A stretch of 64,000 nt of DNA from Telluribacter humicola (GCF_017355935.1 NZ_JAFIQT010000001.1:2232001-2296000); one strand, 5' to 3'. Counted from the first letter of the stretch, positions 1-64,000 are shown. Notes: generated from the sequence alone by a model not told the origin. Translations and numbers: made by a program.

Positions 1-302
1 GTCTTATACTTGTCCTGCTGGGCCGGAGTCAGAATAGCCGAAAGCTCTTTCTGGTAGCTCTCATGGGCGGCCTTCATCCCTTCACGATCCTCATTCTTCC
101 GTAGGTCCTGCATTTTCTGCATGCGGCTTATATTCAGCGCGTATACCTGCTTTTGTTGCTTATCACTAAGTTCCAGTTTTTCGGTCATAAACTTTGTCTG
201 GTTCTCGGCACGCTGCTCGGGGGTAGGTCTGTCACCGCCACGCTGAGCGAAAACTGTCATGCTGGAAAGAGCCAGCATCATGGCTAACATTACTGTCTTC
301 AT
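1..302 (-). CDS. Small secreted DUF4890/Spy-like protein (3' end outside window)
   Basis: The reading frame starts at 302 and is still open at the left edge, so only about 100 residues are visible. It begins with a clear signal peptide (MKTVMLAMMLALSSMTVFAQ), followed by a charged, helical, Gln/Lys/Glu-rich stretch that includes an LELSDKQQKQVYALN segment. Short exported helical proteins of this kind in Bacteroidota are usually annotated DUF4890 or Spy/CpxP-like, a fold linked to periplasmic stress or chaperoning. The family assignment rests on composition and the repeated 'LT(P/D)xQ' style motif, and function is inferred. It is transcribed leftwards, away from the rest of the window. Confidence 0.6.
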   Translation of the reverse strand, partial: MKTVMLAMMLALSSMTVFAQRGGDRPTPEQRAENQTKFMTEKLELSDKQQKQVYALNISRMQKMQDLRKNEDREGMKAAHESYQKELSAILTPAQQDKYK

Positions 303-378
303 TATCCGGGTTTGTTATAGTTTACAGGGGTTAGATAATGGGAAAGCAGGAAGGTTTAATAGGGTTACAAAAAAACTT

Positions 379-666
379 TTACAGCCATCTTTTTACCAGC
401 GCTTCCCACTCTTCCTTTAGCGTTTTGTCCGGCATGGTGGCTCCGGCCCGGCGGTACCAGTAGTTGGCATTCCAGGTATCTCCCTCTACCCGGTGCAGGT
501 AGGCGTGCAGTAGGTCATAGTCGCGGGTACCTTCGCGGCTTTGGGCTATTTCGTGGGCGGCGGTCCAGTCGCCGTTCGCATCGTGCCACAGGGCAGCTAC
601 TACTTCGGACACCTGCGCGGGAGGGGTGGGTTGTTCAAGTGAGGCTACAAATTGATCGTAGGTCAT
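379..666 (-). CDS. Conserved hypothetical protein, 95 aa
   Basis: A 95-residue soluble protein without signal peptide or membrane segment. The central and C-terminal part (HAYLHRVEGDTWNANYWYRR, about residues 54-73) resembles a small conserved family seen in many proteobacteria and Bacteroidota whose members share an 'LHRxEGDxxNAxYWYRRAG' core. No function is established for that family as far as I know. It lies 76 bp upstream of the preceding secreted-protein gene in the same direction and could share its transcript. The gene itself is convincing because the motif is conserved; the role is unknown. Confidence 0.65.
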   Translation of the reverse strand: MTYDQFVASLEQPTPPAQVSEVVAALWHDANGDWTAAHEIAQSREGTRDYDLLHAYLHRVEGDTWNANYWYRRAGATMPDKTLKEEWEALVKRWL

Positions 667-875
667 GGGTAGGTTAGTTAAATCCGTTTACTAAGTCAAA
701 ACCGTATCGCCAAAAATAAGGAGTAACTATTTAAAACCAATTGACAGGCAGGCTGGTTACGTTATTCCCCTCTAACAAAACGGAGCAGGATGCAAATAAG
801 TGGAAGTGAGCAACGTAGAGAGACAGGTATAGTAACCGGCCAAAAATTTAACACATTTTTTAGGGTTTCGGGTGG

Positions 876-883
876 TATTTTTG
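876..883 (+). promoter_or_regulatory. -7 element for the S24 regulator gene
   Basis: TATTTTTG is an exact match to the Bacteroidota -7 consensus TAnnTTTG. It lies 52 bp upstream of the ATG at 936. This favours 936 over the in-frame start at 888, which would lie on the predicted transcription start. No good -33 TTG at the expected distance is visible, so the promoter is only half supported. Confidence 0.4.
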
Positions 884-935
884 ATTTGTGATTACTATAT
901 TTACTCAACGACAAAGCAAATCACCCGTACTGTCT

Positions 936-1631
936 ATGTATTTTGCTCAAAATATCATCTTCCTTCGTTCGCAGCATCCGGAACGTCCATCCCAGCAAAA
1001 GCTGGCTGATGTACTAGGTTATAAGAAGTCAACGCTGGCAGCCTGGGAATCCGGACGCGCCAAGCCCTCTTTTGAAGACCTGCTGCGACTGGCGGAGTAT
1101 TTTGGCGTATCAACGGACGACCTACTGAAGAAGAACCTGATCGAGAAGCAGGTGCGTCCCTGGATGAAGGAAGAAAACCTGCGGGTACTGGTAACAACCG
1201 TGGCACAGGACAACCGGGAGAACATAGAGTTTGTACCGGTCAAAGCCATTGGTGGATACCCCGAAGGATATGGTGATGTAGACTACGTAGCCCAGCTACC
1301 CATCTTCAATCTCCCGTTCCTATCTAATGACCGCAAGTACCGCGCGTTCCCCTATGAGGGCGATTCGATGCCCCCCATGCGGGAGGGAGCCATAGTATTT
1401 GGTGAGTATGTGGAGTATTGGGAAAAAGTAAAGAGTGGTACCCTGTGTCTGGTTGTAACCAAAGATGAAGGGGTGGTGCTCAAAAAGGTATTTAACTACC
1501 TGGAAGAAAAAGGAGTGCTGGTACTGAAATCATTGAATGAGCGCTATGCTCCGTATCCGGTACGTAAGGAGGATATACTGGAGGTATGGCAGTTTGCCGG
1601 CTATTTTGACCGGGAGTTTCCGGCGTCCTGA
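936..1631 (+). CDS. XRE-family HTH / S24 (LexA-like) transcriptional regulator
   Basis: A 231-residue repressor-type protein. Residues about 5-65 form an XRE helix-turn-helix (SQQKLADVLGYKKSTLAAWE), and the C-terminal half is a LexA/UmuD-type S24 domain. The catalytic Ser is visible in EGDSM (Ser144) and the Lys in VLKKVF (Lys183/184), so a Ser-Lys dyad is present. The usual Ala-Gly autocleavage site in front of the domain reads KAIGGYPEGYGD instead, so self-cleavage is uncertain. I chose the ATG at 936, not 888, because the longer form adds 16 unrelated residues and would start on top of the promoter. Downstream on the same strand lie a VOC protein and dinB, which suggests a damage-response regulator; that is inference. 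Confidence 0.85.
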   Translation: MYFAQNIIFLRSQHPERPSQQKLADVLGYKKSTLAAWESGRAKPSFEDLLRLAEYFGVSTDDLLKKNLIEKQVRPWMKEENLRVLVTTVAQDNRENIEFVPVKAIGGYPEGYGDVDYVAQLPIFNLPFLSNDRKYRAFPYEGDSMPPMREGAIVFGEYVEYWEKVKSGTLCLVVTKDEGVVLKKVFNYLEEKGVLVLKSLNERYAPYPVRKEDILEVWQFAGYFDREFPAS

Positions 1632-1687
1632 GTTTACTGTGCTTTTGGGTCTGACTGAATATATATGGTTCATTTATACACTTGGTT

Positions 1688-2074
1688 ATGAAAAAAGTTG
1701 ATTTAGTTCTCCAGGACTTCAGGATCATTACTCCTTACTTCACCGTCAAAGAAGCAGACGAATTTATCTGTTTTCTCAAAGAGGCATTTGGTGCTAAGGT
1801 AGAGTTCTGTGAGCGTCGTTTGGATGGTACTATTGACAATGCGCTGGTACTCTTAACGGACATACTCATCGAAATCTGCGACGCCAGCGCCAAACATCCC
1901 CCCAAATCCATCTTTATGCACCTGCCGGTTGACGACGTAGAACTACACTACGCCAATATGGTGGCAGCAGGAGCCCGACCCGTCACGGAGCCAACGCGAC
2001 AGAATAATGGCTCCAGTGACTCGCTGCTGCTGGACCCCTGGAACAACCACTGGCACCTTACTACCTGGGAGTAA
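1688..2074 (+). CDS. VOC-fold (glyoxalase / PhnB-like) protein
   Basis: A 128-residue protein of the vicinal-oxygen-chelate superfamily, related to the glyoxalase/bleomycin-resistance and PhnB-like groups. It begins with ITPYFTVKEADEFICFLKEA, has the paired beta-alpha-beta-beta-beta layout, and ends with LLLDPWNNHWHLTTW, the typical PhnB-like tail with a metal-ligand or structural His. The substrate is not predictable. The start at ATG 1688 is preferred to the upstream TTG at 1682. Only 8 bp separate its stop from dinB, so the two are very likely cotranscribed. Confidence 0.75.
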   Translation: MKKVDLVLQDFRIITPYFTVKEADEFICFLKEAFGAKVEFCERRLDGTIDNALVLLTDILIEICDASAKHPPKSIFMHLPVDDVELHYANMVAAGARPVTEPTRQNNGSSDSLLLDPWNNHWHLTTWE

Positions 2075-2082
2075 TCGGGACT

Positions 2083-3174
2083 ATGGAGGCTGGACCTGAC
2101 AAAGAATACAGCCGTAAGATCATCCATATCGACATGGATGCTTTTTTTGCGTCAGTCGAGCAGCGTGACAATCCCGAACTGCGCGGCAAACCCGTAGCCG
2201 TAGGAGGCGGTAGTGAGCGAGGCGTAGTAGCCGCAGCCAGCTACGAGGCCCGTCGCTATGGGGTACGATCAGCTATGTCATCTCGAATAGCCAAGCGCAA
2301 GTGTCCCCATCTGATTTTTGTGAAGCACCGGTTTGAGGTGTATAAGTACGTGTCGGGGCAGATCCGTGAAATATTCGCCGAGTACACCCCGCTCATCGAG
2401 CCTCTCTCGCTTGATGAAGCTTACCTGGACGTAACCGAGAACCTGAAAGGCATGCGTTCGGCTACGCATATAGCGCAGGAGATCAAGTACAAGATAAAGA
2501 AAGCTACTTCACTGACCGCTTCGGCGGGAGTATCCTACAATAAATTTCTGGCTAAGCTCGCCTCTGACCATCGTAAGCCGGATGGGCTGTTTGTGGTCAA
2601 GCCGGGCGAAGGGGAGGCCTTCGTGGCTAACCTGCCTGTGGAGCAGTTTCATGGTATAGGTAGGGTAACGGCCGAACGGATGCACCAACTGGGTATCCGC
2701 ACCGGGCTAGACCTGCGGGCCCAGACGGAGGATTTTCTTCGGAAGCACTTTGGCAAAGCCGGAGGCCACTACTACAAAATTTCGCGCGGGCAGGACGATC
2801 GTCCCGTAGAGCCGGACCGGGTCCGGAAATCGGTAGGATCAGAAAATACATTTGAACGCGATCTGGAAACGCTGGCCGAGATGCAGCTTGGTCTGGCTCC
2901 GCTGATTGATGATGTATGGAAGTGGTGTGAGCGGACACGTATCTTCGGTCGTACGGTTACGGTGAAGATCAAACTCAACGACTTTCAGAATCTGACCCGC
3001 AGCCGATCCTCTCTCTTACCCATCAAAGATTACGCCTTCATTGAGCAGATGGCTTACGATCTGCTCGAAGAGAATTTTCCTACTCCCAGGCCCGTACGTC
3101 TACTAGGCGTATCCATCTCTAACCTGGAAGATACGCAGCCCTACGAGGGAAAACAGCTTACACTTAATTTTTAG
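2083..3174 (+). CDS. dinB: DNA polymerase IV (Y family, translesion)
   Basis: A 363-residue Y-family polymerase for error-prone synthesis past lesions. The catalytic carboxylates are visible in HIDMDAFFASVE (Asp17, Asp19) and SLDEAYLDV (Asp111, Glu112). The helix-hairpin-helix region (FHGIGRVTAERMHQLGI) and the little-finger domain follow. The C-terminus QLTLNF fits a beta-clamp binding peptide. Length is normal for the family. It follows the VOC gene by 8 bp and an S24 regulator lies 450 bp upstream, so SOS-like control is plausible but not shown; no LexA-type operator was recognised. Confidence 0.95.
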   Translation: MEAGPDKEYSRKIIHIDMDAFFASVEQRDNPELRGKPVAVGGGSERGVVAAASYEARRYGVRSAMSSRIAKRKCPHLIFVKHRFEVYKYVSGQIREIFAEYTPLIEPLSLDEAYLDVTENLKGMRSATHIAQEIKYKIKKATSLTASAGVSYNKFLAKLASDHRKPDGLFVVKPGEGEAFVANLPVEQFHGIGRVTAERMHQLGIRTGLDLRAQTEDFLRKHFGKAGGHYYKISRGQDDRPVEPDRVRKSVGSENTFERDLETLAEMQLGLAPLIDDVWKWCERTRIFGRTVTVKIKLNDFQNLTRSRSSLLPIKDYAFIEQMAYDLLEENFPTPRPVRLLGVSISNLEDTQPYEGKQLTLNF

Positions 3175-3427
3175 GAAAAAGTTTTTACTATTTTCGGGGC
3201 TGCATGCTGGAGTTATCTATCCGATAGCGGCTTTCAGAAGTTGTAGTCAGGGTATATTTTTAGGTGCCAGCGTTGGCGGATTGGCTATAAGCTCCTCCTG
3301 AATACTAGCAGGAGTAAGAAAGGCGAAGACTCGCCGTGAATCAAAAAGATAGAATTAATCGTTTAACTACCATTACACTTTTACCATAGCTATCAACACT
3401 TTAAACCAATTCTTTAACCTAACCACC
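3175..3427 (+). other. Intergenic leader with three small stem-loops
   Basis: This 253-bp gap between dinB and the peptidase gene holds three short hairpins in a row: GCCA-gcgt-TGGC (3266-3277), CTCCTG/CAGGAG with an 8-nt loop (3295-3314) and GGCGA/TCGCC with a 4-nt loop (3322-3335). None is followed by a T-run, so they do not look like a terminator of dinB. They could be a structured 5' leader or an unrecognised small RNA. I could not match them to a riboswitch class I know. Confidence 0.35.
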
Positions 3428-5629
3428 ATGAAGCAAACGCTTAGAATAGTATTTCTCTTCTTTATATCGGTACAGCTATACGCTCAGATACCGGATACCT
3501 TCCAGTGGTTGCCGGATGGGAGTGGCTTTCGGGATGCCGATAATAACGAGATCCTGGAAGTAACCCTGCCTGGACGTACGCAGAAAAGCATCGTTACCCG
3601 GCGGCAACTCACTCCGGCCGGTGCCCAGGCCCCACTTGATATCCGTAGCTATACTATGTCGGAGCAGGGGGATAAAATCCTGATCTATACTAATACCCAG
3701 CGGGTATGGCGCTACGATACCCGGGGTGACTACTGGCTGTACAATCGTACCAACAACACCCTCAAGAAACTGGGCAGAGGACGTCCGGAATCGTCCCTGA
3801 TGTTTGCCAAGTTTTCGCCTGATGGAAACAAGGTAGCGTATGTCAGCGAACACAACGTGTACGTAGAAGATCTGGCTTCGGGCGAAGTAAAAGCCCTTAC
3901 TACCGACGGGACCGACCGTGTTATCAACGGTACCTTCGACTGGGTATATGAGGAGGAATTTGATGATCGGGATGGTTTCCGGTGGAGCCCCGACAGCAAG
4001 TCTGTTGCCTACTGGCAGATCGACGCCCGTCAGATCCGCAACTTTCTGATGATTAATAACACGGACTCTATCTACGCGTACAATGTACCTGTGGAGTACC
4101 CTAAGGTAGGTCAAACTCCTTCGCCGTATAAAATTGGTGTGGTGGATATCGCTTCGGCAACTACCAAATGGATGAATATACCCGGCGATCCCAAAAATAC
4201 CTACGTGCCCCGCATGGAGTGGGCTGGTAATGCTCAGGAGCTGGTGATCCAGCAGTTGAACCGCAAGCAGAACGAGAGCCGCCTGATGTACCTTAATACG
4301 AAGAATGGCAACGCCGATCTCTTCTATACCGAAACCGACGCGGCCTGGATTGATATCAAGAGCCGCTGGGAGGATACGCCCGAAGGCTGGACCTGGCTCA
4401 ATAACGGCAAGGAGTTTCTGTGGGTGAGCGAGAAGGATGGCTGGCGCCACGCTTACCGTATTAGCCGTGATGGTAAAAAAGAGACTCTGATTACCAAGGG
4501 AGATTACGACATCATCAATCCGGTGCGGGTGGATGAGAAGAACGGCTACTACTACTTTACGGCTTCTCCCAACAACGCTACCCAGGCCTACCTGTTCCGC
4601 ACCCGGCTGGATGGCAAAGGACAGGCCGAACGCCTGAGTCCGGAAGATCAGAAAGGTACCCATGTATACGATGTTTCGCCCCAGGCCAAGTACGCCCGTC
4701 ACCAGTTCTCAAACGCCCAAACGCGTCCCATCATGGAGTGGATCACCCTGCCCGACCACAAGTCACTTGATCCTAACTCAGGGGTAAGTAAGGTACTGGC
4801 TAATCAGGGAGCTCCCGATATTAATATTGAGTTTTTCAAGGTAACTACTGCCGAAGGTGTTGAACTGGATGGCTGGATGGTAAAGCCCCAGAACTTTGAC
4901 CCGACTAAGAAGTACCCGATCGTGTACTTTGTATACGGTGAGCCTGCTTCAAGTACCATCGTAGATCGCTACGGTACCGGACGAAACCGGTTGTACGTAG
5001 GGAATATGGCCAATGATGGCTACATCTATGCCTCGCTGGATAACCGAGGTACTCCAGCGCCCAAAGGAAGAGAATGGCGTAAGGCCATCTACCGGAAGAT
5101 CGGTATGATCAATATCCGTGACTACGCCGAAGGTACCAAGGCTATGTTCCAGAAGTACCAATTTATCGATACCAGCCGGGTAGCCGTACACGGATGGAGC
5201 GGGGGAGGTGCCTCTACGTTGAACCTGATGTTCCAGTACCCCGATATTTATCAAACGGGAATTGCCGTAGCGGCCATTACTAACCAGCTGACCTACGACA
5301 ACATCTATCAGGAGCGGTACATGGGCTTGCCCCAGGAAAACCTCGAGGACTTCGTCAAAGGCTCTCCGGTGACCCACGCCAAGAACCTGCGTGGAAACCT
5401 GCTGTACATCCACGGTACCGGTGATGATAACGTACACTACCAGAACGCCGAGATACTGGTCAACGAGCTGGTAAAGCATAACAAGCAGTTCCAGTTTATG
5501 GCGTACCCCAACCGCACCCACGGCATACGGGAAGGGGAAGGTACCAGTCTGCACCTAGCTACGTTATTCACGAAGTTCCTGAAAGAGCACTGCCCTCCGG
5601 GAGCCAGAGAAGCCAATAATGTTAAATAA
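3428..5629 (+). CDS. S9-family dipeptidyl peptidase IV-like exopeptidase
   Basis: A 733-residue exported serine peptidase. The signal peptide (to about residue 20, ending LYAQ) is followed by a DPP-IV N-terminal beta-propeller with the YEEEFDDRDGFRWSPDS segment that carries the Glu pair binding the substrate N-terminus. The C-terminal alpha/beta-hydrolase has the nucleophile Ser591 in HGWSGGGAS, the Asp in GTGDDNVH and the His in NRTHGI. It probably removes X-Pro or X-Ala dipeptides from peptides in the periplasm. The nucleophile motif reads GWSGGG where mammalian DPP-IV has GWSYGG, a common variant in Bacteroidota. It stands alone and ends with a strong terminator. Confidence 0.93.
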   Translation: MKQTLRIVFLFFISVQLYAQIPDTFQWLPDGSGFRDADNNEILEVTLPGRTQKSIVTRRQLTPAGAQAPLDIRSYTMSEQGDKILIYTNTQRVWRYDTRGDYWLYNRTNNTLKKLGRGRPESSLMFAKFSPDGNKVAYVSEHNVYVEDLASGEVKALTTDGTDRVINGTFDWVYEEEFDDRDGFRWSPDSKSVAYWQIDARQIRNFLMINNTDSIYAYNVPVEYPKVGQTPSPYKIGVVDIASATTKWMNIPGDPKNTYVPRMEWAGNAQELVIQQLNRKQNESRLMYLNTKNGNADLFYTETDAAWIDIKSRWEDTPEGWTWLNNGKEFLWVSEKDGWRHAYRISRDGKKETLITKGDYDIINPVRVDEKNGYYYFTASPNNATQAYLFRTRLDGKGQAERLSPEDQKGTHVYDVSPQAKYARHQFSNAQTRPIMEWITLPDHKSLDPNSGVSKVLANQGAPDINIEFFKVTTAEGVELDGWMVKPQNFDPTKKYPIVYFVYGEPASSTIVDRYGTGRNRLYVGNMANDGYIYASLDNRGTPAPKGREWRKAIYRKIGMINIRDYAEGTKAMFQKYQFIDTSRVAVHGWSGGGASTLNLMFQYPDIYQTGIAVAAITNQLTYDNIYQERYMGLPQENLEDFVKGSPVTHAKNLRGNLLYIHGTGDDNVHYQNAEILVNELVKHNKQFQFMAYPNRTHGIREGEGTSLHLATLFTKFLKEHCPPGAREANNVK

Positions 5630-5646
5630 CATGGTATAGTACATAA

Positions 5647-5677
5647 AGCAAAAGGGGCGGTAACCGCCCCTTTTGCT
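5647..5677 (+). terminator. Rho-independent terminator (bidirectional)
   Basis: A perfect 14-bp stem (AGCAAAAGGGGCGG and its complement) with a TAA loop lies 17 bp after the peptidase stop and 17 bp before the convergent epimerase stop. The A/T-rich stem base gives a T-run on both strands, so it can serve both genes. Confidence 0.9.
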
Positions 5678-5694
5678 GTTTTATAGCTACCTGA

Positions 5695-6888
5695 TTAAGC
5701 TCCACCCATGCGACGCCACATCTCAGCGCAGGCGCGGGCATTGTGGTAGGGACCTTTCCAGAAGTGGACCTTATCTCCCTTGACCGGTGAGCCTGTGCCC
5801 GTTGCTTCGTCGTAGGTCACAGTGCTGTACCATTCGCCTTTTTCTTTGTCTATAAAGTGGGCCTGTATATAGTCCCAGCTCTTTTTGGCCTTGTCCAGGA
5901 AGTGGTTCTCTCGGGTTAGCTGGAAGGCATTGTAGAATCCCACCAGTTGTTCGGCTGCTACCCACCAGCTCCGGTCGTACTGCGTATGTCCGGTAGAAGG
6001 GTCGTATTCGTAGTGGAGAGCGCCATCTTTGCCCAGTCCCGTAGCCGCGGCTTCCGCCATCTTGATAGCCCGTTCCCGTACGCGGGCCGTCATGGCTTCG
6101 TCGTGCAGTACTTCGGCGGTTTCGTACAACAGCCATGATGCCTCGATGTCATGACCATACGAGATGATCTGGTCCTTAGGCTGCCAGTCGGTGTTGAAGA
6201 AGAGCCGCATCCGGTGGGTCTTGTCACTCACGATGTGGGTCAGTATCTGGTCCATCATGCCTTTGATCTGCTCCTTTAGCTTGGCGTCGGGCCAGGCGCG
6301 GTACAGATTGGTATAGGCTTCGATCAGGTGCAGGTGCGTGTTCATGCTCTTGTTCCAGGGCGCCTTGCTCAGGATGTAGTCGTCGGTCTCGCTCCAGTCC
6401 TGCGCGAATGCCTCCCGGTAGCCGCCCTGCTTTGGGTCGAACGAGTACTTTTCTACCAGTTCGTACAGCTTCCTGGCTTCGGCCAGGGCGGGGGCATGGT
6501 TGCTGGCGAGGTAGTATTCGCTCAGACCGTATATGGCAAAGGCCTGGCCATAGATCTGCTTCTTCGTATCAAGCGGTGAGCCATCGGCCTTTACTGACCA
6601 GTATACCCCGCCATGCTGCTTGTCCATAAAATGGTTGGTCAGGTACTGGTAGGCATTTGCCGCATGGGTAAGATACCTTGACTTGTGCAGGTACTGATTG
6701 GCCATTGCGTAGGTCCACAGGATGCGGCTGGTAACTACCACCGAGCGGGGAGAGTCCGCTACAGGTTGGTTGCTGTAGTTGACGCGTCCGTGGAAGCCTT
6801 GCTGTCCATCGGGTGTATATTTTTCCCAGTAATCCAGAATGTTGACCAGTTCCTGACGAAAGGCGCGGGCAGTAAAAGGGGCTAGCAT
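5695..6888 (-). CDS. AGE-family sugar epimerase, probably cellobiose 2-epimerase type
   Basis: A 397-residue cytosolic (alpha/alpha)6-barrel enzyme of the N-acylglucosamine/cellobiose 2-epimerase family. Motifs typical of cellobiose 2-epimerases are visible: GFHGRVNYSN near the start, SRILWTYA, YGHDIEASWLL with a catalytic His, and FWKGPYHNARAC with a second catalytic His near the C-terminus. Such enzymes convert beta-1,4-linked disaccharides such as cellobiose or mannobiose at C2 of the reducing end, often in mannan catabolism. It is followed upstream by an exported nucleoside hydrolase in the same direction (56-bp gap). Family is certain; the exact substrate is inferred from motifs. Confidence 0.85.
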   Translation of the reverse strand: MLAPFTARAFRQELVNILDYWEKYTPDGQQGFHGRVNYSNQPVADSPRSVVVTSRILWTYAMANQYLHKSRYLTHAANAYQYLTNHFMDKQHGGVYWSVKADGSPLDTKKQIYGQAFAIYGLSEYYLASNHAPALAEARKLYELVEKYSFDPKQGGYREAFAQDWSETDDYILSKAPWNKSMNTHLHLIEAYTNLYRAWPDAKLKEQIKGMMDQILTHIVSDKTHRMRLFFNTDWQPKDQIISYGHDIEASWLLYETAEVLHDEAMTARVRERAIKMAEAAATGLGKDGALHYEYDPSTGHTQYDRSWWVAAEQLVGFYNAFQLTRENHFLDKAKKSWDYIQAHFIDKEKGEWYSTVTYDEATGTGSPVKGDKVHFWKGPYHNARACAEMWRRMGGA

Positions 6889-6944
6889 AGGTGAGGTAGG
6901 TAGATAGGTTTAGTCGTAGTAGAATAGCTAGGATTGTGGCAAAG

Positions 6945-7910
6945 TTAACGGATGGCCATCTGGTCCATCAGGCGGGCTATTTCGTTAACGTCAGCACCGG
7001 GCTTCAGGATGACGTACTCATGCAGACTATCCCGGTCAGTGCGCCACTGGTTGCTGCCGTCTTCATTGACGTGACAGTAGCCCTCTTTAACGGTATCAAA
7101 GTACTTCTTTGACGCATCCATCAGCAGAAACACTGCCACCTGATCCCAACTAGCCCGCCCCTGAAAGCTATTGTACAGCTCGTAGGCCCGGTACACCGGA
7201 CTGCTGGTAGTAAGTTTACTCTTGAGATAAGCGCCACCGGTCTTTATCTTGTCACCTACTTCCCAGCCGGCAAATACTACCGGCTTCTTCCACTCCTGCA
7301 GGCAATAGACGGTTGAGCCCGGATCGGGACGGTAGAAGTTGGCTTCCTTACCTTCGGGGTAGGTACCTCCCATGCAGAGCCACCTGGCCACCTTATTCTG
7401 CACCAGTTCTTTGCCACTCAGGGGTGAGTACTTGTCACTGCCTGACTGGAGCAGGTTCTGCAGGTTGGTCAGGTGCCCTACCGTAATGATCACTACCGAG
7501 CCATCCGGACTTTTACTGAGTAGCTGACGATACAGTTCGGTAGCATCCTGAGTTTTCTCTTGTGAGTCAAGCGAGTGGGGGTATTCCTCACTGAGTTGTC
7601 GGGTATATTTTGAATGGTTCTTAAGCGCAGGCTGGTTTTTCAGAAAGCCTACCGGTAGATTAGGACGGCCGTAGTACTGATTGATGACAGCGGTACAGGT
7701 AGGCGCATATGGATCATCACTGGTCACGATGACCCCTTTGAAGTGGATCTTCTTCTGGTCAGCCAGGGTATGCAGCATGGCCAGGGCTTCTACATCATCC
7801 ACGTCGGAGTCGATGTCCGTATCCAGTATGACACTGTACCGCTGTGCCTGGGCATTGAAGCCCATCAGCAGACTCAGACTAAAAAGAAAAGCCTTCAGGT
7901 AATGATTCAT
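6945..7910 (-). CDS. Exported nucleoside hydrolase-like protein
   Basis: A 321-residue protein with a signal peptide (MNHYLKAFLFSLSLLMGFNAQAQ) and the nucleoside-hydrolase calcium-binding signature in the form DTDIDSDVDDVEAL directly after it. The spacing differs from the classical DTDPGxDDA. Exported members of this superfamily in Bacteroidota are usually annotated as inosine-uridine-preferring nucleoside hydrolases and would split ribonucleosides to base and ribose outside the cytoplasm. A second exported member lies at 28407-29432 but is clearly diverged. Its substrate could also be another N- or O-glycoside. Confidence 0.8.
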   Translation of the reverse strand: MNHYLKAFLFSLSLLMGFNAQAQRYSVILDTDIDSDVDDVEALAMLHTLADQKKIHFKGVIVTSDDPYAPTCTAVINQYYGRPNLPVGFLKNQPALKNHSKYTRQLSEEYPHSLDSQEKTQDATELYRQLLSKSPDGSVVIITVGHLTNLQNLLQSGSDKYSPLSGKELVQNKVARWLCMGGTYPEGKEANFYRPDPGSTVYCLQEWKKPVVFAGWEVGDKIKTGGAYLKSKLTTSSPVYRAYELYNSFQGRASWDQVAVFLLMDASKKYFDTVKEGYCHVNEDGSNQWRTDRDSLHEYVILKPGADVNEIARLMDQMAIR

Positions 7911-8146
7911 GGGGGAAAGCGTTTTTTGCAGGTCTGGATGGCCCGGTACCGTATCCCATCTGTTATAGGAAGTATACCTGCCGGGGATGTTACAGAGCCT
8001 GCTGTACTAGTTAGTTGTTTTTAGAAATATTACAACGGAAAGGGTAAAAATGGGTCTTTATACCCAACAATGAAGAAACGCACTCCAAAATTTCTTACAT
8101 TGGCATTATCCATCACTACTTTATTTCTGTACAAAAAAAAGCTCTT

Positions 8147-8896
8147 ATGAAGCGTATTTTTCTGAGCCTTCTGCTGTTATCATCTTCCGCAGCCTGGGCA
8201 CAAACATCCACCACTATGTCCAATACCACCAAGGATTGGATTAGCTCCAACGGTATGTCGTTACACCCCGCGGGAGTAATTTGGGCGGTGGCTTCTTCCT
8301 CAAAAGGAGAGGTGCTTGGCGAAACCTATCACGATTCCGTGTGGGCCAAGGGCAACATCAAGTTTTACAAAAGCATTCAGCCGGTAGGAGGGGAGCCTGT
8401 CGATAGTATCCTGGGGCTGGCCCTGCGCTATAATGTCCATTTCAATGAGCTGGAAGTAATGCTTAATTCGTATAAGGATATCAAATCCATCGAAGGAGCC
8501 CGTATCAAAAACTTCTCCCTTGAGAAAGATGGCCGTTCGGTACTTTTTGTCAATACACAGGAATTTAAATCCGAAAAGCCCACAAAGGGATTTTATGAGG
8601 TACTGGTGCCGGGCAAGGTACAGTTGCTCCATAACCAGCGCACCACAGTACGGAAGCCTACCTATAACGCTGCCCTTGACGTTGGAGATAAAAACGAACG
8701 CATTGCCCTGAACAGTGACTACTATGTACTGCGTGGAGGTACGATCAATAAGCTGAACCTGAACAAAAAGGGGCTACTGCAAGCCATGGGAGATCAGTCT
8801 GAGGAAATGAGTAGCTTCTTAAAAGCCAATGAACTGGACCTTAAAAATAGGGCTGACCTGATCCGGGTTTTTGAGTACTACAACAGCAAATTATGA
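8147..8896 (+). CDS. Secreted conserved hypothetical protein
   Basis: A 249-residue protein with a signal peptide (MKRIFLSLLLLSSSAAWAQ). The mature part is mixed alpha/beta, with DSVWAKGNIKFY and YYVLRGGTINKLNLNKKGLL as the most distinctive stretches. There are no membrane segments, lipobox or T9SS C-terminal signal. I recognise no domain. It is a single-gene unit flanked by a divergent nucleoside hydrolase and by a downstream hairpin at 9054-9089. Expression and export look real; function is unknown. Confidence 0.7.
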   Translation: MKRIFLSLLLLSSSAAWAQTSTTMSNTTKDWISSNGMSLHPAGVIWAVASSSKGEVLGETYHDSVWAKGNIKFYKSIQPVGGEPVDSILGLALRYNVHFNELEVMLNSYKDIKSIEGARIKNFSLEKDGRSVLFVNTQEFKSEKPTKGFYEVLVPGKVQLLHNQRTTVRKPTYNAALDVGDKNERIALNSDYYVLRGGTINKLNLNKKGLLQAMGDQSEEMSSFLKANELDLKNRADLIRVFEYYNSKL

Positions 8897-9053
8897 TCTT
8901 ATGATAAACGAGGTTGAATAGTAAACAGTTGAGAAAATCTATGGGGAGCTATTCATACATTTATTATAAAAATCAAATTTTATTTTGTGAACGGTATGTA
9001 TATATGATTTACACATCTTATTTTTGACACAAATAGTGTGTGTATAGTGTCAG

Positions 9054-9089
9054 ACACCTGGTAGGAGCTTTCCGGCCAGGTGTTTTTTT
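9054..9089 (+). terminator. Rho-independent terminator
   Basis: An 8-bp stem ACACCTGG/CCAGGTGT with a 14-nt loop is followed by seven T residues. It lies 158 bp beyond the stop of the secreted protein gene, leaving room for a long 3' UTR or an independent small transcript. Confidence 0.75.
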
Positions 9090-9143
9090 ATGGTCAACTA
9101 CCTTACTACAAGTCTGGTTAGAGATGTAGGTTGGGTGTTCTGC

Positions 9144-9440
9144 TCAATACGCTAGCATCTCGTGATGTTCCGGTACCGCCTTTGACAGTCTTTTTAGTTG
9201 TTGCATTATGAGAGCACATTGCTCGTACTCTTCTTTTGTTTCAAAAAATTTGATCACCTCCTCAACGAACGGGACTCCAAAGAAAAGCGCCATTGTATAG
9301 TAGTCGGCCTGGTATAGATAAATAGCAATGGTGCCGATCTGATTATTGATAACTCTGAATTGTAAAGAATGGGCTACTTCTGAATTGAAGTATTCTACGA
9401 GTTCTTCGGCCAGAGCAAAAGAATTGTTGAAGTTGTTCAT
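9144..9440 (-). CDS. Small hypothetical protein, 98 aa
   Basis: A 98-residue acidic, mostly helical protein (EELVEYFNSEVAHS, VPFVEEVIKFFETKEEYEQC) without export signal. It is AT-richer than the surrounding genes. No family is recognised. The ORF has a sensible protein composition and stands between two terminator-bounded genes, which favours it being real, but there is no direct support for expression. Confidence 0.45.
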   Translation of the reverse strand: MNNFNNSFALAEELVEYFNSEVAHSLQFRVINNQIGTIAIYLYQADYYTMALFFGVPFVEEVIKFFETKEEYEQCALIMQQLKRLSKAVPEHHEMLAY

Positions 9441-9705
9441 CAGGATGATAGAGGGTATAGTGTATGCGTAGAGGTAAATGTAGTTACAAAAAGCGAAACA
9501 GAGTAGCTTTAATAAAAATTTAATCTTGATTATAAATAGAGAGCCAATGACCTATCCTGCGTGTGAAGTTGCTGACTTAAAAAGGGGTGGTCTGGTACAA
9601 TTTTTAAGACGTATAGTTGAATAAAGGTCAGACATTGCCTGAATAACAGGTGCTGAATTTGACCAGCGAATGAGGAGATTGATTTTTCAACTAAACCGAA
9701 GTACA

Positions 9706-9942
9706 ATGGAACTACTCATAAAAGACCCACATAACGACGCCGAACTAAGACTGTCAGTTGAACCCGAAGACTACAATGGTGAGCAGGGGGTTCGAATAGT
9801 ATATCCCAATAAAGATTCGTTTGTGATGGTACAAAAAGATGGCGATTGGGAAGTAGTAGATGAGGATTTTGTCAATCCCGAATTGATTGAAGTGATAGGA
9901 AAAGCTTTACAACCCCGCGCCAGATATAATTCACTTTCCTGA
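9706..9942 (+). CDS. Small hypothetical protein, 78 aa
   Basis: A 78-residue acidic protein beginning MELLIKDPHNDAEL, with an amphipathic beta-rich middle (GVRIVYPNKDSFVMVQKDGDW). The frame extends upstream to an ATG at 9670, but those 12 residues are basic and unlike the rest, so 9706 is preferred. No signal peptide and no known domain. A stem-loop 62 bp downstream may end the transcript. Function unknown. Confidence 0.5.
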   Translation: MELLIKDPHNDAELRLSVEPEDYNGEQGVRIVYPNKDSFVMVQKDGDWEVVDEDFVNPELIEVIGKALQPRARYNSLS

Positions 9943-10306
9943 GGGAGGTTGTACCCATACTACTAGTATGATTCAAAGTCAATAACCAATGGTTTAGATC
10001 ATATAACCAGCCCCGCACAGGAGCTCTCTTGCGCGGGGCTGGTTAGTAAGGGACAACTTCTAAATACGTTTTTTATACCCGCATTAGGCCAGTAGCAAAT
10101 TACAGCCTTCCCGAATATAGGTTTATCAGCAGAATGCTTAGAAAATGCAGCAGCTATTCCTGAATATACTAGCTTAGGAAGGATTCCCACGATGAGAAAA
10201 TTATTACGCAGGCAGAACTACCCACAACAATTCGTATCCTTTCCAAAGCCGTTGATAAATAAATCTATTAGTAGGTAACTACAGATACAATAGACTATGT
10301 ATCTGC
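9943..10306. other. Intergenic region with one stem-loop
   Basis: Between the 78-aa gene and the convergent membrane-protein gene lies a perfect 13-bp inverted repeat (10004-10016 and 10033-10045, core CCAGCCCCGC) with a 16-nt loop, probably a terminator although it lacks a long T-run. I see no credible gene in the rest of the gap. Confidence 0.6.
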
Positions 10307-10990
10307 TCAGGCCAGGCGAATGGCACCGCTGGCGGGTACCCGGTGTTTATCAACCCAGTATGCCCACAGGACCAGGATCCACTGCAGTTGCCCGGCCCAT
10401 GCAATATCCATAACATTAGTAGGAGGCGGACCAAAAAGATTACCCAGGTGGATAAGGGCCAGAAACCCAACCAGTGACCAGAAGCCAATGCTGCCCACCT
10501 TGTCCAGTGCAGTGGTACTGCGTACATACAAGACCACTCCGGTAATGAACAGTATACTCTCTACGGCCACGCTACCTGCCAGTGAGTTCCACAAGCCTAG
10601 CCCTACCATAGGAGAGTCACCGGGGTACAGCGGCAGGTCAGGACGGTGCATGATGACATCCAGCAACCAGTGACTCAGCACACAGAACCCAATAATTAGA
10701 GCATCCTGTATGGCTCCTTCCCTTTTTCTTCTGATAATCCAGTACAGGACTCCTGCCAACAGGCTCCAGCCCAGCACCACCAGCAGACTATGGGAGATGG
10801 GGTAGTGGGTAAAGTCAAGGGGGGTAACCTCAGTAATACCAGGTTGGATGGTTACCTCTTCCAGCCCCAGGAGCAGAAAAGTCGGCCAGAGCAGATCGAG
10901 TAGCTGAGAGGCCAGAAACAGAGTACCCAGCGAAATGGCAGGCCGGACTGACTTGGCTCCGAAACCTACCCCAAAATGTCCAATAAACAT
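10307..10990 (-). CDS. Multipass membrane protein, YdjM/DUF457-like
   Basis: A 227-residue integral membrane protein with about five to six hydrophobic segments. Polar His/Asp residues are embedded at the starts of helices: MFIGHFGVGFGAK, SQLLDLLWP, HYPISHSLLVV and LSHWLLDVIMH. This pattern (H, D, HS, H..D) matches the family annotated as membrane-bound metal-dependent hydrolases (YdjM / DUF457), in which these residues are thought to bind metal. The reaction is unknown. It is a single gene, divergent from mqo. Confidence 0.65.
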   Translation of the reverse strand: MFIGHFGVGFGAKSVRPAISLGTLFLASQLLDLLWPTFLLLGLEEVTIQPGITEVTPLDFTHYPISHSLLVVLGWSLLAGVLYWIIRRKREGAIQDALIIGFCVLSHWLLDVIMHRPDLPLYPGDSPMVGLGLWNSLAGSVAVESILFITGVVLYVRSTTALDKVGSIGFWSLVGFLALIHLGNLFGPPPTNVMDIAWAGQLQWILVLWAYWVDKHRVPASGAIRLA

Positions 10991-11331
10991 AGCGCGTAAA
11001 GATTATGAGGATTAATAGATTATGACAGGTATTAGAATGGTATCAGACCGTAAAACTGATAGTCAAAGGTACAGGGGGGAGATTAGTAAAATCCAATAAA
11101 ATTGGATGAAATGGCTAGAAAAAAGGAAGAAACCTACAATTTAAATGATGAAGCAAACTAACTACTTAGGAAGTAGTGTCGGGTATTCTATAATTATATT
11201 CCTTTGCACCAAATATCAGTCAGAAGCTCCCTTTGGGAACAGGATTTGTAATGTGATAACGGTAGCTGGCCTGAACCTTTAGGTAGCTCATAAGTTTGAA
11301 TGAGATAGACAATTGTTAAATATACAATAGA
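10991..11331 (+). promoter_or_regulatory. Divergent intergenic region upstream of mqo
   Basis: A 341-bp gap carrying both outward promoters. On the plus strand TTCCTTTG followed by CACC (11199-11210) is a one-mismatch version of the TAnnTTTG box and would give a leader of about 120 nt for mqo. The leader has only a small TCCC-ttt-GGGA hairpin. No gene or riboswitch was recognised here. Confidence 0.3.
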
Positions 11332-12840
11332 ATGACAGCCCAAAGTAAATCCATAAAAGGTACAAATCCCGATGTGGTTTTGATCGGTGCGGGAATCATG
11401 AGTGCTACTCTTGGTATGCTACTTAAAGAGTTACAGCCTGATCTGACCATTGAGATTATTGAAAGACTTGACGTAGCCGCCGCTGAGAGTTCCGATGCCT
11501 GGAACAATGCCGGCACCGGCCACGCGGCTTTCTGCGAACTTAACTATACACCCCAGCGTGCTGATGGGTCCGTTGATACCTCCAAAGCGGTCAAGATCGC
11601 AGAGTCGTTTGAGGTGTCACGGCAATTCTGGGCCTATCTTATTCAGAAGGAGCTCGTGCAGTTGCCCGATTCATTTATCCGGAGACTGCCCCACATGAGT
11701 TTTGTATGGGGGGATGAAAACGTAGATTATCTGAGGAAGCGGTACGAAGCCATGCGGGAGTGCCACTTGTTTGAAGATATGGAGTACTCGGAAGATCCCC
11801 GTCAGCTCAAAGAGTGGATGCCCCTGGTGATGGAAGGACGTGACCCCAACCAGAAGGTTGCTGCTACCTATATGCCTATCGGTACCGACGTAAACTTCGG
11901 AGCCCTGACCCGCAGTATGTTTGAAAGTCTGCAGCAGATGGAAGGAGTAACCCTGCACTTCGACCAGGAGGTAAATGACCTGGATCGCAATAAGAATGGC
12001 TGGGAAATACGTGTTAAGGATACAAGGACGGATAAGAAAAGAAAGATACGGGCCAAGTTCGTGTTTATCGGTGCGGGTGGTGGCTCATTGCCGCTGCTGC
12101 TGAAATCCGGTATCCCCGAAGGAAAAGGTTTCGGTGGATTCCCGGTAAGTGGTCAGTGGCTACGTTGTACCAATCCGGAGGTGATCAATCGTCACCATGC
12201 CAAAGTATACGGTAAAGCTTCGGTAGGCTCACCACCGATGTCGGTACCTCACCTGGATACCCGCATGATCAAAGGAAAGCAGGAGCTGTTGTTTGGCCCT
12301 TACGCGGGCTTTACGACCAAGTTCCTCAAGCAGGGCTCGTACTTTGACCTGCCGCTTTCGGTGAAGCTGCAGAACATCCGCCCCATGATCTCGGCGGGTC
12401 TGCACAATATTCCCCTTACCCGGTATCTCATTGACCAGGTACGCCAGTCGCCCGAAGACAAGTTTGAGGCCCTGAAAGAGTACTTCCCCGAAGCCCGCAT
12501 GGAGGACTGGGAACTGGAAGTAGCCGGAAAACGGGTACAGGTAATCAAGAAGGATCAGAAAGGCGGTGGTGTACTGGAGTTTGGTACCGAGGTAGTAAGC
12601 GCCGCCGATGGTAGCATTGCAGCCCTGTTAGGTGCCTCACCGGGTGCCTCTACGGCCGTGTCCATCATGCTGACCCTGCTGGAGCGTTGCTTCCCCAATC
12701 AGCTCCAGTCGGAGGCCTGGCAGCAAAAGCTCAGAGACATGATACCGTCCCACGGAAAGTCTCTAGCCAAAGATGCCCAGCTCTGCCGCGAAATACGTGA
12801 CTACACCAGCGAAGTACTCGGCCTGGAAATGGTAGGGTAG
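11332..12840 (+). CDS. mqo: Malate:quinone oxidoreductase
   Basis: A 502-residue FAD-dependent, membrane-associated enzyme that oxidises malate to oxaloacetate and passes electrons to the quinone pool in the TCA cycle. The Rossmann motif VVLIGAGIMSATLGMLL (residues about 15-31), the SSDAWNNAGTGHAAFCELNYTP segment and the C-terminal GASPGASTAVSIML segment are diagnostic. Length is standard. Its last 26 codons are duplicated at 14581-14658 together with the terminator, a sign of recombination with the neighbouring lipoprotein array. Confidence 0.97.
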   Translation: MTAQSKSIKGTNPDVVLIGAGIMSATLGMLLKELQPDLTIEIIERLDVAAAESSDAWNNAGTGHAAFCELNYTPQRADGSVDTSKAVKIAESFEVSRQFWAYLIQKELVQLPDSFIRRLPHMSFVWGDENVDYLRKRYEAMRECHLFEDMEYSEDPRQLKEWMPLVMEGRDPNQKVAATYMPIGTDVNFGALTRSMFESLQQMEGVTLHFDQEVNDLDRNKNGWEIRVKDTRTDKKRKIRAKFVFIGAGGGSLPLLLKSGIPEGKGFGGFPVSGQWLRCTNPEVINRHHAKVYGKASVGSPPMSVPHLDTRMIKGKQELLFGPYAGFTTKFLKQGSYFDLPLSVKLQNIRPMISAGLHNIPLTRYLIDQVRQSPEDKFEALKEYFPEARMEDWELEVAGKRVQVIKKDQKGGGVLEFGTEVVSAADGSIAALLGASPGASTAVSIMLTLLERCFPNQLQSEAWQQKLRDMIPSHGKSLAKDAQLCREIRDYTSEVLGLEMVG

Positions 12841-12861
12841 TGGCTAGTTTAAGTTTAGTTT

Positions 12862-12908
12862 ATAAACACAGAGAGCCTGTCAGTTGCTGACAGGCTCTCT
12901 GTGTTTAT
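12862..12908. terminator. Bidirectional terminator after mqo
   Basis: A 22-bp perfect stem with TTG loop (core CACAGAGAGCCTGTCAG). It serves mqo on the plus strand and, through the former propeller-gene tail, the minus strand. A near copy lies at 14674-14716. Confidence 0.9.
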
Positions 12909-12920
12909 GGAGATCAAAGC

Positions 12921-12988
12921 TTAGTGCTTTTGTTTAGCTACAAAAATATCATTCGAACGGGATATAAGGGTAGTTGTTCCGAAAGTAG
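12921..12988 (-). pseudogene. 3' stub of a propeller-lipoprotein gene
   Basis: Read on the minus strand, the sequence codes for a peptide ending SNDIFVAKQKH and a stop, matching the C-terminus of the gene at 14731-16131 (SNDIFVAKYKH, stop) at exactly the same distance from the terminator (1810-bp offset). About 23 codons remain. The rest of the gene is missing and the stop of the next array gene follows at 13002. It is therefore a leftover of a duplication or insertion event. Confidence 0.85.
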
Positions 12989-13001
12989 CCTAGCCTGTAC
13001 C

Positions 13002-14255
13002 TTACTCTTTGTACGTAGCAACAAAATTATCTGTTTGTCCCGCGGAGGTCAGGTTGGTGCCTGCTATAGTGGGAGTACCTTCGAAGGTACCCAGGAGGTG
13101 GATGATGCCGCCTTTACCCAGCACAATCTTTCTAACTGCTTCATTCTGGAGACCTCCTTCGCGTATTACCCATTTCAGAGAGCCGTTTTTATCATACTTT
13201 GCTATCATCACATCGGTACCTCCACTGGAAGTAAGCGTTTGTCCCTCAATAGTTTTGGTACCACTAAAAGTAGCAGCTAAATAGAAATCTCCATTTAAAC
13301 TAACAACTATATCACTTACGGTAGACGTTTCCTTGTGCCATTCTATCCCTCCATTACTGTTTAGTTTTGTAGTTACAGCTCCGGTCTGAACATAGCTGTT
13401 ACCAGCGCCATCTACTCCTATATGCCTCCCCTCTCCCCAATTAGCCTGGCGTACCGCGTCTATCCACTGCTGTGTACCGTCGGGAGTATATTTTACTGCA
13501 AAGGAGGTATATCCATTAACATCTATACCCTCGAACGTAGGGCCTGAAGCAGTAAAGCCGGACATAAATACGTTACCTGCCTGATCAAGGGCTAATCCAA
13601 AGCCAAAATCCGCACTGTTTCCTCCTAGCTGCTTGACCCATTGTAGGGTACCTTCTTTGGTCACCTTGAGCAGAAAGATATCCTCTCTGCCTCCCAATTT
13701 TACATCCGGTGATTTTGAAGTTAGCTCAGTTGAACCAAAGTTGACAGTGCCAGAAAACCAGCCGGTCATATAGGTGTTTCCAGCCTCATCAGTAACAATA
13801 TTAACTGGGAGCAAACTGCCAGAACCTGTTTTAGATAGAATCCACCGGAAAGTGCCGTCCTTGGTATAGCTAGCGAGGTACACCGCACCCTCCCCGGATT
13901 GTCCAAAGTCATCCCTACTACCTAAGTTCCCGTGGGCTATATAAATAGTACCTGTCGCATCTACAGCCACCAACTTGTTTGAAGGATCAGCAATTTGTTT
14001 CAGATCATTCTTCCATTGTATCACTCCGCTATTGGTATATTTTGCAATGAAATGTCCATCCTGATTTCCCATCATTAACAGATCGCCCTGCGGGTCCCGT
14101 GCAAGGCTGTATATATCATCAGATCCTGTCCCCCCTGTTCGCCAAGCTCCTAATGCTTGAGGTAAAGTGGAGGGGGATGGCTCTAATTCGTGATCCTGAC
14201 AGCCCGTCAGTAGTGATACAGTTAAAAGGGTTGTCAGAATAGTGATTTTTTTCAT
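13002..14255 (-). CDS. Seven-repeat SBBP beta-propeller lipoprotein (array gene 9, last in the series)
   Basis: A 417-residue lipoprotein with lipobox LLTGC, the mature end starting Cys-Gln-Asp-His. Seven repeats follow, anchored on GDLLMMG, GTIYIAH, GNTYMTG, GNVFMSG, GNSYVQT, GDFYLAA and GIIHLLG, each ending in a 'W...' strand. SBBP repeats (PF06739) form one blade each, so this is one full propeller. It is the most diverged member; with the gene at 25096 it shares a LGGRED/IGGRED segment in blade 3 and a similar far-upstream sequence. It ends FVATYKE. It probably sits on the outer membrane; ligand unknown. It is flanked by a 220-bp direct repeat. Confidence 0.85.
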   Translation of the reverse strand: MKKITILTTLLTVSLLTGCQDHELEPSPSTLPQALGAWRTGGTGSDDIYSLARDPQGDLLMMGNQDGHFIAKYTNSGVIQWKNDLKQIADPSNKLVAVDATGTIYIAHGNLGSRDDFGQSGEGAVYLASYTKDGTFRWILSKTGSGSLLPVNIVTDEAGNTYMTGWFSGTVNFGSTELTSKSPDVKLGGREDIFLLKVTKEGTLQWVKQLGGNSADFGFGLALDQAGNVFMSGFTASGPTFEGIDVNGYTSFAVKYTPDGTQQWIDAVRQANWGEGRHIGVDGAGNSYVQTGAVTTKLNSNGGIEWHKETSTVSDIVVSLNGDFYLAATFSGTKTIEGQTLTSSGGTDVMIAKYDKNGSLKWVIREGGLQNEAVRKIVLGKGGIIHLLGTFEGTPTIAGTNLTSAGQTDNFVATYKE

Positions 14256-14580
14256 GTTGGATAGGTGTATTATATTGAACTCAATTTTTACTGTTTTTTA
14301 ATTTCGGGACATACTCATCAATCAGAGCGGATAGTCATTAAAAAATATCCATCTACAAGTACCACTTATAAATGGATATACTAAATCAGGAGCCTGATGC
14401 TTTGAATCATAGATTCGGAAAAGACTAGTTAGTGAGTTGTATAGTAACTCATCAGGTAGTGGTTGAGCTGTGAGAAGGCAAATGTGCATCATTTAGCCCT
14501 GAGGAGCAAAATTTATACAATAACTTTTTATTAAATTTATTCAACGGTATCTCTTTGGATCGCATCCTAATAGAAGGTTC
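14256..14580 (-). promoter_or_regulatory. Upstream region of array gene 9 with promoter-like box
   Basis: 325 bp without a gene. On the minus strand TTG (14544-14542) and TATTGTAT (from 14522) are separated by 19 bp, the spacing of Bacteroidota promoters, although the -7 box is a poor TAnnTTTG match. The same arrangement occurs far upstream of the gene at 25096. It predicts a leader of about 250 nt. A small ATCAGG/CCTGAT hairpin lies near 14385-14399. Confidence 0.35.
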
Positions 14581-14658
14581 CTGGCCAAAGATGCCCAGCT
14601 CTGCCGCGAAATACGCAACTACACCAGCGAAGTACTCGGTTTGGAAATGGTAGGGTAG
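14581..14658 (+). pseudogene. Truncated copy of the mqo 3' end
   Basis: These 78 bp code for the last 26 codons of mqo, in frame to the stop, with only one visible amino-acid change (REIRN for REIRD). Nothing of mqo precedes them: the sequence upstream is the promoter region of array gene 9. The fragment has no start codon and is a recombination scar. Confidence 0.9.
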
Positions 14659-14673
14659 TATAATTATATATTA

Positions 14674-14716
14674 ATACACAGAGAGCCTGTCAGTTACTGA
14701 CAGGCTCTCTGTGTAT
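14674..14716. terminator. Bidirectional terminator, copy 2
   Basis: A 20-bp stem with TTA loop, near identical to the terminator at 12862-12908. It ends array gene 8 on the minus strand, 15 bp after its stop. Confidence 0.9.
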
Positions 14717-14730
14717 ATGGAGATCAAAGA

Positions 14731-16131
14731 TTAGTGCTTGTATTTAGCAACGAAAATGTCATTAGAATGGGAGGTAAGCGTAGTTGTTCCGAATGTAGCA
14801 CTACCAAGAAATGATCCGGTCACCGTCATATTTCCTAGTGCATCAACAGCAATGCCATGACCTTCATCAATGCCACCCGTTGCTCCCGCTTTCTCCGCCC
14901 AAACGAAAGTCCCAGTAGAAGTATATTTCATGATAAAAATATCTCTATCGAAAAGTCCTCCAGTAGTAAGCGTTGTAGTTCCAAAAGTTGCGACATCAGA
15001 ATAAGTCCCGGTAACATATACATAGCCATTATCATCTGCAGAAATACTAAATCCAAGATCAAAACCTGTTCCTCCTCCTCTTCTTGCCCACAGGACTTCT
15101 CCATTACTGCTATATTTGGTTAAAAAGACGTCCATCCATCTTGTGCCAGAAAGCACATGTGTACCAAATGTGGCAGTATCAGTAAAGGATCCAGTTAAAT
15201 ATACATCACCATTTTTATCCGTAACAATACTACCCCCGTCATCGTGTTGAGGGCCTCCCGCTTTCTGTACCCACTGAAGTTGACCATGTTGATTATATTT
15301 AGCAATAAAAATGTCAGCAAGACCACTTGAAGTGAGAGTAGTTGTATTAAAGATAGCTCTCCCATTGAATAATCCAGTTACATATACATTTCCGCTTTTA
15401 TCTACTACTATTCCATTACCTTGATCAATTTCACCAAAGCTTCCTATGATACTTGTGGCTTTTTGGACCCACTGCCCCTCTCCATTTGTATTATATTTGG
15501 CAATAAAAATATCACTTACGTCACTGGAAGTAAGTGTAGTTGCGCCAACAACTATTTTTTCATCGAAATTACCTGTCACATATACATTACCACTTTCATC
15601 GACTGTAATACTACGCCCGAAATCATTGCCTGCACCTCCTATTTGCTGAACCCATTGTACCTCTCCACTGCTACTATATTTGACTATGAATGCATCATAG
15701 ACAGTAGCAATATGATTTGAGCCATTGGAAACAATTGTAGTGGAGCCAAATGTAGCCGAATGCTGAAAGCGTCCAGTAACATATACATTACCCTGAATAT
15801 CTACAGCAATAGCTTGTCCATTGTCGGAACCTGATCCTCCTCCATTTTTGGCCCACTCTACTTCGCCGTTGCTATTATATTTAACAACAAACATATCATT
15901 ATATCCACTGCCAGAAAGTGTAGTTGTTCCGAAATTTGCCTTGTCATAGAAGAATCCAGTTACATATGTGTTGCCGTTTTTGTCCACAGCTACTCCCAAA
16001 CCTTCGTCATGACCAGAGCCACCTTCACTCCATGCCATTACATCTTCGGGTAGAGGTTCCAGATTATGATCCTGACAGCCTGTTACAAAGGCTATCAAGA
16101 GTGAAGTTAGTAGAATAGCTATTCTTTTCAT
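14731..16131 (-). CDS. Seven-repeat SBBP beta-propeller lipoprotein (array gene 8)
   Basis: A 466-residue lipoprotein with signal peptide MKRIAILLTSLLIAFVTGC and mature start CQDHNLEP. The seven repeats are very regular: GNTYVTGFF, GNVYVTGRF, GNVYVTGNF, GNVYVTGLF, GDVYLTGSF, GYVYVTGTY and GNMTVTGSF, each followed by 'FGTTTL', a variable loop, 'D.F..KY' and 'W'. It belongs to the N-terminal subtype PEDVMAW. It is the likely source of the stub at 12921. The acidic stretch behind the lipidated Cys resembles Bacteroidota lipoprotein export signals, so surface exposure is possible but inferred. The 5' leader is shared with array genes 2, 3, 4 and 6. Confidence 0.9.
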   Translation of the reverse strand: MKRIAILLTSLLIAFVTGCQDHNLEPLPEDVMAWSEGGSGHDEGLGVAVDKNGNTYVTGFFYDKANFGTTTLSGSGYNDMFVVKYNSNGEVEWAKNGGGSGSDNGQAIAVDIQGNVYVTGRFQHSATFGSTTIVSNGSNHIATVYDAFIVKYSSSGEVQWVQQIGGAGNDFGRSITVDESGNVYVTGNFDEKIVVGATTLTSSDVSDIFIAKYNTNGEGQWVQKATSIIGSFGEIDQGNGIVVDKSGNVYVTGLFNGRAIFNTTTLTSSGLADIFIAKYNQHGQLQWVQKAGGPQHDDGGSIVTDKNGDVYLTGSFTDTATFGTHVLSGTRWMDVFLTKYSSNGEVLWARRGGGTGFDLGFSISADDNGYVYVTGTYSDVATFGTTTLTTGGLFDRDIFIMKYTSTGTFVWAEKAGATGGIDEGHGIAVDALGNMTVTGSFLGSATFGTTTLTSHSNDIFVAKYKH

Positions 16132-16196
16132 GATGTAGTTGTGTAAGTGTGAATATATTGATTTGGATATGAATTTTTTAAGTGTGATCTGTTTTG

Positions 16197-16240
16197 ACAG
16201 AAAAAGCCAGGCAGTTATTGGTTGAGATAGCTGCCGGGTT
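16197..16240 (-). terminator. Stem-loop after array gene 7
   Basis: An imperfect stem (GGCAGTTAT with ATAGCTGCC, G-U pairs) lies directly behind the stop at 16245, with an A-run on the plus strand that gives a T-run on the minus strand. It resembles the stems after array genes 4, 5 and 6. Confidence 0.65.
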
Positions 16241-16244
16241 AATA

Positions 16245-17645
16245 TTATTCTTTATAGCGGGCTAAGAAGATGTCAGTATCACCGGCTGCGGTAAGTGTTC
16301 TACCGGCTAGTGTGGTACTATTAGAATAATACCCTATAACAAATAAATATCCGGCAGGACTCAGCGCTAATCCATGCGCAACATCTTCCTTTGTACCTCC
16401 GTCCCTAAGCGACCACTGAACTTGGCCGTCTCTATTATACTTGGTTATAAATATATCTCTTTCACCATTAGAGGCTAAAGCGTGTCCTCCTATGGTTATT
16501 GAGTTTAAAAACGATCCAGTCACAAATACATCACTATTCTTATTTACGGCCACTCCGTAAGCAAAGCCAAGGAATTCACCAATTTTTTTTGTCCAAACGA
16601 AGGTGCCACTGCCAGTTATTTTTGTAATGTATGTAGCCCCGGAAGAAGCTGATAAGGCAGTTTCCCCAAACGCCACTGTTTCTCCACCTACTGCTCCCGC
16701 TACGTAAATATTCTTGTCCTCATCAATAGTTATACTTTGCCCATACGTACCGGTACTTCCTTGAGTTGTTTTTACCCACTGGGCAACCCCATTGTTATCG
16801 TATTTTGCAATGAAGACTTCATCCAAACCAAGATTAGAAGTAATAGTTATATTACCAAAAGACACTCCACCAAAGCCTGAGGTAGCTACTTTACCTGTTA
16901 CATATACATTACCGTCAATATCTATGGCTATATCATTTCCGGTATCCCAATGTATTCCCCCAGCACTTTGTGCCCACTGAAATATACCATCAGGGTTAAG
17001 CTTGGCTACGAAGATCTCTGTATTATTGATATAGCGGGTTCCTTGGGAGTTGTTTAGATTGAAGTTGCCAAAAGTTACTGTATTATCGAAAGTACCTGTG
17101 ATAAATACATTACCAACGCCATCTACGGCTATACCAGAGCCATATTCATTTATCTCTCCAGTACCTCTTTGCACCCATAAAATACTACCGTTGCCATCCA
17201 GCTTAAGAATAAATACATCAGTAATAATGGATGTAAAAGTTGTTTCTCCGAATGTGGATGTACCAACAAATGTTCCAATGATATATACATTGCCATTACC
17301 ATCAACTGCTATATCATTTCCCTGATCATTATTAGTCCCCCCGGCTTTGAATGCCCATAAAACATCGCCATTGCTGCTGTATTTGACAATAAATACGTCA
17401 CTACTGCCGGTAGATGTAAGCGTTATAGAGCCAAAGGTAACTGTGCCGGTGAAGGAGCCTGTGGCATACACATTCCCGCTATTGTCTACCGTTGTGGCAT
17501 ATCCTCGATCTTCTGTTGGTCCGCCTGTGCTCCAGGCAGTCTCTTCCAATGGTGGATTGTTTGGATCTGGTTCAAAAACGTGATCCTGGCAGCCTGTTAC
17601 AAAGGCTATGAGTAGTGAGGTTAGTAGAATTGCAGCTTGTTTCAT
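16245..17645 (-). CDS. Seven-repeat SBBP beta-propeller lipoprotein (array gene 7)
   Basis: A 466-residue lipoprotein, signal peptide MKQAAILLTSLLIAFVTGC, mature start CQDHVFEPDPNNPP (the 'NNPP' subtype shared with array genes 1 and 5). Seven repeats: GNVYATG, GNVYIIG, GNVFITG, GNVYVTG, KNIYVAG, SDVFVTG and GYLFVIG. It ends FLARYKE. Loop sequences between blades differ strongly from its neighbours while the signal peptide is almost identical to that of array gene 8, which points to shuffling or conversion limited to the 5' end. Confidence 0.9.
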   Translation of the reverse strand: MKQAAILLTSLLIAFVTGCQDHVFEPDPNNPPLEETAWSTGGPTEDRGYATTVDNSGNVYATGSFTGTVTFGSITLTSTGSSDVFIVKYSSNGDVLWAFKAGGTNNDQGNDIAVDGNGNVYIIGTFVGTSTFGETTFTSIITDVFILKLDGNGSILWVQRGTGEINEYGSGIAVDGVGNVFITGTFDNTVTFGNFNLNNSQGTRYINNTEIFVAKLNPDGIFQWAQSAGGIHWDTGNDIAIDIDGNVYVTGKVATSGFGGVSFGNITITSNLGLDEVFIAKYDNNGVAQWVKTTQGSTGTYGQSITIDEDKNIYVAGAVGGETVAFGETALSASSGATYITKITGSGTFVWTKKIGEFLGFAYGVAVNKNSDVFVTGSFLNSITIGGHALASNGERDIFITKYNRDGQVQWSLRDGGTKEDVAHGLALSPAGYLFVIGYYSNSTTLAGRTLTAAGDTDIFLARYKE

Positions 17646-17686
17646 GGTATGGATAAGGAAATTGAATATGAGAATAGTTCGAAACT

Positions 17687-17729
17687 AAAACCAGGTGGCT
17701 GTCGCTGTACGCTTCAGCCACCTGGTTTT
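17687..17729 (-). terminator. Terminator after array gene 6
   Basis: A perfect 15-bp stem (AAAACCAGGTGGCTG) with a 13-nt loop just behind the stop at 17732. The sequence differs from the other stems in the array. Confidence 0.9.
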
Positions 17730-17731
17730 CC

Positions 17732-19084
17732 TTACTGATTAAAGGATGCTACATAAATATCCGGCTGGCCGGCAGAGGTGAGGGTAGTGGAGCCAAAAAG
17801 TGCTGTGTTGGTAAATGATCCTGTTGCAAGGACCTTGTGGTTGCTTCCTGCCACAATGCTTAACCCCCGGTCGGCTCCGGGGCCTCCTAGCTTTTGAGCC
17901 CATTGAAAATCACCCTGGTTGGTGTATTTAGCAATGGCGACATCCGTACCGCCGCTGGAGGTAAAAGAGGTGGTGCCAAAAGTAGCTGTGCCATTAAAAT
18001 CTCCGATGAGATACACATGACCGATGGGATCTACGGCTATGTCATTTCCGCCATCGGGCTGGTTGCCACCGGCTCGCTTGGCCCATTGAAAGGTACCATT
18101 TGTGTCGTACTTAGTAAGAAAGATGTCTCCTGCACCTTCGGAAGTAAGGGTAGTAGTGCCAAAGGTGATCATACCGGAGAATACTCCCGTAATAAATACG
18201 TTGCCGTCTCCATCTACAGCAATTCCATAGGCCTCGTCTTTACTGGTTAGCCCCGCCCATTGCGACCACTGATGGTCTCCCTGACTATTGTATTTGGTGA
18301 TGAATACATCAAAATTATTTAGGAAGTTCTGGAAGTAGCCGGTAATATAGGCATTGCCCTGCTTGTCTACAGCAAGGTCTGTACTTACTTCCAGGGAAGG
18401 AGAAAATCCAAGACTTCTTGCCCACTGGAGGTCTCCATTACTAGTGTATTTGATCAAAAAGGTATCATTTACACCCGATGCACCGTAACTGGTTGAGCCG
18501 AAAGTGCCGGTCCCTTCAAAGCTACCCGTCACGTATACGTTACCAGATTCGTCTACGGCAATACCACTAGCAATCTCTCCCGATATGCTGTTGGATGAGG
18601 GGCCACCTGTATTGCGGGCCCACTGTACTTCGCCATGGGGGTTGAATTTAAAGGTAAAAACATCATTGGCACCGCTTGACGTAAGTAGGGCTGTACCAAA
18701 GGTGATCCTGCCCCGGAAACTCCCGGTGAGGTACACATTGCCACTGGCGTCGACCGCCATGCCTCCAATACTGGATGAATTGGTAGCTGTCGGTTGCTGG
18801 ACCCACAGTATATCGCCGGTGGGACTGTACTTGGCTATGAAAATAGTGACACCACCGGCTGGTGAGGTGAGGGATTTGGAGCCAAAGGTGGCCGACTGGG
18901 TGAAGTACCCTGCTACATATACGTTGCCACTATGATCGGTGGCAATATGCTCGCCCTGATCAAAGGCAGGCCCACCCGCCCGCCAAGCCATGACATCTTC
19001 AGGATGTGGTTCCAGGTTATGATCCCGGCAGCCTAATACGAAGGCTAAAAGAAGTGAGGTTAGTAGAATAGTTACTCTTTTCAT
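17732..19084 (-). CDS. Seven-repeat SBBP beta-propeller lipoprotein (array gene 6)
   Basis: A 450-residue lipoprotein with signal peptide MKRVTILLTSLLLAFVLGC and mature start CRDHNLEP (Arg in place of the usual Gln at +2). It has the PEDVMAW subtype N-terminus. Seven repeats: GNVYVAG, GNVYLTG, GNVYVTG, GNAYITG (with a shortened blade carrying NNFDVFITKY), GNVFITG, GHVYLIG and HKVLATG. It ends DIYVASFNQ. Codon choice is richer in G+C than in the neighbours at 16245 and 19177, so the array members do not share one compositional history. Confidence 0.9.
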   Translation of the reverse strand: MKRVTILLTSLLLAFVLGCRDHNLEPHPEDVMAWRAGGPAFDQGEHIATDHSGNVYVAGYFTQSATFGSKSLTSPAGGVTIFIAKYSPTGDILWVQQPTATNSSSIGGMAVDASGNVYLTGSFRGRITFGTALLTSSGANDVFTFKFNPHGEVQWARNTGGPSSNSISGEIASGIAVDESGNVYVTGSFEGTGTFGSTSYGASGVNDTFLIKYTSNGDLQWARSLGFSPSLEVSTDLAVDKQGNAYITGYFQNFLNNFDVFITKYNSQGDHQWSQWAGLTSKDEAYGIAVDGDGNVFITGVFSGMITFGTTTLTSEGAGDIFLTKYDTNGTFQWAKRAGGNQPDGGNDIAVDPIGHVYLIGDFNGTATFGTTSFTSSGGTDVAIAKYTNQGDFQWAQKLGGPGADRGLSIVAGSNHKVLATGSFTNTALFGSTTLTSAGQPDIYVASFNQ

Positions 19085-19134
19085 GGTGTAGATGTGTTAG
19101 TGTGAATGGATAAACACGATCGGATATGACAGAA

Positions 19135-19174
19135 AAAGCCCAGCAGCTACTGGTTGAGGTAGCTACCGGGCTTT
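19135..19174 (-). terminator. Terminator after array gene 5
   Basis: A stem AAAGCCCAGCAGCTAC with GTAGCTACCGGGCTTT (two mismatched pairs, 8-nt loop) two bases behind the stop at 19177. Confidence 0.8.
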
Positions 19175-19176
19175 CA

Positions 19177-20451
19177 TTATTCTTTATATCGGGCTATAAA
19201 TAGATTTCCTCCACTTGCGGAAAAGGTTTGGCCAGCAAGGGTAGTATTGTTAAAAAATGAGCCGTATACATATATATTACCAGCAGGACTTAGAGTTATA
19301 CCGTAGGCACTTTCACTGGAAGAGGTTCCATCCGTTCTAATCCATTTAAGCGTACCATCACTGGCCAGTTTAGCTATGTAGATATCTGATCCTCCACTGG
19401 ATGTAAGGGTTTGTCCGAGAATGTTTACTGTACCATTAAAGTTACCGGTTATAAATACTTCGCCCTGCGCATTGGCTGCTATATCTGCGGCAGAAATTTG
19501 ATGTATCCATTGGACAGTGCCGTTGCTATTGATTTTACCTATACTATAGTCTGAGTCAACATAAACATTTCCTGCATCATCCACTTCTACACTCTGCCCC
19601 CAGCCTGTTCCTAATGTCGTTATCCACTGTAAGGCGCCCTGGGGGTTGTACTTTGCAATATTTCCGGCACCATTGTCCTCTGCTATTGTTCCAGTTATGT
19701 AGAAGTTTCCCTCCTTATCTGTTGTCATATTAACGGCCACATCGATCCCGCTTTTACCAACCTGCCTGACCCATTGATACTCACCATTCGTATTAAGTCT
19801 GGCGATGAAAAAGTCATGTGTAGTTAGGCGGGGGTTATCACTGCTTCGGGGAGTCATTCTAACTCCGTTCACCATTGTAGCATTGAATCTAAAAGATCCT
19901 GCGATATAAATATTGTCAGACTGGTCTATAGCAATCGCTAATATTTCACTATCACTACTCAATGTTTCATCCAGTTTTATCCATTGAATTTCTCCTTGAC
20001 TCGAGTATTTTACGACAATAAAGCCACTGCCATTAATTGTTGTCCCACCAATAGTGGCGGTATGGGTAATCTTACCCGCAGCGTATACATTGCCATGGCT
20101 GTCGACAGCTATGCGATAAAAATAATTATACCCATCACCTCCTACCTTTTGGGCCCACAATACTTCTCCTGATGAGTTGTATTTAACAAGATAGGAATTA
20201 ATAAAATTAGATGATTCCGGACCAGTAAGTGTTACACTGCCAAAGGTGGCCGTATTGCTATATACACCAGCCACATATACACTTCCGTCTTTGTCGCTAT
20301 AAATGTCATATGCATAAGAAATAGGGCCTCCTCCAAGCCAGGCAGTTTCGCCTAGTGGTGGATTATTTGGATCTGGCTCAAAAACGTGATCCTGGCAGCC
20401 TGATACGAGAGCCACCGTTAACGAGGTCAGTAGAAGTACGACTTTTTTCAT
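19177..20451 (-). CDS. Seven-repeat SBBP beta-propeller lipoprotein (array gene 5)
   Basis: A 424-residue lipoprotein starting at the ATG at 20451 (MKKVVLLLTSLTVALVSGC). The frame runs 15 codons further upstream, but only this start gives a signal peptide with lipobox. Mature start CQDHVFEPDPNNPP, the subtype of array gene 7. Seven repeats: GSVYVAG, GNVYAAG, DNIYIAG, GNFYITG, GNVYVDS, GEVFITG and GNIYVYG. Blade 5 is short and lacks the 'FG...LTS' strand. It ends LFIARYKE. Surface location and ligand are unknown. Confidence 0.88.
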   Translation of the reverse strand: MKKVVLLLTSLTVALVSGCQDHVFEPDPNNPPLGETAWLGGGPISYAYDIYSDKDGSVYVAGVYSNTATFGSVTLTGPESSNFINSYLVKYNSSGEVLWAQKVGGDGYNYFYRIAVDSHGNVYAAGKITHTATIGGTTINGSGFIVVKYSSQGEIQWIKLDETLSSDSEILAIAIDQSDNIYIAGSFRFNATMVNGVRMTPRSSDNPRLTTHDFFIARLNTNGEYQWVRQVGKSGIDVAVNMTTDKEGNFYITGTIAEDNGAGNIAKYNPQGALQWITTLGTGWGQSVEVDDAGNVYVDSDYSIGKINSNGTVQWIHQISAADIAANAQGEVFITGNFNGTVNILGQTLTSSGGSDIYIAKLASDGTLKWIRTDGTSSSESAYGITLSPAGNIYVYGSFFNNTTLAGQTFSASGGNLFIARYKE

Positions 20452-20520
20452 GATGTAGATAGGAAAATATGAATAATTACATGTAAAGAATATCACTCTA
20501 AGTATGGTGGGAGATAACAG

Positions 20521-20565
20521 AAAAAGCCCGGAAGCTACTGCTTAAGATAGCTGCCGGACTTTTTC
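20521..20565 (-). terminator. Terminator after array gene 4
   Basis: A stem AAAAAGCCCGG...AGCTA with TAGCTGCCGGACTTTTT behind the stop at 20570; one mismatch and a small bulge. Confidence 0.85.
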
Positions 20566-20569
20566 TGTA

Positions 20570-21952
20570 CTACTTAAATTTAGCTACGAACACATCATTA
20601 CCCCCACTGGATGTAAGGATAGTGGTGCCAAAGGTAGCGGTACCTGAGAAGTATCCGGTTGTGTACGCCATACCGTGTTCATCTACGGCAATACCTTCCC
20701 CTGAATCGTCACCGGCCCCTCCGGCCTTTTGAGTCCATTGCAGATTTCCATTGTTATCGAACTTCGCCACGAAGATATCGTCGCCACCATAATGAACCAG
20801 GTTAAGTCTAACCCATTCTCCTGCTGGTGCTCCTGGTGACGATAAATTATAATCGAGTTGTGAAACTGAAGTAGTGCCTACTATATAAACATTTCTACTT
20901 TTGTCTACTGCTATATCCAGCCCTCTATTAGTCCTACCCATACTGCCTATAACCCAAGACCACTGCACTTCTCCATTCGTATCAAGTTTAGAAACGTATA
21001 TGGCATCAGGATTGAACCCACCTAGGTAATTCTCACCCGTAGTATAGATATTCCCACTCTCATCTACTGCAATAGCATACCTATATCCTCGAACACCACG
21101 TCGAGCCCAAACAAATTCTCCGGTGCTACTGTATTTGGCAATGAATTGATCATCTATCCTGGTTCCTGATCTGGGAAGTGTAGTGGTGCCAAAGTCAGCG
21201 GATCCAAAGTAGTATCCTGTTACATAAGCGTTACCGTTTTCATCTACGGCTATACTATTTCCGCTATCTGAGTTTGTTCCTCCTGCCTGCTGGACCCATA
21301 GTACGTCACCATTGCTGCTATACTTGGCAATAAATACATCCGTGTGTAAATCACCGCTGCCTCGGGAAGTAAGGGAAGTGGAGCCAAAGGTAACTGTACT
21401 ATAAAAGCTACCTGTAACATAGGGGTTCCCGCTCTTATCCACGGCAACGTCTGTACCCTGATCACCACCAGTACCTCCTGCGCTTCTTACCCATTGCACC
21501 TCTCCGTTGCTGTTGTACTTGCCAATGAATATATCTGAGCTTCCAGCAGAGGTAAGCGATTGGGAACCAAAGGTAGCTGTACCTGAGATGTATCCAGTAA
21601 TATAGATGTTACCCTGCTCATCTAATGCAATACTATGTCCCTGATCATCGAGAGGTCCTCCGGCTCTGTGTGCCCACAAGACTTCACCTTTGTTGTTGTA
21701 CTTGACGATGAAAATATCTGATGTACCATTGGAGGTAAGGGTAGTAGAGCCAAAAGTAGCGGTACCGGTAAAGTACCCTGTAACATAGGTATTGCTGCTC
21801 TGATCTACGGCAATATCTTGTCCTGAATCTCCGGCAGGTCCTCCCGCCCGCCAGGCCATGGCGTCTTCCGGATGCGGTTCCAGATTGTGATCCTGACAGC
21901 CTGTTATAAGGGCTATGAGGACTGAGGTTAGTAGAATAGCAACTCTTTTCAT
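20570..21952 (-). CDS. Seven-repeat SBBP beta-propeller lipoprotein (array gene 4)
   Basis: A 460-residue lipoprotein, signal peptide MKRVAILLTSVLIALITGC, mature start CQDHNLEPHPED. Seven repeats: SNTYVTG, GNIYITG, GNPYVTG, GNAYVTG, GNIYTTG, RNVYIVG and GMAYTTG. It is a close relative of array gene 2: blades 1-3 and 7 are nearly the same while blades 4-6 differ. The 5' block (21651-21829) differs from 24671-24849 at about 4 of 180 positions, but the adjoining 170 bp differ at about 23. This is typical of gene conversion. It ends DVFVAKFK. Confidence 0.92.
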   Translation of the reverse strand: MKRVAILLTSVLIALITGCQDHNLEPHPEDAMAWRAGGPAGDSGQDIAVDQSSNTYVTGYFTGTATFGSTTLTSNGTSDIFIVKYNNKGEVLWAHRAGGPLDDQGHSIALDEQGNIYITGYISGTATFGSQSLTSAGSSDIFIGKYNSNGEVQWVRSAGGTGGDQGTDVAVDKSGNPYVTGSFYSTVTFGSTSLTSRGSGDLHTDVFIAKYSSNGDVLWVQQAGGTNSDSGNSIAVDENGNAYVTGYYFGSADFGTTTLPRSGTRIDDQFIAKYSSTGEFVWARRGVRGYRYAIAVDESGNIYTTGENYLGGFNPDAIYVSKLDTNGEVQWSWVIGSMGRTNRGLDIAVDKSRNVYIVGTTSVSQLDYNLSSPGAPAGEWVRLNLVHYGGDDIFVAKFDNNGNLQWTQKAGGAGDDSGEGIAVDEHGMAYTTGYFSGTATFGTTILTSSGGNDVFVAKFK

Positions 21953-22022
21953 GGTGTAGATGTGTAAGTGTGAATAGAGTATTGACTGAAGAATGCTTCT
22001 TCAGACATGATTGGACATTCAG

Positions 22023-22062
22023 AAAAAGTCCGGCTACTACTTGTAGTAGTTGCCGGACTTTT
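22023..22062 (-). terminator. Terminator after array gene 3
   Basis: A stem AAAAGTCCGG..CTACTAC with GTAGTAG..CCGGACTTTT (2-nt bulge) directly behind the stop at 22067. Confidence 0.85.
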
Positions 22063-22066
22063 ATAG

Positions 22067-23482
22067 CTACTTAAACTTTGCTACGAAAATGTCACTACCA
22101 CCACCGGATGTAAGGGTAGTGGCACCTAAGATAGTGGTACCATTAAAGCTGCCTGTAATATATACATTACCGCTCTGGTCTACGGCAATGCTTTGGCCAG
22201 CCTCTGTATCAGTACCTCCTTCATTGCGGGCCCAGTGTACTTTGCCATCGCTGCCGTACCTGGCTATAAATACATCATCTGAGCCTTTAGAGCTAAGGGT
22301 AATTTGCGGGTCGCTTAGATTTGGTGGCACTGCGCCGAAGTAGACAGGTGTACCTCTGATATAGCCCGTAACATATATGTCGCCAGTTTCATTAACGGCA
22401 ATGTCGTGCCCTCCATCATCTAGTTGATTCTCATAACCACCTCCAATATTCTGTGCCCACTGTACTTCACCACTATTATTGAACTTAGCCAGAAATGCAT
22501 CAGATGTGGCTATTCCTGCCTGAAGTCTTATGGAGCCAATAAAAAATGAATCCCTAAACGACCCTACTATATATATGTTACCTGCTTTATCCACTGCGAT
22601 ACTGTGTGTAAAGTCTGATCTGTAACTTCCCGCACTCCTAACCCAAAGAGCTTCACCTGAACTACTGTACCTGGCCACAAACACATCTGAACTTACACTG
22701 GAAGTAATAGATGAATGAGTGACTGTACCAAAGGTAGCAGTTACTGAGAAGGTACCTGTGACATATATAGTACCACTCTCATCTACGGTGATGGCAGATC
22801 CCTGATCAGCACTGACACCCCCAGCTTTCTGAGCCCACTGTACATCGCCATTGCTGTTGTACTTGGCTATAAATATGTCAAAGTCGCCACTGGACACGAG
22901 TGAGTTAGAGCCAAAGCTGGCTGTGCTACTGAAGTACCCGGTCACGTACACAAAGCCATTCATATCCACGGCTACACCGAATCCCTGATCAAGTTCTGTT
23001 CCTCCTGTTTTCTGAGCCCAAAGTACATCGCCATTACTACTGTACTTGACCAGGAACATATCATCGTTGCCATTGGATGCAAGCGAGGTGGAGCCAAATG
23101 TGATAATATTCTCAAAGTATCCGGTTATGTATACATTGCCATTCCTATCCACGGCTATATCTCTACCTTCATCCCGGCCATTACCACCGGCCTTATGAGC
23201 CCATAGTACTTCTCCTTTGCGATCGTACTTTACGATAAAGATATCCCGGTTGCCGGTGCTGGTAAGTGTACTGTTTCCGAAAGTGGCTGTACCATGGAAG
23301 AATCCGGTAACATAGGTGTTACCGCTCATATCAACGGCAATACTGTGTCCCAGATCTTCCTCTGTTCCACCCGCCCGCCAGGCCATGACGTCCTCGTCGG
23401 GATGAGGTTCCAGATTGTGATCCTGACAGCCTGTTACAAAGGCTATGAGTAGTGAGGTCAGTAAAATAGCTCCTTTTTTCAT
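22067..23482 (-). CDS. Seven-repeat SBBP beta-propeller lipoprotein (array gene 3)
   Basis: A 471-residue lipoprotein starting at 23482 (MKKGAILLTSLLIAFVTGC); the upstream in-frame ATG at 23524 would bury the signal peptide. Mature start CQDHNLEPHPDEDVMAW. Seven repeats: GNTYVTG, GNVYITG, GFVYVTG, GTIYVTG, GNIYIVG, GDIYVTG and GNVYITG. Blade 6 has an enlarged loop (VYFGAVPPNLSDPQITL). It sits between the two closely related genes 2 and 4 but is not closest to either, so those two are not simple tandem neighbours. It ends DIFVAKFK. Confidence 0.92.
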   Translation of the reverse strand: MKKGAILLTSLLIAFVTGCQDHNLEPHPDEDVMAWRAGGTEEDLGHSIAVDMSGNTYVTGFFHGTATFGNSTLTSTGNRDIFIVKYDRKGEVLWAHKAGGNGRDEGRDIAVDRNGNVYITGYFENIITFGSTSLASNGNDDMFLVKYSSNGDVLWAQKTGGTELDQGFGVAVDMNGFVYVTGYFSSTASFGSNSLVSSGDFDIFIAKYNSNGDVQWAQKAGGVSADQGSAITVDESGTIYVTGTFSVTATFGTVTHSSITSSVSSDVFVARYSSSGEALWVRSAGSYRSDFTHSIAVDKAGNIYIVGSFRDSFFIGSIRLQAGIATSDAFLAKFNNSGEVQWAQNIGGGYENQLDDGGHDIAVNETGDIYVTGYIRGTPVYFGAVPPNLSDPQITLSSKGSDDVFIARYGSDGKVHWARNEGGTDTEAGQSIAVDQSGNVYITGSFNGTTILGATTLTSGGGSDIFVAKFK

Positions 23483-23552
23483 GGTGTAGTTGTGTAAGTG
23501 TGGATGGAGTATTGGATGTTCCATGCTTCATCAAGCATGACTTGGTTAGAAA

Positions 23553-23594
23553 AAGAGCGCGGCTGCTACTAGTTAAAGTAGCGGCCGCGCTCTT
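23553..23594 (-). terminator. Terminator after array gene 2
   Basis: A GC-rich stem AAGAGCGCGGCTGCTAC with GTAGCGGCCGCGCTCTT, 8-nt loop, behind the stop at 23599. A second small inverted repeat CATGCTT/AAGCATG lies at 23523-23540. Confidence 0.9.
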
Positions 23595-23598
23595 ACTA

Positions 23599-24972
23599 TT
23601 ACTTAAACTTGGCTACAAATACATCGGTATCACCACTTGAGGTAAGGGTAGTGGTACCAAAGGTAGCCGTCCCCAGGAAGCTTCCTGTTGTGTACGCCGC
23701 ACCGTGTTCATCTACGGCAATTCCTGATCCATGGTCGTTACCAGACCCTCCGGCACTTCTGGCCCAGTTCAGATCTCCATTATTTTCGAACTTAGCTACA
23801 AAAATATCGTAACTGCCATAATGAATTAGGTCAATTTCAAGTCCCACTGCTGAACTTGAAATTGGAGAGATGCTGATTCGTGAACTCTCGGTTCTACCTA
23901 TCAGATATACATTCCCACTTATATCTACGGCTATATCTGATCCATATTCGGTTCCACCCATTGTGCCTATGAATCTGGACCATTGCATTTCACCGTTAGT
24001 AGTATATTTAGCAAAATGTATTTCAGAATTGAACGCACCTATGTAAATAGCTCCCGTAACATAGACATTCCCACTTCCATCTACTGCGATTCCGGACCCG
24101 TAACTACCCATACCACCCTCTTGCCGGGCCCAAAGTGCCTCTCCGGTATTGCTATATTTAACAACGAATAAATTAGAATCGGTAGCTCTGGAATTTGCTA
24201 CTGCAGTAAGTGTAAATGCGCCAAAGGTGGCAGTTCCTGTGAAGGTCCCTACTATATAGGCGTTACCGCTTTCATCTACGGCAACACCACCACCGCTATC
24301 GAAACTTGTTCCTCCTGCCTGCTGGGCCCATAGTACATCCCCATTGCTGTTGTACCTGGCAATGAATGCATCACTGCTACCTCGGGAGGTAAGGGAGGTG
24401 GAGCCAAAGGTGGCGGTACCAATGAAGCTGCCCGTGACGTATGGGTTACCGCTCTTATCCACGGCAATGTCAAGCCCCTGTTCACTACCACTGCCTCCTG
24501 CGCTTCTTACCCATTGTACCTCCCCATTGCTGTTGTACTTACTAATGAAGATATCTGAGCTTCCAGCAGAGGTAAGGGATTGGGGGCCAAAGGTGGCTGT
24601 ACCTGTGATGTACCCTGTTACATAGATGTTTCCCTGCTCATCCATCGCAATACCATATCCCCCATCATCGAGAGGTCCTCCGGCTCTGTGTGCCCACAAG
24701 ACTTCACCTTTGTTGTTGTACTTGACGATGAATATATCTGATGCACCATTGGAGGTAAGGGTAGTAGAGCCAAAAGTAGCGGTACCGGTAAAGTACCCTG
24801 TAACATAGGTATTGCCGCTCTGATCTACGGCAATATCTAGTCCTGCATCTGCGGTAGGGCCGCCCGCCCGCCAGGCTATGACGTCTTCAGGATGAGGTTC
24901 CAGATTATGATCCTGGCAGCCTGTCACAAAGGCTACGAGTAAAGAGGTTAGTAAGATGGTTGCTTTTTTCAT
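23599..24972 (-). CDS. Seven-repeat SBBP beta-propeller lipoprotein (array gene 2)
   Basis: A 457-residue lipoprotein, signal peptide MKKATILLTSLLVAFVTGC, mature start CQDHNLEPHPED. Seven repeats: GNTYVTG, GNIYVTG, GNPYVTG, GNAYIVG, GNVYVTG, GNVYLIG and GAAYTTG. It is the partner of array gene 4, colinear with it without gaps for at least the first 480 bp. The middle blades differ, including a longer loop (VANSRATDSNLF) in blade 4. Blade 6 of both has the unusual 'HYG..DIFVAKF' transition with a hydrophobic insertion. Ligand and cell location beyond lipidation are unknown. Confidence 0.92.
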   Translation of the reverse strand: MKKATILLTSLLVAFVTGCQDHNLEPHPEDVIAWRAGGPTADAGLDIAVDQSGNTYVTGYFTGTATFGSTTLTSNGASDIFIVKYNNKGEVLWAHRAGGPLDDGGYGIAMDEQGNIYVTGYITGTATFGPQSLTSAGSSDIFISKYNSNGEVQWVRSAGGSGSEQGLDIAVDKSGNPYVTGSFIGTATFGSTSLTSRGSSDAFIARYNSNGDVLWAQQAGGTSFDSGGGVAVDESGNAYIVGTFTGTATFGAFTLTAVANSRATDSNLFVVKYSNTGEALWARQEGGMGSYGSGIAVDGSGNVYVTGAIYIGAFNSEIHFAKYTTNGEMQWSRFIGTMGGTEYGSDIAVDISGNVYLIGRTESSRISISPISSSAVGLEIDLIHYGSYDIFVAKFENNGDLNWARSAGGSGNDHGSGIAVDEHGAAYTTGSFLGTATFGTTTLTSSGDTDVFVAKFK

Positions 24973-25048
24973 GGTGTAGAAAGTGTAACTGGATGTAAAA
25001 CATGGAATAAAATGCAGGATGTGGTAGTAAAGTATGCATTAACAGAAA

Positions 25049-25088
25049 AGCGGCAAGTCTACTTTAACTGGTAGTACACTTGCCGCTT
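25049..25088 (-). terminator. Terminator after array gene 1
   Basis: An 11-bp perfect stem AAGCGGCAAGT/ACTTGCCGCTT with an 18-nt loop, 7 bp behind the stop at 25096. Confidence 0.85.
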
Positions 25089-25095
25089 CTAAGTA

Positions 25096-26424
25096 TTATT
25101 GATTATATCTGACGATAAACAACTCCAAACCTCCCATAGAATTCAGAGAGGTGCCAGCCAGGGTAGTAGAGCCACTAAAGGTGCCGGTAACATACAGCGT
25201 CCCTCCGGGTCCCAGTCCCAGACGACTACCATATTCATTCTCAGTACCTCCGTCCCGTTTCATCCAGAGGAGACTGCCATTCTGGTCGAGCTTGGCCAGG
25301 AAGACATCCGTACCGCCGGTGGAGGTCAGCGAGTTGCCTTCAACGGTTAGGGTTCCTTCAAAACTTCCCGTTACGTACACATATCCATCGGCACTGGCTT
25401 TAATATCCTGAATAGTGGCATTCCCAAGCTGTTTGTTCCATTGTACTACTCCGTTGCTGTTGATCCTGGAGATGATGTTTCCCGACTTGACAAAAGAGTT
25501 ACCAGCCTCATCCACCGTAATTTTATCTCCCCGCAGGGGCGAGCCCCGTCGTACTCCGATGGCCCACTGCAGGGTACCATCCGAAGCAAACCTGGTGGCG
25601 TACGAATCATTTGAAAAGTAAAACTGAATGTCGCCAAAGCGGGCGGGATGAGAGGTGGAGTAGCCCGAAGTGTATACATGACCGGAGTTATCTACTGCGA
25701 CACTGTTGCCAATATCTATCTGAGCACCTCCTACTTTTCTGGCCCACAAAAAAACGCCATCGGTATTCAGCTTGGCTATAAATGCGTCTTCGCGCCCGCC
25801 TATCTTAACCTCACTGGGAGTGGCCGTAAGAGATATGTTACCGAATACTACTGTACCCTCAAAAGTCCCCGTCAGGTATAGGTTGCCGCTGGCATCTGCG
25901 TCAATATCGAAGGCCGGACTTACATTGAACACTGAATGCGGTGACTCTACCTGCTGTACCCAAATCAACTGCCCGTCGGTACTGAATTTGGCAATGAATA
26001 TACCTCTACCCGTTAGGGTAGTTCCCCCAATGGTCACTGAGTTGTAAAAGCCACCGGTTGCATATACATTATTATTTCCATCTACGGCTATGCCATATAC
26101 AAAGGCCGAGTTATCGGTCTCAATATTCTGCACCCACTGCACTTCGCCGGTAGCAGCATATTTTACTATGAAGGGACTCCTGCGTTGACTGGATCCGGTG
26201 ATAGTAATTGATCCAAAAGTAGCCGAACCCTGAAAGCTCCCGGCGGTATATGAATTACCATTTTTGTCAATAGCAAAGTCTGCAATCTCATTGATCGGGC
26301 CTCCGGCTTTCCAGGCCATACCACCGGTAGGCGGATTGTTGGGGGTGGGTTCAAGGTTATGATCCTGGCAGGCAATCAGAAATACTAGTAACGTGGAGAT
26401 CAGTAGAATCGAGACTTTATTCAT
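25096..26424 (-). CDS. Seven-repeat SBBP beta-propeller lipoprotein (array gene 1, first transcribed)
   Basis: A 442-residue lipoprotein starting at 26424 (MNKVSILLISTLLVFLIAC); the frame is open for 22 more codons upstream without sense as a signal peptide. Mature start CQDHNLEPTPNNPP. Seven repeats: GNSYTAG, NNVYATG, GNLYLTG, GHVYTSG, GNSFVKS, GYVYVTG and GTLYVTG. Like array gene 9 it has an IGGRED insertion in blade 3 and a short blade 5, so genes 1 and 9, at the two ends of the array, are a pair. It ends FIVRYNQ. Being first in the transcription direction, its promoter may feed the whole array if the intergenic stems leak. Confidence 0.88.
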   Translation of the reverse strand: MNKVSILLISTLLVFLIACQDHNLEPTPNNPPTGGMAWKAGGPINEIADFAIDKNGNSYTAGSFQGSATFGSITITGSSQRRSPFIVKYAATGEVQWVQNIETDNSAFVYGIAVDGNNNVYATGGFYNSVTIGGTTLTGRGIFIAKFSTDGQLIWVQQVESPHSVFNVSPAFDIDADASGNLYLTGTFEGTVVFGNISLTATPSEVKIGGREDAFIAKLNTDGVFLWARKVGGAQIDIGNSVAVDNSGHVYTSGYSTSHPARFGDIQFYFSNDSYATRFASDGTLQWAIGVRRGSPLRGDKITVDEAGNSFVKSGNIISRINSNGVVQWNKQLGNATIQDIKASADGYVYVTGSFEGTLTVEGNSLTSTGGTDVFLAKLDQNGSLLWMKRDGGTENEYGSRLGLGPGGTLYVTGTFSGSTTLAGTSLNSMGGLELFIVRYNQ

Positions 26425-26886
26425 AATTGTGCAGTTAAATTTATTAATGTTAAGTGTGTTGTCAGGGCCGGTAAGTTTGGAATAATGCATAGCGTGGAGC
26501 CGAAAGCTAGGTTTCTGACTTTCGGACTTGGTTACCTATACATGACAGATAGAACTATCAGAAGCCTGTTGTACGAAGTCAGACTTAGGAATAGTAAAAG
26601 GGAGGGATACTGGAAACCGGCCTGCTTTATGCCTCATACGAAGCAAGCAGGCCGGATAAGAAGCTGTAAATAAGGTAACTTATCGTTAGAAGAGCAACAG
26701 TTGCATAATATCTTTTTACTAATTTTATCCAACGGTCACTTACTTAGCTGCTGCTGCTTTTGGTTGATAATCAAAGCATTAGTGGAGGAATGTCTGTTAC
26801 TAAGGCCTGCATATTCTGATTAGAATAAGCTATGGGAACCGTGAGAGAAATCTTAGCCTTATATGAATAGTATGATGCAAACACCT
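26425..26886 (-). promoter_or_regulatory. Upstream region of the array with promoter-like box and leader hairpin
   Basis: About 460 bp without a credible gene. On the minus strand TTG (26732-26730), 19 bp, then TATTATGC (from 26710) resembles a Bacteroidota promoter. A sequence of about 50 bp around it is similar to the region upstream of array gene 9. The predicted leader of about 270 nt contains a perfect 11-bp stem CCGGCCTGCTT/AAGCAGGCCGG (26617-26655, 17-nt loop). That hairpin is either an attenuator-like element or the terminator of a lost array member. Confidence 0.35.
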
Positions 26887-26930
26887 ATAAACCGGCAAAG
26901 CCACCTGTACAGGTGGCTTTGCCGGTTTAT
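26887..26930 (-). terminator. Terminator of the orphan lipoprotein gene
   Basis: A perfect 20-bp stem with GTAC loop (44-nt palindrome, core CCGGCAAAGCCACCT), 20 bp after the stop at 26950. Confidence 0.9.
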
Positions 26931-26949
26931 ATAACAGAGAAATTACCAG

Positions 26950-27831
26950 TTAGAAATTGATTGCACGGTAGGTTTCTCCATTTACAGTATACGTCAGATT
27001 TTTGAGTTGATTTGGAATGGTACCGGCCGTGAAGTTTGCCTGAGTGTCACCCCAGATCAGGTTAAATCCATAGCCACCCCGTGGAGCTCCGGTACCGACA
27101 TAGCCGGGATAGGGAGCCTGGGGAGACATGATAGTGATTCTATTAGAAAGCTGAGAGAGTTTTACTCTTGTGCCATCCAGGGTCAGATACTGCGAGCCAT
27201 CACGAGCTCCGGTGCCGCCATCAAACAGCCAGTTTAGGTTAGTACCTGAGTACTCAAATACTTTCCACTCTTGCCGGGTGGCGAAGTTGGTACCCAAGTA
27301 GTTGTTTTCGGAAGCGATAACGGCATAGTTGTTACCATCTGTAACCCAGATATTCAGATACGAAACCAGGCCACCATTACTCATGCCACTCACACGCTCC
27401 CAGTTTACAGTTTCAAGTTTATTGATCTGTATTCCGTCGAGAGCACTGGTTCCATAGCCAACTTTTTGGCCACCACGGGGGGTACGGGCTGTAAAGCCGT
27501 CACCTTCCGGATTTTCTGACAGCACTATATCATTGTCCCAGGGTGCAGTGATCGTACTGTTGTTGTTTCTGATGTAGAAGGTTTCAAAGTTGGTCGCCAG
27601 AAAATCACTATGCGACAGGTGGGTAGCCACGGCATTGGCATTTACTGAAATTACTTTGTATTGACCATTCTCGTCAAGATGGGCAACATTCACTTTTTCA
27701 TTCACTGGTCCTTTTTTGGCTGCCTTAAGCGGACCATCTTGTGGTACAGGCAGACCAGACTCTGGTTGACAGCCCCACATGGCTATGGATACGGCTAAGG
27801 CGCAGCTTACTAGGGAAGATACTTTTAACAT
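26950..27831 (-). CDS. Lipoprotein of unknown function, 293 aa
   Basis: A 293-residue protein with signal peptide and lipobox (SIAMWGC, mature start CQPESG). A short basic linker (LKAAKKGPVNEK) follows, then an aromatic and Gly/Asn-rich body predicted to be mostly beta strand (GGLVSYLNIWVTDGNNYAVI, QEWKVFEYSGTNLNWLFDGG, TYTVNGETYRAINF). No SBBP repeat and no T9SS tail. I recognise no family. It precedes the propeller array in the same direction, but with its own strong terminator, so it is a separate unit. The body could be a jelly-roll or carbohydrate-binding type fold; this is speculation from strand pattern only. Confidence 0.7.
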   Translation of the reverse strand: MLKVSSLVSCALAVSIAMWGCQPESGLPVPQDGPLKAAKKGPVNEKVNVAHLDENGQYKVISVNANAVATHLSHSDFLATNFETFYIRNNNSTITAPWDNDIVLSENPEGDGFTARTPRGGQKVGYGTSALDGIQINKLETVNWERVSGMSNGGLVSYLNIWVTDGNNYAVIASENNYLGTNFATRQEWKVFEYSGTNLNWLFDGGTGARDGSQYLTLDGTRVKLSQLSNRITIMSPQAPYPGYVGTGAPRGGYGFNLIWGDTQANFTAGTIPNQLKNLTYTVNGETYRAINF

Positions 27832-28406
27832 GAAACTAGTGGTTATGGTATGGACCTACTCGTATGGCTTTTCGGCAACGCCCCGTTTGTGTGGTGACTG
27901 GACTCCACTTTCCCAAACTTATCAGGAATAGTAGCAGTATTCTAAGAAATTCGTAGATATTTATCTAGTGGTTACTTTTACTATACCCTCAATTAGATGC
28001 TATTTGAGGGTTTTTGAGTACGAGTAAGATTATAACTTTAGTGATACAGAGCACTTTATGTGTTTCTGTGCTTAGTGCAAGGGGAGACTTTCTAGGTAAA
28101 TACAGGTCAGAGTTGATAAGCGTGAAAGATCACGCCCTCACTACAACATTTTCCCTCATTGTATTTCGGGATTATACGGTTTAGATGACCTGAATTATCA
28201 GTGGGGTAGTATCTGATACATGGTTCAAGTAGTATAGAAATTTACCGGTACAGGATCATTGGGAACTGATCGATAAGTATGATATTGACAGGGGCTACAC
28301 CACTTCGGTGAGTGATACTTCACCTGATTCGACTACTTTGTGTATATTTAACACATTGTTTAACTGCTCACGAGAGTGGAGTATAAAGAAAATAGACAAA
28401 TACAAT
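27832..28406. other. Divergent intergenic region, 575 bp
   Basis: This gap lies between the divergent orphan lipoprotein gene and an exported nucleoside hydrolase gene, so both promoters should be inside. No exact TAnnTTTG box at proper spacing was found and no ORF with protein-like composition is present. The 99 bp before 28407 are open in the hydrolase frame but read unlike a protein. Confidence 0.5.
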
Positions 28407-29432
28407 ATGAAAAAAAATTATTACTGCCTGATTGGTTTGGTTTTACTGCTTACTCAGCCCATCTCTGCACAGGGGCAGCAGGTTGGTATGGGCAGTATGA
28501 TTACGCCCCGGATGCGGGTGATCATAGACAATGATTTTAGTGGTGATCCGGATGGTTTGTTCCAACTGGCGCACCTGTTGCTGTCTCCCTCGGTGGAGGT
28601 GAGAGCTATCGTTGGTTCGCACCTGAAGGTGGGAGATGGATTTGATCCGTCTAAAGTACAGGCTGACAATGCGGCCAAAAAAGCCAGAGAGCTGGTAGAG
28701 CTGATGGGCGTTAATAGTAGCATCCCTATTATAGCCGGGTCCAATACGGGCATGACCAATGACAGTACTCCGGTAAAGAGCGAAGCGGTTAACTTCATCA
28801 TTAAAGAAGCTCTACGGACCGATACTAAACAACCCTTGTACGTACTGTGTGGAGCGGGCCTTACCGAGATAGCGTCAGCTCTGCTGACATCCCCCCAGAT
28901 CGCCAGCAAACTAACGGTGGTCTGGATTGGCGGGCCGGAGTATAGTGATCTGGCCTTTCCGCCACCGAATTATTCCAGTCCGGAGTACAATCTGAATATC
29001 GACATTCCGGCCGCCCGGGCCGTATTTAACCGGTCGGCGGTGCCGATGTGGCAAATGCCACGGAATGCTTACCGGCAGGCTCTGCTGCCTTATTCGCAGC
29101 TCTTACTTAAGGTGAAGCCCCACGGTAAAGTAGGTGGTTACCTGACCGAAGTAATCGAAAGCCTGATGACCCGTCTGACGAAGTATGGGCTGAATATAGG
29201 CGAGACCTACGTCATGGGTGACAGCCCGTTGGTGCAGCTCACGGCGCTACAGTCTTCGTTTGAGGCCGATCCGTCGTCCAGTGACTATGTAGTACGGATG
29301 TCTCCCCGGATCAGCGAGCGGGGCGACTATGAGTACAATCACGGGGGGCGACCAATCCGGGTGTACACCCGCCTGGACATCGACATGATGTTCAATGACT
29401 TTTTTGCGAAGCTGGAGTTGATGAACAGGTAG
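28407..29432 (+). CDS. Exported nucleoside hydrolase-like protein
   Basis: A 341-residue protein from ATG 28407 (MKKNYYCLIGLVLLLTQPISAQG, a clear signal peptide; the upstream in-frame start at 28308 would place 33 extra residues before it). The nucleoside-hydrolase metal site takes the form IDNDFSGDPDGLFQL, with a later LCGAGLTEIASAL segment and VWIGGPEY, as in Bacteroidota homologues annotated as nucleoside hydrolases. It probably cleaves a ribosyl or other N-glycoside in the periplasm. It is clearly a different subfamily from the protein at 6945-7910. Confidence 0.82.
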   Translation: MKKNYYCLIGLVLLLTQPISAQGQQVGMGSMITPRMRVIIDNDFSGDPDGLFQLAHLLLSPSVEVRAIVGSHLKVGDGFDPSKVQADNAAKKARELVELMGVNSSIPIIAGSNTGMTNDSTPVKSEAVNFIIKEALRTDTKQPLYVLCGAGLTEIASALLTSPQIASKLTVVWIGGPEYSDLAFPPPNYSSPEYNLNIDIPAARAVFNRSAVPMWQMPRNAYRQALLPYSQLLLKVKPHGKVGGYLTEVIESLMTRLTKYGLNIGETYVMGDSPLVQLTALQSSFEADPSSSDYVVRMSPRISERGDYEYNHGGRPIRVYTRLDIDMMFNDFFAKLELMNR

Positions 29433-29960
29433 GTGACGAACCAGATCTACCAGCTAGCTAGGAAGCATTTGCTGATTGACTGCGTACTAGCTTAGAAGTA
29501 ATAAAAGAGAGAAAGCATGTAGTTGTATAAAATGGTACTAAAAATTAATTACAGATAGGGCAAATAGCGCCTACCAGGTAGGGGTATTAATAGACTTGAT
29601 CATGCGGCCGGTAGCTGATTTACGCTGGATGGAGGAACCCAGTGAGGTCAGCGGGTACGCTTCGGCTACTCCCCTTCGACCGGCTGGCGCGGTACCCGCA
29701 ATCTGGTACAGGGCTTCGTTGAGCAGGGCTTAGCGGGTATCACCCAGGGGTATCAGGCTGATGTAAGTAGGGTATGGGGGAAGGTAGATAGTATATTCCT
29801 GTTTAGCAGAATAGATATATTGTGAGAGCTAATTGAGGTGGCTGTGCAGGTCCTTCATGATTTGTTAATCAACATCTTCTTCTAAAAAGCGGGTAGTACA
29901 TTGTTTAAATGGACGAAGACGTATATACTTGCGGATACTAATTCACCTCTATTCCACTAC
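29433..29960 (+). other. Intergenic region with possible decayed coding sequence
   Basis: 528 bp between the nucleoside hydrolase and the PEGA-type lipoprotein. From about 29602 to 29833 the G+C-rich, codon-like sequence reads as protein in two overlapping frames: 43 codons (ending AIWYRASLSRA) and then another frame reading GTRNLVQGFVEQGLAGITQG. This suggests the frameshifted remains of a gene that I cannot identify. The rest is AT-rich and empty. Confidence 0.25.
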
Positions 29961-30353
29961 ATGAAAAAGTTACTACTCCTGCTTGCCCCTGTGCTGGCTC
30001 TGTTTTCCCTGTCTGGTTGTGCAACTATATTTTCCGGTACCACTCAGGTCGTTCGTGTTGAATCCAGCCCTCCGGGAGCCCTGGTAGAAATAAACGGCGT
30101 TTCTCACGGTGTTACTCCTGCTACCGTTCCGATGAAGAAAAACATAAGTCAACCTTCGGTGGTCCTGACTAAAGAAGGGTATCAGTCCAAAGTATTTTCT
30201 CCTACGTCGACCTTTGACGTAGTAAGCATTCTCAACATATTTTTCTGGCCGGGATTTGCTATTGATGCCGTAACCGGGGCCATGATGAAGTACGATCAGC
30301 TGCTTTATAAGGTAACGCTGGAGCCTAGTCCGCAGGCATCCACGAGCAACTAA
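29961..30353 (+). CDS. PEGA-domain lipoprotein
   Basis: A 130-residue lipoprotein beginning at ATG 29961 (MKKLLLLLAPVLALFSLSGC); 20 in-frame codons upstream are not part of a signal peptide. The mature part starts CATIFSGTTQ, followed by a PEGA-type beta module (SSPPGALVEINGVSHGVTPATV) and a hydrophobic segment ILNIFFWPGFAIDAVTGAM that may insert in a membrane. Proteins of this 'CATIFSG' type are widespread and of unknown role in the envelope. Confidence 0.75.
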   Translation: MKKLLLLLAPVLALFSLSGCATIFSGTTQVVRVESSPPGALVEINGVSHGVTPATVPMKKNISQPSVVLTKEGYQSKVFSPTSTFDVVSILNIFFWPGFAIDAVTGAMMKYDQLLYKVTLEPSPQASTSN

Positions 30354-30589
30354 GTTTCTTTCTGATTTGATTTTCCAGAGGTACCGGCTGTAGTAAGTTG
30401 GTACTTCTTTTTTGTTTGGGTAAAGAAAATGTAATTTCCCTGAAAGCCTATGTCCGAACTATATTGGCAAAGATTTCAACGATACTAATTCATTAGTTCT
30501 ATAAGAACTATGGTTTATCGGTTTAAACTTCAGCTGAGATAATAAGTACATTCTTATTGTCTCTTTTGTGAATAAGTATATATTAGAAG

Positions 30590-31858
30590 TTATTCAACAT
30601 TAACTCTGTTATTGAACTTACCTTTATACTCAAGGATGCGTAGCAGAGCCATCTCAATATACCATAGAGAAAGTTGTAATGCCTCAAACTTTGCTTTTGG
30701 ATCTATATTAGTTAGCTTTTTCCTTTTTTCTTCTTGAGAATGAACGATTGAGTTTCTTATCTGGACAATCGCATCGGGTGCATCAATTGATTCAGAAGGT
30801 TTTATAAGTTTAGACAAATGTGTCAGTGAGGAAGGTACTCCATTTGATAGGTTTATTTGTGAAAGGAGCAACCTGATTTTATTAGACGCAGTTATACTTG
30901 CAGAATCTTTTCCTAATATCATCTTTTTTCTTTCAACTATCCACCAGTTATACAATAACTCAATAGCTGTTTGAGCCATCATTATTGAGCCATCTGTAAA
31001 CCCTGAATTACTATTAGATTCAACGTACCAATGTATAGTTGAAATCAAGAAGTCTTTATCTTCTTTCCATATGTTCCTGAAAGCTTTCCATAATTCATCA
31101 AAACTTACTCCTGTTAGCGTTGTCCAAGTTTGTGCTGATTTATAGATATCTACTTGGTAGTCAGTATAATCGCACCATTTTTCTTCATTGTCAAAAATAC
31201 CCTGAATAAAAAGAGCTGATATTCGCCTTCCATTAATGAATGATAAAAAGCAATTAAGACATAAAAGAACCTCAGTAGCTTCTTCATGACTTATACCCGC
31301 GCTTTTCTTTTTCAATTCACCCTGATAAAGGATAGCATATCCTCCCTTTACCGATAAAGACTTATATAATTCTTTGTAATTAAGACATTTATTAATATTT
31401 ATTTCAAAAAGGTCATCTTCAAGATGTAACCTGCCACGAGTAAATCCATGCCTTTCTTCTTTTATCCATTTCACTGACGCTCCATGAAATTCCCTGAGAT
31501 TAGGGACCGAAAAAATAACTTTTTCTACCTTGATAGACTTATCGCCAGAGATAACTTGCTGAGTAAATACGCCTTCTAAAATGGAAACAGAATTTACTTC
31601 TAGCCCAAATATTATATTTGATATATAGCATTGACCCATCTCTATTCCATTTGCTGTAAGAGTGTATTCATTCTTCTCATCAAATGCAGCCATAAGGCTT
31701 CTTCTATCTAGATTTGTGCTACCTGAGAAATGAGCTCCAGATTCTACAAACCAGGTAAATGATATACTGCCAGAGAGTTCTACCTGGATCATATCATTTT
31801 TAAGATTGAATACTCCCTCAAAAATCTTGATAGGAGAATTCGCTTCGTGCATTTGCAC
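30590..31858 (-). CDS. HEPN-like protein, possible abortive-infection factor
   Basis: A 422-residue cytosolic protein. The N-terminal ~190 residues are beta-rich (IKIFEGVFNLKNDMIQVELS...). The C-terminal ~200 are helical and contain RNSIVH (Arg368 to His373), matching the RNxxxH signature of HEPN ribonucleases. A beta-rich N-domain followed by a HEPN-like helical domain is the layout of ApeA-type defence proteins, but I cannot confirm homology by eye. The gene is strikingly AT-rich next to 50% G+C neighbours and stands beside two tRNA-Asp genes, both signs of acquisition. Start 31858 or 31852. No partner gene is present. Confidence 0.6.
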   Translation of the reverse strand: MQMHEANSPIKIFEGVFNLKNDMIQVELSGSISFTWFVESGAHFSGSTNLDRRSLMAAFDEKNEYTLTANGIEMGQCYISNIIFGLEVNSVSILEGVFTQQVISGDKSIKVEKVIFSVPNLREFHGASVKWIKEERHGFTRGRLHLEDDLFEININKCLNYKELYKSLSVKGGYAILYQGELKKKSAGISHEEATEVLLCLNCFLSFINGRRISALFIQGIFDNEEKWCDYTDYQVDIYKSAQTWTTLTGVSFDELWKAFRNIWKEDKDFLISTIHWYVESNSNSGFTDGSIMMAQTAIELLYNWWIVERKKMILGKDSASITASNKIRLLLSQINLSNGVPSSLTHLSKLIKPSESIDAPDAIVQIRNSIVHSQEEKRKKLTNIDPKAKFEALQLSLWYIEMALLRILEYKGKFNNRVNVE

Positions 31859-32202
31859 TGTGCTTTCTATCAGATCTGGGAGTTTATTTAACAGTCAGCT
31901 GAAATCATCTGCCATGCTGTATGTTTTTGTTTTATATCATGTTCTAATCCTGTTCTATACTAGACCACTGATAGGGAGCATTTTTATTAGATCACTAATG
32001 TACAAAGCCTCTCCTTTAGGCAGTTAGTGTTTAACGGTTTTGATAGTGTGCGATATGATGAGGACAGGAACATACTTTATTGAATCTAAGATTACCACCC
32101 TGAAGTAGGGCTGCTTATGGCATGCAGTTTCTAACTGTACTATAATGTGGAGTCATGCGTGGTGACGATGTTTATAGTTTCAAATTATGAAACAACAAAA
32201 AA
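31859..32202. other. AT-rich intergenic region
   Basis: About 340 bp between the HEPN-like gene and the tRNA terminator. The plus-strand frame at 31806-32027 has an improbable composition and overlaps the HEPN-like gene, so I do not call it. No repeats or att-like duplicates of the tRNA end were found. Confidence 0.5.
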
Positions 32203-32230
32203 AGCCTGACAATCTTTCGATTATCAGGCT
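32203..32230 (-). terminator. Terminator of the tRNA-Asp operon
   Basis: A 12-bp stem (AGCCTGACAATC with GATTATCAGGCT, one G-U type mismatch) followed on the minus strand by seven T residues. Confidence 0.9.
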
Positions 32231-32239
32231 CTATTTTTC

Positions 32240-32316
32240 TGGCGGTCCGGACGGGACTCGAACCCGCGACCCCATGCGTGACAGGCATGTATTCTAACCA
32301 ACTGAACTACCGGACC
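32240..32316 (-). tRNA. tRNA-Asp (GTC), copy 2
   Basis: A 77-nt cloverleaf on the minus strand: acceptor stem GGTCCGG/CCGGACC, D-arm with AGTTCAGTTGGTTAGA, anticodon loop CTGTCAC with anticodon GTC, T-arm with GGTTCGAGTCC, discriminator G and an encoded CCA. It is identical to the copy at 32391-32467 and probably cotranscribed with it. It supplies aspartate codons GAC/GAU. Confidence 0.97.
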
Positions 32317-32352
32317 AGAAATATAGACTCATTCAACTTTGTTTCAGGATAA

Positions 32353-32384
32353 AAAAGCGCGTAGCTGTTGATGCTAAGCGCTTT
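32353..32384 (-). terminator. Stem-loop between the two tRNA-Asp genes
   Basis: An imperfect stem (AAGCGC..AGC with GCT..GCGCTT) followed by a T-run on the minus strand lies between the two identical tRNAs. It may stop part of the transcripts after the first tRNA or mark a processing site. Confidence 0.55.
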
Positions 32385-32390
32385 CTTCTC

Positions 32391-32467
32391 TGGCGGTCCG
32401 GACGGGACTCGAACCCGCGACCCCATGCGTGACAGGCATGTATTCTAACCAACTGAACTACCGGACC
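32391..32467 (-). tRNA. tRNA-Asp (GTC), copy 1
   Basis: A 77-nt tRNA identical to the downstream copy, with anticodon GTC and encoded CCA. It is the first gene behind a good promoter at 32517-32547. The immediate flanks of both copies are also alike, which points to a recent tandem duplication. Confidence 0.97.
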
Positions 32468-32516
32468 AGAGTATGTATTTCTGCGATTCTGCTGCTGTTT
32501 CAGTAAAATCGTGGTG

Positions 32517-32547
32517 CAAAAGTATGTGGTTGAAGTATACTACGCAA
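32517..32547 (-). promoter_or_regulatory. tRNA-Asp operon promoter
   Basis: On the minus strand TTG (32547-32545), 20 bp, then TACTTTTG (32524-32517), an exact fit to the Bacteroidota consensus TTG-N19/20-TAnnTTTG. Transcription would start about 40 bp upstream of the first tRNA. Confidence 0.75.
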
Positions 32548-32607
32548 GCCTCTTCCGAAAAAAAAGACGATTATTTTCGAATGGGTTGATATTCAGGTGT
32601 CATTTTT

Positions 32608-32634
32608 TTTGTGGGCTGCGGTTTTTTATTTTTG
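32608..32634 (+). promoter_or_regulatory. Promoter of the NIF3 gene
   Basis: TATTTTTG (32627-32634) matches the -7 consensus exactly and is followed by GCCCC as often seen. A TTTG (32608-32611) lies upstream at a somewhat short distance of 15 bp. The ATG follows at 32656. Confidence 0.55.
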
Positions 32635-32655
32635 CCCCATATCATTACCTACATT

Positions 32656-33756
32656 ATGACTCAACTCAAAGATATCATCAGGGAACTCGAAGCATTGGCT
32701 CCAACCGTATATCAGGAATATTATGACAATGCAGGACTTATACTAGGCGACCCTGATACGGAGGTAAAAGGAGTTCTTTTTACACTGGATTCTACCGAGG
32801 CTGTCGTGGACGAGGCCATACAGCGCGGCTGTAATGTCATCATTGCGCACCATCCCATTATATTCAAGGGACTAAAAAAGCTTACCGGGCGCACCTACAT
32901 AGAGCGTACTGTCATTAAGGCCATCAAACACGATATAGCTATATACGCCTGCCATACCAACCTTGATAATGTAGTCAATGGCATCAACTGGATGATTGCC
33001 AGACGGCTCGGACTACAGAATATCCGGGTACTGGCCCCCAAGCGGCAGCAACTGATGAAGCTGACCTTCTTTGTGCCTGTCGATGATACCCAGAAGGTAC
33101 TGGATGCGATATTCAAGGCCGGTGCCGGAAAGATCGGCGACTATTCACGCTGCAGCTTCCGGGTTACAGGTACGGGAGCCTTTCGGCCTGGTGTGAACGC
33201 TAACCCTACCATCGGGGAGCGGGGAGAGGATGAGGAGGTACAGGAAAACCGCGTGGAGGTAATGCTGCCCGTATTCCTGGAAAAGCCGGTACTACAAGCG
33301 TTACGCCAGGCACACCCGTACGAGGAGGTGTCGTACTATATCAACTCGCTGGAAAACGAAAATCAGGAGATAGGCTCCGGAGCCGTGGGAGACCTGCCCG
33401 AGCCGCTCACAACGGCTGAGTTTCTGATCATGCTCAAAAAGAACATGCATACGCCCGTCATCAAGCATTCGCCTCCGATACACGATACCATACGCCGGGT
33501 AGCCGTATGTGGAGGGGTAGGCAGCTTCCTGTTACCGGATGCCCTGCGCTCAAGAGCGGATGTTTTTGTAACGGCTGACTACAAGTATCACGAATTTTTT
33601 GATGCCGAAAACCGGATATTAATCTGTGATATCGGACATTATGAGAGTGAAGTGTACACGAAAGAAGTTCTTTGCCAATATTTATCAGAAAAATTTGGTA
33701 ATTTTGCACTCTGTTTGTCGGAAGTAAATACCAATCCGGTGAGGTATTTTATATAA
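32656..33756 (+). CDS. NIF3-like dinuclear metal-centre protein
   Basis: A 366-residue member of the NIF3/YbgI/DUF34 family, from ATG 32656 (MTQLKDIIRELEALAP) behind a good promoter; the in-frame start at 32611 would precede that promoter. Metal-binding segments are visible: NAGLILGDP, IIAHHPIIFKGLK (His-His), ACHTNLDNV (His, Asp) and the C-terminal CDIGHYESE. The ~120-residue insert between the two halves is the PII/CutA-like domain of the long Bacillus-type members (family usual length ~370). Function is uncertain; GTP cyclohydrolase-like and metallochaperone roles have been suggested. It is paired with the next gene (63-bp gap). Confidence 0.93.
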   Translation: MTQLKDIIRELEALAPTVYQEYYDNAGLILGDPDTEVKGVLFTLDSTEAVVDEAIQRGCNVIIAHHPIIFKGLKKLTGRTYIERTVIKAIKHDIAIYACHTNLDNVVNGINWMIARRLGLQNIRVLAPKRQQLMKLTFFVPVDDTQKVLDAIFKAGAGKIGDYSRCSFRVTGTGAFRPGVNANPTIGERGEDEEVQENRVEVMLPVFLEKPVLQALRQAHPYEEVSYYINSLENENQEIGSGAVGDLPEPLTTAEFLIMLKKNMHTPVIKHSPPIHDTIRRVAVCGGVGSFLLPDALRSRADVFVTADYKYHEFFDAENRILICDIGHYESEVYTKEVLCQYLSEKFGNFALCLSEVNTNPVRYFI

Positions 33757-33819
33757 ACTTACCGGTTGATCTATTTATTCCGCCCAGAGTACTACCGAAA
33801 CAGTCCGTTAACGACATAC

Positions 33820-34566
33820 ATGGAAAACACAATCGCCCAAAAATTAGACGCTCTCGTAAAGCTTCAGGAGATCGATTCAAAGCTTGACGAAATTTTAAAA
33901 ATTCGTGGTGACCTGCCCGAAGAAGTTCGTGACCTGGAAGATGAAATTGTAGGTTTCGAAACCCGGATGTCAAAATTCAAAAACGAGATTGACGCTCTTA
34001 ACGCGGAGATTGATGGCCTAAAGAATGCACAGAAGGATGCTGAAAAGCTGATCGCAAAGTATAAGGATCAGCAGATGAATGTCCGTAACAACCGCGAGTA
34101 CGATGCCATTACCAAGGAGATCGAACTGCAGGAGCTGGACATGCAACTGGCGGATAAGAAGATTAATGAAGCCAAGGCCCGTATCCGCCTCATCGAGGAG
34201 GATGCTGATCGTACCAGAGCTACTCTGAACGAGCGTCAGGAAGACCTTAAGGCCAAGAAGCAGGAGCTATCGGTAATCACAGGTGAGAGCCAGGAAGAAG
34301 AGAATCGTCTGATTGCTGATCGTGAGAAGCATATAAAGAAAATTGAAGAGCGTCTGCTGCGTTCGTACGACCGTATCCGTGGCAACTCGATGAACGGCTT
34401 AGCCGTAGTACCCGTATCACGCGGAGCCTGCGGAGGTTGCTTTAATATCGTACCTCCCCAGCGCCAGGCGGATATCCGTGAGCACAAGAAAATCATCGTG
34501 TGTGAGCACTGCGGACGTATCTTTGCCGATGTGGAGAGCGTTGAGCCGGTATCAGGCCGTCGCTAA
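33820..34566 (+). CDS. Coiled-coil C4 zinc-ribbon protein (DUF164 / CdsZ-like)
   Basis: A 248-residue protein from ATG 33820. A long charged coiled coil (about residues 5-185) is followed by a treble-clef zinc ribbon with two CxxC pairs, CGGCFNIVPPQRQ and VCEHCGRI. In Bacteroidota and Chlamydiae this gene regularly follows NIF3. It is thought to bind nucleic acid or to act as a scaffold. The arrangement here is the usual one, with a terminator just after the gene. The first 18 codons of the longer frame overlap the intergenic gap and are not used. Confidence 0.9.
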   Translation: MENTIAQKLDALVKLQEIDSKLDEILKIRGDLPEEVRDLEDEIVGFETRMSKFKNEIDALNAEIDGLKNAQKDAEKLIAKYKDQQMNVRNNREYDAITKEIELQELDMQLADKKINEAKARIRLIEEDADRTRATLNERQEDLKAKKQELSVITGESQEEENRLIADREKHIKKIEERLLRSYDRIRGNSMNGLAVVPVSRGACGGCFNIVPPQRQADIREHKKIIVCEHCGRIFADVESVEPVSGRR

Positions 34567-34587
34567 TTTAACGAGCTATACTACTTG

Positions 34588-34614
34588 AAAAGGTTGCCTT
34601 CAGGCAGCCTTTTT
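34588..34614 (+). terminator. Rho-independent terminator
   Basis: An 11-bp stem AAAAGGTTGCC/GGCAGCCTTTT with a 4-5 nt loop and T-run, 21 bp after the zinc-ribbon gene. Confidence 0.85.
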
Positions 34615-34691
34615 GCATTTATAGGCCGGGATATTCTAAACCTATTCATCCCATATGGCGTATATAGTGCATTAACGGCCTGATTGAACGC

Positions 34692-36209
34692 ATGAGAAAG
34701 TACCTCTTTATACTATTTACTTTTGTACCACTACTTATAAGCAGGGGAGGAGCGGTCCGTGCCGAAAATGAAGCGGCGGATCAGGCTTTTGCGTTTACCC
34801 CCCGTCTGCAGCTGGCCTACTTTGAAATCCAGAAGCTAAGGTTGGATGCCGGCCGTAGCCTGATTGCGCAGGAACGCAGCCTGCACCCCGGCAATGGGGT
34901 ACTCCTCTACCTCGACAACTACGCTGATATGTACTACCTGCTCATATCAGAGGACAAGGCGGCCTATAACCGGCTGCTACCGCAGGAAGATGCGCGGCTA
35001 ACGGCCCTGTCGCGGTTGCCGGATTCATCTCCCTTTCAGCGGTTGCTCATGGCGGAGGTACGTTTGCACTGGGCGTTTGCCAAGCTCAAGATGGGGAACG
35101 AAGTGAGTGCCTGCTGGGACATTATCAAAGCCTACCGCCTGCTGGACGAAAACAGTAAGAAGTTTCCCAACTTTGTACCTACCTACAAATCGCTGGGACT
35201 GCTGCACGTTCTGATCGGATCGGTGCCGGAAAACTACGCCTGGGTAACGCGTATCCTGGGTCTAAAGGGAAGTGTAAAGGAAGGCTTGCGGGAGTTGCAG
35301 ATGGTCCAGCAAAAGGATGAATTTTTTCGGCAGGAAACCCAGCTGATCGACTTACTACTTCATGCCTTTACCCTGCAGCTAAGCCCGGCTCAGTTGCAGA
35401 CACTCCGGCAGTTGCCCACTCGCCAGCCCGACAACCTGCTGCTGCACTTCTTTGGTGCCTCCGTACTTATGAAAGAAGGTCGTAGTGAGGATGCCCTTGC
35501 TATACTGAATAAGGCACCTTCTGATGATGAGTATGTAGCGTTTCCGTTTCTGAACTACATGCGGGGGGAGATCCTGCTGCAAAAAGGACAGTACCGTGAA
35601 GCCTTTGCCATGTATAGCCGCTTTCAGCGGGAGTTCAAGGGCGTTAACTTTATAAAGGACAGCTATTTCAAACAATTTCTCTGTCGGTGGTTATCTAACG
35701 ATGAGAATGGTGCGGAGGAGAGGCTGGCCAGAGTCAAAAAAGTAGGAGGTACCATTGTGGAGTCGGACCAGTACGCGATGCGGTTTGCGGAGCGTTACAC
35801 CGCCGGAAGTATCAGCGATCAGCAGAAAGTACTCCTGAAAGCCCGGTATGCTACCGACGGGGGGTACCTTAGTGAAGCCCTGAATGAACTGGACAACTAC
35901 CGTGAAACCACGTTCAGTGCCACTAGTGACCGGGCGGAGTTTAACTACCGGAAAGGCCGCATCCTTCAGAAGATGGGACAGGAGCAGCAGGCCGTTCCAT
36001 ACTTTAACCGGTGTGTAGAGCTAACCCGGAATACAAACCTGTACTTTGGAGCCTCGTCGGCCCTGCAGTTGGGGTACATATACCGGGAGAAGCGTCAGAA
36101 GGATCAGGCGATCGCGTCGTTCCGGCTGGCGATGACTTACAAGAAGCACGAGTACAAAAATAGTATTGATAACAAAGCCCGGGCTGCCCTGACCGAACTG
36201 GGTGTGTAG
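34692..36209 (+). CDS. Exported TPR-repeat protein, 505 aa
   Basis: A 505-residue protein with a signal peptide (to about residue 25) and an all-helical body of tetratricopeptide-like repeats. Examples are NLLLHFFGASVLMKEGRSED, FLNYMRGEILLQKGQYREAF, and near the C-terminus FNYRKGRILQKMGQEQQAV and SALQLGYIYREKRQKDQA. TPR proteins act as binding scaffolds; partners here are not predictable. The gene is 38 bp upstream of radC in the same direction, so they may share an mRNA without sharing a function. Confidence 0.85.
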   Translation: MRKYLFILFTFVPLLISRGGAVRAENEAADQAFAFTPRLQLAYFEIQKLRLDAGRSLIAQERSLHPGNGVLLYLDNYADMYYLLISEDKAAYNRLLPQEDARLTALSRLPDSSPFQRLLMAEVRLHWAFAKLKMGNEVSACWDIIKAYRLLDENSKKFPNFVPTYKSLGLLHVLIGSVPENYAWVTRILGLKGSVKEGLRELQMVQQKDEFFRQETQLIDLLLHAFTLQLSPAQLQTLRQLPTRQPDNLLLHFFGASVLMKEGRSEDALAILNKAPSDDEYVAFPFLNYMRGEILLQKGQYREAFAMYSRFQREFKGVNFIKDSYFKQFLCRWLSNDENGAEERLARVKKVGGTIVESDQYAMRFAERYTAGSISDQQKVLLKARYATDGGYLSEALNELDNYRETTFSATSDRAEFNYRKGRILQKMGQEQQAVPYFNRCVELTRNTNLYFGASSALQLGYIYREKRQKDQAIASFRLAMTYKKHEYKNSIDNKARAALTELGV

Positions 36210-36247
36210 TCCGTAAAAAAAGACACACCATTGAAAGGAGGAAGATT

Positions 36248-36952
36248 ATGTCAAAGGATAGCTACCAGCCTTCCCGCAAGATCCTGAGTTGGGCGGAGGA
36301 GGATCGTCCGCGTGAGAAGCTACTGCAGCGGGGTAAGGCCGCCCTGACCGATGCCGAACTCATTGCCATCCTGATCGGGTCAGGTACTGTGGATCAGTCG
36401 GCGGTGGATGTTGCCAAGCTGATACTGGGCTCGGCCAACAACAACCTTAACGAGTTGGCCCGGTTGGGCCTCAACGACCTGAAGAAGATAAAAGGTATCG
36501 GCGAAGCCAAAGCCATCACTATTGTGGCAGCACTCGAGCTGGGGCGACGCCGGAAGGAAAGTGAGACTCCGCGCCGCAGGCGTATTACCAGCTCCAACGA
36601 CGCCTACGAGGAGATAAAGCCCTACCTGCTCGATAAACCCCACGAGGAGTTCTGGATCCTGCTGCTTAATCGGGCCAACGAAGTCCTCCGGCCTGTGCAG
36701 ATCAGTACCGGTGGGGTAGCGGGTACGGTGGCTGATCCCAAGCTTATATTCAAACATGCTCTTGAGCACCTGGCGAGTTCGATGATTCTGTTTCATAACC
36801 ACCCTTCCGGCAACCTTACCCCCAGCCAGGCAGATAAAGACCTGACCCGAAAACTAAAAGAGGCAGGCCGAGTACTCGACCTGCCCGTGCTGGACCATTT
36901 GATATTTACGGATAGCAGCTATTACAGCTTTGCCGATGAGGGCCTCCTGTAA
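36248..36952 (+). CDS. radC: RadC family JAB-domain protein
   Basis: A 234-residue protein with the N-terminal RadC helix-hairpin-helix part (GLNDLKKIKGIGEAKA, about residues 75-90) and the C-terminal MPN/JAB metalloprotease-like domain with the full JAMM signature HNHPSGNLTPSQAD. The name 'DNA repair protein' is historical; the true role is unknown. The 3' end is 3 bp from the stop of the convergent DUF3298 gene, with no terminator between them. Confidence 0.93.
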   Translation: MSKDSYQPSRKILSWAEEDRPREKLLQRGKAALTDAELIAILIGSGTVDQSAVDVAKLILGSANNNLNELARLGLNDLKKIKGIGEAKAITIVAALELGRRRKESETPRRRRITSSNDAYEEIKPYLLDKPHEEFWILLLNRANEVLRPVQISTGGVAGTVADPKLIFKHALEHLASSMILFHNHPSGNLTPSQADKDLTRKLKEAGRVLDLPVLDHLIFTDSSYYSFADEGLL

Positions 36953-36955
36953 AGG

Positions 36956-37798
36956 CTAGAAAATCTGCTCACGACGGATCATTTCTTCTACCTCGGAGTA
37001 CGGAATGGTAAACTCAATGGGACCGCGCGCATACGCGGCTATTTCGTAAGGATTGTACAGAAACACCATGCCCTTGTGGCTGAAGGCTATGTTGGCCGGC
37101 AGGAAAAACTGATTGCCGGGCAGGAAATAGCCATACTCCTGGAGGGTAGCTTTTGACGGTAGTTTTTCGTGTTTGCGAAACGCCAGTTCAACCTTCCTGA
37201 GTAGTTCTGTTGAGTCCCGGATAAACGTGTTTATTTGCTTTGAACGACCATTTCGACGGTCAAAGATATAGTAGCCCGTGTGGGTGTTAGGGTGAGCACC
37301 ACCGGTGAACGAATACTGATCGAGGCGGTAGACAACTACTTTGGGAGTAGTCATTACGGTATCTCCTTCCAGTTCGACCGCCCAGCAACCGGTAGACTCT
37401 GGAAAATCCTTTTTGAAGTCACGGTAGGTATTGGCAAAAGCCTCATAGGCCTCCGGTATATGGGTAGTCGCCCGCTTGTCGGCTTCGATGTACGTACTAT
37501 CTGTAAAGGAATTGATGAGCTTCACCACGGAACCCCGAATAAAGTTATTCAGGTTCTTTGGCGCATCCTGACTATCACTTTCTTCCGTTACAGCAGGCTC
37601 CAGGTACTTGATATCGGCGGTCACACCTCCTCTGCCAGTAGTGTCACATTCACCCAGACTGGATTGGTAGTAGGTCGAGTTCTCAAAGTTCAGCCCTTCT
37701 GTATCCGGGTACTGCGCAGTATTTTCAGTATAGGTGGTAGTACATGCCGCCAGTAATATTACAAAAAGAGAATATATATAGATTCCGGTATTTTTCAT
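36956..37798 (-). CDS. DUF4163/DUF3298 lipoprotein
   Basis: A 280-residue lipoprotein (lipobox LLAAC, mature start CTTTYTEN). The C-terminal half carries the DUF3298 (RsiV-like) pattern TGGAHPNTHTGYYIFDRRNG and PANIAFSHKGMVFLYNPYEIAAYARGP; a DUF4163-like region precedes it. Related domains occur in the lysozyme-binding anti-sigma factor RsiV and in peptidoglycan deacetylase PdaC. It is the third gene of a kinase-regulator-lipoprotein unit (35-bp gap to the regulator), so it may be a target or a sensor of that system. Envelope location is clear; ligand binding is inferred. Confidence 0.85.
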   Translation of the reverse strand: MKNTGIYIYSLFVILLAACTTTYTENTAQYPDTEGLNFENSTYYQSSLGECDTTGRGGVTADIKYLEPAVTEESDSQDAPKNLNNFIRGSVVKLINSFTDSTYIEADKRATTHIPEAYEAFANTYRDFKKDFPESTGCWAVELEGDTVMTTPKVVVYRLDQYSFTGGAHPNTHTGYYIFDRRNGRSKQINTFIRDSTELLRKVELAFRKHEKLPSKATLQEYGYFLPGNQFFLPANIAFSHKGMVFLYNPYEIAAYARGPIEFTIPYSEVEEMIRREQIF

Positions 37799-37833
37799 TA
37801 GTCACGTTTTCCTTCACACATTCTCTCTACACC

Positions 37834-38568
37834 TTACAAACTCATCAGTTCTTTGAACCGTATGGCCTGCCGGCGAGAGATTTCAATGCGGTCGCCGCCC
37901 TGTAAAGTTACAAGCAGTCCACCACTAAACCATGGTTCTATTTTTTCGATCCACTGCAGGTTGATAATGTGCTTTCGGTTGGCTCTGAAGTACGTATTAG
38001 GGTCCAGTCGCTCCTCAAGGCTATTCAACGATTTGAGTACCAATGGCTTTTGGTCATCAAAGTGCAGGCGAACATAGTTACCCATGGACTCAAATAAACG
38101 AATTTTACTTAACTTAACAAACCAACACTTTTCACCGTCCTTAACAAACACCTGGTCATTTTCGCCTAATACCTTCTCTGTACGCTCGTGAGGCACATCG
38201 GATACATCTACCGGGGCCTGATTTTCTTCTACTCTATTGATAGCATCCCGGAGCCGGTCAGCATCTATTGGCTTGAGCAGGTAGTCAAGAGCATTAAATT
38301 CAAAGGCTTTGATGGCGTACTCGTCGTAGGCCGTCGTAAATATTACCTCAGGGGCTTTTCCCTCGATGGAAGAGAGAAGTTCGAAGCCATTTTTACCGGG
38401 CATCTGTATGTCCAGAAAAAGTAATTCGGGCTGTAGCTCATCGATCAGGTCCAGAGCTTCGTCGGCGTTGGAGGCTTCCCCGACTATTTCAATTTTAGAG
38501 TGACTTTCAAGTAAACGTTTGAGTTCATTACGGGCTAGGCGTTCGTCGTCAACGATAAGCGTCTTCAT
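37834..38568 (-). CDS. LytTR-family response regulator
   Basis: A 244-residue two-component regulator. Residues 1-120 are a receiver domain with phosphoacceptor Asp53 (LLFLDIQMPGKNG) and conserved Thr/Lys (FTTAYDEYA, YLLKPID). Residues about 140-244 are a LytTR DNA-binding domain (NYVRLHFDD, ANRKHIINLQWI, IEISRRQAIRFK). It is encoded 42 bp downstream of its LytS-type kinase. Such pairs usually regulate a few envelope genes; the lipoprotein directly downstream is the obvious candidate. Confidence 0.93.
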   Translation of the reverse strand: MKTLIVDDERLARNELKRLLESHSKIEIVGEASNADEALDLIDELQPELLFLDIQMPGKNGFELLSSIEGKAPEVIFTTAYDEYAIKAFEFNALDYLLKPIDADRLRDAINRVEENQAPVDVSDVPHERTEKVLGENDQVFVKDGEKCWFVKLSKIRLFESMGNYVRLHFDDQKPLVLKSLNSLEERLDPNTYFRANRKHIINLQWIEKIEPWFSGGLLVTLQGGDRIEISRRQAIRFKELMSL

Positions 38569-38610
38569 GGCAGTACGATTAGGTTCGTGTATGTGTTTAG
38601 GGTGTTTTTA

Positions 38611-39717
38611 CTATTTTATTGTCTCCTGAGGGACCGGGGCTTTTTCATCCGAGTAGCGCTGCAGGCCATCCGATAGCATAGGTATGGTGATCTCTGCACA
38701 AACGGTTTTTTCCTCTTCCTGAAACAGCCGGAAACTGGCTTCTTTCCCGTACAGGATCGACAGGCGCTCCGCTGTATTCTGCAGGCCAACTCCACCACTC
38801 TGATCGTCTGTCTTCTTTTCACATAGCGTACCCGTATTCCGGATCCGGATCACGAGCAGTTGATTCTCCATACTGGTGGTGACCTCCAGTATGCCGCCCC
38901 CCATTACCTTGGATACTCCGTGTTTGATACCGTTTTCGACCAGGGTCTGCAGCATCATAGGAGGTACCTGCCAGTATACTGTCTGTGGATCGGTATGGAT
39001 GGCGTAGCGGAGTCGCTCTTCGTACCGTACCTTTTCCAGTTCGAGGTAATCGGCTACGGTTTTCAGCTCCTCGCGTAGCTCCACGGTCTTGCGGCGGTCA
39101 GCCAGCAGCGAATTTCGTAAAATATTGGATAACTGCGTTATGCTGTGCTGCGCTTTGGCCGGATTTTCGGAAACTAACGCCCTGATACTGTTGAGGGCAT
39201 TGAAGGTGAAGTGGGGGTTGAGCTGGGAGCGGAGTACTTTAGCCTCAGCTTCGCGCATGGATGTCTTGAGCATGATCTTCTCGAGCTCAGTCAGGCGGTT
39301 CTGCTCGACGTAGTGGTACACCGTATAGGAGAGTATCCAGGCCAGCAGATTTTTACACCAGGTAGACAGGTATCCCCAGAATACAAACGGCTGGTTGACG
39401 AGCTGTTCGGCCAGTATCTCCCGGTCCAGGGGCAGGTTGACGATGGTCATGATAAAACCCAGGATCAGTACCGAAAGGGCCACCCGGAACACCAGCTTAT
39501 GCATAGGAAGGGCTGACCAGTTCCAGCGGCGGATCACCAGCCGGTAGGTATGGGTCAGGGTGATACCCAGAAGAATATTGGCAATGGCCAGAAAAAGAGT
39601 TTTTGAGTCAAAGCCATACTCTACCGAGTAGAGCAGAAACTCGTACATGACCAGGGCCGTCCAGCCGGAGATTTGAAGTGTCCAGTATATGCGGGTTTTG
39701 GACATTGAATTCGCCAC
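38611..39717 (-). CDS. LytS/YehU-type sensor histidine kinase
   Basis: A 368-residue membrane kinase. Four hydrophobic segments lie in the first ~150 residues (for example LFLAIANILLGITLTH and FVFWGYLSTWCKNLLAWIL). They are followed by a His_kinase domain with phosphoacceptor His169 in LNPHFTFNALNSI and an ATPase domain with VENGIKHGV and GVGLQNTAERL. There is no extracellular sensor domain, so the signal is probably membrane-borne. It is the first gene of the three-gene unit. The start could be 39717 or the Met 12 bp further in. Confidence 0.92.
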   Translation of the reverse strand: MANSMSKTRIYWTLQISGWTALVMYEFLLYSVEYGFDSKTLFLAIANILLGITLTHTYRLVIRRWNWSALPMHKLVFRVALSVLILGFIMTIVNLPLDREILAEQLVNQPFVFWGYLSTWCKNLLAWILSYTVYHYVEQNRLTELEKIMLKTSMREAEAKVLRSQLNPHFTFNALNSIRALVSENPAKAQHSITQLSNILRNSLLADRRKTVELREELKTVADYLELEKVRYEERLRYAIHTDPQTVYWQVPPMMLQTLVENGIKHGVSKVMGGGILEVTTSMENQLLVIRIRNTGTLCEKKTDDQSGGVGLQNTAERLSILYGKEASFRLFQEEEKTVCAEITIPMLSDGLQRYSDEKAPVPQETIK

Positions 39718-39863
39718 GAATAGTTGCTTTACGTAGACAGGAGCAGGCTTAAGCCTGTCTGCTGCGGGTACTCTAAAATAATAAATATTTGACCAAAGTA
39801 AATAATCCCACTGTAGCAGTAGGATTATTTACACCAAAGGGAGCCACCGTCCACAGACGGTTA

Positions 39864-40508
39864 CTAGAAGTTATTAGGAATTTCGAGCGTCAGCAGGTGG
39901 GTAATGTCGTTGGAAAGCTCCAGCGAAAAACGCTGCTCTTTGTACGAATAATTAAGCTTATACAGGCACAGATTGCTGTGCTCGTAGCGATCCATTTCGC
40001 TGAGCGGCTCATCAAATAAGGTAGTAAGCAGTATACGGATCGCCCGGCCGTGCATAGCTACGAGTACAATGCGCTCTTCCGGACGTGACAGAATAAGATC
40101 AATCACCGGAATCTGCCGCTCCCGTACCTGCACCGGGCTTTCGCCCTCTTCGGCAGGCAGGTCCACATCTCCGTTGCGCCACGCCAGTACCAGGTTGCGG
40201 TAGTACTCGTTATCCATGGTGTTGGGAGTACGTCCTTCACGGTTGCCCCAGCTGATCTCATTGAGGCCAGCGTGTGCTTCGTAGGGTATGCCCATATCAA
40301 TGAACCCCTGCACAGACTGGTGGGTACGTTTGAGGGCCGAGGTATAAATCTTATCAAATGGTACATGCTGGTAGGCATCGAAAAAAGCCTGAGCCTGCGC
40401 TCTTCCCCAGCTATTCAGGTCAGCATCGATGAGGCTACCCTGTACCACTCCATTTCGGTTATAGTCGGTCTCTCCGTGGCGGATCAGATATATGGACTTA
40501 TTTTTCAA
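39864..40508 (-). CDS. Histidine phosphatase (phosphoglycerate-mutase-like)
   Basis: A 214-residue cytosolic protein of the histidine phosphatase superfamily: catalytic RHGETDYNRNG at residues about 10-20, Glu in NEISWGNREG and second catalytic His in LVAMHGRAIRILL. Substrates of these enzymes range from phosphoglycerate to alpha-ribazole phosphate, and none can be chosen here. A TAAATTTG box lies on the minus strand at 40579-40572, 64 bp upstream of the start. It is divergent from the thioesterase/isochorismate synthase pair. Confidence 0.9.
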   Translation of the reverse strand: MKNKSIYLIRHGETDYNRNGVVQGSLIDADLNSWGRAQAQAFFDAYQHVPFDKIYTSALKRTHQSVQGFIDMGIPYEAHAGLNEISWGNREGRTPNTMDNEYYRNLVLAWRNGDVDLPAEEGESPVQVRERQIPVIDLILSRPEERIVLVAMHGRAIRILLTTLFDEPLSEMDRYEHSNLCLYKLNYSYKEQRFSLELSNDITHLLTLEIPNNF

Positions 40509-40593
40509 AATTTTGTAATATTTAAAGGAGTGGGTTGTTTAAAACCTGTTTCTTTACTTACTTGGCAAATACAAATTTAGATAATTTTTAGAT

Positions 40594-41022
40594 ATGTTTA
40601 ATACTTCTGTATCAATAGATTTCCTGCAATCGATGGATAAAGATACCATTGCGCGACATCTGGGTATTGAATATCTGGAGGTGGGAGAGGACTACATCGT
40701 GGCCCGGATGCCGGTGGATCACCGCACGCACCAGCCGTTCGGAATCCTGCATGGTGGGGCTTCGGTCGTACTGGCGGAGTCGCTGGGAAGTGTAGCTTCG
40801 TACCTGACGCTGAAAGACCCGGAGAACCAGCGGGCCGTTGGTCTGGAGATCAACGCCAACCATGTACGGCCGGTCAAATCGGGCTACGTGTACGGCAAGG
40901 TAACACCTATACACGTGGGGCGCACGACCCAACTGTGGGAGATCCGGATTATGAACGAGGAAAATAAGCTGGTCTGCATTAGTCGCCTGACGGTAGCCGT
41001 AGTGGATGCAAATCGCGGATAA
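40594..41022 (+). CDS. Hotdog-fold acyl-CoA thioesterase, probably DHNA-CoA hydrolase
   Basis: A 142-residue PaaI/YdiI-type thioesterase. The motif HQPFGILHGGASVVLAESLG contains the helix-start HGG and the catalytic Glu. The next gene is isochorismate synthase, so the likely reaction is hydrolysis of 1,4-dihydroxy-2-naphthoyl-CoA in menaquinone synthesis (MenI step). Family is certain from the motif; the substrate is inferred from context. The gap to the next gene is 126 bp. Confidence 0.85.
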   Translation: MFNTSVSIDFLQSMDKDTIARHLGIEYLEVGEDYIVARMPVDHRTHQPFGILHGGASVVLAESLGSVASYLTLKDPENQRAVGLEINANHVRPVKSGYVYGKVTPIHVGRTTQLWEIRIMNEENKLVCISRLTVAVVDANRG

Positions 41023-41148
41023 GATGAAACAAAATACTCTCCACAAAATGTTATATCTGTAAACAGAAAGCGGGTATCTTTACTGGTAAATGTACAATCT
41101 GAACTACTTGGTAAGCCCTCTTTACGCACTGGATTGACATAGTCACTG

Positions 41149-42408
41149 ATGATTGATAGTAATCGTATAACTAGTAACACAACAACGGGGGTGAGCCTTC
41201 GGGCCGAAGCCCTTTGGGAAGCGGCTCAGAATCTGGGATTTCCGGCGGCTGTATGGCGTCTCCCGCATCAGGAGCAGATCCGTTTGCTGATTGCTGTGAC
41301 AGAGGGAGTGAGCCGACGCCAGCCTGACCTGGAAGCTCTTCCGGCCGGATTTATAGTCAGTCCCTTCCTGGTACCGGATACCAATGAGGTCTTGTTTTTG
41401 GAAGGAGATATCCTTTTTACCATCTTACCTGATGAGCAGGTAAAAGAGGTAGAATCCAAATTGGGAGAGGAGCATCCGTCAGTAAAGCAGCTATTGAAAA
41501 CGGCTCATGAGATCCAGTTGAAGAGATTAGATACTGCGCCAGCCTCCCTTAGTACCGGACTTTATCCACTAGCCACTAACCGAACTGACCAGCAGGAAAG
41601 ATTTAAAAGAGGTGTCGAGTTGGCCATTGAGGCTATTCGAGAGGAGCAATTCGATAAGGTGGTGCTCTCACGTACGAGAGAATTGACCTATAATGAGGAT
41701 TTTCGTCCAATCAAGGCTTTCACCAAACTAGCGGCTACCTATCCTTCTGCTTTTATTTCGCTGGTGTACTTACCCGAGCAAAAAGAAACCTGGCTGGGAG
41801 CTTCACCCGAAACCCTGGTATCAACCGATGCGCAGGGGATATTCCGTACGGCCTCGCTCGCCGGTACGCAGGTAGCCCGTACGGCATCCGGCGAACCACT
41901 GCCGAAGGCGGAAGTACGCTGGGGACAGAAGGAGATAGAAGAGCAGGCGTTGGTGAGTCGCTATATTGTCGAATGCTTTAAGAAGATCCGTCTGCGGGAG
42001 TACCTCGAGAAAGGTCCGAAAACCGTCCAGGCTGGTAACCTGTACCACCTCCGTACAGATTTTGAGGTAGATACTCAGGCAGTAAATTTTCAGGGGCTTG
42101 ACAGTGTGATGCTACGCCTGTTGCACCCAACCTCGGCGGTTTGTGGAATGCCCAAAGAGCCCGCGTTACGATTCCTGACTGAGGTGGAAGGGTACGACCG
42201 TACCTTTTACAGCGGGTACCTGGGCCCTGTTAATGTAGAGCAGGAGTCGCATCTGTTTGTGAACCTGCGTTCCATGCGTCTCGCGGATGGTATAGCTACG
42301 GTATATGCCGGTGCGGGTATTACCGAAGACTCCGACCCACAGCGGGAATGGGAAGAAACTGAACTGAAATGTCAGACGCTGCTGAGAGTACTTGCTCCCG
42401 AAGCTTAA
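41149..42408 (+). CDS. menF: Isochorismate synthase
   Basis: A 419-residue chorismate-utilising enzyme that makes isochorismate for menaquinone. Signature segments: DKVVLSRTRELT, WLGASPETLVS, TASLAGTQ, HPTSAVCGMPKEPALRF and the C-terminal RSMRLADGIATVYAGAGITEDSDPQ region. Length and the missing glutamine-binding features fit MenF/EntC rather than TrpE or PabB. With the thioesterase upstream and mqo elsewhere in the window, menaquinone-based respiration is indicated. menD, menB and menE are not in this window. The choice menF over entC is contextual. Confidence 0.9.
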   Translation: MIDSNRITSNTTTGVSLRAEALWEAAQNLGFPAAVWRLPHQEQIRLLIAVTEGVSRRQPDLEALPAGFIVSPFLVPDTNEVLFLEGDILFTILPDEQVKEVESKLGEEHPSVKQLLKTAHEIQLKRLDTAPASLSTGLYPLATNRTDQQERFKRGVELAIEAIREEQFDKVVLSRTRELTYNEDFRPIKAFTKLAATYPSAFISLVYLPEQKETWLGASPETLVSTDAQGIFRTASLAGTQVARTASGEPLPKAEVRWGQKEIEEQALVSRYIVECFKKIRLREYLEKGPKTVQAGNLYHLRTDFEVDTQAVNFQGLDSVMLRLLHPTSAVCGMPKEPALRFLTEVEGYDRTFYSGYLGPVNVEQESHLFVNLRSMRLADGIATVYAGAGITEDSDPQREWEETELKCQTLLRVLAPEA

Positions 42409-42422
42409 ATACGATTGGAAGT

Positions 42423-42470
42423 ATAACAAAGAAGGGTACTTTGACTAGTCAAAGTACCCTTCTTTGTTAT
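42423..42470. terminator. Bidirectional terminator between menF and the GH5 gene
   Basis: A 48-nt perfect palindrome (two 24-nt arms, centre GACTAGTC) that overlaps the last base of the GH5 stop codon; it has A/T tracts on both sides. Confidence 0.9.
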
Positions 42471-43522
42471 TAATATCTCTGCAGGAGCTCCAGCATTTTC
42501 CGGTCCAGCTTTTCTCCTTCAAAGGTTTCGTAGGCCACATCGGTACGCCCGCTGTTTATAAAGCCAAAGGAGCCATCCAGGTTCCAGAGGGCCCAGCCCC
42601 AGCCGGCTTCCTTCCAGAGTTGCAGGTTGTCTTCCATCCATTTCAGGGCCACGTCGTGCGGTGTGCGATTATAAGCGCCCCATTCGCCCACGTGTATGCC
42701 TACGCCTTTCGCTTCCAGTTCTTTCCAGGGCTTGATGTAGCGCTCGCGGAGCAGGTCTTTATCCCATTGGGTCTCGCCAATAGCCATGGGCCACTGCGGA
42801 GTAGGGTATTTGTCGCTGCCGTTTACCCAGTTGGCGTGGTAGTGACTGACTTGCATAGGATTATAGCCACGGGTACTCTGCCCGACGTTCAGATTAGCAA
42901 TACTGTGAACCGGCCCGGTACCCCAGCGGATACCGTCGGCGATAATGAGTCGCTTCGGTGTGACCTCGCGTATTCCTTTTACGAGCATCCGGATCACATG
43001 GGCGTAGTCCTCTTCGGGTATGTTGGGGGGCTCGTTGATGAGGTCAAAGCTTACATCCTTGTTGGACAATTTGCGGTACCGGCGGGCCAGCGTCTTCCAG
43101 TGGTGAATGGCTGCTGTCTGAGCCTGCTCATCCTTCCAGAGGTTAAGCGGCTCGGCCGGTGGGTTGACGCAGTAGCCGGGCAGGCGGTGCAGGTTCAGGT
43201 TGACGTGGATGTTGTACTTCTTTCCCCACGCTACGGCCTGATCTATCTCGCGGAGTACCTGCTCATCCATCTGCATCCATACGGCCGGATCGGGTTTGGA
43301 CCAGCACTGGTACGACATCGGCAGCCGCACAAAGTTAAAACCCCAGTCGCGTAGCCATCGGAAATGGCGCTCCTGGTAGGGACGGTTCTGACTGGGATTG
43401 AATTTCTCTAATAAATTTACACCCCGCCAGACCGGAAGCCGGGAAGGCTTGGGCTGGGCCTGACCCAGTGCCGGTAAACTGGCCGCGGCGGTGGTAAGTA
43501 CTAAAAATTGGCGACGATTCAT
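42470..43522 (-). CDS. Glycoside hydrolase family 5 (cellulase-like)
   Basis: A 350-residue exported enzyme. The N-terminus MNRRQFLVLTTAAASLPALG has an RRxFL stretch like a Tat signal. The (beta/alpha)8 body carries the GH5 acid/base Glu164 (DLINEPPN) and nucleophile Glu280 (HVGEWGAYN), plus conserved FVRLPMSYQCW. It probably hydrolyses beta-1,4 (or related) glucans or mannans. It stands alone, not in a SusCD locus. The cellobiose-2-epimerase-type gene at 5695 would fit the same diet. Confidence 0.92.
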   Translation of the reverse strand: MNRRQFLVLTTAAASLPALGQAQPKPSRLPVWRGVNLLEKFNPSQNRPYQERHFRWLRDWGFNFVRLPMSYQCWSKPDPAVWMQMDEQVLREIDQAVAWGKKYNIHVNLNLHRLPGYCVNPPAEPLNLWKDEQAQTAAIHHWKTLARRYRKLSNKDVSFDLINEPPNIPEEDYAHVIRMLVKGIREVTPKRLIIADGIRWGTGPVHSIANLNVGQSTRGYNPMQVSHYHANWVNGSDKYPTPQWPMAIGETQWDKDLLRERYIKPWKELEAKGVGIHVGEWGAYNRTPHDVALKWMEDNLQLWKEAGWGWALWNLDGSFGFINSGRTDVAYETFEGEKLDRKMLELLQRY

Positions 43523-43706
43523 GCTGTCTGTTGATATTTCTAAACAAAGTAAATACGTAGAATCTTATACTTTTTCGGGTAAAGATTAGTAATTCTAAAA
43601 CTAAACGGCGGGTAATGAAGTAATAAGAGTGACGACTGGATAGAGGTGTTAGTACAGAATAGATTGGATATAAGTAGTTTGTTTACCTATAACTCCAAAA
43701 AGACTC

Positions 43707-44129
43707 ATGAAAAGATTATTCTCAACAGACTTCGGCTACGAAGCTGCGCATGTATGGCTGGCTTTCCTCAGAATAGGTGTAGCGGCTCTGATGCTTACCC
43801 ATGGTATTCCCAAACTGATGAAGGTGATAAATGGCGATATGCAGTTTGGCGATCCTCTGGGGATTGGGCCGGAGATTTCACTCATCCTGGTTACCTTCTC
43901 GGAGGCCATCTGTTCCATATTGATATTCTTAGGACTGGGTACCCGGCTGGCTGCCATTCCCCTAATTATCAGTTGCTCGGTCGCTGCCTTTATACAACAC
44001 CGTGATGATCCTTTTAGCGCCAAGGAGATGCTGCTGTTGTACATACTTATCTACCTGACGCTGCTTATCCTGGGCGGAGGAAAGTACTCCGTAGACTCCC
44101 TGATCAACCCGCCCCGAAGAAGAAGGTAG
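43707..44129 (+). CDS. DoxX family membrane protein
   Basis: A 140-residue protein with four hydrophobic segments and the DoxX hallmarks RIGVAALMLTHGIPKL near the N-terminus and FSEAICSILIFLGLGTRLAA in the middle. Members are inner-membrane proteins of unclear role, sometimes linked to oxidative stress or quinone chemistry. It is a single gene upstream of the CvfB-like gene, with an 8-bp inverted repeat (44172-44193) between them. Confidence 0.88.
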   Translation: MKRLFSTDFGYEAAHVWLAFLRIGVAALMLTHGIPKLMKVINGDMQFGDPLGIGPEISLILVTFSEAICSILIFLGLGTRLAAIPLIISCSVAAFIQHRDDPFSAKEMLLLYILIYLTLLILGGGKYSVDSLINPPRRRR

Positions 44130-44171
44130 TCACTCCCTGATCCTCTGCAGGATTCATCCGGTAGTACCACA

Positions 44172-44203
44172 CGACTATTTACAAGAATAGTCGGCTATCT
44201 TTG
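44172..44203 (+). promoter_or_regulatory. Inverted repeat and -7 box upstream of the CvfB-like gene
   Basis: CGACTATT and AATAGTCG form an inverted repeat around TACAAG (44172-44193). It abuts TATCTTTG (44196-44203), an exact TAnnTTTG box, 25 bp before the ATG at 44228. The repeat may be an operator overlapping the promoter or simply the DoxX gene terminator. Confidence 0.5.
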
Positions 44204-44227
44204 TGGCTAATTAATCTTACAAGGAAT

Positions 44228-45067
44228 ATGCTGTTTATAGGAAAATATAATACTCTCACCGTATTGCGCCGGACCAGTGTCGGACTGTTTCTGGGCGATG
44301 TGGAGGGGGAGGAAGTACTGCTGCCCAACAAGTACATCACCGATGACATGGAGGTGGACGAAGACGTCAGGGTATTTGTATACAATGATTCGGAAGATCG
44401 CCCGGTCGCTACCACCGAGACGCCCAAAGTAGTTCGTAATGAGTTTGCGTTTCTGGAAGTGAAGGATGTTAATGAATACGGAGCTTTTCTGGACTGGGGG
44501 CTGGAAAAGGACTTGTTCGTACCTTTTAGGGAGCAGAATGGTTCCATGCGGGTAGGTGAGTGGCACGTGGTGTACCTGTACCTCGACCACAAGACCTCTC
44601 GCTTGTCGGCTTCGGCTAAGATCAACAAGTTCCTGGATAATAGCCGCTTGATCGTAGACGAAGGGGATGAGGTAGATATCATCATCTGGGAACGCACTGA
44701 CTTGGGCTACAATGTCATCGTGAACCACTTCCATAAGGGACTCATTTATGAGAATGAGCTATTTAAGCAGGTAGATATCGGGGATCAAATGAAGGCGTAC
44801 GTTAAACGCGTTCGTGAAGAAAATAAGCTGGACATAAGTCTAGAGAAACAGGGGTACGAAAGCGTTGAACCTAATGCCCAGCGTATCCTGGATGTACTCA
44901 AAAGAGAAGGAGGCTTCCTGAATCTGTCAGATAACAGCTCGCCGGAGGAAATCAAGCGACGGCTGGAAATGAGTAAGAAGACATTCAAAAAAGCCATCGG
45001 AGGTCTTTATAAGCAGGGCCAGATCCAGATTCAGGATAATGGTATCCGTCTTGTTTCAGAAGATTGA
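44228..45067 (+). CDS. CvfB-like S1 / winged-helix RNA-binding protein
   Basis: A 279-residue protein from ATG 44228, downstream of a good -7 box. It has three S1-type OB domains (the second with EYGAFLDWGLEKDLFVPF, the third with LGYNVIVNHFHKGLIYENELF) and a C-terminal winged helix (MSKKTFKKAIGGLYKQGQI). This matches CvfB/YitL proteins, which bind RNA and affect virulence gene expression in Gram-positive bacteria; the role in Bacteroidota is not known to me. It is followed by a strong terminator. Confidence 0.88.
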   Translation: MLFIGKYNTLTVLRRTSVGLFLGDVEGEEVLLPNKYITDDMEVDEDVRVFVYNDSEDRPVATTETPKVVRNEFAFLEVKDVNEYGAFLDWGLEKDLFVPFREQNGSMRVGEWHVVYLYLDHKTSRLSASAKINKFLDNSRLIVDEGDEVDIIIWERTDLGYNVIVNHFHKGLIYENELFKQVDIGDQMKAYVKRVREENKLDISLEKQGYESVEPNAQRILDVLKREGGFLNLSDNSSPEEIKRRLEMSKKTFKKAIGGLYKQGQIQIQDNGIRLVSED

Positions 45068-45111
45068 TACGATCTAAAAGAGCAAATTATTCAAGCTTAT
45101 AGCTAATCATA

Positions 45112-45148
45112 AAAAAGGAGAAATGCAAGTATCGCATTTCTCCTTTTT
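45112..45148 (+). terminator. Rho-independent terminator
   Basis: A 15-bp perfect stem (AAAAAGGAGAAATGC) with a 7-nt loop, A-run before and T-run behind. It may serve both the CvfB-like gene and the convergent amidohydrolase. Confidence 0.9.
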
Positions 45149-45194
45149 CCTTATAGCTTAAAGTCTACTGCTTACAGCGTATTATGGTACAAAG

Positions 45195-46505
45195 CTACTT
45201 GCCAAGATCTTCCTGACCGTACTTGTCCTTGTACTTCTGGTACAGGCGCTTGTGTTTATCATCCAGATCTACTTTGGCTCCTTTGATATAGGCCTGCTCT
45301 ACCACGTTGGTACGCATGTCGAGTATATCACCTTTTGCCACGACGAGGGTAGCCAGTTTGCCTTTTTCCAGCGAACCTACCTGCTTGTCGATACCCATGA
45401 TCTGAGCGGGCATCAGCGTAATCAGTTGGAGAGCTTCTTCCTTGTTGATTTCACCGAAGCCGGCCGCAGTACCCGCCAGGAAGGCCAGGTTACGGGTGCG
45501 CCACCATTCGTCGTTATAGCTGAGCGCTACCTTCACCCCGGCCTTGTGCAGACGGGCTGGTTGCTCATAGGGCAGGTATACGTCATCGTCGGCGCGGCTG
45601 GGCAGACGGTGAATGGGATCCAGTACTACCGGTACGTTGTGGTCCTTAAGGTAAGAGGCTACTTTGTAGGCTTCGTCACCGCCCACAATCACGACCTTCT
45701 TTACCCCCAGCTCCTGAGCAAACTGGATGGATTCAACGATGTCCTTGGCGTAGCCGGCCCGTACGTACAGGTTGGAGCTACCGTCAAAGAGGCCTTTCAT
45801 GGAAGCAAGGCGCAGGTTAACGGGGGTAGGGGCTTTGTCTTCCGAGTAAGCTTTGGCTTCCACCAGGTGACGGCGTAGTTCATTGATTATTTCCTGACGC
45901 TTCTCGTTGCGCTTTATAGTAATCGAGAAGTCTTCCTGGCTGAAGCTACGAGCCAGGAAAGCAGGCCAGTTGACCCAGATCCCATCGTCCTTGCGAAGTA
46001 CGGCATCTTCCCAATTCCAGCCGTCGGTATTGAATACCGATGATGAACCCGATACCATGCCTCCCTGAGGTACGGCCTGAGCCATCAATACCCCCGTGTT
46101 ACGGATGGTGGGGATGATCTCGGAGTCGGTGTTGTAGGCAATGAGCGTCCGTACGTGGGGGTTGATATCACCTACTTCCTGATAGTCTAGAGTGGCACGT
46201 ACCGAAGCTACTTCCTGCAGACCTACCGTAGTACCCATGGCGATGAGTCCGGGGAAGATATGCTTACCAGCCACATTGACTACCTCAGTAGCGTTGCGGT
46301 CGAAGGTAGTAGCGGAGCCGCCTACGGCCGTGATGACACCCTTATCAAATACAATGGTTCCGTTCTCGATCACCTGGCCATTACCAACGTGGATGGTAGC
46401 CCCCGTCAGCGCAATGGGTTTGGCCTGTGGCTTGGCCGGAGCCGGATTCTGGGCCTGCATGGACAGCGGAACGAGTGCCAGCAGGGCTAAAAATATCTTT
46501 TTCAT
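45195..46505 (-). CDS. Amidohydrolase-superfamily protein lacking the HxH motif
   Basis: A 436-residue exported protein (signal peptide MKKIFLALLALVPLSMQAQ) with the composite amidohydrolase fold: N-terminal beta part GATIHVGNGQVIENGTI and C-terminal GSLEKGKLATLVV. At the place where the metal-binding PGLIDxHxH should be it reads FPGLIAMGTTVGL, and the expected later His is replaced in VVIVGGDEAYK. The ligand set looks incomplete, so it may be a non-catalytic partner of the 1009-residue protein encoded 27 bp upstream. Cotranscription is very likely. Confidence 0.88.
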   Translation of the reverse strand: MKKIFLALLALVPLSMQAQNPAPAKPQAKPIALTGATIHVGNGQVIENGTIVFDKGVITAVGGSATTFDRNATEVVNVAGKHIFPGLIAMGTTVGLQEVASVRATLDYQEVGDINPHVRTLIAYNTDSEIIPTIRNTGVLMAQAVPQGGMVSGSSSVFNTDGWNWEDAVLRKDDGIWVNWPAFLARSFSQEDFSITIKRNEKRQEIINELRRHLVEAKAYSEDKAPTPVNLRLASMKGLFDGSSNLYVRAGYAKDIVESIQFAQELGVKKVVIVGGDEAYKVASYLKDHNVPVVLDPIHRLPSRADDDVYLPYEQPARLHKAGVKVALSYNDEWWRTRNLAFLAGTAAGFGEINKEEALQLITLMPAQIMGIDKQVGSLEKGKLATLVVAKGDILDMRTNVVEQAYIKGAKVDLDDKHKRLYQKYKDKYGQEDLGK

Positions 46506-46532
46506 AGTTGATGTTTCCGTTCAGAAGTTAGC

Positions 46533-49500
46533 TTACTCTTTTTCGCCGTGCTCAGCATGAATACCTATCACATCTTCGCAGTGCCACATACGGGTACGAC
46601 GGGTCTGCGGAGCCTGGGTGGAAGCACCACCTGCTTTGGCTTCCATGGACTTCTGGATCAGGCGAGCCTTTTCCTTGGCAATAGCTTCCTGCTTTTTCTG
46701 GTCTTCCTGATAGTCAAAGTAGATAGTACCTTCGATCATGGTGAAGTCAGGACGTGCGTAGATCGAGAGCGGGTGGTTGTTCCAGAGTACCAGATCAGCA
46801 TCCTTGCCGGCCTTGATACTACCGAGGCGGTTATCGAGGTGCAGGAGTTTAGCGGGGTTCAGGGTCACCATTTTCCAGGCTTCGATTTCAGAGATACCTC
46901 CAAACTCGACAGTTTTGGCGGCTTCCTGGTTGAGGCGGCGGGCCATTTCGGCGTCGTCGGAGTTGATCGCAACCGTTACTCCTTCGCGGCTCATGAGGGC
47001 GGCGTTGTACGGGATGGCTTCTTCTACCTCCATCTTGTACGCCCACCAGTCCGCAAAGGTAGATCCACCTACGCCACGCTCGGCCATCTTGTCGGCTAGC
47101 TTATAGCCTTCCAGAATATGGGTCAGCGTATTCACCTTGAAGCCCAGTGAATCGGCTACGTGCAGCAGCATGTTGATCTCCGACTGTACATAGGAGTGGC
47201 AGGTAATAAAGCGCTCATTTTTGAGGATCTCAGCCAGGGCATCCAGTTCAAGATCACGACGGGGAGCAGTCACGCCCGACTTGTTCTTGAGGGCATTGTA
47301 CTCCTGCCAGGCTTTGGCGTATTCTTTGGCTCGGATAAAGTGGTCATAGTACACCTGTTCTACCCCCATACGGGTTTGTGGGAAGCGTACGCGGGCTACA
47401 TCTCCCCAGTTCGCCTGTTTTACGTTTTCACCGAGGGCAAACTTGATGTACTTCGCCTCGGGCAACCACATCTCAGTAGGAGTAGCTCCCCATTTCAACT
47501 TGATCACGGCGCTTTGTCCACCGATGGCGTTGGCCGAGCCATGCAGTAGTTGCGAGGTAGTAACCCCACCGGCCAACTGTCGGTATATGTTGACATCTTC
47601 GGAGTTGATGGCATCGCTCATGCGTACTTCAGCCGTGCTGGTCTGCGAGCCTTCGTTTACGGCAAAAAGAGCAATGTGCGAGTGTTCATCGATAATACCG
47701 TTGGTCAGGTGCTTGCCGGTACCGTCGATGGTGCGGGCACCCGCCGGGGCGGTCAGGCCTTTGCCAACGCGGGCAATCTTACCATTCTGGATCAGTACAT
47801 CGGCATTTTGCATGATACCTTCGGCTTCGTTGGTCCATATAGTAGTATTCTTTACCAGGATAGTCTCCGCCTTTGGCTTTGTTTCGTTTCCAAATCCGGC
47901 AAATGGATAGATCAGCTTACCCAGCTCTTTGGGCTTGCGTACGGTAGTATCAGCCTTGGCAACCGGCTCTGTATAAGCTTCGGCCAGGGTAGCTTTCCAG
48001 TTCATAGGCATCCCGTCGGGTAGGGTACCTTCGCCCTGGAGCTCACGGGCCGACAGCCATCCGGTCAAACGTACCGTACCAGGATTCTTTTTATCGGGCT
48101 GGTAGGTAACGGTCATCAGCTGGTTAGTCAGGCTTACCTTAGGAGTAATGGTTACCGAGTCGTTCATCACCAACTGGTACTCAGGCTTAGAAGGGGTACC
48201 CGTTATTTTCAGCTTACCACCGGGCTTACCGGCAAAACTCAGGTCGTAGGTACCACGCAGGTCGGGAGCATTCATCTCCTTGATAATATACGCTTTGCCT
48301 TGTACCCAGTTTTCGTAGATCTCGCTACCGTTTTTGAACAGGTCGTCAGAAGTGATCAGGAAGTTAGCCAGCATGCCTTTCTTGAGGGCACCTACCTGGT
48401 TGTCGGCCTTGATCAGGCGGGCAGGCAGGGTAGTAAGCGCTTCCAGGGCTTTCTCTTTGGGGAGTCCAAACTCAACGGCGGTACGCAGGCGGGTCCAGAA
48501 GTCGGCTTTATTTTTGAGGCCGGAGGCGGTCAGAGCAAAGGGTACGTTGGCTTTAGCCAGGGCAGCAGGATTACCGGGAGCCATTTCCCAGTGCTTGAGT
48601 TCGGCCAGAGTTACGGCATCCGCATCCCAGGGATCATTCACATCAAAAGCATCCGGGAAGGCCAGAGGCACTATGAGTGTAGCACCGGTAGCTTTTACCT
48701 CATCAATGCGCTGGTACTCGTCACCACCGCTCCTGATGATGTACTGTACACCAAACTCGTCCCCGATCTTGTCGGCGCGCAGTACGCCCAGTTTGTCGGT
48801 AGTCTCAAAGAAGGCAGGCAGGGCCTTGAGCTGACCGAATGCCTTCATGGACAGGTTGTTTTCCTGATTGCTTCCGCCTTTGGCAAACCAGTCGGCATCG
48901 TAGTAGCTCTGGCGGAGCAGGGCTACGGCACCCATCAGGGAGTTGGGGTAGTTCTGAGTAGAGCTGCCTTTATCCAGCGAGTAGTGAGCTGAGGCTGCAC
49001 CTCGAAGCAAGGCCTGATTAGCCGATTCGTTGGTAAGCGCTATAAGAGCACCACTTCCGCGTACGATGCCATCGTGGTGGTGGGTGAGTACCGTACCGAA
49101 TCCGATCTTACGAAGTTCGTCGGCTCCTTTGTTATCTACGGTAAATAAGGTAGAGGCTTCATTTTCGGGCTGTATGGCCTGGTTCCAGCCGTAAGCTCCT
49201 TTCTTGTTGGATTCGAGCTGGGGAGCCGAGCGGAAAGACTGTCGGGCCTTTTTTACCTCGGGCATACCGTAGTCCGACTCCAGATCCAGTAGGGATGGGT
49301 AGATGTACTTGCCTTTGAGGTCAGTGACTACCGTACCGGCGGGTATCTTTACATTAGTACCTACCTCTTTGATCAGGCCATTTTCGATCAGGAGGGTTCC
49401 TTTTTGCAGCGTAGTTTGCGGGTCTACGACAATGGTGGCGTTGGTAAAGGCATATCGCCCCGAACGCTCATCGTAGGCACCATTGCGGGGGAACGTCTGC

Positions 49501-49562
49501 TGCGCATAGCCTAGCGTCCCGAAGGTCAGCCATGCCGCCAACGTCCATACCAGTTTTCTCAT
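46533..49562 (-). CDS. Two-domain exported amidohydrolase, 1009 aa
   Basis: A 1009-residue exported protein with two amidohydrolase modules in one chain. Module 1 (residues about 25-430) reads YPSLLDLESDYGM where HxH is expected and is probably inactive. A beta-rich linker (about 435-540) follows. Module 2 (about 560-980) keeps the metal site: IDEHSHIA (His627, His629), CHSY, THILEG and NSDDAE. Known relatives include imidazolonepropionase- and prolidase-type hydrolases; the substrate is unknown. The protein ends in a His/Glu-rich tail. It forms an operon with the 436-residue gene downstream. Confidence 0.92.
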   Translation of the reverse strand: MRKLVWTLAAWLTFGTLGYAQQTFPRNGAYDERSGRYAFTNATIVVDPQTTLQKGTLLIENGLIKEVGTNVKIPAGTVVTDLKGKYIYPSLLDLESDYGMPEVKKARQSFRSAPQLESNKKGAYGWNQAIQPENEASTLFTVDNKGADELRKIGFGTVLTHHHDGIVRGSGALIALTNESANQALLRGAASAHYSLDKGSSTQNYPNSLMGAVALLRQSYYDADWFAKGGSNQENNLSMKAFGQLKALPAFFETTDKLGVLRADKIGDEFGVQYIIRSGGDEYQRIDEVKATGATLIVPLAFPDAFDVNDPWDADAVTLAELKHWEMAPGNPAALAKANVPFALTASGLKNKADFWTRLRTAVEFGLPKEKALEALTTLPARLIKADNQVGALKKGMLANFLITSDDLFKNGSEIYENWVQGKAYIIKEMNAPDLRGTYDLSFAGKPGGKLKITGTPSKPEYQLVMNDSVTITPKVSLTNQLMTVTYQPDKKNPGTVRLTGWLSARELQGEGTLPDGMPMNWKATLAEAYTEPVAKADTTVRKPKELGKLIYPFAGFGNETKPKAETILVKNTTIWTNEAEGIMQNADVLIQNGKIARVGKGLTAPAGARTIDGTGKHLTNGIIDEHSHIALFAVNEGSQTSTAEVRMSDAINSEDVNIYRQLAGGVTTSQLLHGSANAIGGQSAVIKLKWGATPTEMWLPEAKYIKFALGENVKQANWGDVARVRFPQTRMGVEQVYYDHFIRAKEYAKAWQEYNALKNKSGVTAPRRDLELDALAEILKNERFITCHSYVQSEINMLLHVADSLGFKVNTLTHILEGYKLADKMAERGVGGSTFADWWAYKMEVEEAIPYNAALMSREGVTVAINSDDAEMARRLNQEAAKTVEFGGISEIEAWKMVTLNPAKLLHLDNRLGSIKAGKDADLVLWNNHPLSIYARPDFTMIEGTIYFDYQEDQKKQEAIAKEKARLIQKSMEAKAGGASTQAPQTRRTRMWHCEDVIGIHAEHGEKE

Positions 49563-49737
49563 GAAGTGCTTGGGTTTGGTTAAGTTGAATTGTTAGTAGC
49601 GTAATAATTGCCTAAAAATACAAACAATTTGTCAAGGAAATGGAGGTAATAGCTGCTGCTGCCAAACAAACTATACGTAAGTCTGCTTTTTCTTGAAATC
49701 TTCGTAAGATACATGCTAACCGTCCAACTAGTGGATA

Positions 49738-49777
49738 AACAAGAGAGGCTACTCCCGCGGGAGTAGCCTCTCTTGTT
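49738..49777 (-). terminator. Terminator of the sorbosone dehydrogenase-like operon
   Basis: A 40-nt perfect palindrome (20-nt arms, core GAGGCTACTCCCG), 17 bp behind the stop at 49795. Confidence 0.9.
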
Positions 49778-49794
49778 ACTGGTAGGTAAATACT

Positions 49795-51066
49795 TTATTG
49801 GGGACTGACGCGCCAGAGGGTGTTGCCGGCATCATCATTGATCAGCAGCGAGCCATCCGGTAGTACCGCCACCCCAACGGGACGTCCGTATACTTCGGGC
49901 TCCTGTGGGTTGGATACAAAACCCGTCAGGAAATCCTGGGCCGGACCCGTGGGTTTGCCGTTGCTGAAAGGTACAAATACCACCTTGTAACCAACGGGGT
50001 TGGAGCTGTTCCAGGAGCCATGCTGGCCAATAAAAGCTCCGTTTCGGTATTGGGCAGGAAAACTCTCCTTGTCGTAGAAGGTGAGTCCTAGCGAGGCCGT
50101 GTGCGAACCCAGCGGTACTTCGGGGACAATGGCCTTTTCTACCAGTTCAGGGCGTTCTCCCTTCCGGCGGGGGTCAACGTTCTGTCCGAAGTAGGAGTAA
50201 GGCCAGCCGTAAAAGCCGCCTTCCTTTACACTAGTGAGGTAGTCAGGTACCAGGTTGTCGCCCAGCTCGTCGCGCTCGTTGACGGCTGTCCAGAGTACAT
50301 TCGTGCCGGGTGCCCAGTCCATCCCAACAGGATTGCGCAGGCCACTGGCGTAGATCTGTTCACCGCTGCCGTCCGGGTTGATCTGCAGGATATTGGCGCG
50401 GCGTTTTTCTTCGTCCATGCCGTATTCTCCCACGTTACTGGCCGAGCCTACGGAAACATAAATCTTGGAGCCATCGGGACTGGCGATGATGTTGCGGGTC
50501 CAGTGGTGGTTATAGCCACCGGCGGGCAGCTCCAGTATCTTTTCTCCTTTGGCGTCTATTCTGGTCTGGCCCTTTTTGTACGGGTAGCGCATCAGACCGT
50601 CGGTGTTGGCTACGTAGAAATAGTCGTTCAGTACCAGCATCCCGAAGGGTTGGCTAAGCCCCTCCATAAATACCTGACGCATATCGGGCGTACCGTCGTT
50701 GTTTTGATCCCGGAACAGCGTGATCTGATTAGCGCTCTTTTTTTTGTCGTCCGATTCTACCACCAGTACATCCCCATTGGGCGCTACGTACGACCAGCGG
50801 GGATGCTTGAGGTTATCGGCATATTTAGTTACTACAAATCCTGCCGGAGCGGTAGGCTTCTGAGCTTCTGACCAGCCCACTACATCCGGGTTGTTGCTGA
50901 CCGACTCGGTAGCATAGGGCGGTGGGAGGGTGAGAGTACCTACGGCCGTCTCAACAACATCTGTCCCGCTGCTGGCCGCTTCCTGCTGTTCTTCTTTTTT
51001 ATTGTTGCAGCCATACAGGCCCAGTACCACGCAAAGGCAGGTGATTGTGAGGTGTGAATAGTTCAT
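49795..51066 (-). CDS. Sorbosone dehydrogenase-like PQQ/beta-propeller lipoprotein
   Basis: A 423-residue lipoprotein (CVVLGLYGC, mature start CNNKKEEQ) with a six-bladed propeller of the PQQ-dependent sugar dehydrogenase / L-sorbosone dehydrogenase family. Motifs: VTKYADNLKHPRWSYVAPNG, YASGLRNPVGMDWAPG, GFYGWPYSYFGQN, FIGQHGSWNSS and GRPVGVAVLPDGSLLINDD. It would oxidise an aldose or related sugar in the periplasm with PQQ or another acceptor. It is third in the operon membrane protein - GH43 - this gene. A second, diverged member lies at 60096-61370. Confidence 0.88.
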   Translation of the reverse strand: MNYSHLTITCLCVVLGLYGCNNKKEEQQEAASSGTDVVETAVGTLTLPPPYATESVSNNPDVVGWSEAQKPTAPAGFVVTKYADNLKHPRWSYVAPNGDVLVVESDDKKKSANQITLFRDQNNDGTPDMRQVFMEGLSQPFGMLVLNDYFYVANTDGLMRYPYKKGQTRIDAKGEKILELPAGGYNHHWTRNIIASPDGSKIYVSVGSASNVGEYGMDEEKRRANILQINPDGSGEQIYASGLRNPVGMDWAPGTNVLWTAVNERDELGDNLVPDYLTSVKEGGFYGWPYSYFGQNVDPRRKGERPELVEKAIVPEVPLGSHTASLGLTFYDKESFPAQYRNGAFIGQHGSWNSSNPVGYKVVFVPFSNGKPTGPAQDFLTGFVSNPQEPEVYGRPVGVAVLPDGSLLINDDAGNTLWRVSPQ

Positions 51067-51131
51067 GTCTTTGTGGATTAGTACAAGTAGTTAATACCTG
51101 TTTATTAACCCACTAAGTATGCTATTGTTCA

Positions 51132-52166
51132 CTATTTTGTAGAAGCTTGCTTCAACGTCTGCTTTTTTACTCCCTCATTTGTGATGACTACCGGGTTGAT
51201 GTGTCCATTGCTGTCGAAGGTCATCTCATCCATACAGGTGACCCGGTGGTTGGCATCGGTTTCGGTAAGGGGGCGGCGGTGGTACACAATGTACCATTGG
51301 TCCTTCCCAGGTACTTGAATGACCGAATGGTGACCGGCACCGGTGGCAATTTTGGGGTCCTGCTGGAGTATCTTGCCGATGCGCCTGAAGGGGCCAAACG
51401 GTGAGTCGGCGATGGCGTAGGCTACCGAGTAGTTGGGGCCGGTCCAGCCGCCTTCTGACCACATAAAGTAGTACTTGCCATTGCGCATAAACATGAAGGG
51501 CCCTTCTACGTAACCTTCAGGCGTAATTTCTTTGAACGTGGTACCGTCCTCAAAGGGGACGAAGCCCGTAAAGTCATTATTCAGTTTGGCAATGTTGCAG
51601 TGGCGCCAGCCGCCGTACATCATATAGTATTGTCCGTCTTTGTCTTTAAATACAAACTGATCAATGGGCTGCGCGCCGTTGTGAAACTTATCAATGAGTG
51701 GCTTACCCAGGTGGTCTTTAAAAGGGCCCGCCGGATTATCAGCTACGGCTACGCCTATTCCGCCCAGCTCTGCGTTGCTCTGGATATCGTTGGCTCCGAA
51801 AAACAGGTAGTACTTGTTGTCTTTCTGAATAACGGCCGGTGCCCACATGGCACGCTTGGCCCATTTGATGCTGGTGGTGTCAATGATGCGGTTGTGCTTG
51901 GTCCAGTTGATCAGGTCCGTGGAGGAGAAGGCATCCATGTGGACCTGCTTATCATAGGGGGCTGAAAAGGTAGGGTAGATCCAGTACTTGTTGCCAAAGA
52001 TAATGCCTTCCGGATCGGCGTACCAGCCCGGAAATATAGGGTTGCCGGAGGTAGGGGCTTCGCTGCTTTTTCGGGGAGCGGAGGTTTTCTTCTGTTGGGA
52101 CTGGCTATGAGCCAAAGGGGCGGCCAGAGCAATGGAAAGTAGGGTACAGGTGAGCGTTTTTTTCAT
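51132..52166 (-). CDS. Glycoside hydrolase family 43
   Basis: A 344-residue exported protein (signal peptide to about residue 22) with the five-bladed GH43 propeller. The three catalytic carboxylates are visible: Asp in GWYADPEGI (base), Asp in AQPIDQFVF (pKa modulator) and Glu in GYVEGPFMF (acid). Typical activities are alpha-L-arabinofuranosidase or beta-xylosidase on plant polysaccharide side chains. It lies 38 bp downstream of a membrane protein gene and 65 bp upstream of the sorbosone dehydrogenase-like gene. Confidence 0.92.
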   Translation of the reverse strand: MKKTLTCTLLSIALAAPLAHSQSQQKKTSAPRKSSEAPTSGNPIFPGWYADPEGIIFGNKYWIYPTFSAPYDKQVHMDAFSSTDLINWTKHNRIIDTTSIKWAKRAMWAPAVIQKDNKYYLFFGANDIQSNAELGGIGVAVADNPAGPFKDHLGKPLIDKFHNGAQPIDQFVFKDKDGQYYMMYGGWRHCNIAKLNNDFTGFVPFEDGTTFKEITPEGYVEGPFMFMRNGKYYFMWSEGGWTGPNYSVAYAIADSPFGPFRRIGKILQQDPKIATGAGHHSVIQVPGKDQWYIVYHRRPLTETDANHRVTCMDEMTFDSNGHINPVVITNEGVKKQTLKQASTK

Positions 52167-52204
52167 TATATGGTACAGGTTGTTCTAAATGGCAAAGTGA
52201 ATAG

Positions 52205-52837
52205 TTATAAGTCAGAACGGTGGAGAGGCTTGTATCCACGTAAAAGATAAACGCCGAGGTAGATCCAGCCCATGCCTTCAGCCAGAAGTAAAAAGTTACT
52301 GGCCAGGGAAGCGATCTGCCTGGCAGCCAGGCCGCGTCCTAGTTGGTCGAATAGGAGAATAGAAGCTAAAACTGCCAGCCCACGTAGTACACCTATCCAC
52401 AGGAGCATCACTCCGTGGGGGTAGGCAGTGGGTACTTTTTTTAACCCTACACCCGCCAGAAGTGTACCCACGACGAAGGCGGCCAAACCGGGTAAGCTGT
52501 AAAGACTCCAATCTCCGGGAATACCCCAGGCTTCAGGCAGAGTAACGAGCGACGACCAGACCAGCCCCACCGAGGCAACCAGCGTACCAGTACGCACGGG
52601 TCGGTCTTCACGGAAGTTTCGGTACAGGCTGACCAGTACAACCAGAAAAAGGAGTTGCACGATAAAGAAGTACTGGGTGGCAGCAGTGGGGGGATAAATT
52701 ATGTGCTTTACCCGGCCTTCCGACAGCTCCCACAGCCAGCGGGCATTATATAGGATACCTCCTGCTATGGCCATCCAGCCACTCTTGACAGAGAGCCGGG
52801 ACTGGGTAGGAAAGTGCTTTTCGATTTCTGTAATCAT
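52205..52837 (-). CDS. Multipass membrane protein, 210 aa
   Basis: A 210-residue protein from ATG 52837 with about six hydrophobic segments (QYFFIVQLLFLVVLVSLY, LVASVGLVWSSLVTLPEA, LAAFVVGTLLAGVGL, VMLLWIGVLRGLAVLASILLF, FLLLAEGMGWIYLGVYLL). No family is recognised. It heads the operon with GH43 and the sugar dehydrogenase-like lipoprotein, but a transport role is not supported by any motif. The longer frame to 52894 is rejected because it runs into the divergent promoter region. Confidence 0.7.
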   Translation of the reverse strand: MITEIEKHFPTQSRLSVKSGWMAIAGGILYNARWLWELSEGRVKHIIYPPTAATQYFFIVQLLFLVVLVSLYRNFREDRPVRTGTLVASVGLVWSSLVTLPEAWGIPGDWSLYSLPGLAAFVVGTLLAGVGLKKVPTAYPHGVMLLWIGVLRGLAVLASILLFDQLGRGLAARQIASLASNFLLLAEGMGWIYLGVYLLRGYKPLHRSDL

Positions 52838-53024
52838 CAAAATATTCAGGTCAGCGTTTACTGAAAACCAGTACCTGCTATGTCCAAAGTACACAGGAGT
52901 CAGCAGATACTATATTTCTGTCTAAATATAACAGTAGCTTTTGGAGAGCAGATGTTTTTATAGCTTACCGGGCAGTATGCCTGGCAGGTACTCAAACCAA
53001 ACTACAAACAATACCCTTACCACC

Positions 53025-53669
53025 ATGCGAAGAACCTTGTTTCAGGGTGTGCTGATGTTGCTACTGGCAGCCAGCGTATCCTTTGCACAAAAAAAACAAA
53101 AAGATGGCTGGATTCCACTCTTTGACGGAAAATCCCTGAACGGATGGAAAGTTGGAGCTAATGGAAGTACATTCAGTGTAAAAGATGGAGCCATTATGGT
53201 GGCCGGCCCACGGGCGCACCTGTTCTATGACGGTCCCGTTAATAACCATTCCTTCAAAAATTTCGAGCTAAAGACCCAGGTCATGACTACTCCGGGCTCC
53301 AATTCCGGTATTTACTTCCATACTGACTATCAGGAAGACGGATGGCCAGCCAAAGGATACGAGGTACAGGTGAATAACTCTCACACGGACTGGCGCCGTA
53401 CCGGCTCCCTGTACGCTTTCGATGATGTGAAGGAGGTACACGTCAAAGATAATGAATGGTACACCGAGCACATTATCGTACAGGGCAACAAAGTTACCAT
53501 CAAGATCAACGACAAGACGGTAGTCGAATATACTGAGCCCGAAGGTGTGGAGCGTACCAAAGGCAACGAAAAGCGCCTCATTGATAAGGGAACATTTGCC
53601 CTGCAGGGCCACGATCCCAAGAGCGTTGTTTACTTCAAGGATATCATGGTAAGACCTTTGCCAGAATAA
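53025..53669 (+). CDS. DUF1080 protein (3-keto-disaccharide hydrolase-like)
   Basis: A 214-residue exported protein from ATG 53025 (MRRTLFQGVLMLLLAASVSFAQ). The whole mature part is one DUF1080 concanavalin-like domain: GWIPLFDGKSLNGWK, NFELKTQVMTTPGSNSGIYFHTDYQ, GYEVQVNNSH and KGTFALQGHDPKSVVYFKDI. Relatives hydrolyse 3-keto-glycosides made by periplasmic oxidoreductases, which would link it to the neighbouring sugar dehydrogenase-like genes. The link is an inference. Confidence 0.9.
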   Translation: MRRTLFQGVLMLLLAASVSFAQKKQKDGWIPLFDGKSLNGWKVGANGSTFSVKDGAIMVAGPRAHLFYDGPVNNHSFKNFELKTQVMTTPGSNSGIYFHTDYQEDGWPAKGYEVQVNNSHTDWRRTGSLYAFDDVKEVHVKDNEWYTEHIIVQGNKVTIKINDKTVVEYTEPEGVERTKGNEKRLIDKGTFALQGHDPKSVVYFKDIMVRPLPE

Positions 53670-53690
53670 ATCCTATAAGTTACTATCACT

Positions 53691-53727
53691 AACGACAAAG
53701 CCCCGGTAGTTCCGGGGCTTTGTCGTT
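53691..53727. terminator. Bidirectional terminator between DUF1080 and GH2 genes
   Basis: A perfect 16-bp stem (AACGACAAAGCCCCGG) with a 5-nt loop between the convergent stops at 53669 and 53744. Confidence 0.92.
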
Positions 53728-53743
53728 GAATAGGTACTGATTG

Positions 53744-55585
53744 TTATTCAATATCTTTGGGTGAAGCCAGTATATCTGCGGGGACGAATAGCTCGCCGGT
53801 ATGTATATCCAGCAGTCCGTTCCGCTCGTCCTCAATATTGGTGGCCTGGGTATAGATATCACCCGCGATGGGTCGCTTGCGCAGCTCCTGTTTGAATTGT
53901 CGGATGCGCTCCGCCCTGACTTCCAGATCATCGGGACCACCATAATCCGAAAACCCAAAGCCTCCCCATTCACTTACTATAAGTGGTATTTGCTTGCGGT
54001 AGAAGAAAGGATCACCTACTACAAGCGGAAAAGCAGCGACACCTTCGGTTTCGCCCCTGACTAGCATATCCAGCAGCTCCTTCCAGCGGGTCAGGTCCGG
54101 CGTGTACAGGTGAGCGGTCAGCAGGTCAGACTTCAGACGTCCCAGGTATGAGATATGCTGCCAGCCGTCGTTGTCCACCACCAGGAACTGTGGGTAGGCG
54201 ATGTGCATGTAGTGGTACATGTCAATAATGTACTTGCGCGTTTCAGGATTGGTCGCGATATCCTGAGCCCCCCAGTCTTCATTATAAAGGCTCCAGATAA
54301 CTACCGAGGGGTTGGTCTCGAGCAGGGCAAGCATCCGGAAAAGCTCAGCCTTGTGATTTTCACGACTCAGGTTGGTACTACTGTGCGGACTGGGTACCTC
54401 TACCCATAGCAGTAGTCCCAGTTCATCAGCCAGGTTATATATACGGGGATCAACTCCGGCTATATGCACACGCACCAGGTTACAGCCCAGTTCTTTCATG
54501 GCGTGCATGTGCAGCTTCATTTCTTCGTAGGTAGCCGTACCGGGCTGGTACAGGATACCATCAAGGTATATAGGCTTGTTATTCAGATACACGTAGCGTC
54601 CTCTCGCTTCGATCTTACGAAGGCCAAAGTGAGCTTCGATTTCGGCGGCATAGCCTTCAGTGTCTATAAGTTGGGCCACCAACCGGTACAGCGCCGGATT
54701 TTCGGGGCTCCAGAGCTGGGCGTCAGGTACTTCCAGTACCACCCGCTGCATTTTCTGTCCGGCTTCTAGCTTGAGAGGATAGTCAGAGGTGGCAATGGGA
54801 TCGCCGCTACGCTGGTCACGCTCGTACACGTTCAGTCGCAGGATGTACTGTCCCGGATCATGAATGCGGGTAGTGATATTAAATCGTACCAGGGAATCTT
54901 CTACATGACTCACTACTCCGACGCGGGAGCGCAGGCGATTGCGTTCAACGGCTTCAAGCCACACACTGCGCACGGCTCCGGTATAAGTCTGGTACCAGAT
55001 TCCTCCCCGTTTATAGACATGCGATTCCTGTTTTCCGCGGGGAATATCGGCATCCATGGAGTCAGCGATGCGTACCGTCAGGCGGTTGACCGGCTGGAGG
55101 TACTCTTCGTTCAGCTCGTAAGAAAAAGAGGTATACTCACCGAAGTGGATTTCTTCCCCTTCAACGGTCGTAAGTGGTCGACCATTCAGCCAGACGCGGG
55201 TTTCGTACCCGCAGGCCCCAAACGTCAGCTGAAACATGGAGTGGCCAAGGCTCTTGTCACGCTTGGGTAGAGGGAATTCCCGTTCATACCAGACTATGAC
55301 CTTATCGTGCCAGGTGGGGGAGTCTTTCTGAAGGCCCTTCGCCTGGATCAGATGCTCTTCTACCGAGCCGGGCCACTGTGCATTATGTTGGAACTGGTGC
55401 CCCAGGTGCCAGCCTTCGTTCAGACCACGGTCATCGTTGTCCAACTCAAAGCGCCACTCCCCGTCCAGTAGTATGTACGTATTGGGGCGTAATACAGCCC
55501 TCGGTAATGGATTAATGAATTTCTCACTAACGGGGGCTGCTTCTACTCCTTCAGTAATGCCAAAATTGGGGTGCTGTAAATCCAT
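53744..55585 (-). CDS. Glycoside hydrolase family 2
   Basis: A 613-residue enzyme with the GH2 order: sugar-binding jelly roll (about 20-200; WYEREFPLPKR, GGIWYQTYTGAVRSVWLE), immunoglobulin-like domain (about 205-325) and TIM barrel. Acid/base Glu436 is in SLYNEDWGAQD and nucleophile Glu539 in IVSEWGGFGFSD. No signal peptide is seen, so it probably acts in the cytoplasm or is exported in another way. Likely activity is beta-galactosidase, beta-mannosidase or beta-glucuronidase; I cannot decide. It is a single-gene unit in a sugar-degradation block. Confidence 0.92.
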   Translation of the reverse strand: MDLQHPNFGITEGVEAAPVSEKFINPLPRAVLRPNTYILLDGEWRFELDNDDRGLNEGWHLGHQFQHNAQWPGSVEEHLIQAKGLQKDSPTWHDKVIVWYEREFPLPKRDKSLGHSMFQLTFGACGYETRVWLNGRPLTTVEGEEIHFGEYTSFSYELNEEYLQPVNRLTVRIADSMDADIPRGKQESHVYKRGGIWYQTYTGAVRSVWLEAVERNRLRSRVGVVSHVEDSLVRFNITTRIHDPGQYILRLNVYERDQRSGDPIATSDYPLKLEAGQKMQRVVLEVPDAQLWSPENPALYRLVAQLIDTEGYAAEIEAHFGLRKIEARGRYVYLNNKPIYLDGILYQPGTATYEEMKLHMHAMKELGCNLVRVHIAGVDPRIYNLADELGLLLWVEVPSPHSSTNLSRENHKAELFRMLALLETNPSVVIWSLYNEDWGAQDIATNPETRKYIIDMYHYMHIAYPQFLVVDNDGWQHISYLGRLKSDLLTAHLYTPDLTRWKELLDMLVRGETEGVAAFPLVVGDPFFYRKQIPLIVSEWGGFGFSDYGGPDDLEVRAERIRQFKQELRKRPIAGDIYTQATNIEDERNGLLDIHTGELFVPADILASPKDIE

Positions 55586-55711
55586 ACAATTTCAATTAGA
55601 TCATTGCAACTAGTTGATAGGTGTACTTCTCGCTTTCCCTTCCAACTACGGATTTAAGCCGGGTTTTGTTTTATTTATTTTGCTGGTGAGTACTCTGTCA
55701 GTTACTACTGT

Positions 55712-56260
55712 TTACAGTAGGCGCACTACCTTCACGAACCGCTGCTCGTAGTAATCATTCAGGGGAGTGATGGTGACAGCAGACTGCTTACCCGATGAAG
55801 AATGGATAAATTCAAGACCTGAATCATCGTTTTTGACAACGATTCCGATATGGCCTACCGTGCGGGTAGAAGGGTCGGTACCTGTAAAGAGTATAAGGTC
55901 ACCAGGTGTAGCCCTGGCGAGCTGAACGGGGGTACCCACATCCGTAAAATCAACGGAAGAACGGGGCACATCTATGTCGAAGTGGTTATAGACATAGTTG
56001 ATAAAGCCGGAGCAGTCAAAGCCTACTTCCGGATCGGTAGAGCCATACTTGTACGGTACTCCGTAAAAAAGCTTAGCGTAATCGACTACTTCCTCCGGGT
56101 CGGTATCACCTGATCCTGAGGTTTCGGTCATAGTAGTAGTATACAAGGAGGCCTGACTGACACTACTCATTTTCTCTTCCTGCCGGGTATCTGTTGTCTG
56201 CTGATTACATGCAGATACTAATCCCAGCGCCACAATCCAAATTGAGTATTTCATAAGCAT
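55712..56260 (-). CDS. NlpC/P60 family lipoprotein
   Basis: A 182-residue lipoprotein (VSACNQQTTD, lipidated Cys at about 18) with a C-terminal NlpC/P60 peptidase domain: catalytic Cys in VGFDCSGFINYVY, His in VGHIGIVV and the third polar residue in EFIHSS. Such enzymes cut peptidoglycan stem peptides, usually gamma-D-Glu-diaminopimelate bonds. The second Met (56254) is an equally good start. It sits between GH2 and an esterase gene on the same strand, with gaps of 126 and 55 bp. Confidence 0.92.
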   Translation of the reverse strand: MLMKYSIWIVALGLVSACNQQTTDTRQEEKMSSVSQASLYTTTMTETSGSGDTDPEEVVDYAKLFYGVPYKYGSTDPEVGFDCSGFINYVYNHFDIDVPRSSVDFTDVGTPVQLARATPGDLILFTGTDPSTRTVGHIGIVVKNDDSGLEFIHSSSGKQSAVTITPLNDYYEQRFVKVVRLL

Positions 56261-56315
56261 ATAAGGGCTACCTCCTCAGGGAGGAGGTAACGGGAGGTTT
56301 TAGGGGTGAATCAGC

Positions 56316-57191
56316 TCACCGGTGAAAACTCTGACTGATAAATGCCAGCGCTTCGGGTAGTCCGGTACGCCAGTATTCCCAGGTATGTCCTCCATTTCTA
56401 ACCCTATATTCGTGCGGAACGTTCCGGTCTTTCATTAAAATGTGCAACGTGGAATTGCCTTTGTACAAGAAATCATCATCGCCACAGTCCAGATAAAACC
56501 GTACATCCTTCTTCCGCTCCTCGGGCAACTGCTGCATCAGGTACAGAATACTGTTCTGATTCCAATAGTCGGAAATGCGGTTTTCGCCTTCCTTCACTTC
56601 TTCCAGCGCCATGCGGTACCTTCTCAGAAACTCGGGGTGCGTGAGGGCATTGATCTCTTCGTCGGTACGTACGGCCGCGCTCATGGCCGCACAGGCAGCA
56701 AATAGGTCGGGGTGGTGCAGCGAGTACAACAGTGAGCCAAAGCCCCCCATCGACAAGCCCGCCACCGCCCGGTATTCTTTCTTGCTGAGGCAGCGGTAGT
56801 TCTTTTCGATGTGAGGAATGAGCTCTTTTATGAAAAAGTCTTCAAACTGGTACTTGCCTTCGCGATTGTTGAGGTAGTAGGTCATTTCGGCATCGGGCAT
56901 TACGACGATCATGGGAGCTATGGTACCTTCCTGAATACCTTTATCAACGATGCGCTGCATCTCTCCAAACTGTATCCATCCCGTCTGATCATCGCCACCA
57001 CCATGCAGCAGGTACACCACCGGATAGCGGCGTTTGGAGGTCTCGTAACCTGCCGGTAGGTACAGTCCAAATTTCTTTTCTCTCTTAAGAATAGAACTCT
57101 GCAGGCTAAGATTATCAAAAACAGTACTTTGCTGGGCAAAAAGATAATAGGGGAGTAAGCTGAAAAACAGGATAATTAAGCGTAGCTTCAT
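56316..57191 (-). CDS. Exported esterase (PF00756-type alpha/beta hydrolase)
   Basis: A 291-residue protein with signal peptide MKLRLIILFFSLLPYYLFAQ and an esterase-D-like fold: YLLHGGGDDQTGW (oxyanion region), nucleophile Ser in VAGLSMGGFGSLL, Asp in LDCGDDDFLYKGN and His in RNGGHTWEYWRTGL. Homologues include feruloyl and acetyl-xylan esterases, fitting the neighbouring hemicellulose-type hydrolases, but substrate prediction from sequence is weak. Confidence 0.9.
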   Translation of the reverse strand: MKLRLIILFFSLLPYYLFAQQSTVFDNLSLQSSILKREKKFGLYLPAGYETSKRRYPVVYLLHGGGDDQTGWIQFGEMQRIVDKGIQEGTIAPMIVVMPDAEMTYYLNNREGKYQFEDFFIKELIPHIEKNYRCLSKKEYRAVAGLSMGGFGSLLYSLHHPDLFAACAAMSAAVRTDEEINALTHPEFLRRYRMALEEVKEGENRISDYWNQNSILYLMQQLPEERKKDVRFYLDCGDDDFLYKGNSTLHILMKDRNVPHEYRVRNGGHTWEYWRTGLPEALAFISQSFHR

Positions 57192-57537
57192 GGATAGAAA
57201 ATTGATTTATAGGAATATGAATTAAGTATGTAATTCCTGACTAAGTAGCCCGGGAGAGGAATCTAATGGTTTTTTGCTGTACCAAATAATTAAAGGTGCA
57301 GGAGCTGGAGAAGGTCTGCGATTTTAAACTATATTTAAACCATTTGTAAGAAAATGTGTGGAAGTATTCTCTAACAAAAGTAGCTTTACAAGTGGTAGTT
57401 TTTCTCGGAGTGCACATTGATAACGGTGCAGTAGGGACTGAAAGGGACTCAGGCAGTAGTAGGGCTGGTGCTCAAGCCGGGGATGCTTTATATTCAATGG
57501 TGTACATGTAATAGTAGTACCGTAACAGACTTATAGT
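57192..57537. other. Divergent intergenic region, 346 bp
   Basis: The gap between the divergent esterase and the PAS kinase gene. It is AT-rich, holds both promoters by position, and shows no exact -7 box, hairpin or ORF that I would call. Confidence 0.5.
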
Positions 57538-59994
57538 ATGGTTGTGGGACCTTCGATAAATCGGTTTTATGACATCTTCAGGCAAGCTCCCGCAGCAATG
57601 GCTGTTTTTAGAGCAACTGACTGTCAGGCAGAATTTGTTAATGAAAAATACAGAGAGACTTTTGGCGAAAAACCCACTGGCTCGAATCAATACCCCCATC
57701 CTGACCTTGTCAGTGGCAAACTCTTTGAAATGAATGTAAACCAGGTAGTTGGTTCAGGGCAAGTACTCGTCCTGGACAACCAGCCCCTACCTATAAAGAG
57801 TGATAGCAAACACGAAGTAGGGTACTTTCAGTTAACATTCCAGCCACTTATGGGCGCAGCCAGCGGTGTGGAAAGTGTGCTATTAATGGCTACCGAATTG
57901 AAAAGTTGTATGCCTGATAATGGCCATGCTGCTGAACCTATGGGTACTTCCCATCAGGCTTCTCTGGCCTGGACCGATACCCTGGCTCAATCCAATCCGG
58001 AAAACCTAATGGTGTTACAGGTAGGGCAAAACGCTGACATACGACTACAAAACGCTGAGGCAGGTAGTGTGATGCAGCCAACCCAGTTACAGGATATTCT
58101 GGAGGGGGCACTGAGTGCAATGCTGGTTTGTGAGCCGGTTCGCACCGCGCAGGGTGAGATAAGAGATTTCAGGATTGGTATGGCTAACCAGGAGGCCTCG
58201 GCTATCACTGGCTACCCGGACTATCACCTGCCCCAATCTACTCTACTGGGACTATTTCCGGACTTTCAGAAAATAGATATCCCATCGGTAGGAGGTACTG
58301 TCTTCGAAGAGTTATGTGAAATAGTGAACACGGGTACGCCCCTTCAGGATGAAGTATTCGCACAAATGAGCCGGCATGAGGAGAGGAGGTGGTATAAGAT
58401 CAGAGCCAGCCGCCTGGATGAGCGTATCCTGCTATCATTTAACGACATCACCGAAAGCAGGCAAGCCACTCAGACCGTGGAGCAGCAGGCCGAATTTATA
58501 CAGTGTATTTTCGACCTGATTCCTTCGGGTATCGCCCATCTGCAACCGGTACAGGATAGTAAGGGCCGGGTAACGGACTTTGTGGTAAAGCAGGTCAGTA
58601 AAGCTTCTTTACGTCAGATAGGCATTGACCCTGAGAATGCTACTGATAAGTTCCTTAGTACCTTGCTGCCAGATTATCGCAAGACTGCGATTTTTGGTGC
58701 CTTCCAGCAGGTAATGTACTTTACTCCGTTCATACAGGGCGAGTTTGTCTATACATACAAAGGCAAAAACAGGGCCTGGATTAACATGGCTGCGTCTAAG
58801 TATGGTGATGGCTTGATTGTCTCCTTTGATAATGTGACAGAAGCCAAGCGAAACGAACAGCACATCAAAGATTCGGAAGAGCGGCTGCAGACTATTATTG
58901 ATACCGTACAGATTTCGGTGGGCTTACTAAGTCCTCTATATAATGAGAAGAATGAGCTGGTAGACTTCTGGTTCAGAACCGCCAACCAGGCGTATGCTGC
59001 CGCTCTGGGGCAGCCCCGTACTGATATCATCAATACCAAACTTAGTCAATGGATACCCGGGTACCTGTCCAATGGCCTTTTTGAGGCCTATCGGGACGTA
59101 TACCTAACTGGGGAGGGGCGCCAGTTTGACTTTCATTACCACAACGATGGCTTCGACGATTGGGTGGATGTGAAGGCAACTAAGATCAGTGATTTTCTGC
59201 TGATAACGGGTACCAACTACACCCGTCTGAAGCAGGTGCAGTTACAGGCCGAGGAACTGGTGGAGGATCTTCGCAAATCCAACAATAACCTGGAGAAGTT
59301 TGCCTACGTGGCCTCCCATGACCTTCAGGAGCCTCTACGTAAGATACAGGCCTTCGGAGAAATCCTGCAAAAGAAACACGCGACCAGTCTGGACGAAAGC
59401 GGTGTTGATCTGATTCGCCGGATGCAGAAGTCAGCCGACCGAATGCAAACCCTCATTACTGACCTCCTGACTTACTCACGCGTATCTTCAAACAGGACCC
59501 GCACCCAGGTTATAGATCTGAACCGGCTGGTGAATGACCTGCTCGTTGATTTCGATACTGTTATACAGGAAAAGAATGCGGTAGTGCAGGTTGAGGAGCT
59601 GCCTGTAATTACGGGAGAGCTTACCCAACTACGGCAACTCTTCCAGAACCTCCTGAGCAACTCGCTGAAGTTTACGAGCCAGGAGCGACAGCTGCGCATT
59701 GAGATTTCCAGTAAAAAAGTAACAGGACGTACCACGGGCGGAATCGTGCCTTCCTCCGAAGCGGACAAGTCTTTCGCTCAGATTGAGATCAGGGATAACG
59801 GCATTGGCTTTGACCCTAAGTATACGGAGCGCATTTTTCAGGTATTCCAGCGGCTGCACGGACGATCCGAATACCCCGGGACGGGTATCGGACTAGCCAT
59901 CGTACAGAAGGTAATCGAAAACCATAAAGGCTACCTTACGGCTGAGGGAAGACCCAACGCGGGAGCTACCTTCCGGCTATTGCTTCCCCTATGA
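57538..59994 (+). CDS. Multi-PAS hybrid-free sensor histidine kinase
   Basis: An 818-residue soluble kinase. There are four PAS-like regions (about residues 5-120, 180-310, 320-435 and 445-570; each opens with a motif like FDLIPSGIAHLQP or IDTVQISVGLLSP). They are followed by a HisKA dimerisation domain with phosphoacceptor His594 (FAYVASHDLQEPLRK) and an ATPase domain (NLLSNSLKF, IRDNGIGFDP, GTGIGLAIV). No membrane segment and no receiver domain, so it senses a cytosolic signal and needs a separate regulator, which is not adjacent. The start at 57538 gives an N-terminal PAS directly. Confidence 0.92.
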   Translation: MVVGPSINRFYDIFRQAPAAMAVFRATDCQAEFVNEKYRETFGEKPTGSNQYPHPDLVSGKLFEMNVNQVVGSGQVLVLDNQPLPIKSDSKHEVGYFQLTFQPLMGAASGVESVLLMATELKSCMPDNGHAAEPMGTSHQASLAWTDTLAQSNPENLMVLQVGQNADIRLQNAEAGSVMQPTQLQDILEGALSAMLVCEPVRTAQGEIRDFRIGMANQEASAITGYPDYHLPQSTLLGLFPDFQKIDIPSVGGTVFEELCEIVNTGTPLQDEVFAQMSRHEERRWYKIRASRLDERILLSFNDITESRQATQTVEQQAEFIQCIFDLIPSGIAHLQPVQDSKGRVTDFVVKQVSKASLRQIGIDPENATDKFLSTLLPDYRKTAIFGAFQQVMYFTPFIQGEFVYTYKGKNRAWINMAASKYGDGLIVSFDNVTEAKRNEQHIKDSEERLQTIIDTVQISVGLLSPLYNEKNELVDFWFRTANQAYAAALGQPRTDIINTKLSQWIPGYLSNGLFEAYRDVYLTGEGRQFDFHYHNDGFDDWVDVKATKISDFLLITGTNYTRLKQVQLQAEELVEDLRKSNNNLEKFAYVASHDLQEPLRKIQAFGEILQKKHATSLDESGVDLIRRMQKSADRMQTLITDLLTYSRVSSNRTRTQVIDLNRLVNDLLVDFDTVIQEKNAVVQVEELPVITGELTQLRQLFQNLLSNSLKFTSQERQLRIEISSKKVTGRTTGGIVPSSEADKSFAQIEIRDNGIGFDPKYTERIFQVFQRLHGRSEYPGTGIGLAIVQKVIENHKGYLTAEGRPNAGATFRLLLPL

Positions 59995-60095
59995 TGTTTG
60001 TAGAGGTGTATTTTAAGTCCGAAGGATAAGTAAAGTAGGTGTCTTTTTTGCTTTAATTTACGTCTGTTACTTATTTATACTTATCAATCCCCTAC

Positions 60096-61370
60096 ATGCA
60101 CAAGTTGTTTCGTCCTGCCTGTATGACTGCCGCCGTGGCAGGCATCAGCTCCCTATTGGCTTTTACCGGTGATATATCTGCCCTCAAACCCAAAGCCGAC
60201 ACTCCCAAATTAGCTACCTCCATCAAAGTACCTCAGGGCTTTATAACCACTATTGTGGCCGAGGACCTGGTAGGAGCCCGGCATATGGTAGTGTCCAAAA
60301 GCGGGGATCTGTACGTGAAGCTTTCAAAACTCAAAGACGGCAAAGGCGTATACCGCCTTCGTGACGCCAATAAAGACGGAGTACCCGAAGAGGTAACCAG
60401 CTTTGGCGACTACAAAGGCACAGGTATAACCATCAAGGATGGCTACCTGTACGCTACATCTAATAGCGCGATCTACCGCTATAAGCTCAACGAAAAAGAA
60501 GAGATCATCAATCCGGACCAGCCCGAGACCATTGTAACGGGTATGGTAGATACCGGTCGTGATAACTCCAAGTCCATTGCATTGGATGACAAAGGGAATA
60601 TCTACGTGAATATTGGTTCGTCAAACGATGCCTGCCGCGAAGCGGGTACCGGTAAGGGTATGATGCCCTGTACCCTGCTTGATACCGTAGGAGGTATCTG
60701 GCGCTTCAAGGCCGACGTGAAGAACCAGACCCAGAAAGATGGCGTACGCTTTGCGACAGGTCTGAAAAATACTGTCGGGCTCGACTGGAACCGGAAGACC
60801 AGCTCGCTGTTTGTGTTGCACCACGGCCGGGGTCAGTTCCATGATTTTTATCCGCAGTACTATACCCCCAAGCACAGCGCCCTGCTTCCTTCCGAAGCCA
60901 TGTACGAGCTGCACGAAGGGGATGATGCGGGCTGGCCGTACATCTACTACGATCACATTCAGAAAAAGAAAATGCTGGCACCGGAATACGGTGGAGACGG
61001 CAAGAAAACAGGTGGTAAAAATGCTATTAATCCCGTAGTAGGCTTCCCGGCGCACCTGGGTCCTAACGGAATGTTGTTTTATACCGGCAACATGTTCCCG
61101 GCCAGGTACAAGGATGGTGCTTTCGTAGCCTTCCACGGTCAGAACTCGGAGCTGAAGCAGGGGTACTTTGTGGCCTTTGTGCCTTTCAAAAATGGAAAGC
61201 CTTCGGGCCAGTGGGAAGTATTCGCGGATAATTTCGCGGGTATAGATCTGGCGAAGCCCAGCGGCCCAGTACAGCACCGTCCCTGCGGTTTGGCTCAGGG
61301 ACCTGATGGTTCGCTATATGTGTCCGATGACATGAACGGTACCATCTACCGGATTGCTTATAACAAGTAA
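60096..61370 (+). CDS. Sorbosone dehydrogenase-like exported protein
   Basis: A 424-residue exported beta-propeller protein (signal peptide to about residue 28). Motifs match the sugar/sorbosone dehydrogenase family: VPQGFITTIVAEDLVGARHM, FATGLKNTVGLDWNRKT, LHEGDDAGWPYIYYDH, FVAFHGQNSE and HRPCGLAQGPDGSLYVSDD. It is not a lipoprotein, unlike the relative at 49795. It probably oxidises a sugar or sugar aldehyde in the periplasm. A stand-alone gene; regulation not visible. Confidence 0.87.
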   Translation: MHKLFRPACMTAAVAGISSLLAFTGDISALKPKADTPKLATSIKVPQGFITTIVAEDLVGARHMVVSKSGDLYVKLSKLKDGKGVYRLRDANKDGVPEEVTSFGDYKGTGITIKDGYLYATSNSAIYRYKLNEKEEIINPDQPETIVTGMVDTGRDNSKSIALDDKGNIYVNIGSSNDACREAGTGKGMMPCTLLDTVGGIWRFKADVKNQTQKDGVRFATGLKNTVGLDWNRKTSSLFVLHHGRGQFHDFYPQYYTPKHSALLPSEAMYELHEGDDAGWPYIYYDHIQKKKMLAPEYGGDGKKTGGKNAINPVVGFPAHLGPNGMLFYTGNMFPARYKDGAFVAFHGQNSELKQGYFVAFVPFKNGKPSGQWEVFADNFAGIDLAKPSGPVQHRPCGLAQGPDGSLYVSDDMNGTIYRIAYNK

Positions 61371-61454
61371 TAAGCAGATAGTACTTTTGGATTAGACCAT
61401 GCAGGATGATTTATCAGGACTATCTTGAAAATACTGCTAACTCCTGAAGTACTC

Positions 61455-61490
61455 CTGACATAAGGTTGTCAGTTGACCGATCTAGCTTTG
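61455..61490 (+). promoter_or_regulatory. Promoter with overlapping palindrome upstream of the YdeI-like gene
   Basis: TAGCTTTG (61483-61490) is an exact -7 box. Ten bases before it lies the perfect inverted repeat CTGACA-taaggt-TGTCAG (61455-61472), placed where a -33 element should be. This looks like a repressor or activator site for the short ORF and YdeI-like gene downstream; the regulator is not known. Confidence 0.5.
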
Positions 61491-61516
61491 TAGTGTTCAC
61501 CTATAACAACTACAAC

Positions 61517-61621
61517 ATGATTGGTCAACTGATCTCCTTTAACTGGCTTAGCCTGTTACTCGCATTGGCTGCGAAAGCTTTGTTTGAGCATTATTATAGT
61601 TGTCATCTGATAATACACTAA
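61517..61621 (+). CDS. Short hydrophobic ORF, 34 aa
   Basis: A 34-codon frame beginning MIGQLISFNWLSLLLALAAK, 27 bp downstream of a good -7 box and ending 2 bp before the ATG of the YdeI-like gene. It could be a leader peptide, a small membrane protein or the truncated remains of a larger membrane protein such as a permease. No conservation can be judged here, so the call is weak. Confidence 0.3.
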   Translation: MIGQLISFNWLSLLLALAAKALFEHYYSCHLIIH

Positions 61622-61623
61622 TA

Positions 61624-62208
61624 ATGCAGAACAAAGAAATAGAAACTTTCTGCCCCACGAGCCGGCACGACTGGAGACAGTGGCTGGAAGAAAATCATAG
61701 GTCTAAGCAATCAATATGGCTTATTTTCTTCAAAGCGAAGTCGGGTGTACCAACCCTCTCATGGAGTGAGGCGGTTGACGAAGCGCTTTGCTTTGGCTGG
61801 ATTGACAGCACACGAAGATCTATTGATAATGAGAAGTTTTTGCAGTTCTTCTGCTGGCGAAAACCGAAGAGTGGTTGGTCAAAAGTTAATAAGGAAAAGG
61901 TACAGCGGCTGATAGAGGAAGGATTGATGACCCCGGCAGGCTACGAAAGTATCGCTACTGCCAGGCAGAATGGCTCCTGGGAAACGCTGGACGATGTAGA
62001 AGAGTTGAAGGTACCCACTGATCTAACGCAGGCATTCGAAGCCTTACCGGGTTCAGAAGCCTACTTTCTAAGTTTGAGCAAATCAGTCCGAAAAAGTATT
62101 CTGCATTGGATAGTCCTGGCCAAACGACCTGAAACCAGACAGAACCGAATCAACGAAGTAGCTGAACTGGCAGGCCAGAAGCAGAAGCCTAAACAGTTTA
62201 GAACTTGA
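61624..62208 (+). CDS. YdeI/OmpD-associated family protein
   Basis: A 194-residue cytosolic protein from ATG 61624 (the frame runs back to a TTG at 61600). The central WSEAVDEALCFGWIDSTRRS and FCWRKPKSGWSKVNKEKVQ segments and the C-terminal LSKSVRKSILHWIVLAKRPETR are diagnostic of the family. Members are implicated in resistance to cationic peptides in Enterobacteria, but the molecular function is unknown. It shares a promoter with the 34-aa ORF. A terminator follows 20 bp later. Confidence 0.88.
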   Translation: MQNKEIETFCPTSRHDWRQWLEENHRSKQSIWLIFFKAKSGVPTLSWSEAVDEALCFGWIDSTRRSIDNEKFLQFFCWRKPKSGWSKVNKEKVQRLIEEGLMTPAGYESIATARQNGSWETLDDVEELKVPTDLTQAFEALPGSEAYFLSLSKSVRKSILHWIVLAKRPETRQNRINEVAELAGQKQKPKQFRT

Positions 62209-62228
62209 AATGACTTAGAACAAATAGG

Positions 62229-62255
62229 AAGAGCCCGGCAACAAGCCGGGCTCTT
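62229..62255. terminator. Bidirectional terminator
   Basis: A perfect 11-bp stem AAGAGCCCGGC with a 5-nt loop between the convergent stops at 62208 and 62268. Confidence 0.9.
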
Positions 62256-62267
62256 CTTGTATCCAGA

Positions 62268-62840
62268 TTACTCAATACTGATCTTGTACTTATCCAGTAG
62301 CCCCGACACGCTATGCAGCGCGAAGCGGGCTTTACTGATCCGGTTGGCTTCGGGGTCAATGGAGAAGTGGTAGGAGGAGCGAAAGTCGGCTCCTTCGAGG
62401 ATGGTACTCCTGAATACGGCCCGGTTGAGGTCACAGTTGAGGAAGACGGCGTTGGTCAGATCAGCCTCCACAAAATCTACCTCTTCGAGCCGGCAGTCCG
62501 TAAAGCGGATATTCTTGAGCTTCAGTCTGTAAAAGGAAGAAAAGTTAAGCAGGCAGCTTTCGAACCGGAAGGTAATGATAAAGCCATTGCAGTCATTGAA
62601 GTGCAGCCCCAGCAGCTTACTGCCCTTAAAGAGTACATCTTTGAATACAGTACCTCTCAGTTTGGCCATACTCATATCACAATTCTCAAAGACACATTCT
62701 ACAAAGTGGTAGCCGGACAGGTCGGTGTTGGCGAAGGTACAGGCGGTAAACGTACAGTTTTCGTATTCACCTTTGGGTAAGGCCCCTTCAGCGTAGTTCT
62801 CATTTTGGTAGCCCTGCCCTTCTGTATAGTGTTTACTCAT
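62268..62840 (-). CDS. Pentapeptide-repeat protein
   Basis: A 190-residue protein made mostly of pentapeptide repeats of the A(D/N)LxF type forming a right-handed beta-helix (CTFTACTFANTDLSGYHFVE, ADLTNAVFLNCDLNRAVFRS). It ends with a helical tail (RFALHSVSGLLDKYKISIE), like Qnr/MfpA dimerisation ends. Qnr-type proteins mimic DNA and protect gyrase from quinolones, but many chromosomal homologues have no known activity, so resistance should not be assumed. A single gene with a shared downstream terminator. Confidence 0.9.
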   Translation of the reverse strand: MSKHYTEGQGYQNENYAEGALPKGEYENCTFTACTFANTDLSGYHFVECVFENCDMSMAKLRGTVFKDVLFKGSKLLGLHFNDCNGFIITFRFESCLLNFSSFYRLKLKNIRFTDCRLEEVDFVEADLTNAVFLNCDLNRAVFRSTILEGADFRSSYHFSIDPEANRISKARFALHSVSGLLDKYKISIE

Positions 62841-62930
62841 TTTTAGTCGTAAAGAGAGAATGAAGTATATTGGTTAACTCAGTAAAAAGCCCCGGCCACG
62901 GCCGGGGCTTTTCTGTACAGGTATTTGCTA

Positions 62931-64000
62931 TTAAGCAGGGTACTCGTGGGGGAGCGGCATGTTGATGCGCTCGTTCCAGGGGAGACCGTGCATGATCAGT
63001 AGCTCCATGAATGGATCCGGATTCAGCTGCTCGCAGTTCCATACGCCGGGCTTCATCCAATCAGGGTTGGTTAGCATGAGCATGGCACCAATCATAGCCG
63101 GTACACCGGTGGTGTAGCTCACCGCCTGCGACCGTACTTCGCGCCAGCACTCGGCGTGGTCGCAGTTATTCCATACGTAGTAGGTTTTCTCCTCACCATC
63201 CTTAATCCCTTTGATCTGGCAGCCGATGGAGGTCTGGCCCTTGTAATTTTCGCCTAGGGACTCAGGAGCCGGAAGTACTGCCTTAAGGAATTCCAGAGGT
63301 ACGATATCAACGCCCTGGAATTTGATAGGCTGGATGCTGGTCATACCTACGTTCTGAAGTACATTCAGGTGCGTGATGTACTGCTGTCCAAAAGTCATCC
63401 AGAAGCGGGCCCGCTTCAGGGTAGGGAAGTGCTTCACCAGTGACTCCAGTTCCTCGTGGTACAGTACGTAGCTCTCCTTATCTCCGATACCGGGGTAGTC
63501 AATCGGCTTGTGGATGGACATGGCCGGGATCTCTACCCATTCGCCATTCTCCCAGTAACGACCGGGCTGGGTAATCTCGCGGATATTGATTTCAGGGTTG
63601 AAGTTGGTAGCAAACGCTTTACCATGGTCACCGGCGTTACAGTCCACGATGTCGAGGTAGTGCATCTCGTCGAAGTGGTGCTTGGCCGCGTAGGAGGTGA
63701 ATACCTGCGTCACACCGGGGTCAAATCCACAACCCAGCAGAGCCATCAGGCCCGCCTCTATGAATTTATCCTGGTAGGCCCACTGCCAGCTGTACTCAAA
63801 CTTGGCCACATCTTTAGGCTCGTAGTTGGCAGTATCGAGGTAGTGAACTCCCGTAGCCAGACAGGCATCCATAATGGCCAGATCCTGGTAGGGCAGGGCC
63901 ACGTTAATGACCATAGTGGGCTGAAACTGCTTGATCAGCATAACTGTCTCGGCTACTACGTCGGCATCAACCTGAGCCGTGGCTATATCTACGCCGTGCA
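62931..64000 (-). CDS. Saccharopine dehydrogenase-family protein (5' end outside window)
   Basis: The frame is open to the right edge; 356 codons are visible, including HGVDIATAQVDADVVAETV before the first internal Met at 63941. Key segments: MVINVALPYQDLAIMDACLA, GVHYLDTANYE, LLGCGFDPGVTQVFTSYAA and DCNAGDHGKAFATNF. These match the saccharopine dehydrogenase / carboxynorspermidine synthase group (NAD(P)-dependent, lysine or polyamine pathway). The N-terminal Rossmann motif is missing because of the window edge. Carboxynorspermidine synthase is the more likely member, by the GFDPG pattern; confidence in that is moderate. Confidence 0.85.
   Translation of the reverse strand, partial: HGVDIATAQVDADVVAETVMLIKQFQPTMVINVALPYQDLAIMDACLATGVHYLDTANYEPKDVAKFEYSWQWAYQDKFIEAGLMALLGCGFDPGVTQVFTSYAAKHHFDEMHYLDIVDCNAGDHGKAFATNFNPEINIREITQPGRYWENGEWVEIPAMSIHKPIDYPGIGDKESYVLYHEELESLVKHFPTLKRARFWMTFGQQYITHLNVLQNVGMTSIQPIKFQGVDIVPLEFLKAVLPAPESLGENYKGQTSIGCQIKGIKDGEEKTYYVWNNCDHAECWREVRSQAVSYTTGVPAMIGAMLMLTNPDWMKPGVWNCEQLNPDPFMELLIMHGLPWNERINMPLPHEYPA

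Follow-up and report, generated by a model that had tools for sequence, protein, structure and literature searches.

A tandem array of nine lipoprotein genes, each encoding a single predicted seven-bladed beta-propeller, occupies positions 13002-26424 of the 64,000-nucleotide window of Telluribacter humicola DNA analyzed here (Spirosomataceae, Cytophagales; genome size 6.56 Mb). We think it fairly probable that the array encodes ligand-binding lipoproteins of the cell surface that evolve by gene birth, gene death, and mosaic recombination, where the surface location and the ligand are what we infer.

The first-pass annotation, made from the sequence alone, described nine consecutive genes of the same plan on one strand, and this description holds: nine intact ORFs follow one another on the minus strand, and all of their products, 417-471 aa long, combine SBBP repeats with a lipobox leader. 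We named the genes g1 to g9 in order of increasing coordinate, from 13002 to 25096, so that transcription runs from g9 to g1. Called from conserved start codons, they are g1 (13002-14255, 417 aa), g2 (14731-16131, 466 aa), g3 (16245-17645, 466 aa), g4 (17732-19084, 450 aa), g5 (19177-20451, 424 aa), g6 (20570-21952, 460 aa), g7 (22067-23482, 471 aa), g8 (23599-24972, 457 aa), and g9 (25096-26424, 442 aa), the last being transcribed first. The ORFs listed at 19177 (g5) and 22067 (g7) carried spurious upstream extensions; their likely ATG codons are at 20451 and 23482, respectively. Whole-protein identity among the nine paralogues ranges from 32 to 70%. The array sits between mqo (11332-12840) and a 293-aa ORF, beyond which lies a nucleoside hydrolase gene.

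The nearly constant signal peptide and CQDH/CRDH lipid anchor reported in the first pass are borne out by a nearly identical leader in all nine proteins, MKK..ILLTSLL.AFVTGCQDH.(L/F)EP, with CRDH found in g4 only. As read from the sequence, a (G/A)C lipobox lies at residues 18-19 of every member and is followed by (Q/R)DH. In Capnocytophaga, the surface lipoprotein export signal has, following the +1 cysteine, a polar or basic residue and a pair of acidic ones (PMC5080379). The array leader, C-Q-D-H-N-L-E-P, has acidic residues at +3 and +7 and is without the paired acids of that signal; it comes near to the acidic export signals of Bacteroidota but differs from them. It only partly resembles the leaders of SusD-like proteins from the same genome, which read roughly C-(N/S)-E-D-(L/F)-L-E and which are probably surface lipoproteins themselves. 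Surface exposure of the array lipoproteins is likely.

All nine proteins match the Pfam SBBP family (PF06739), with E values of 6e-14 to 3e-42, and a blade HMM derived from family members counts exactly seven blades in each, the same number as in the earlier count. Blades within one protein are well diverged, with a mean identity of 29-51%. We generated AlphaFold2 models from alignments of the array proteins for two of the nine members, g8 and the divergent, short g1, and both were predicted as complete seven-bladed propellers (pLDDT 90.1 and pTM 0.89 for g8; pLDDT 86.2 and pTM 0.86 for g1). By strand order, the g8 ring closes in a 1+3 arrangement in which residues 31-37, just past the leader, form the outer strand of blade 7 and the remaining three strands of that blade are C-terminal. 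The closest PDB fold for both models is the propeller domain of CylK (TM 0.75 for g8 and 0.70 for g1, near full length). The predicted architecture is thus a closed seven-bladed propeller, modelled in two members and agreeing with the seven blades counted in nine, as the earlier recognition of SBBP propellers had anticipated; neither model departs from the closed ring, a departure that the first pass had named as refuting its reading. The fixed repeat number, which had been listed among the unusual features, is not special to the array, because all ten relatives tested outside both arrays, from three genomes and with the same blade HMM, also have seven. It belongs to this propeller family as a whole.

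A second array, of eight genes (h1 to h8), occupies the same site in a sister species, Telluribacter sp. SYSU D00476 (NZ_JAFEUV020000001.1), and was the one locus that a scan of genome contigs returned. Our comparison rests on these two available array-bearing species, and between them it shows gene turnover and mosaicism. The first-pass annotation had held that its reading would fail if relatives carried the same nine genes in fixed order; the sister has eight genes, and one pair is a proven mosaic, yet four genes do keep their order as collinear orthologue pairs: g2/h1 (84%), g5/h3 (86%), g8/h7 (76%), and g9/h8 (71%). No orthologue was found for g3, g6, and g7 of the window or for h2 of the sister. 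The position of g1 has moved, as it pairs with h5/h6, which are internal in the sister array, and itself stands at the array end. In both species, all array copies are intact and carry the leader.

Trees built on parts of the gene conflict with one another. In blades 1-2, g4 forms a clade with h4 (support 100/100), but blades 3-7 reject this clade (p-AU 1e-4). Similarly, g6 is g8-like in its first half only: the g6/g8 grouping is weak in blades 1-2 (76/73) and fails the test in blades 3-7 (p-AU 0.002); there, the tree instead supports g8/h7 at 100/99. In g2/h1, g5/h3, and g8/h7, the synonymous divergence of the 26-codon leader (pS 0.61-0.68) exceeds that of the body (pS 0.22-0.37), which suggests leader exchange among paralogues. 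The corresponding leader clade is rejected for g2/h1 (p-AU 0.014), and the tests for g5/h3, whose g5 leader is nearer to h5, and for g8/h7 are not significant alone (0.20 and 0.09). Recent conversion of the leaders across all genes was rejected: mean leader pS is 0.55-0.59, so most leader pairs have not been recently converted and exchange is seen in particular pairs.

Both genomes also carry satellite lipoproteins at other sites, for which the other species has no clear orthologue (e.g., gC19, 69% to g8). One dispersed array member on another contig (L041:4238-5605) has the same leader and matches g8 at 69%, and no sister orthologue of it was seen; the adjoining frame (L041:6229-6708) contains a fragment of a second SBBP gene. 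Separately, the dS of g5/h3, 0.33, lies below that of every flanking gene tested (0.44-1.22) and may mean a later exchange between the lineages.

The recombination scars mentioned in the first pass are real, and they flank g1. Three elements are present twice around this gene: the mqo 3' end, the mqo terminator, and the end portion (3') of a propeller gene of the g2/h1 type. The mqo 3'-end remnant (approximately 14574-14659, plus strand) is duplicated from the gene ending at 12840, with 12800-12841 corresponding to 14618-14659 at 95%. The long terminator hairpin has its first copy between mqo and the array (12862-12904) and its second at 14676-14718. Downstream of g1, a propeller gene stub on the minus strand (12930-12990) can be aligned to g2 and h1 at their 3' ends. 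This arrangement would most simply be explained if the whole array had been duplicated in tandem, from the mqo end to the upstream element described below, after which the first copy would have collapsed to one gene. Such a loss of all but one gene would explain why g1 owns a copy of the array's upstream element.

To locate the variation between members, we mapped the strands of g8 onto the aligned codons of the 17 genes of both arrays (nine from the window, eight from the sister). Two parts have the highest entropy: the DA loops, which connect successive blades (permutation p < 1e-4), and the innermost strand (p 0.0013). Entropy is low in the AB loops and in strands b and c. The strong divergence previously ascribed to inter-blade loops therefore stands for the DA loop. 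Variability peaks there and in the first half of the innermost strand; it does not extend to loops in general. Within the repeat, offsets -9/-7/-5 from a conserved Asp stand out as variable. As a guard against circularity, these offsets were chosen on nine paralogues and then tested on four separate orthologue pairs, where they again rank first (rank correlation 0.85); of 4060 offset triples, only 3 perform equally well. In the orthologue pairs, 46% of residues differ at these offsets, compared to 19% in the rest of the body; between g8 and h7, the figure for ring positions is 76%. Offsets chosen on paralogues thus predict the differences between orthologues, which upholds the idea of a variable face. 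The ring formed by these positions is enriched in His, Gln, Arg, and Tyr. The variable positions are located on the top rim of the central channel, and, judging from the strand order, the N-terminal lipid tether would enter the opposite, AB/CD-loop face. The variable face would then point away from the membrane.

Selection on the array genes is purifying and relaxed relative to the flanking genes: between the two species, the flanking genes have omega values of 0.02-0.10, whereas the clean orthologue pairs, four in number, give 0.14-0.28 and the ring positions 0.38. Positive selection was sought over whole genes, per segment, and at the ring, and omega was below 1 in all. The first-pass description of a diversifying family is not supported in this sense, and the purifying selection throughout that it had named as contrary evidence is largely what we find. 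The adhesin or receptor role proposed in the first pass is a putative one. In the reading we favor, birth and death of genes, leader exchange, and mosaic recombination between neighbors would generate the family, purifying selection would hold the scaffold while the top rim of the channel changes faster, and changes at the rim might give each member a different binding surface.

The same values could be produced by neutral or dosage amplification, in which tandem copies recombine simply through their similarity and the rim varies because it is weakly constrained. Omega is below 1 everywhere and is raised gene-wide, not only at the ring, four orthologues are simply conserved in order, and adjacent SBBP matches in separate frames occur elsewhere in the family, all of which fit such a process. 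However, every copy in both species has stayed intact with its leader, copies that are 32-50% identical are all still open, and the ring is rich in His, Gln, Arg, and Tyr and not in small neutral residues. We therefore regard neutral amplification as rather unlikely.

An AT-rich 28-nt upstream element (GATAAAATTAGTAAAAAGATATTATGCA; 26702-26729, minus strand) lies about 280 nt before g9 and is a candidate promoter or operator of the array. With three mismatches allowed, it has only two matches in the 6.56 Mb genome; the second (14514-14541, minus strand) lies before g1, directly after the mqo remnant. The two copies are about 260-280 nt from the start codons of g9 and g1, and a similar element precedes the sister array. 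The array may be co-expressed from this element. A long leader before g9 (26425-26700, minus strand) apparently contains two hairpins, as judged by eye, and is perhaps a regulatory 5' UTR; before h8, hairpins similar to those before g9 are seen, also by eye, with changed sequence.

The individual stem-loops reported for each gene were confirmed by folding. A stable hairpin with a T-run follows each gene (folding z -3.9 to -9.0 overall, and -3.9 to -8.1 in the seven short spacers). On the minus strand, these spacer hairpins lie at 16132-16244 (z -3.9), 17646-17731 (-6.8), 19085-19176 (-6.3), 20452-20569 (-5.7), 21953-22066 (-7.4), 23483-23598 (-8.1), and 24973-25095 (-4.7). We judged the hairpins by folding because generic scans for sigma-70 promoters and terminators returned sites no commoner than in shuffled sequences; an Rfam search gave no match within the array. 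The hairpins may be terminators or graded attenuators.

A constant leader and a hairpin at every junction raise the question of whether the array is an active device for diversifying a surface receptor, with leader and hairpins serving as recombination and expression joints, bodies or blade sets being swapped, and the outward ring changing within a lineage. We consider this quite unlikely. A related scheme is an expression site with silent cassettes, in which the promoter-proximal position is expressed strongly and the hairpins keep the other genes silent; bodies would be brought into the expressed site by recombination at the shared leader, giving phase or antigenic variation within a population. 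A conserved leader exchanged between paralogues, a hairpin with a T-run after each gene, an upstream element shared by g9 and g1 only, and promoter-like sites no commoner than in shuffled sequences are all features such a system might show. Nevertheless, the first gene is the same orthologue in both species (g9/h8, 71%), so the presumed expression site does not turn over, the internal genes all keep an intact leader and a start of their own, and the exchange is seen between species only, not within a strain. An expression site of this kind is accordingly improbable.

The likeness to CylK raises the possibility that the propellers are enzymes, CylK/BrtB-like or Vgb-like, with differing substrates. 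CylK is a Friedel-Crafts alkylase (PDB 7fh6/7ron) that needs Arg105 from its N-terminal domain and has its active site on the top face. Its SBBP-type propeller is homologous to the array proteins over near full length (E 4e-55, TM 0.75), but CylK is a two-domain cyanobacterial enzyme, whereas the array comprises nine tandem genes with a lipoprotein leader. The Ca-binding N-terminal domain that carries Arg105 is absent from the array proteins, in which the propeller comes directly after the leader, and the sequence match begins only at CylK residue 243-251. We rejected a CylK-type alkylase on this basis. As the rim where catalysis would be expected is also the most variable part of the array proteins, an enzymatic role is very improbable.

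The flanking genes tested encode Mqo, nucleoside hydrolases, and NIF3, PEGA, TPR, and YdjM-like proteins, as well as unknowns, and none of them was identified as a SusD, a TonB transporter, or an enzyme partner. On each side of the array, several kb apart, lies a gene for an inosine-uridine nucleoside hydrolase (6945-7910, minus strand, and 28308-29432, plus strand), and both also flank the sister array. The 293-aa ORF (26950-27831, minus strand) is lipoprotein-like, has no Pfam match, and is missing at this place in the sister species; directly upstream of it lies a DUF805 RNA (RF03081, a cis-regulatory family; 27849-27913, minus strand). A diversity-generating retroelement was rejected, since the genome has no reverse transcriptase above the cut-off; a single sub-threshold RVT_1 match lies on another contig. 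That the propellers are phage-exposed or serve kin recognition, with phage or self/non-self pressure driving turnover, is highly improbable: turnover, mosaicism, and a variable outward face are traces such pressure leaves, but the flanking genes tested include no identified partner with an effector, immunity, or signalling role.

Strong propeller matches are present in 48 of 151 genomes of the family. Among the matches listed, full-length proteins with the leader come from the two Telluribacter genomes only, with partial ones in two other genera, so the tandem array looks genus-specific on present data. Literature searches found no relevant paper on SBBP arrays.

To our knowledge, the ligand specificity of most SBBP proteins is unknown. 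The array offers a compact natural series of propellers that share one scaffold and differ at the channel rim, represented by orthologues, paralogues, and recombinants across two sister species, and is therefore a good test bed for how surface propellers of Bacteroidota gain ligand specificity. It could likewise serve to examine whether gene shuffling diversifies the surface lipoproteins of environmental Bacteroidota.

Among known systems, the surface lipoprotein BtuG of Bacteroides has seven blades and holds B12 in its central cavity (PMC10404256), and this cavity binding may be a functional parallel for ligand binding by the array proteins. BtuG (BT1954, BT2095) and the array proteins are alike in being Bacteroidota lipoproteins with one seven-bladed propeller on an N-terminal lipid tether. 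BtuG is, however, a weaker fold match than CylK (TM 0.38-0.39), is not known as an array, and works in complex with a TonB-dependent transporter, whereas none is encoded among the array flanking genes tested. Other Spirosomataceae SBBP proteins share the repeat, and the seven blades in the relatives tested, but among the matches listed most belong to different frames, many of them larger, that lack the CQDH leader. Finally, Pereira and Lupas (2022, PMC9218822) describe repetitive beta-propellers as amplified from single blades, with amplification continuing; compared to the propellers treated there, the array proteins have well-diverged blades, and the array duplicates and exchanges whole genes and segments, not single blades.
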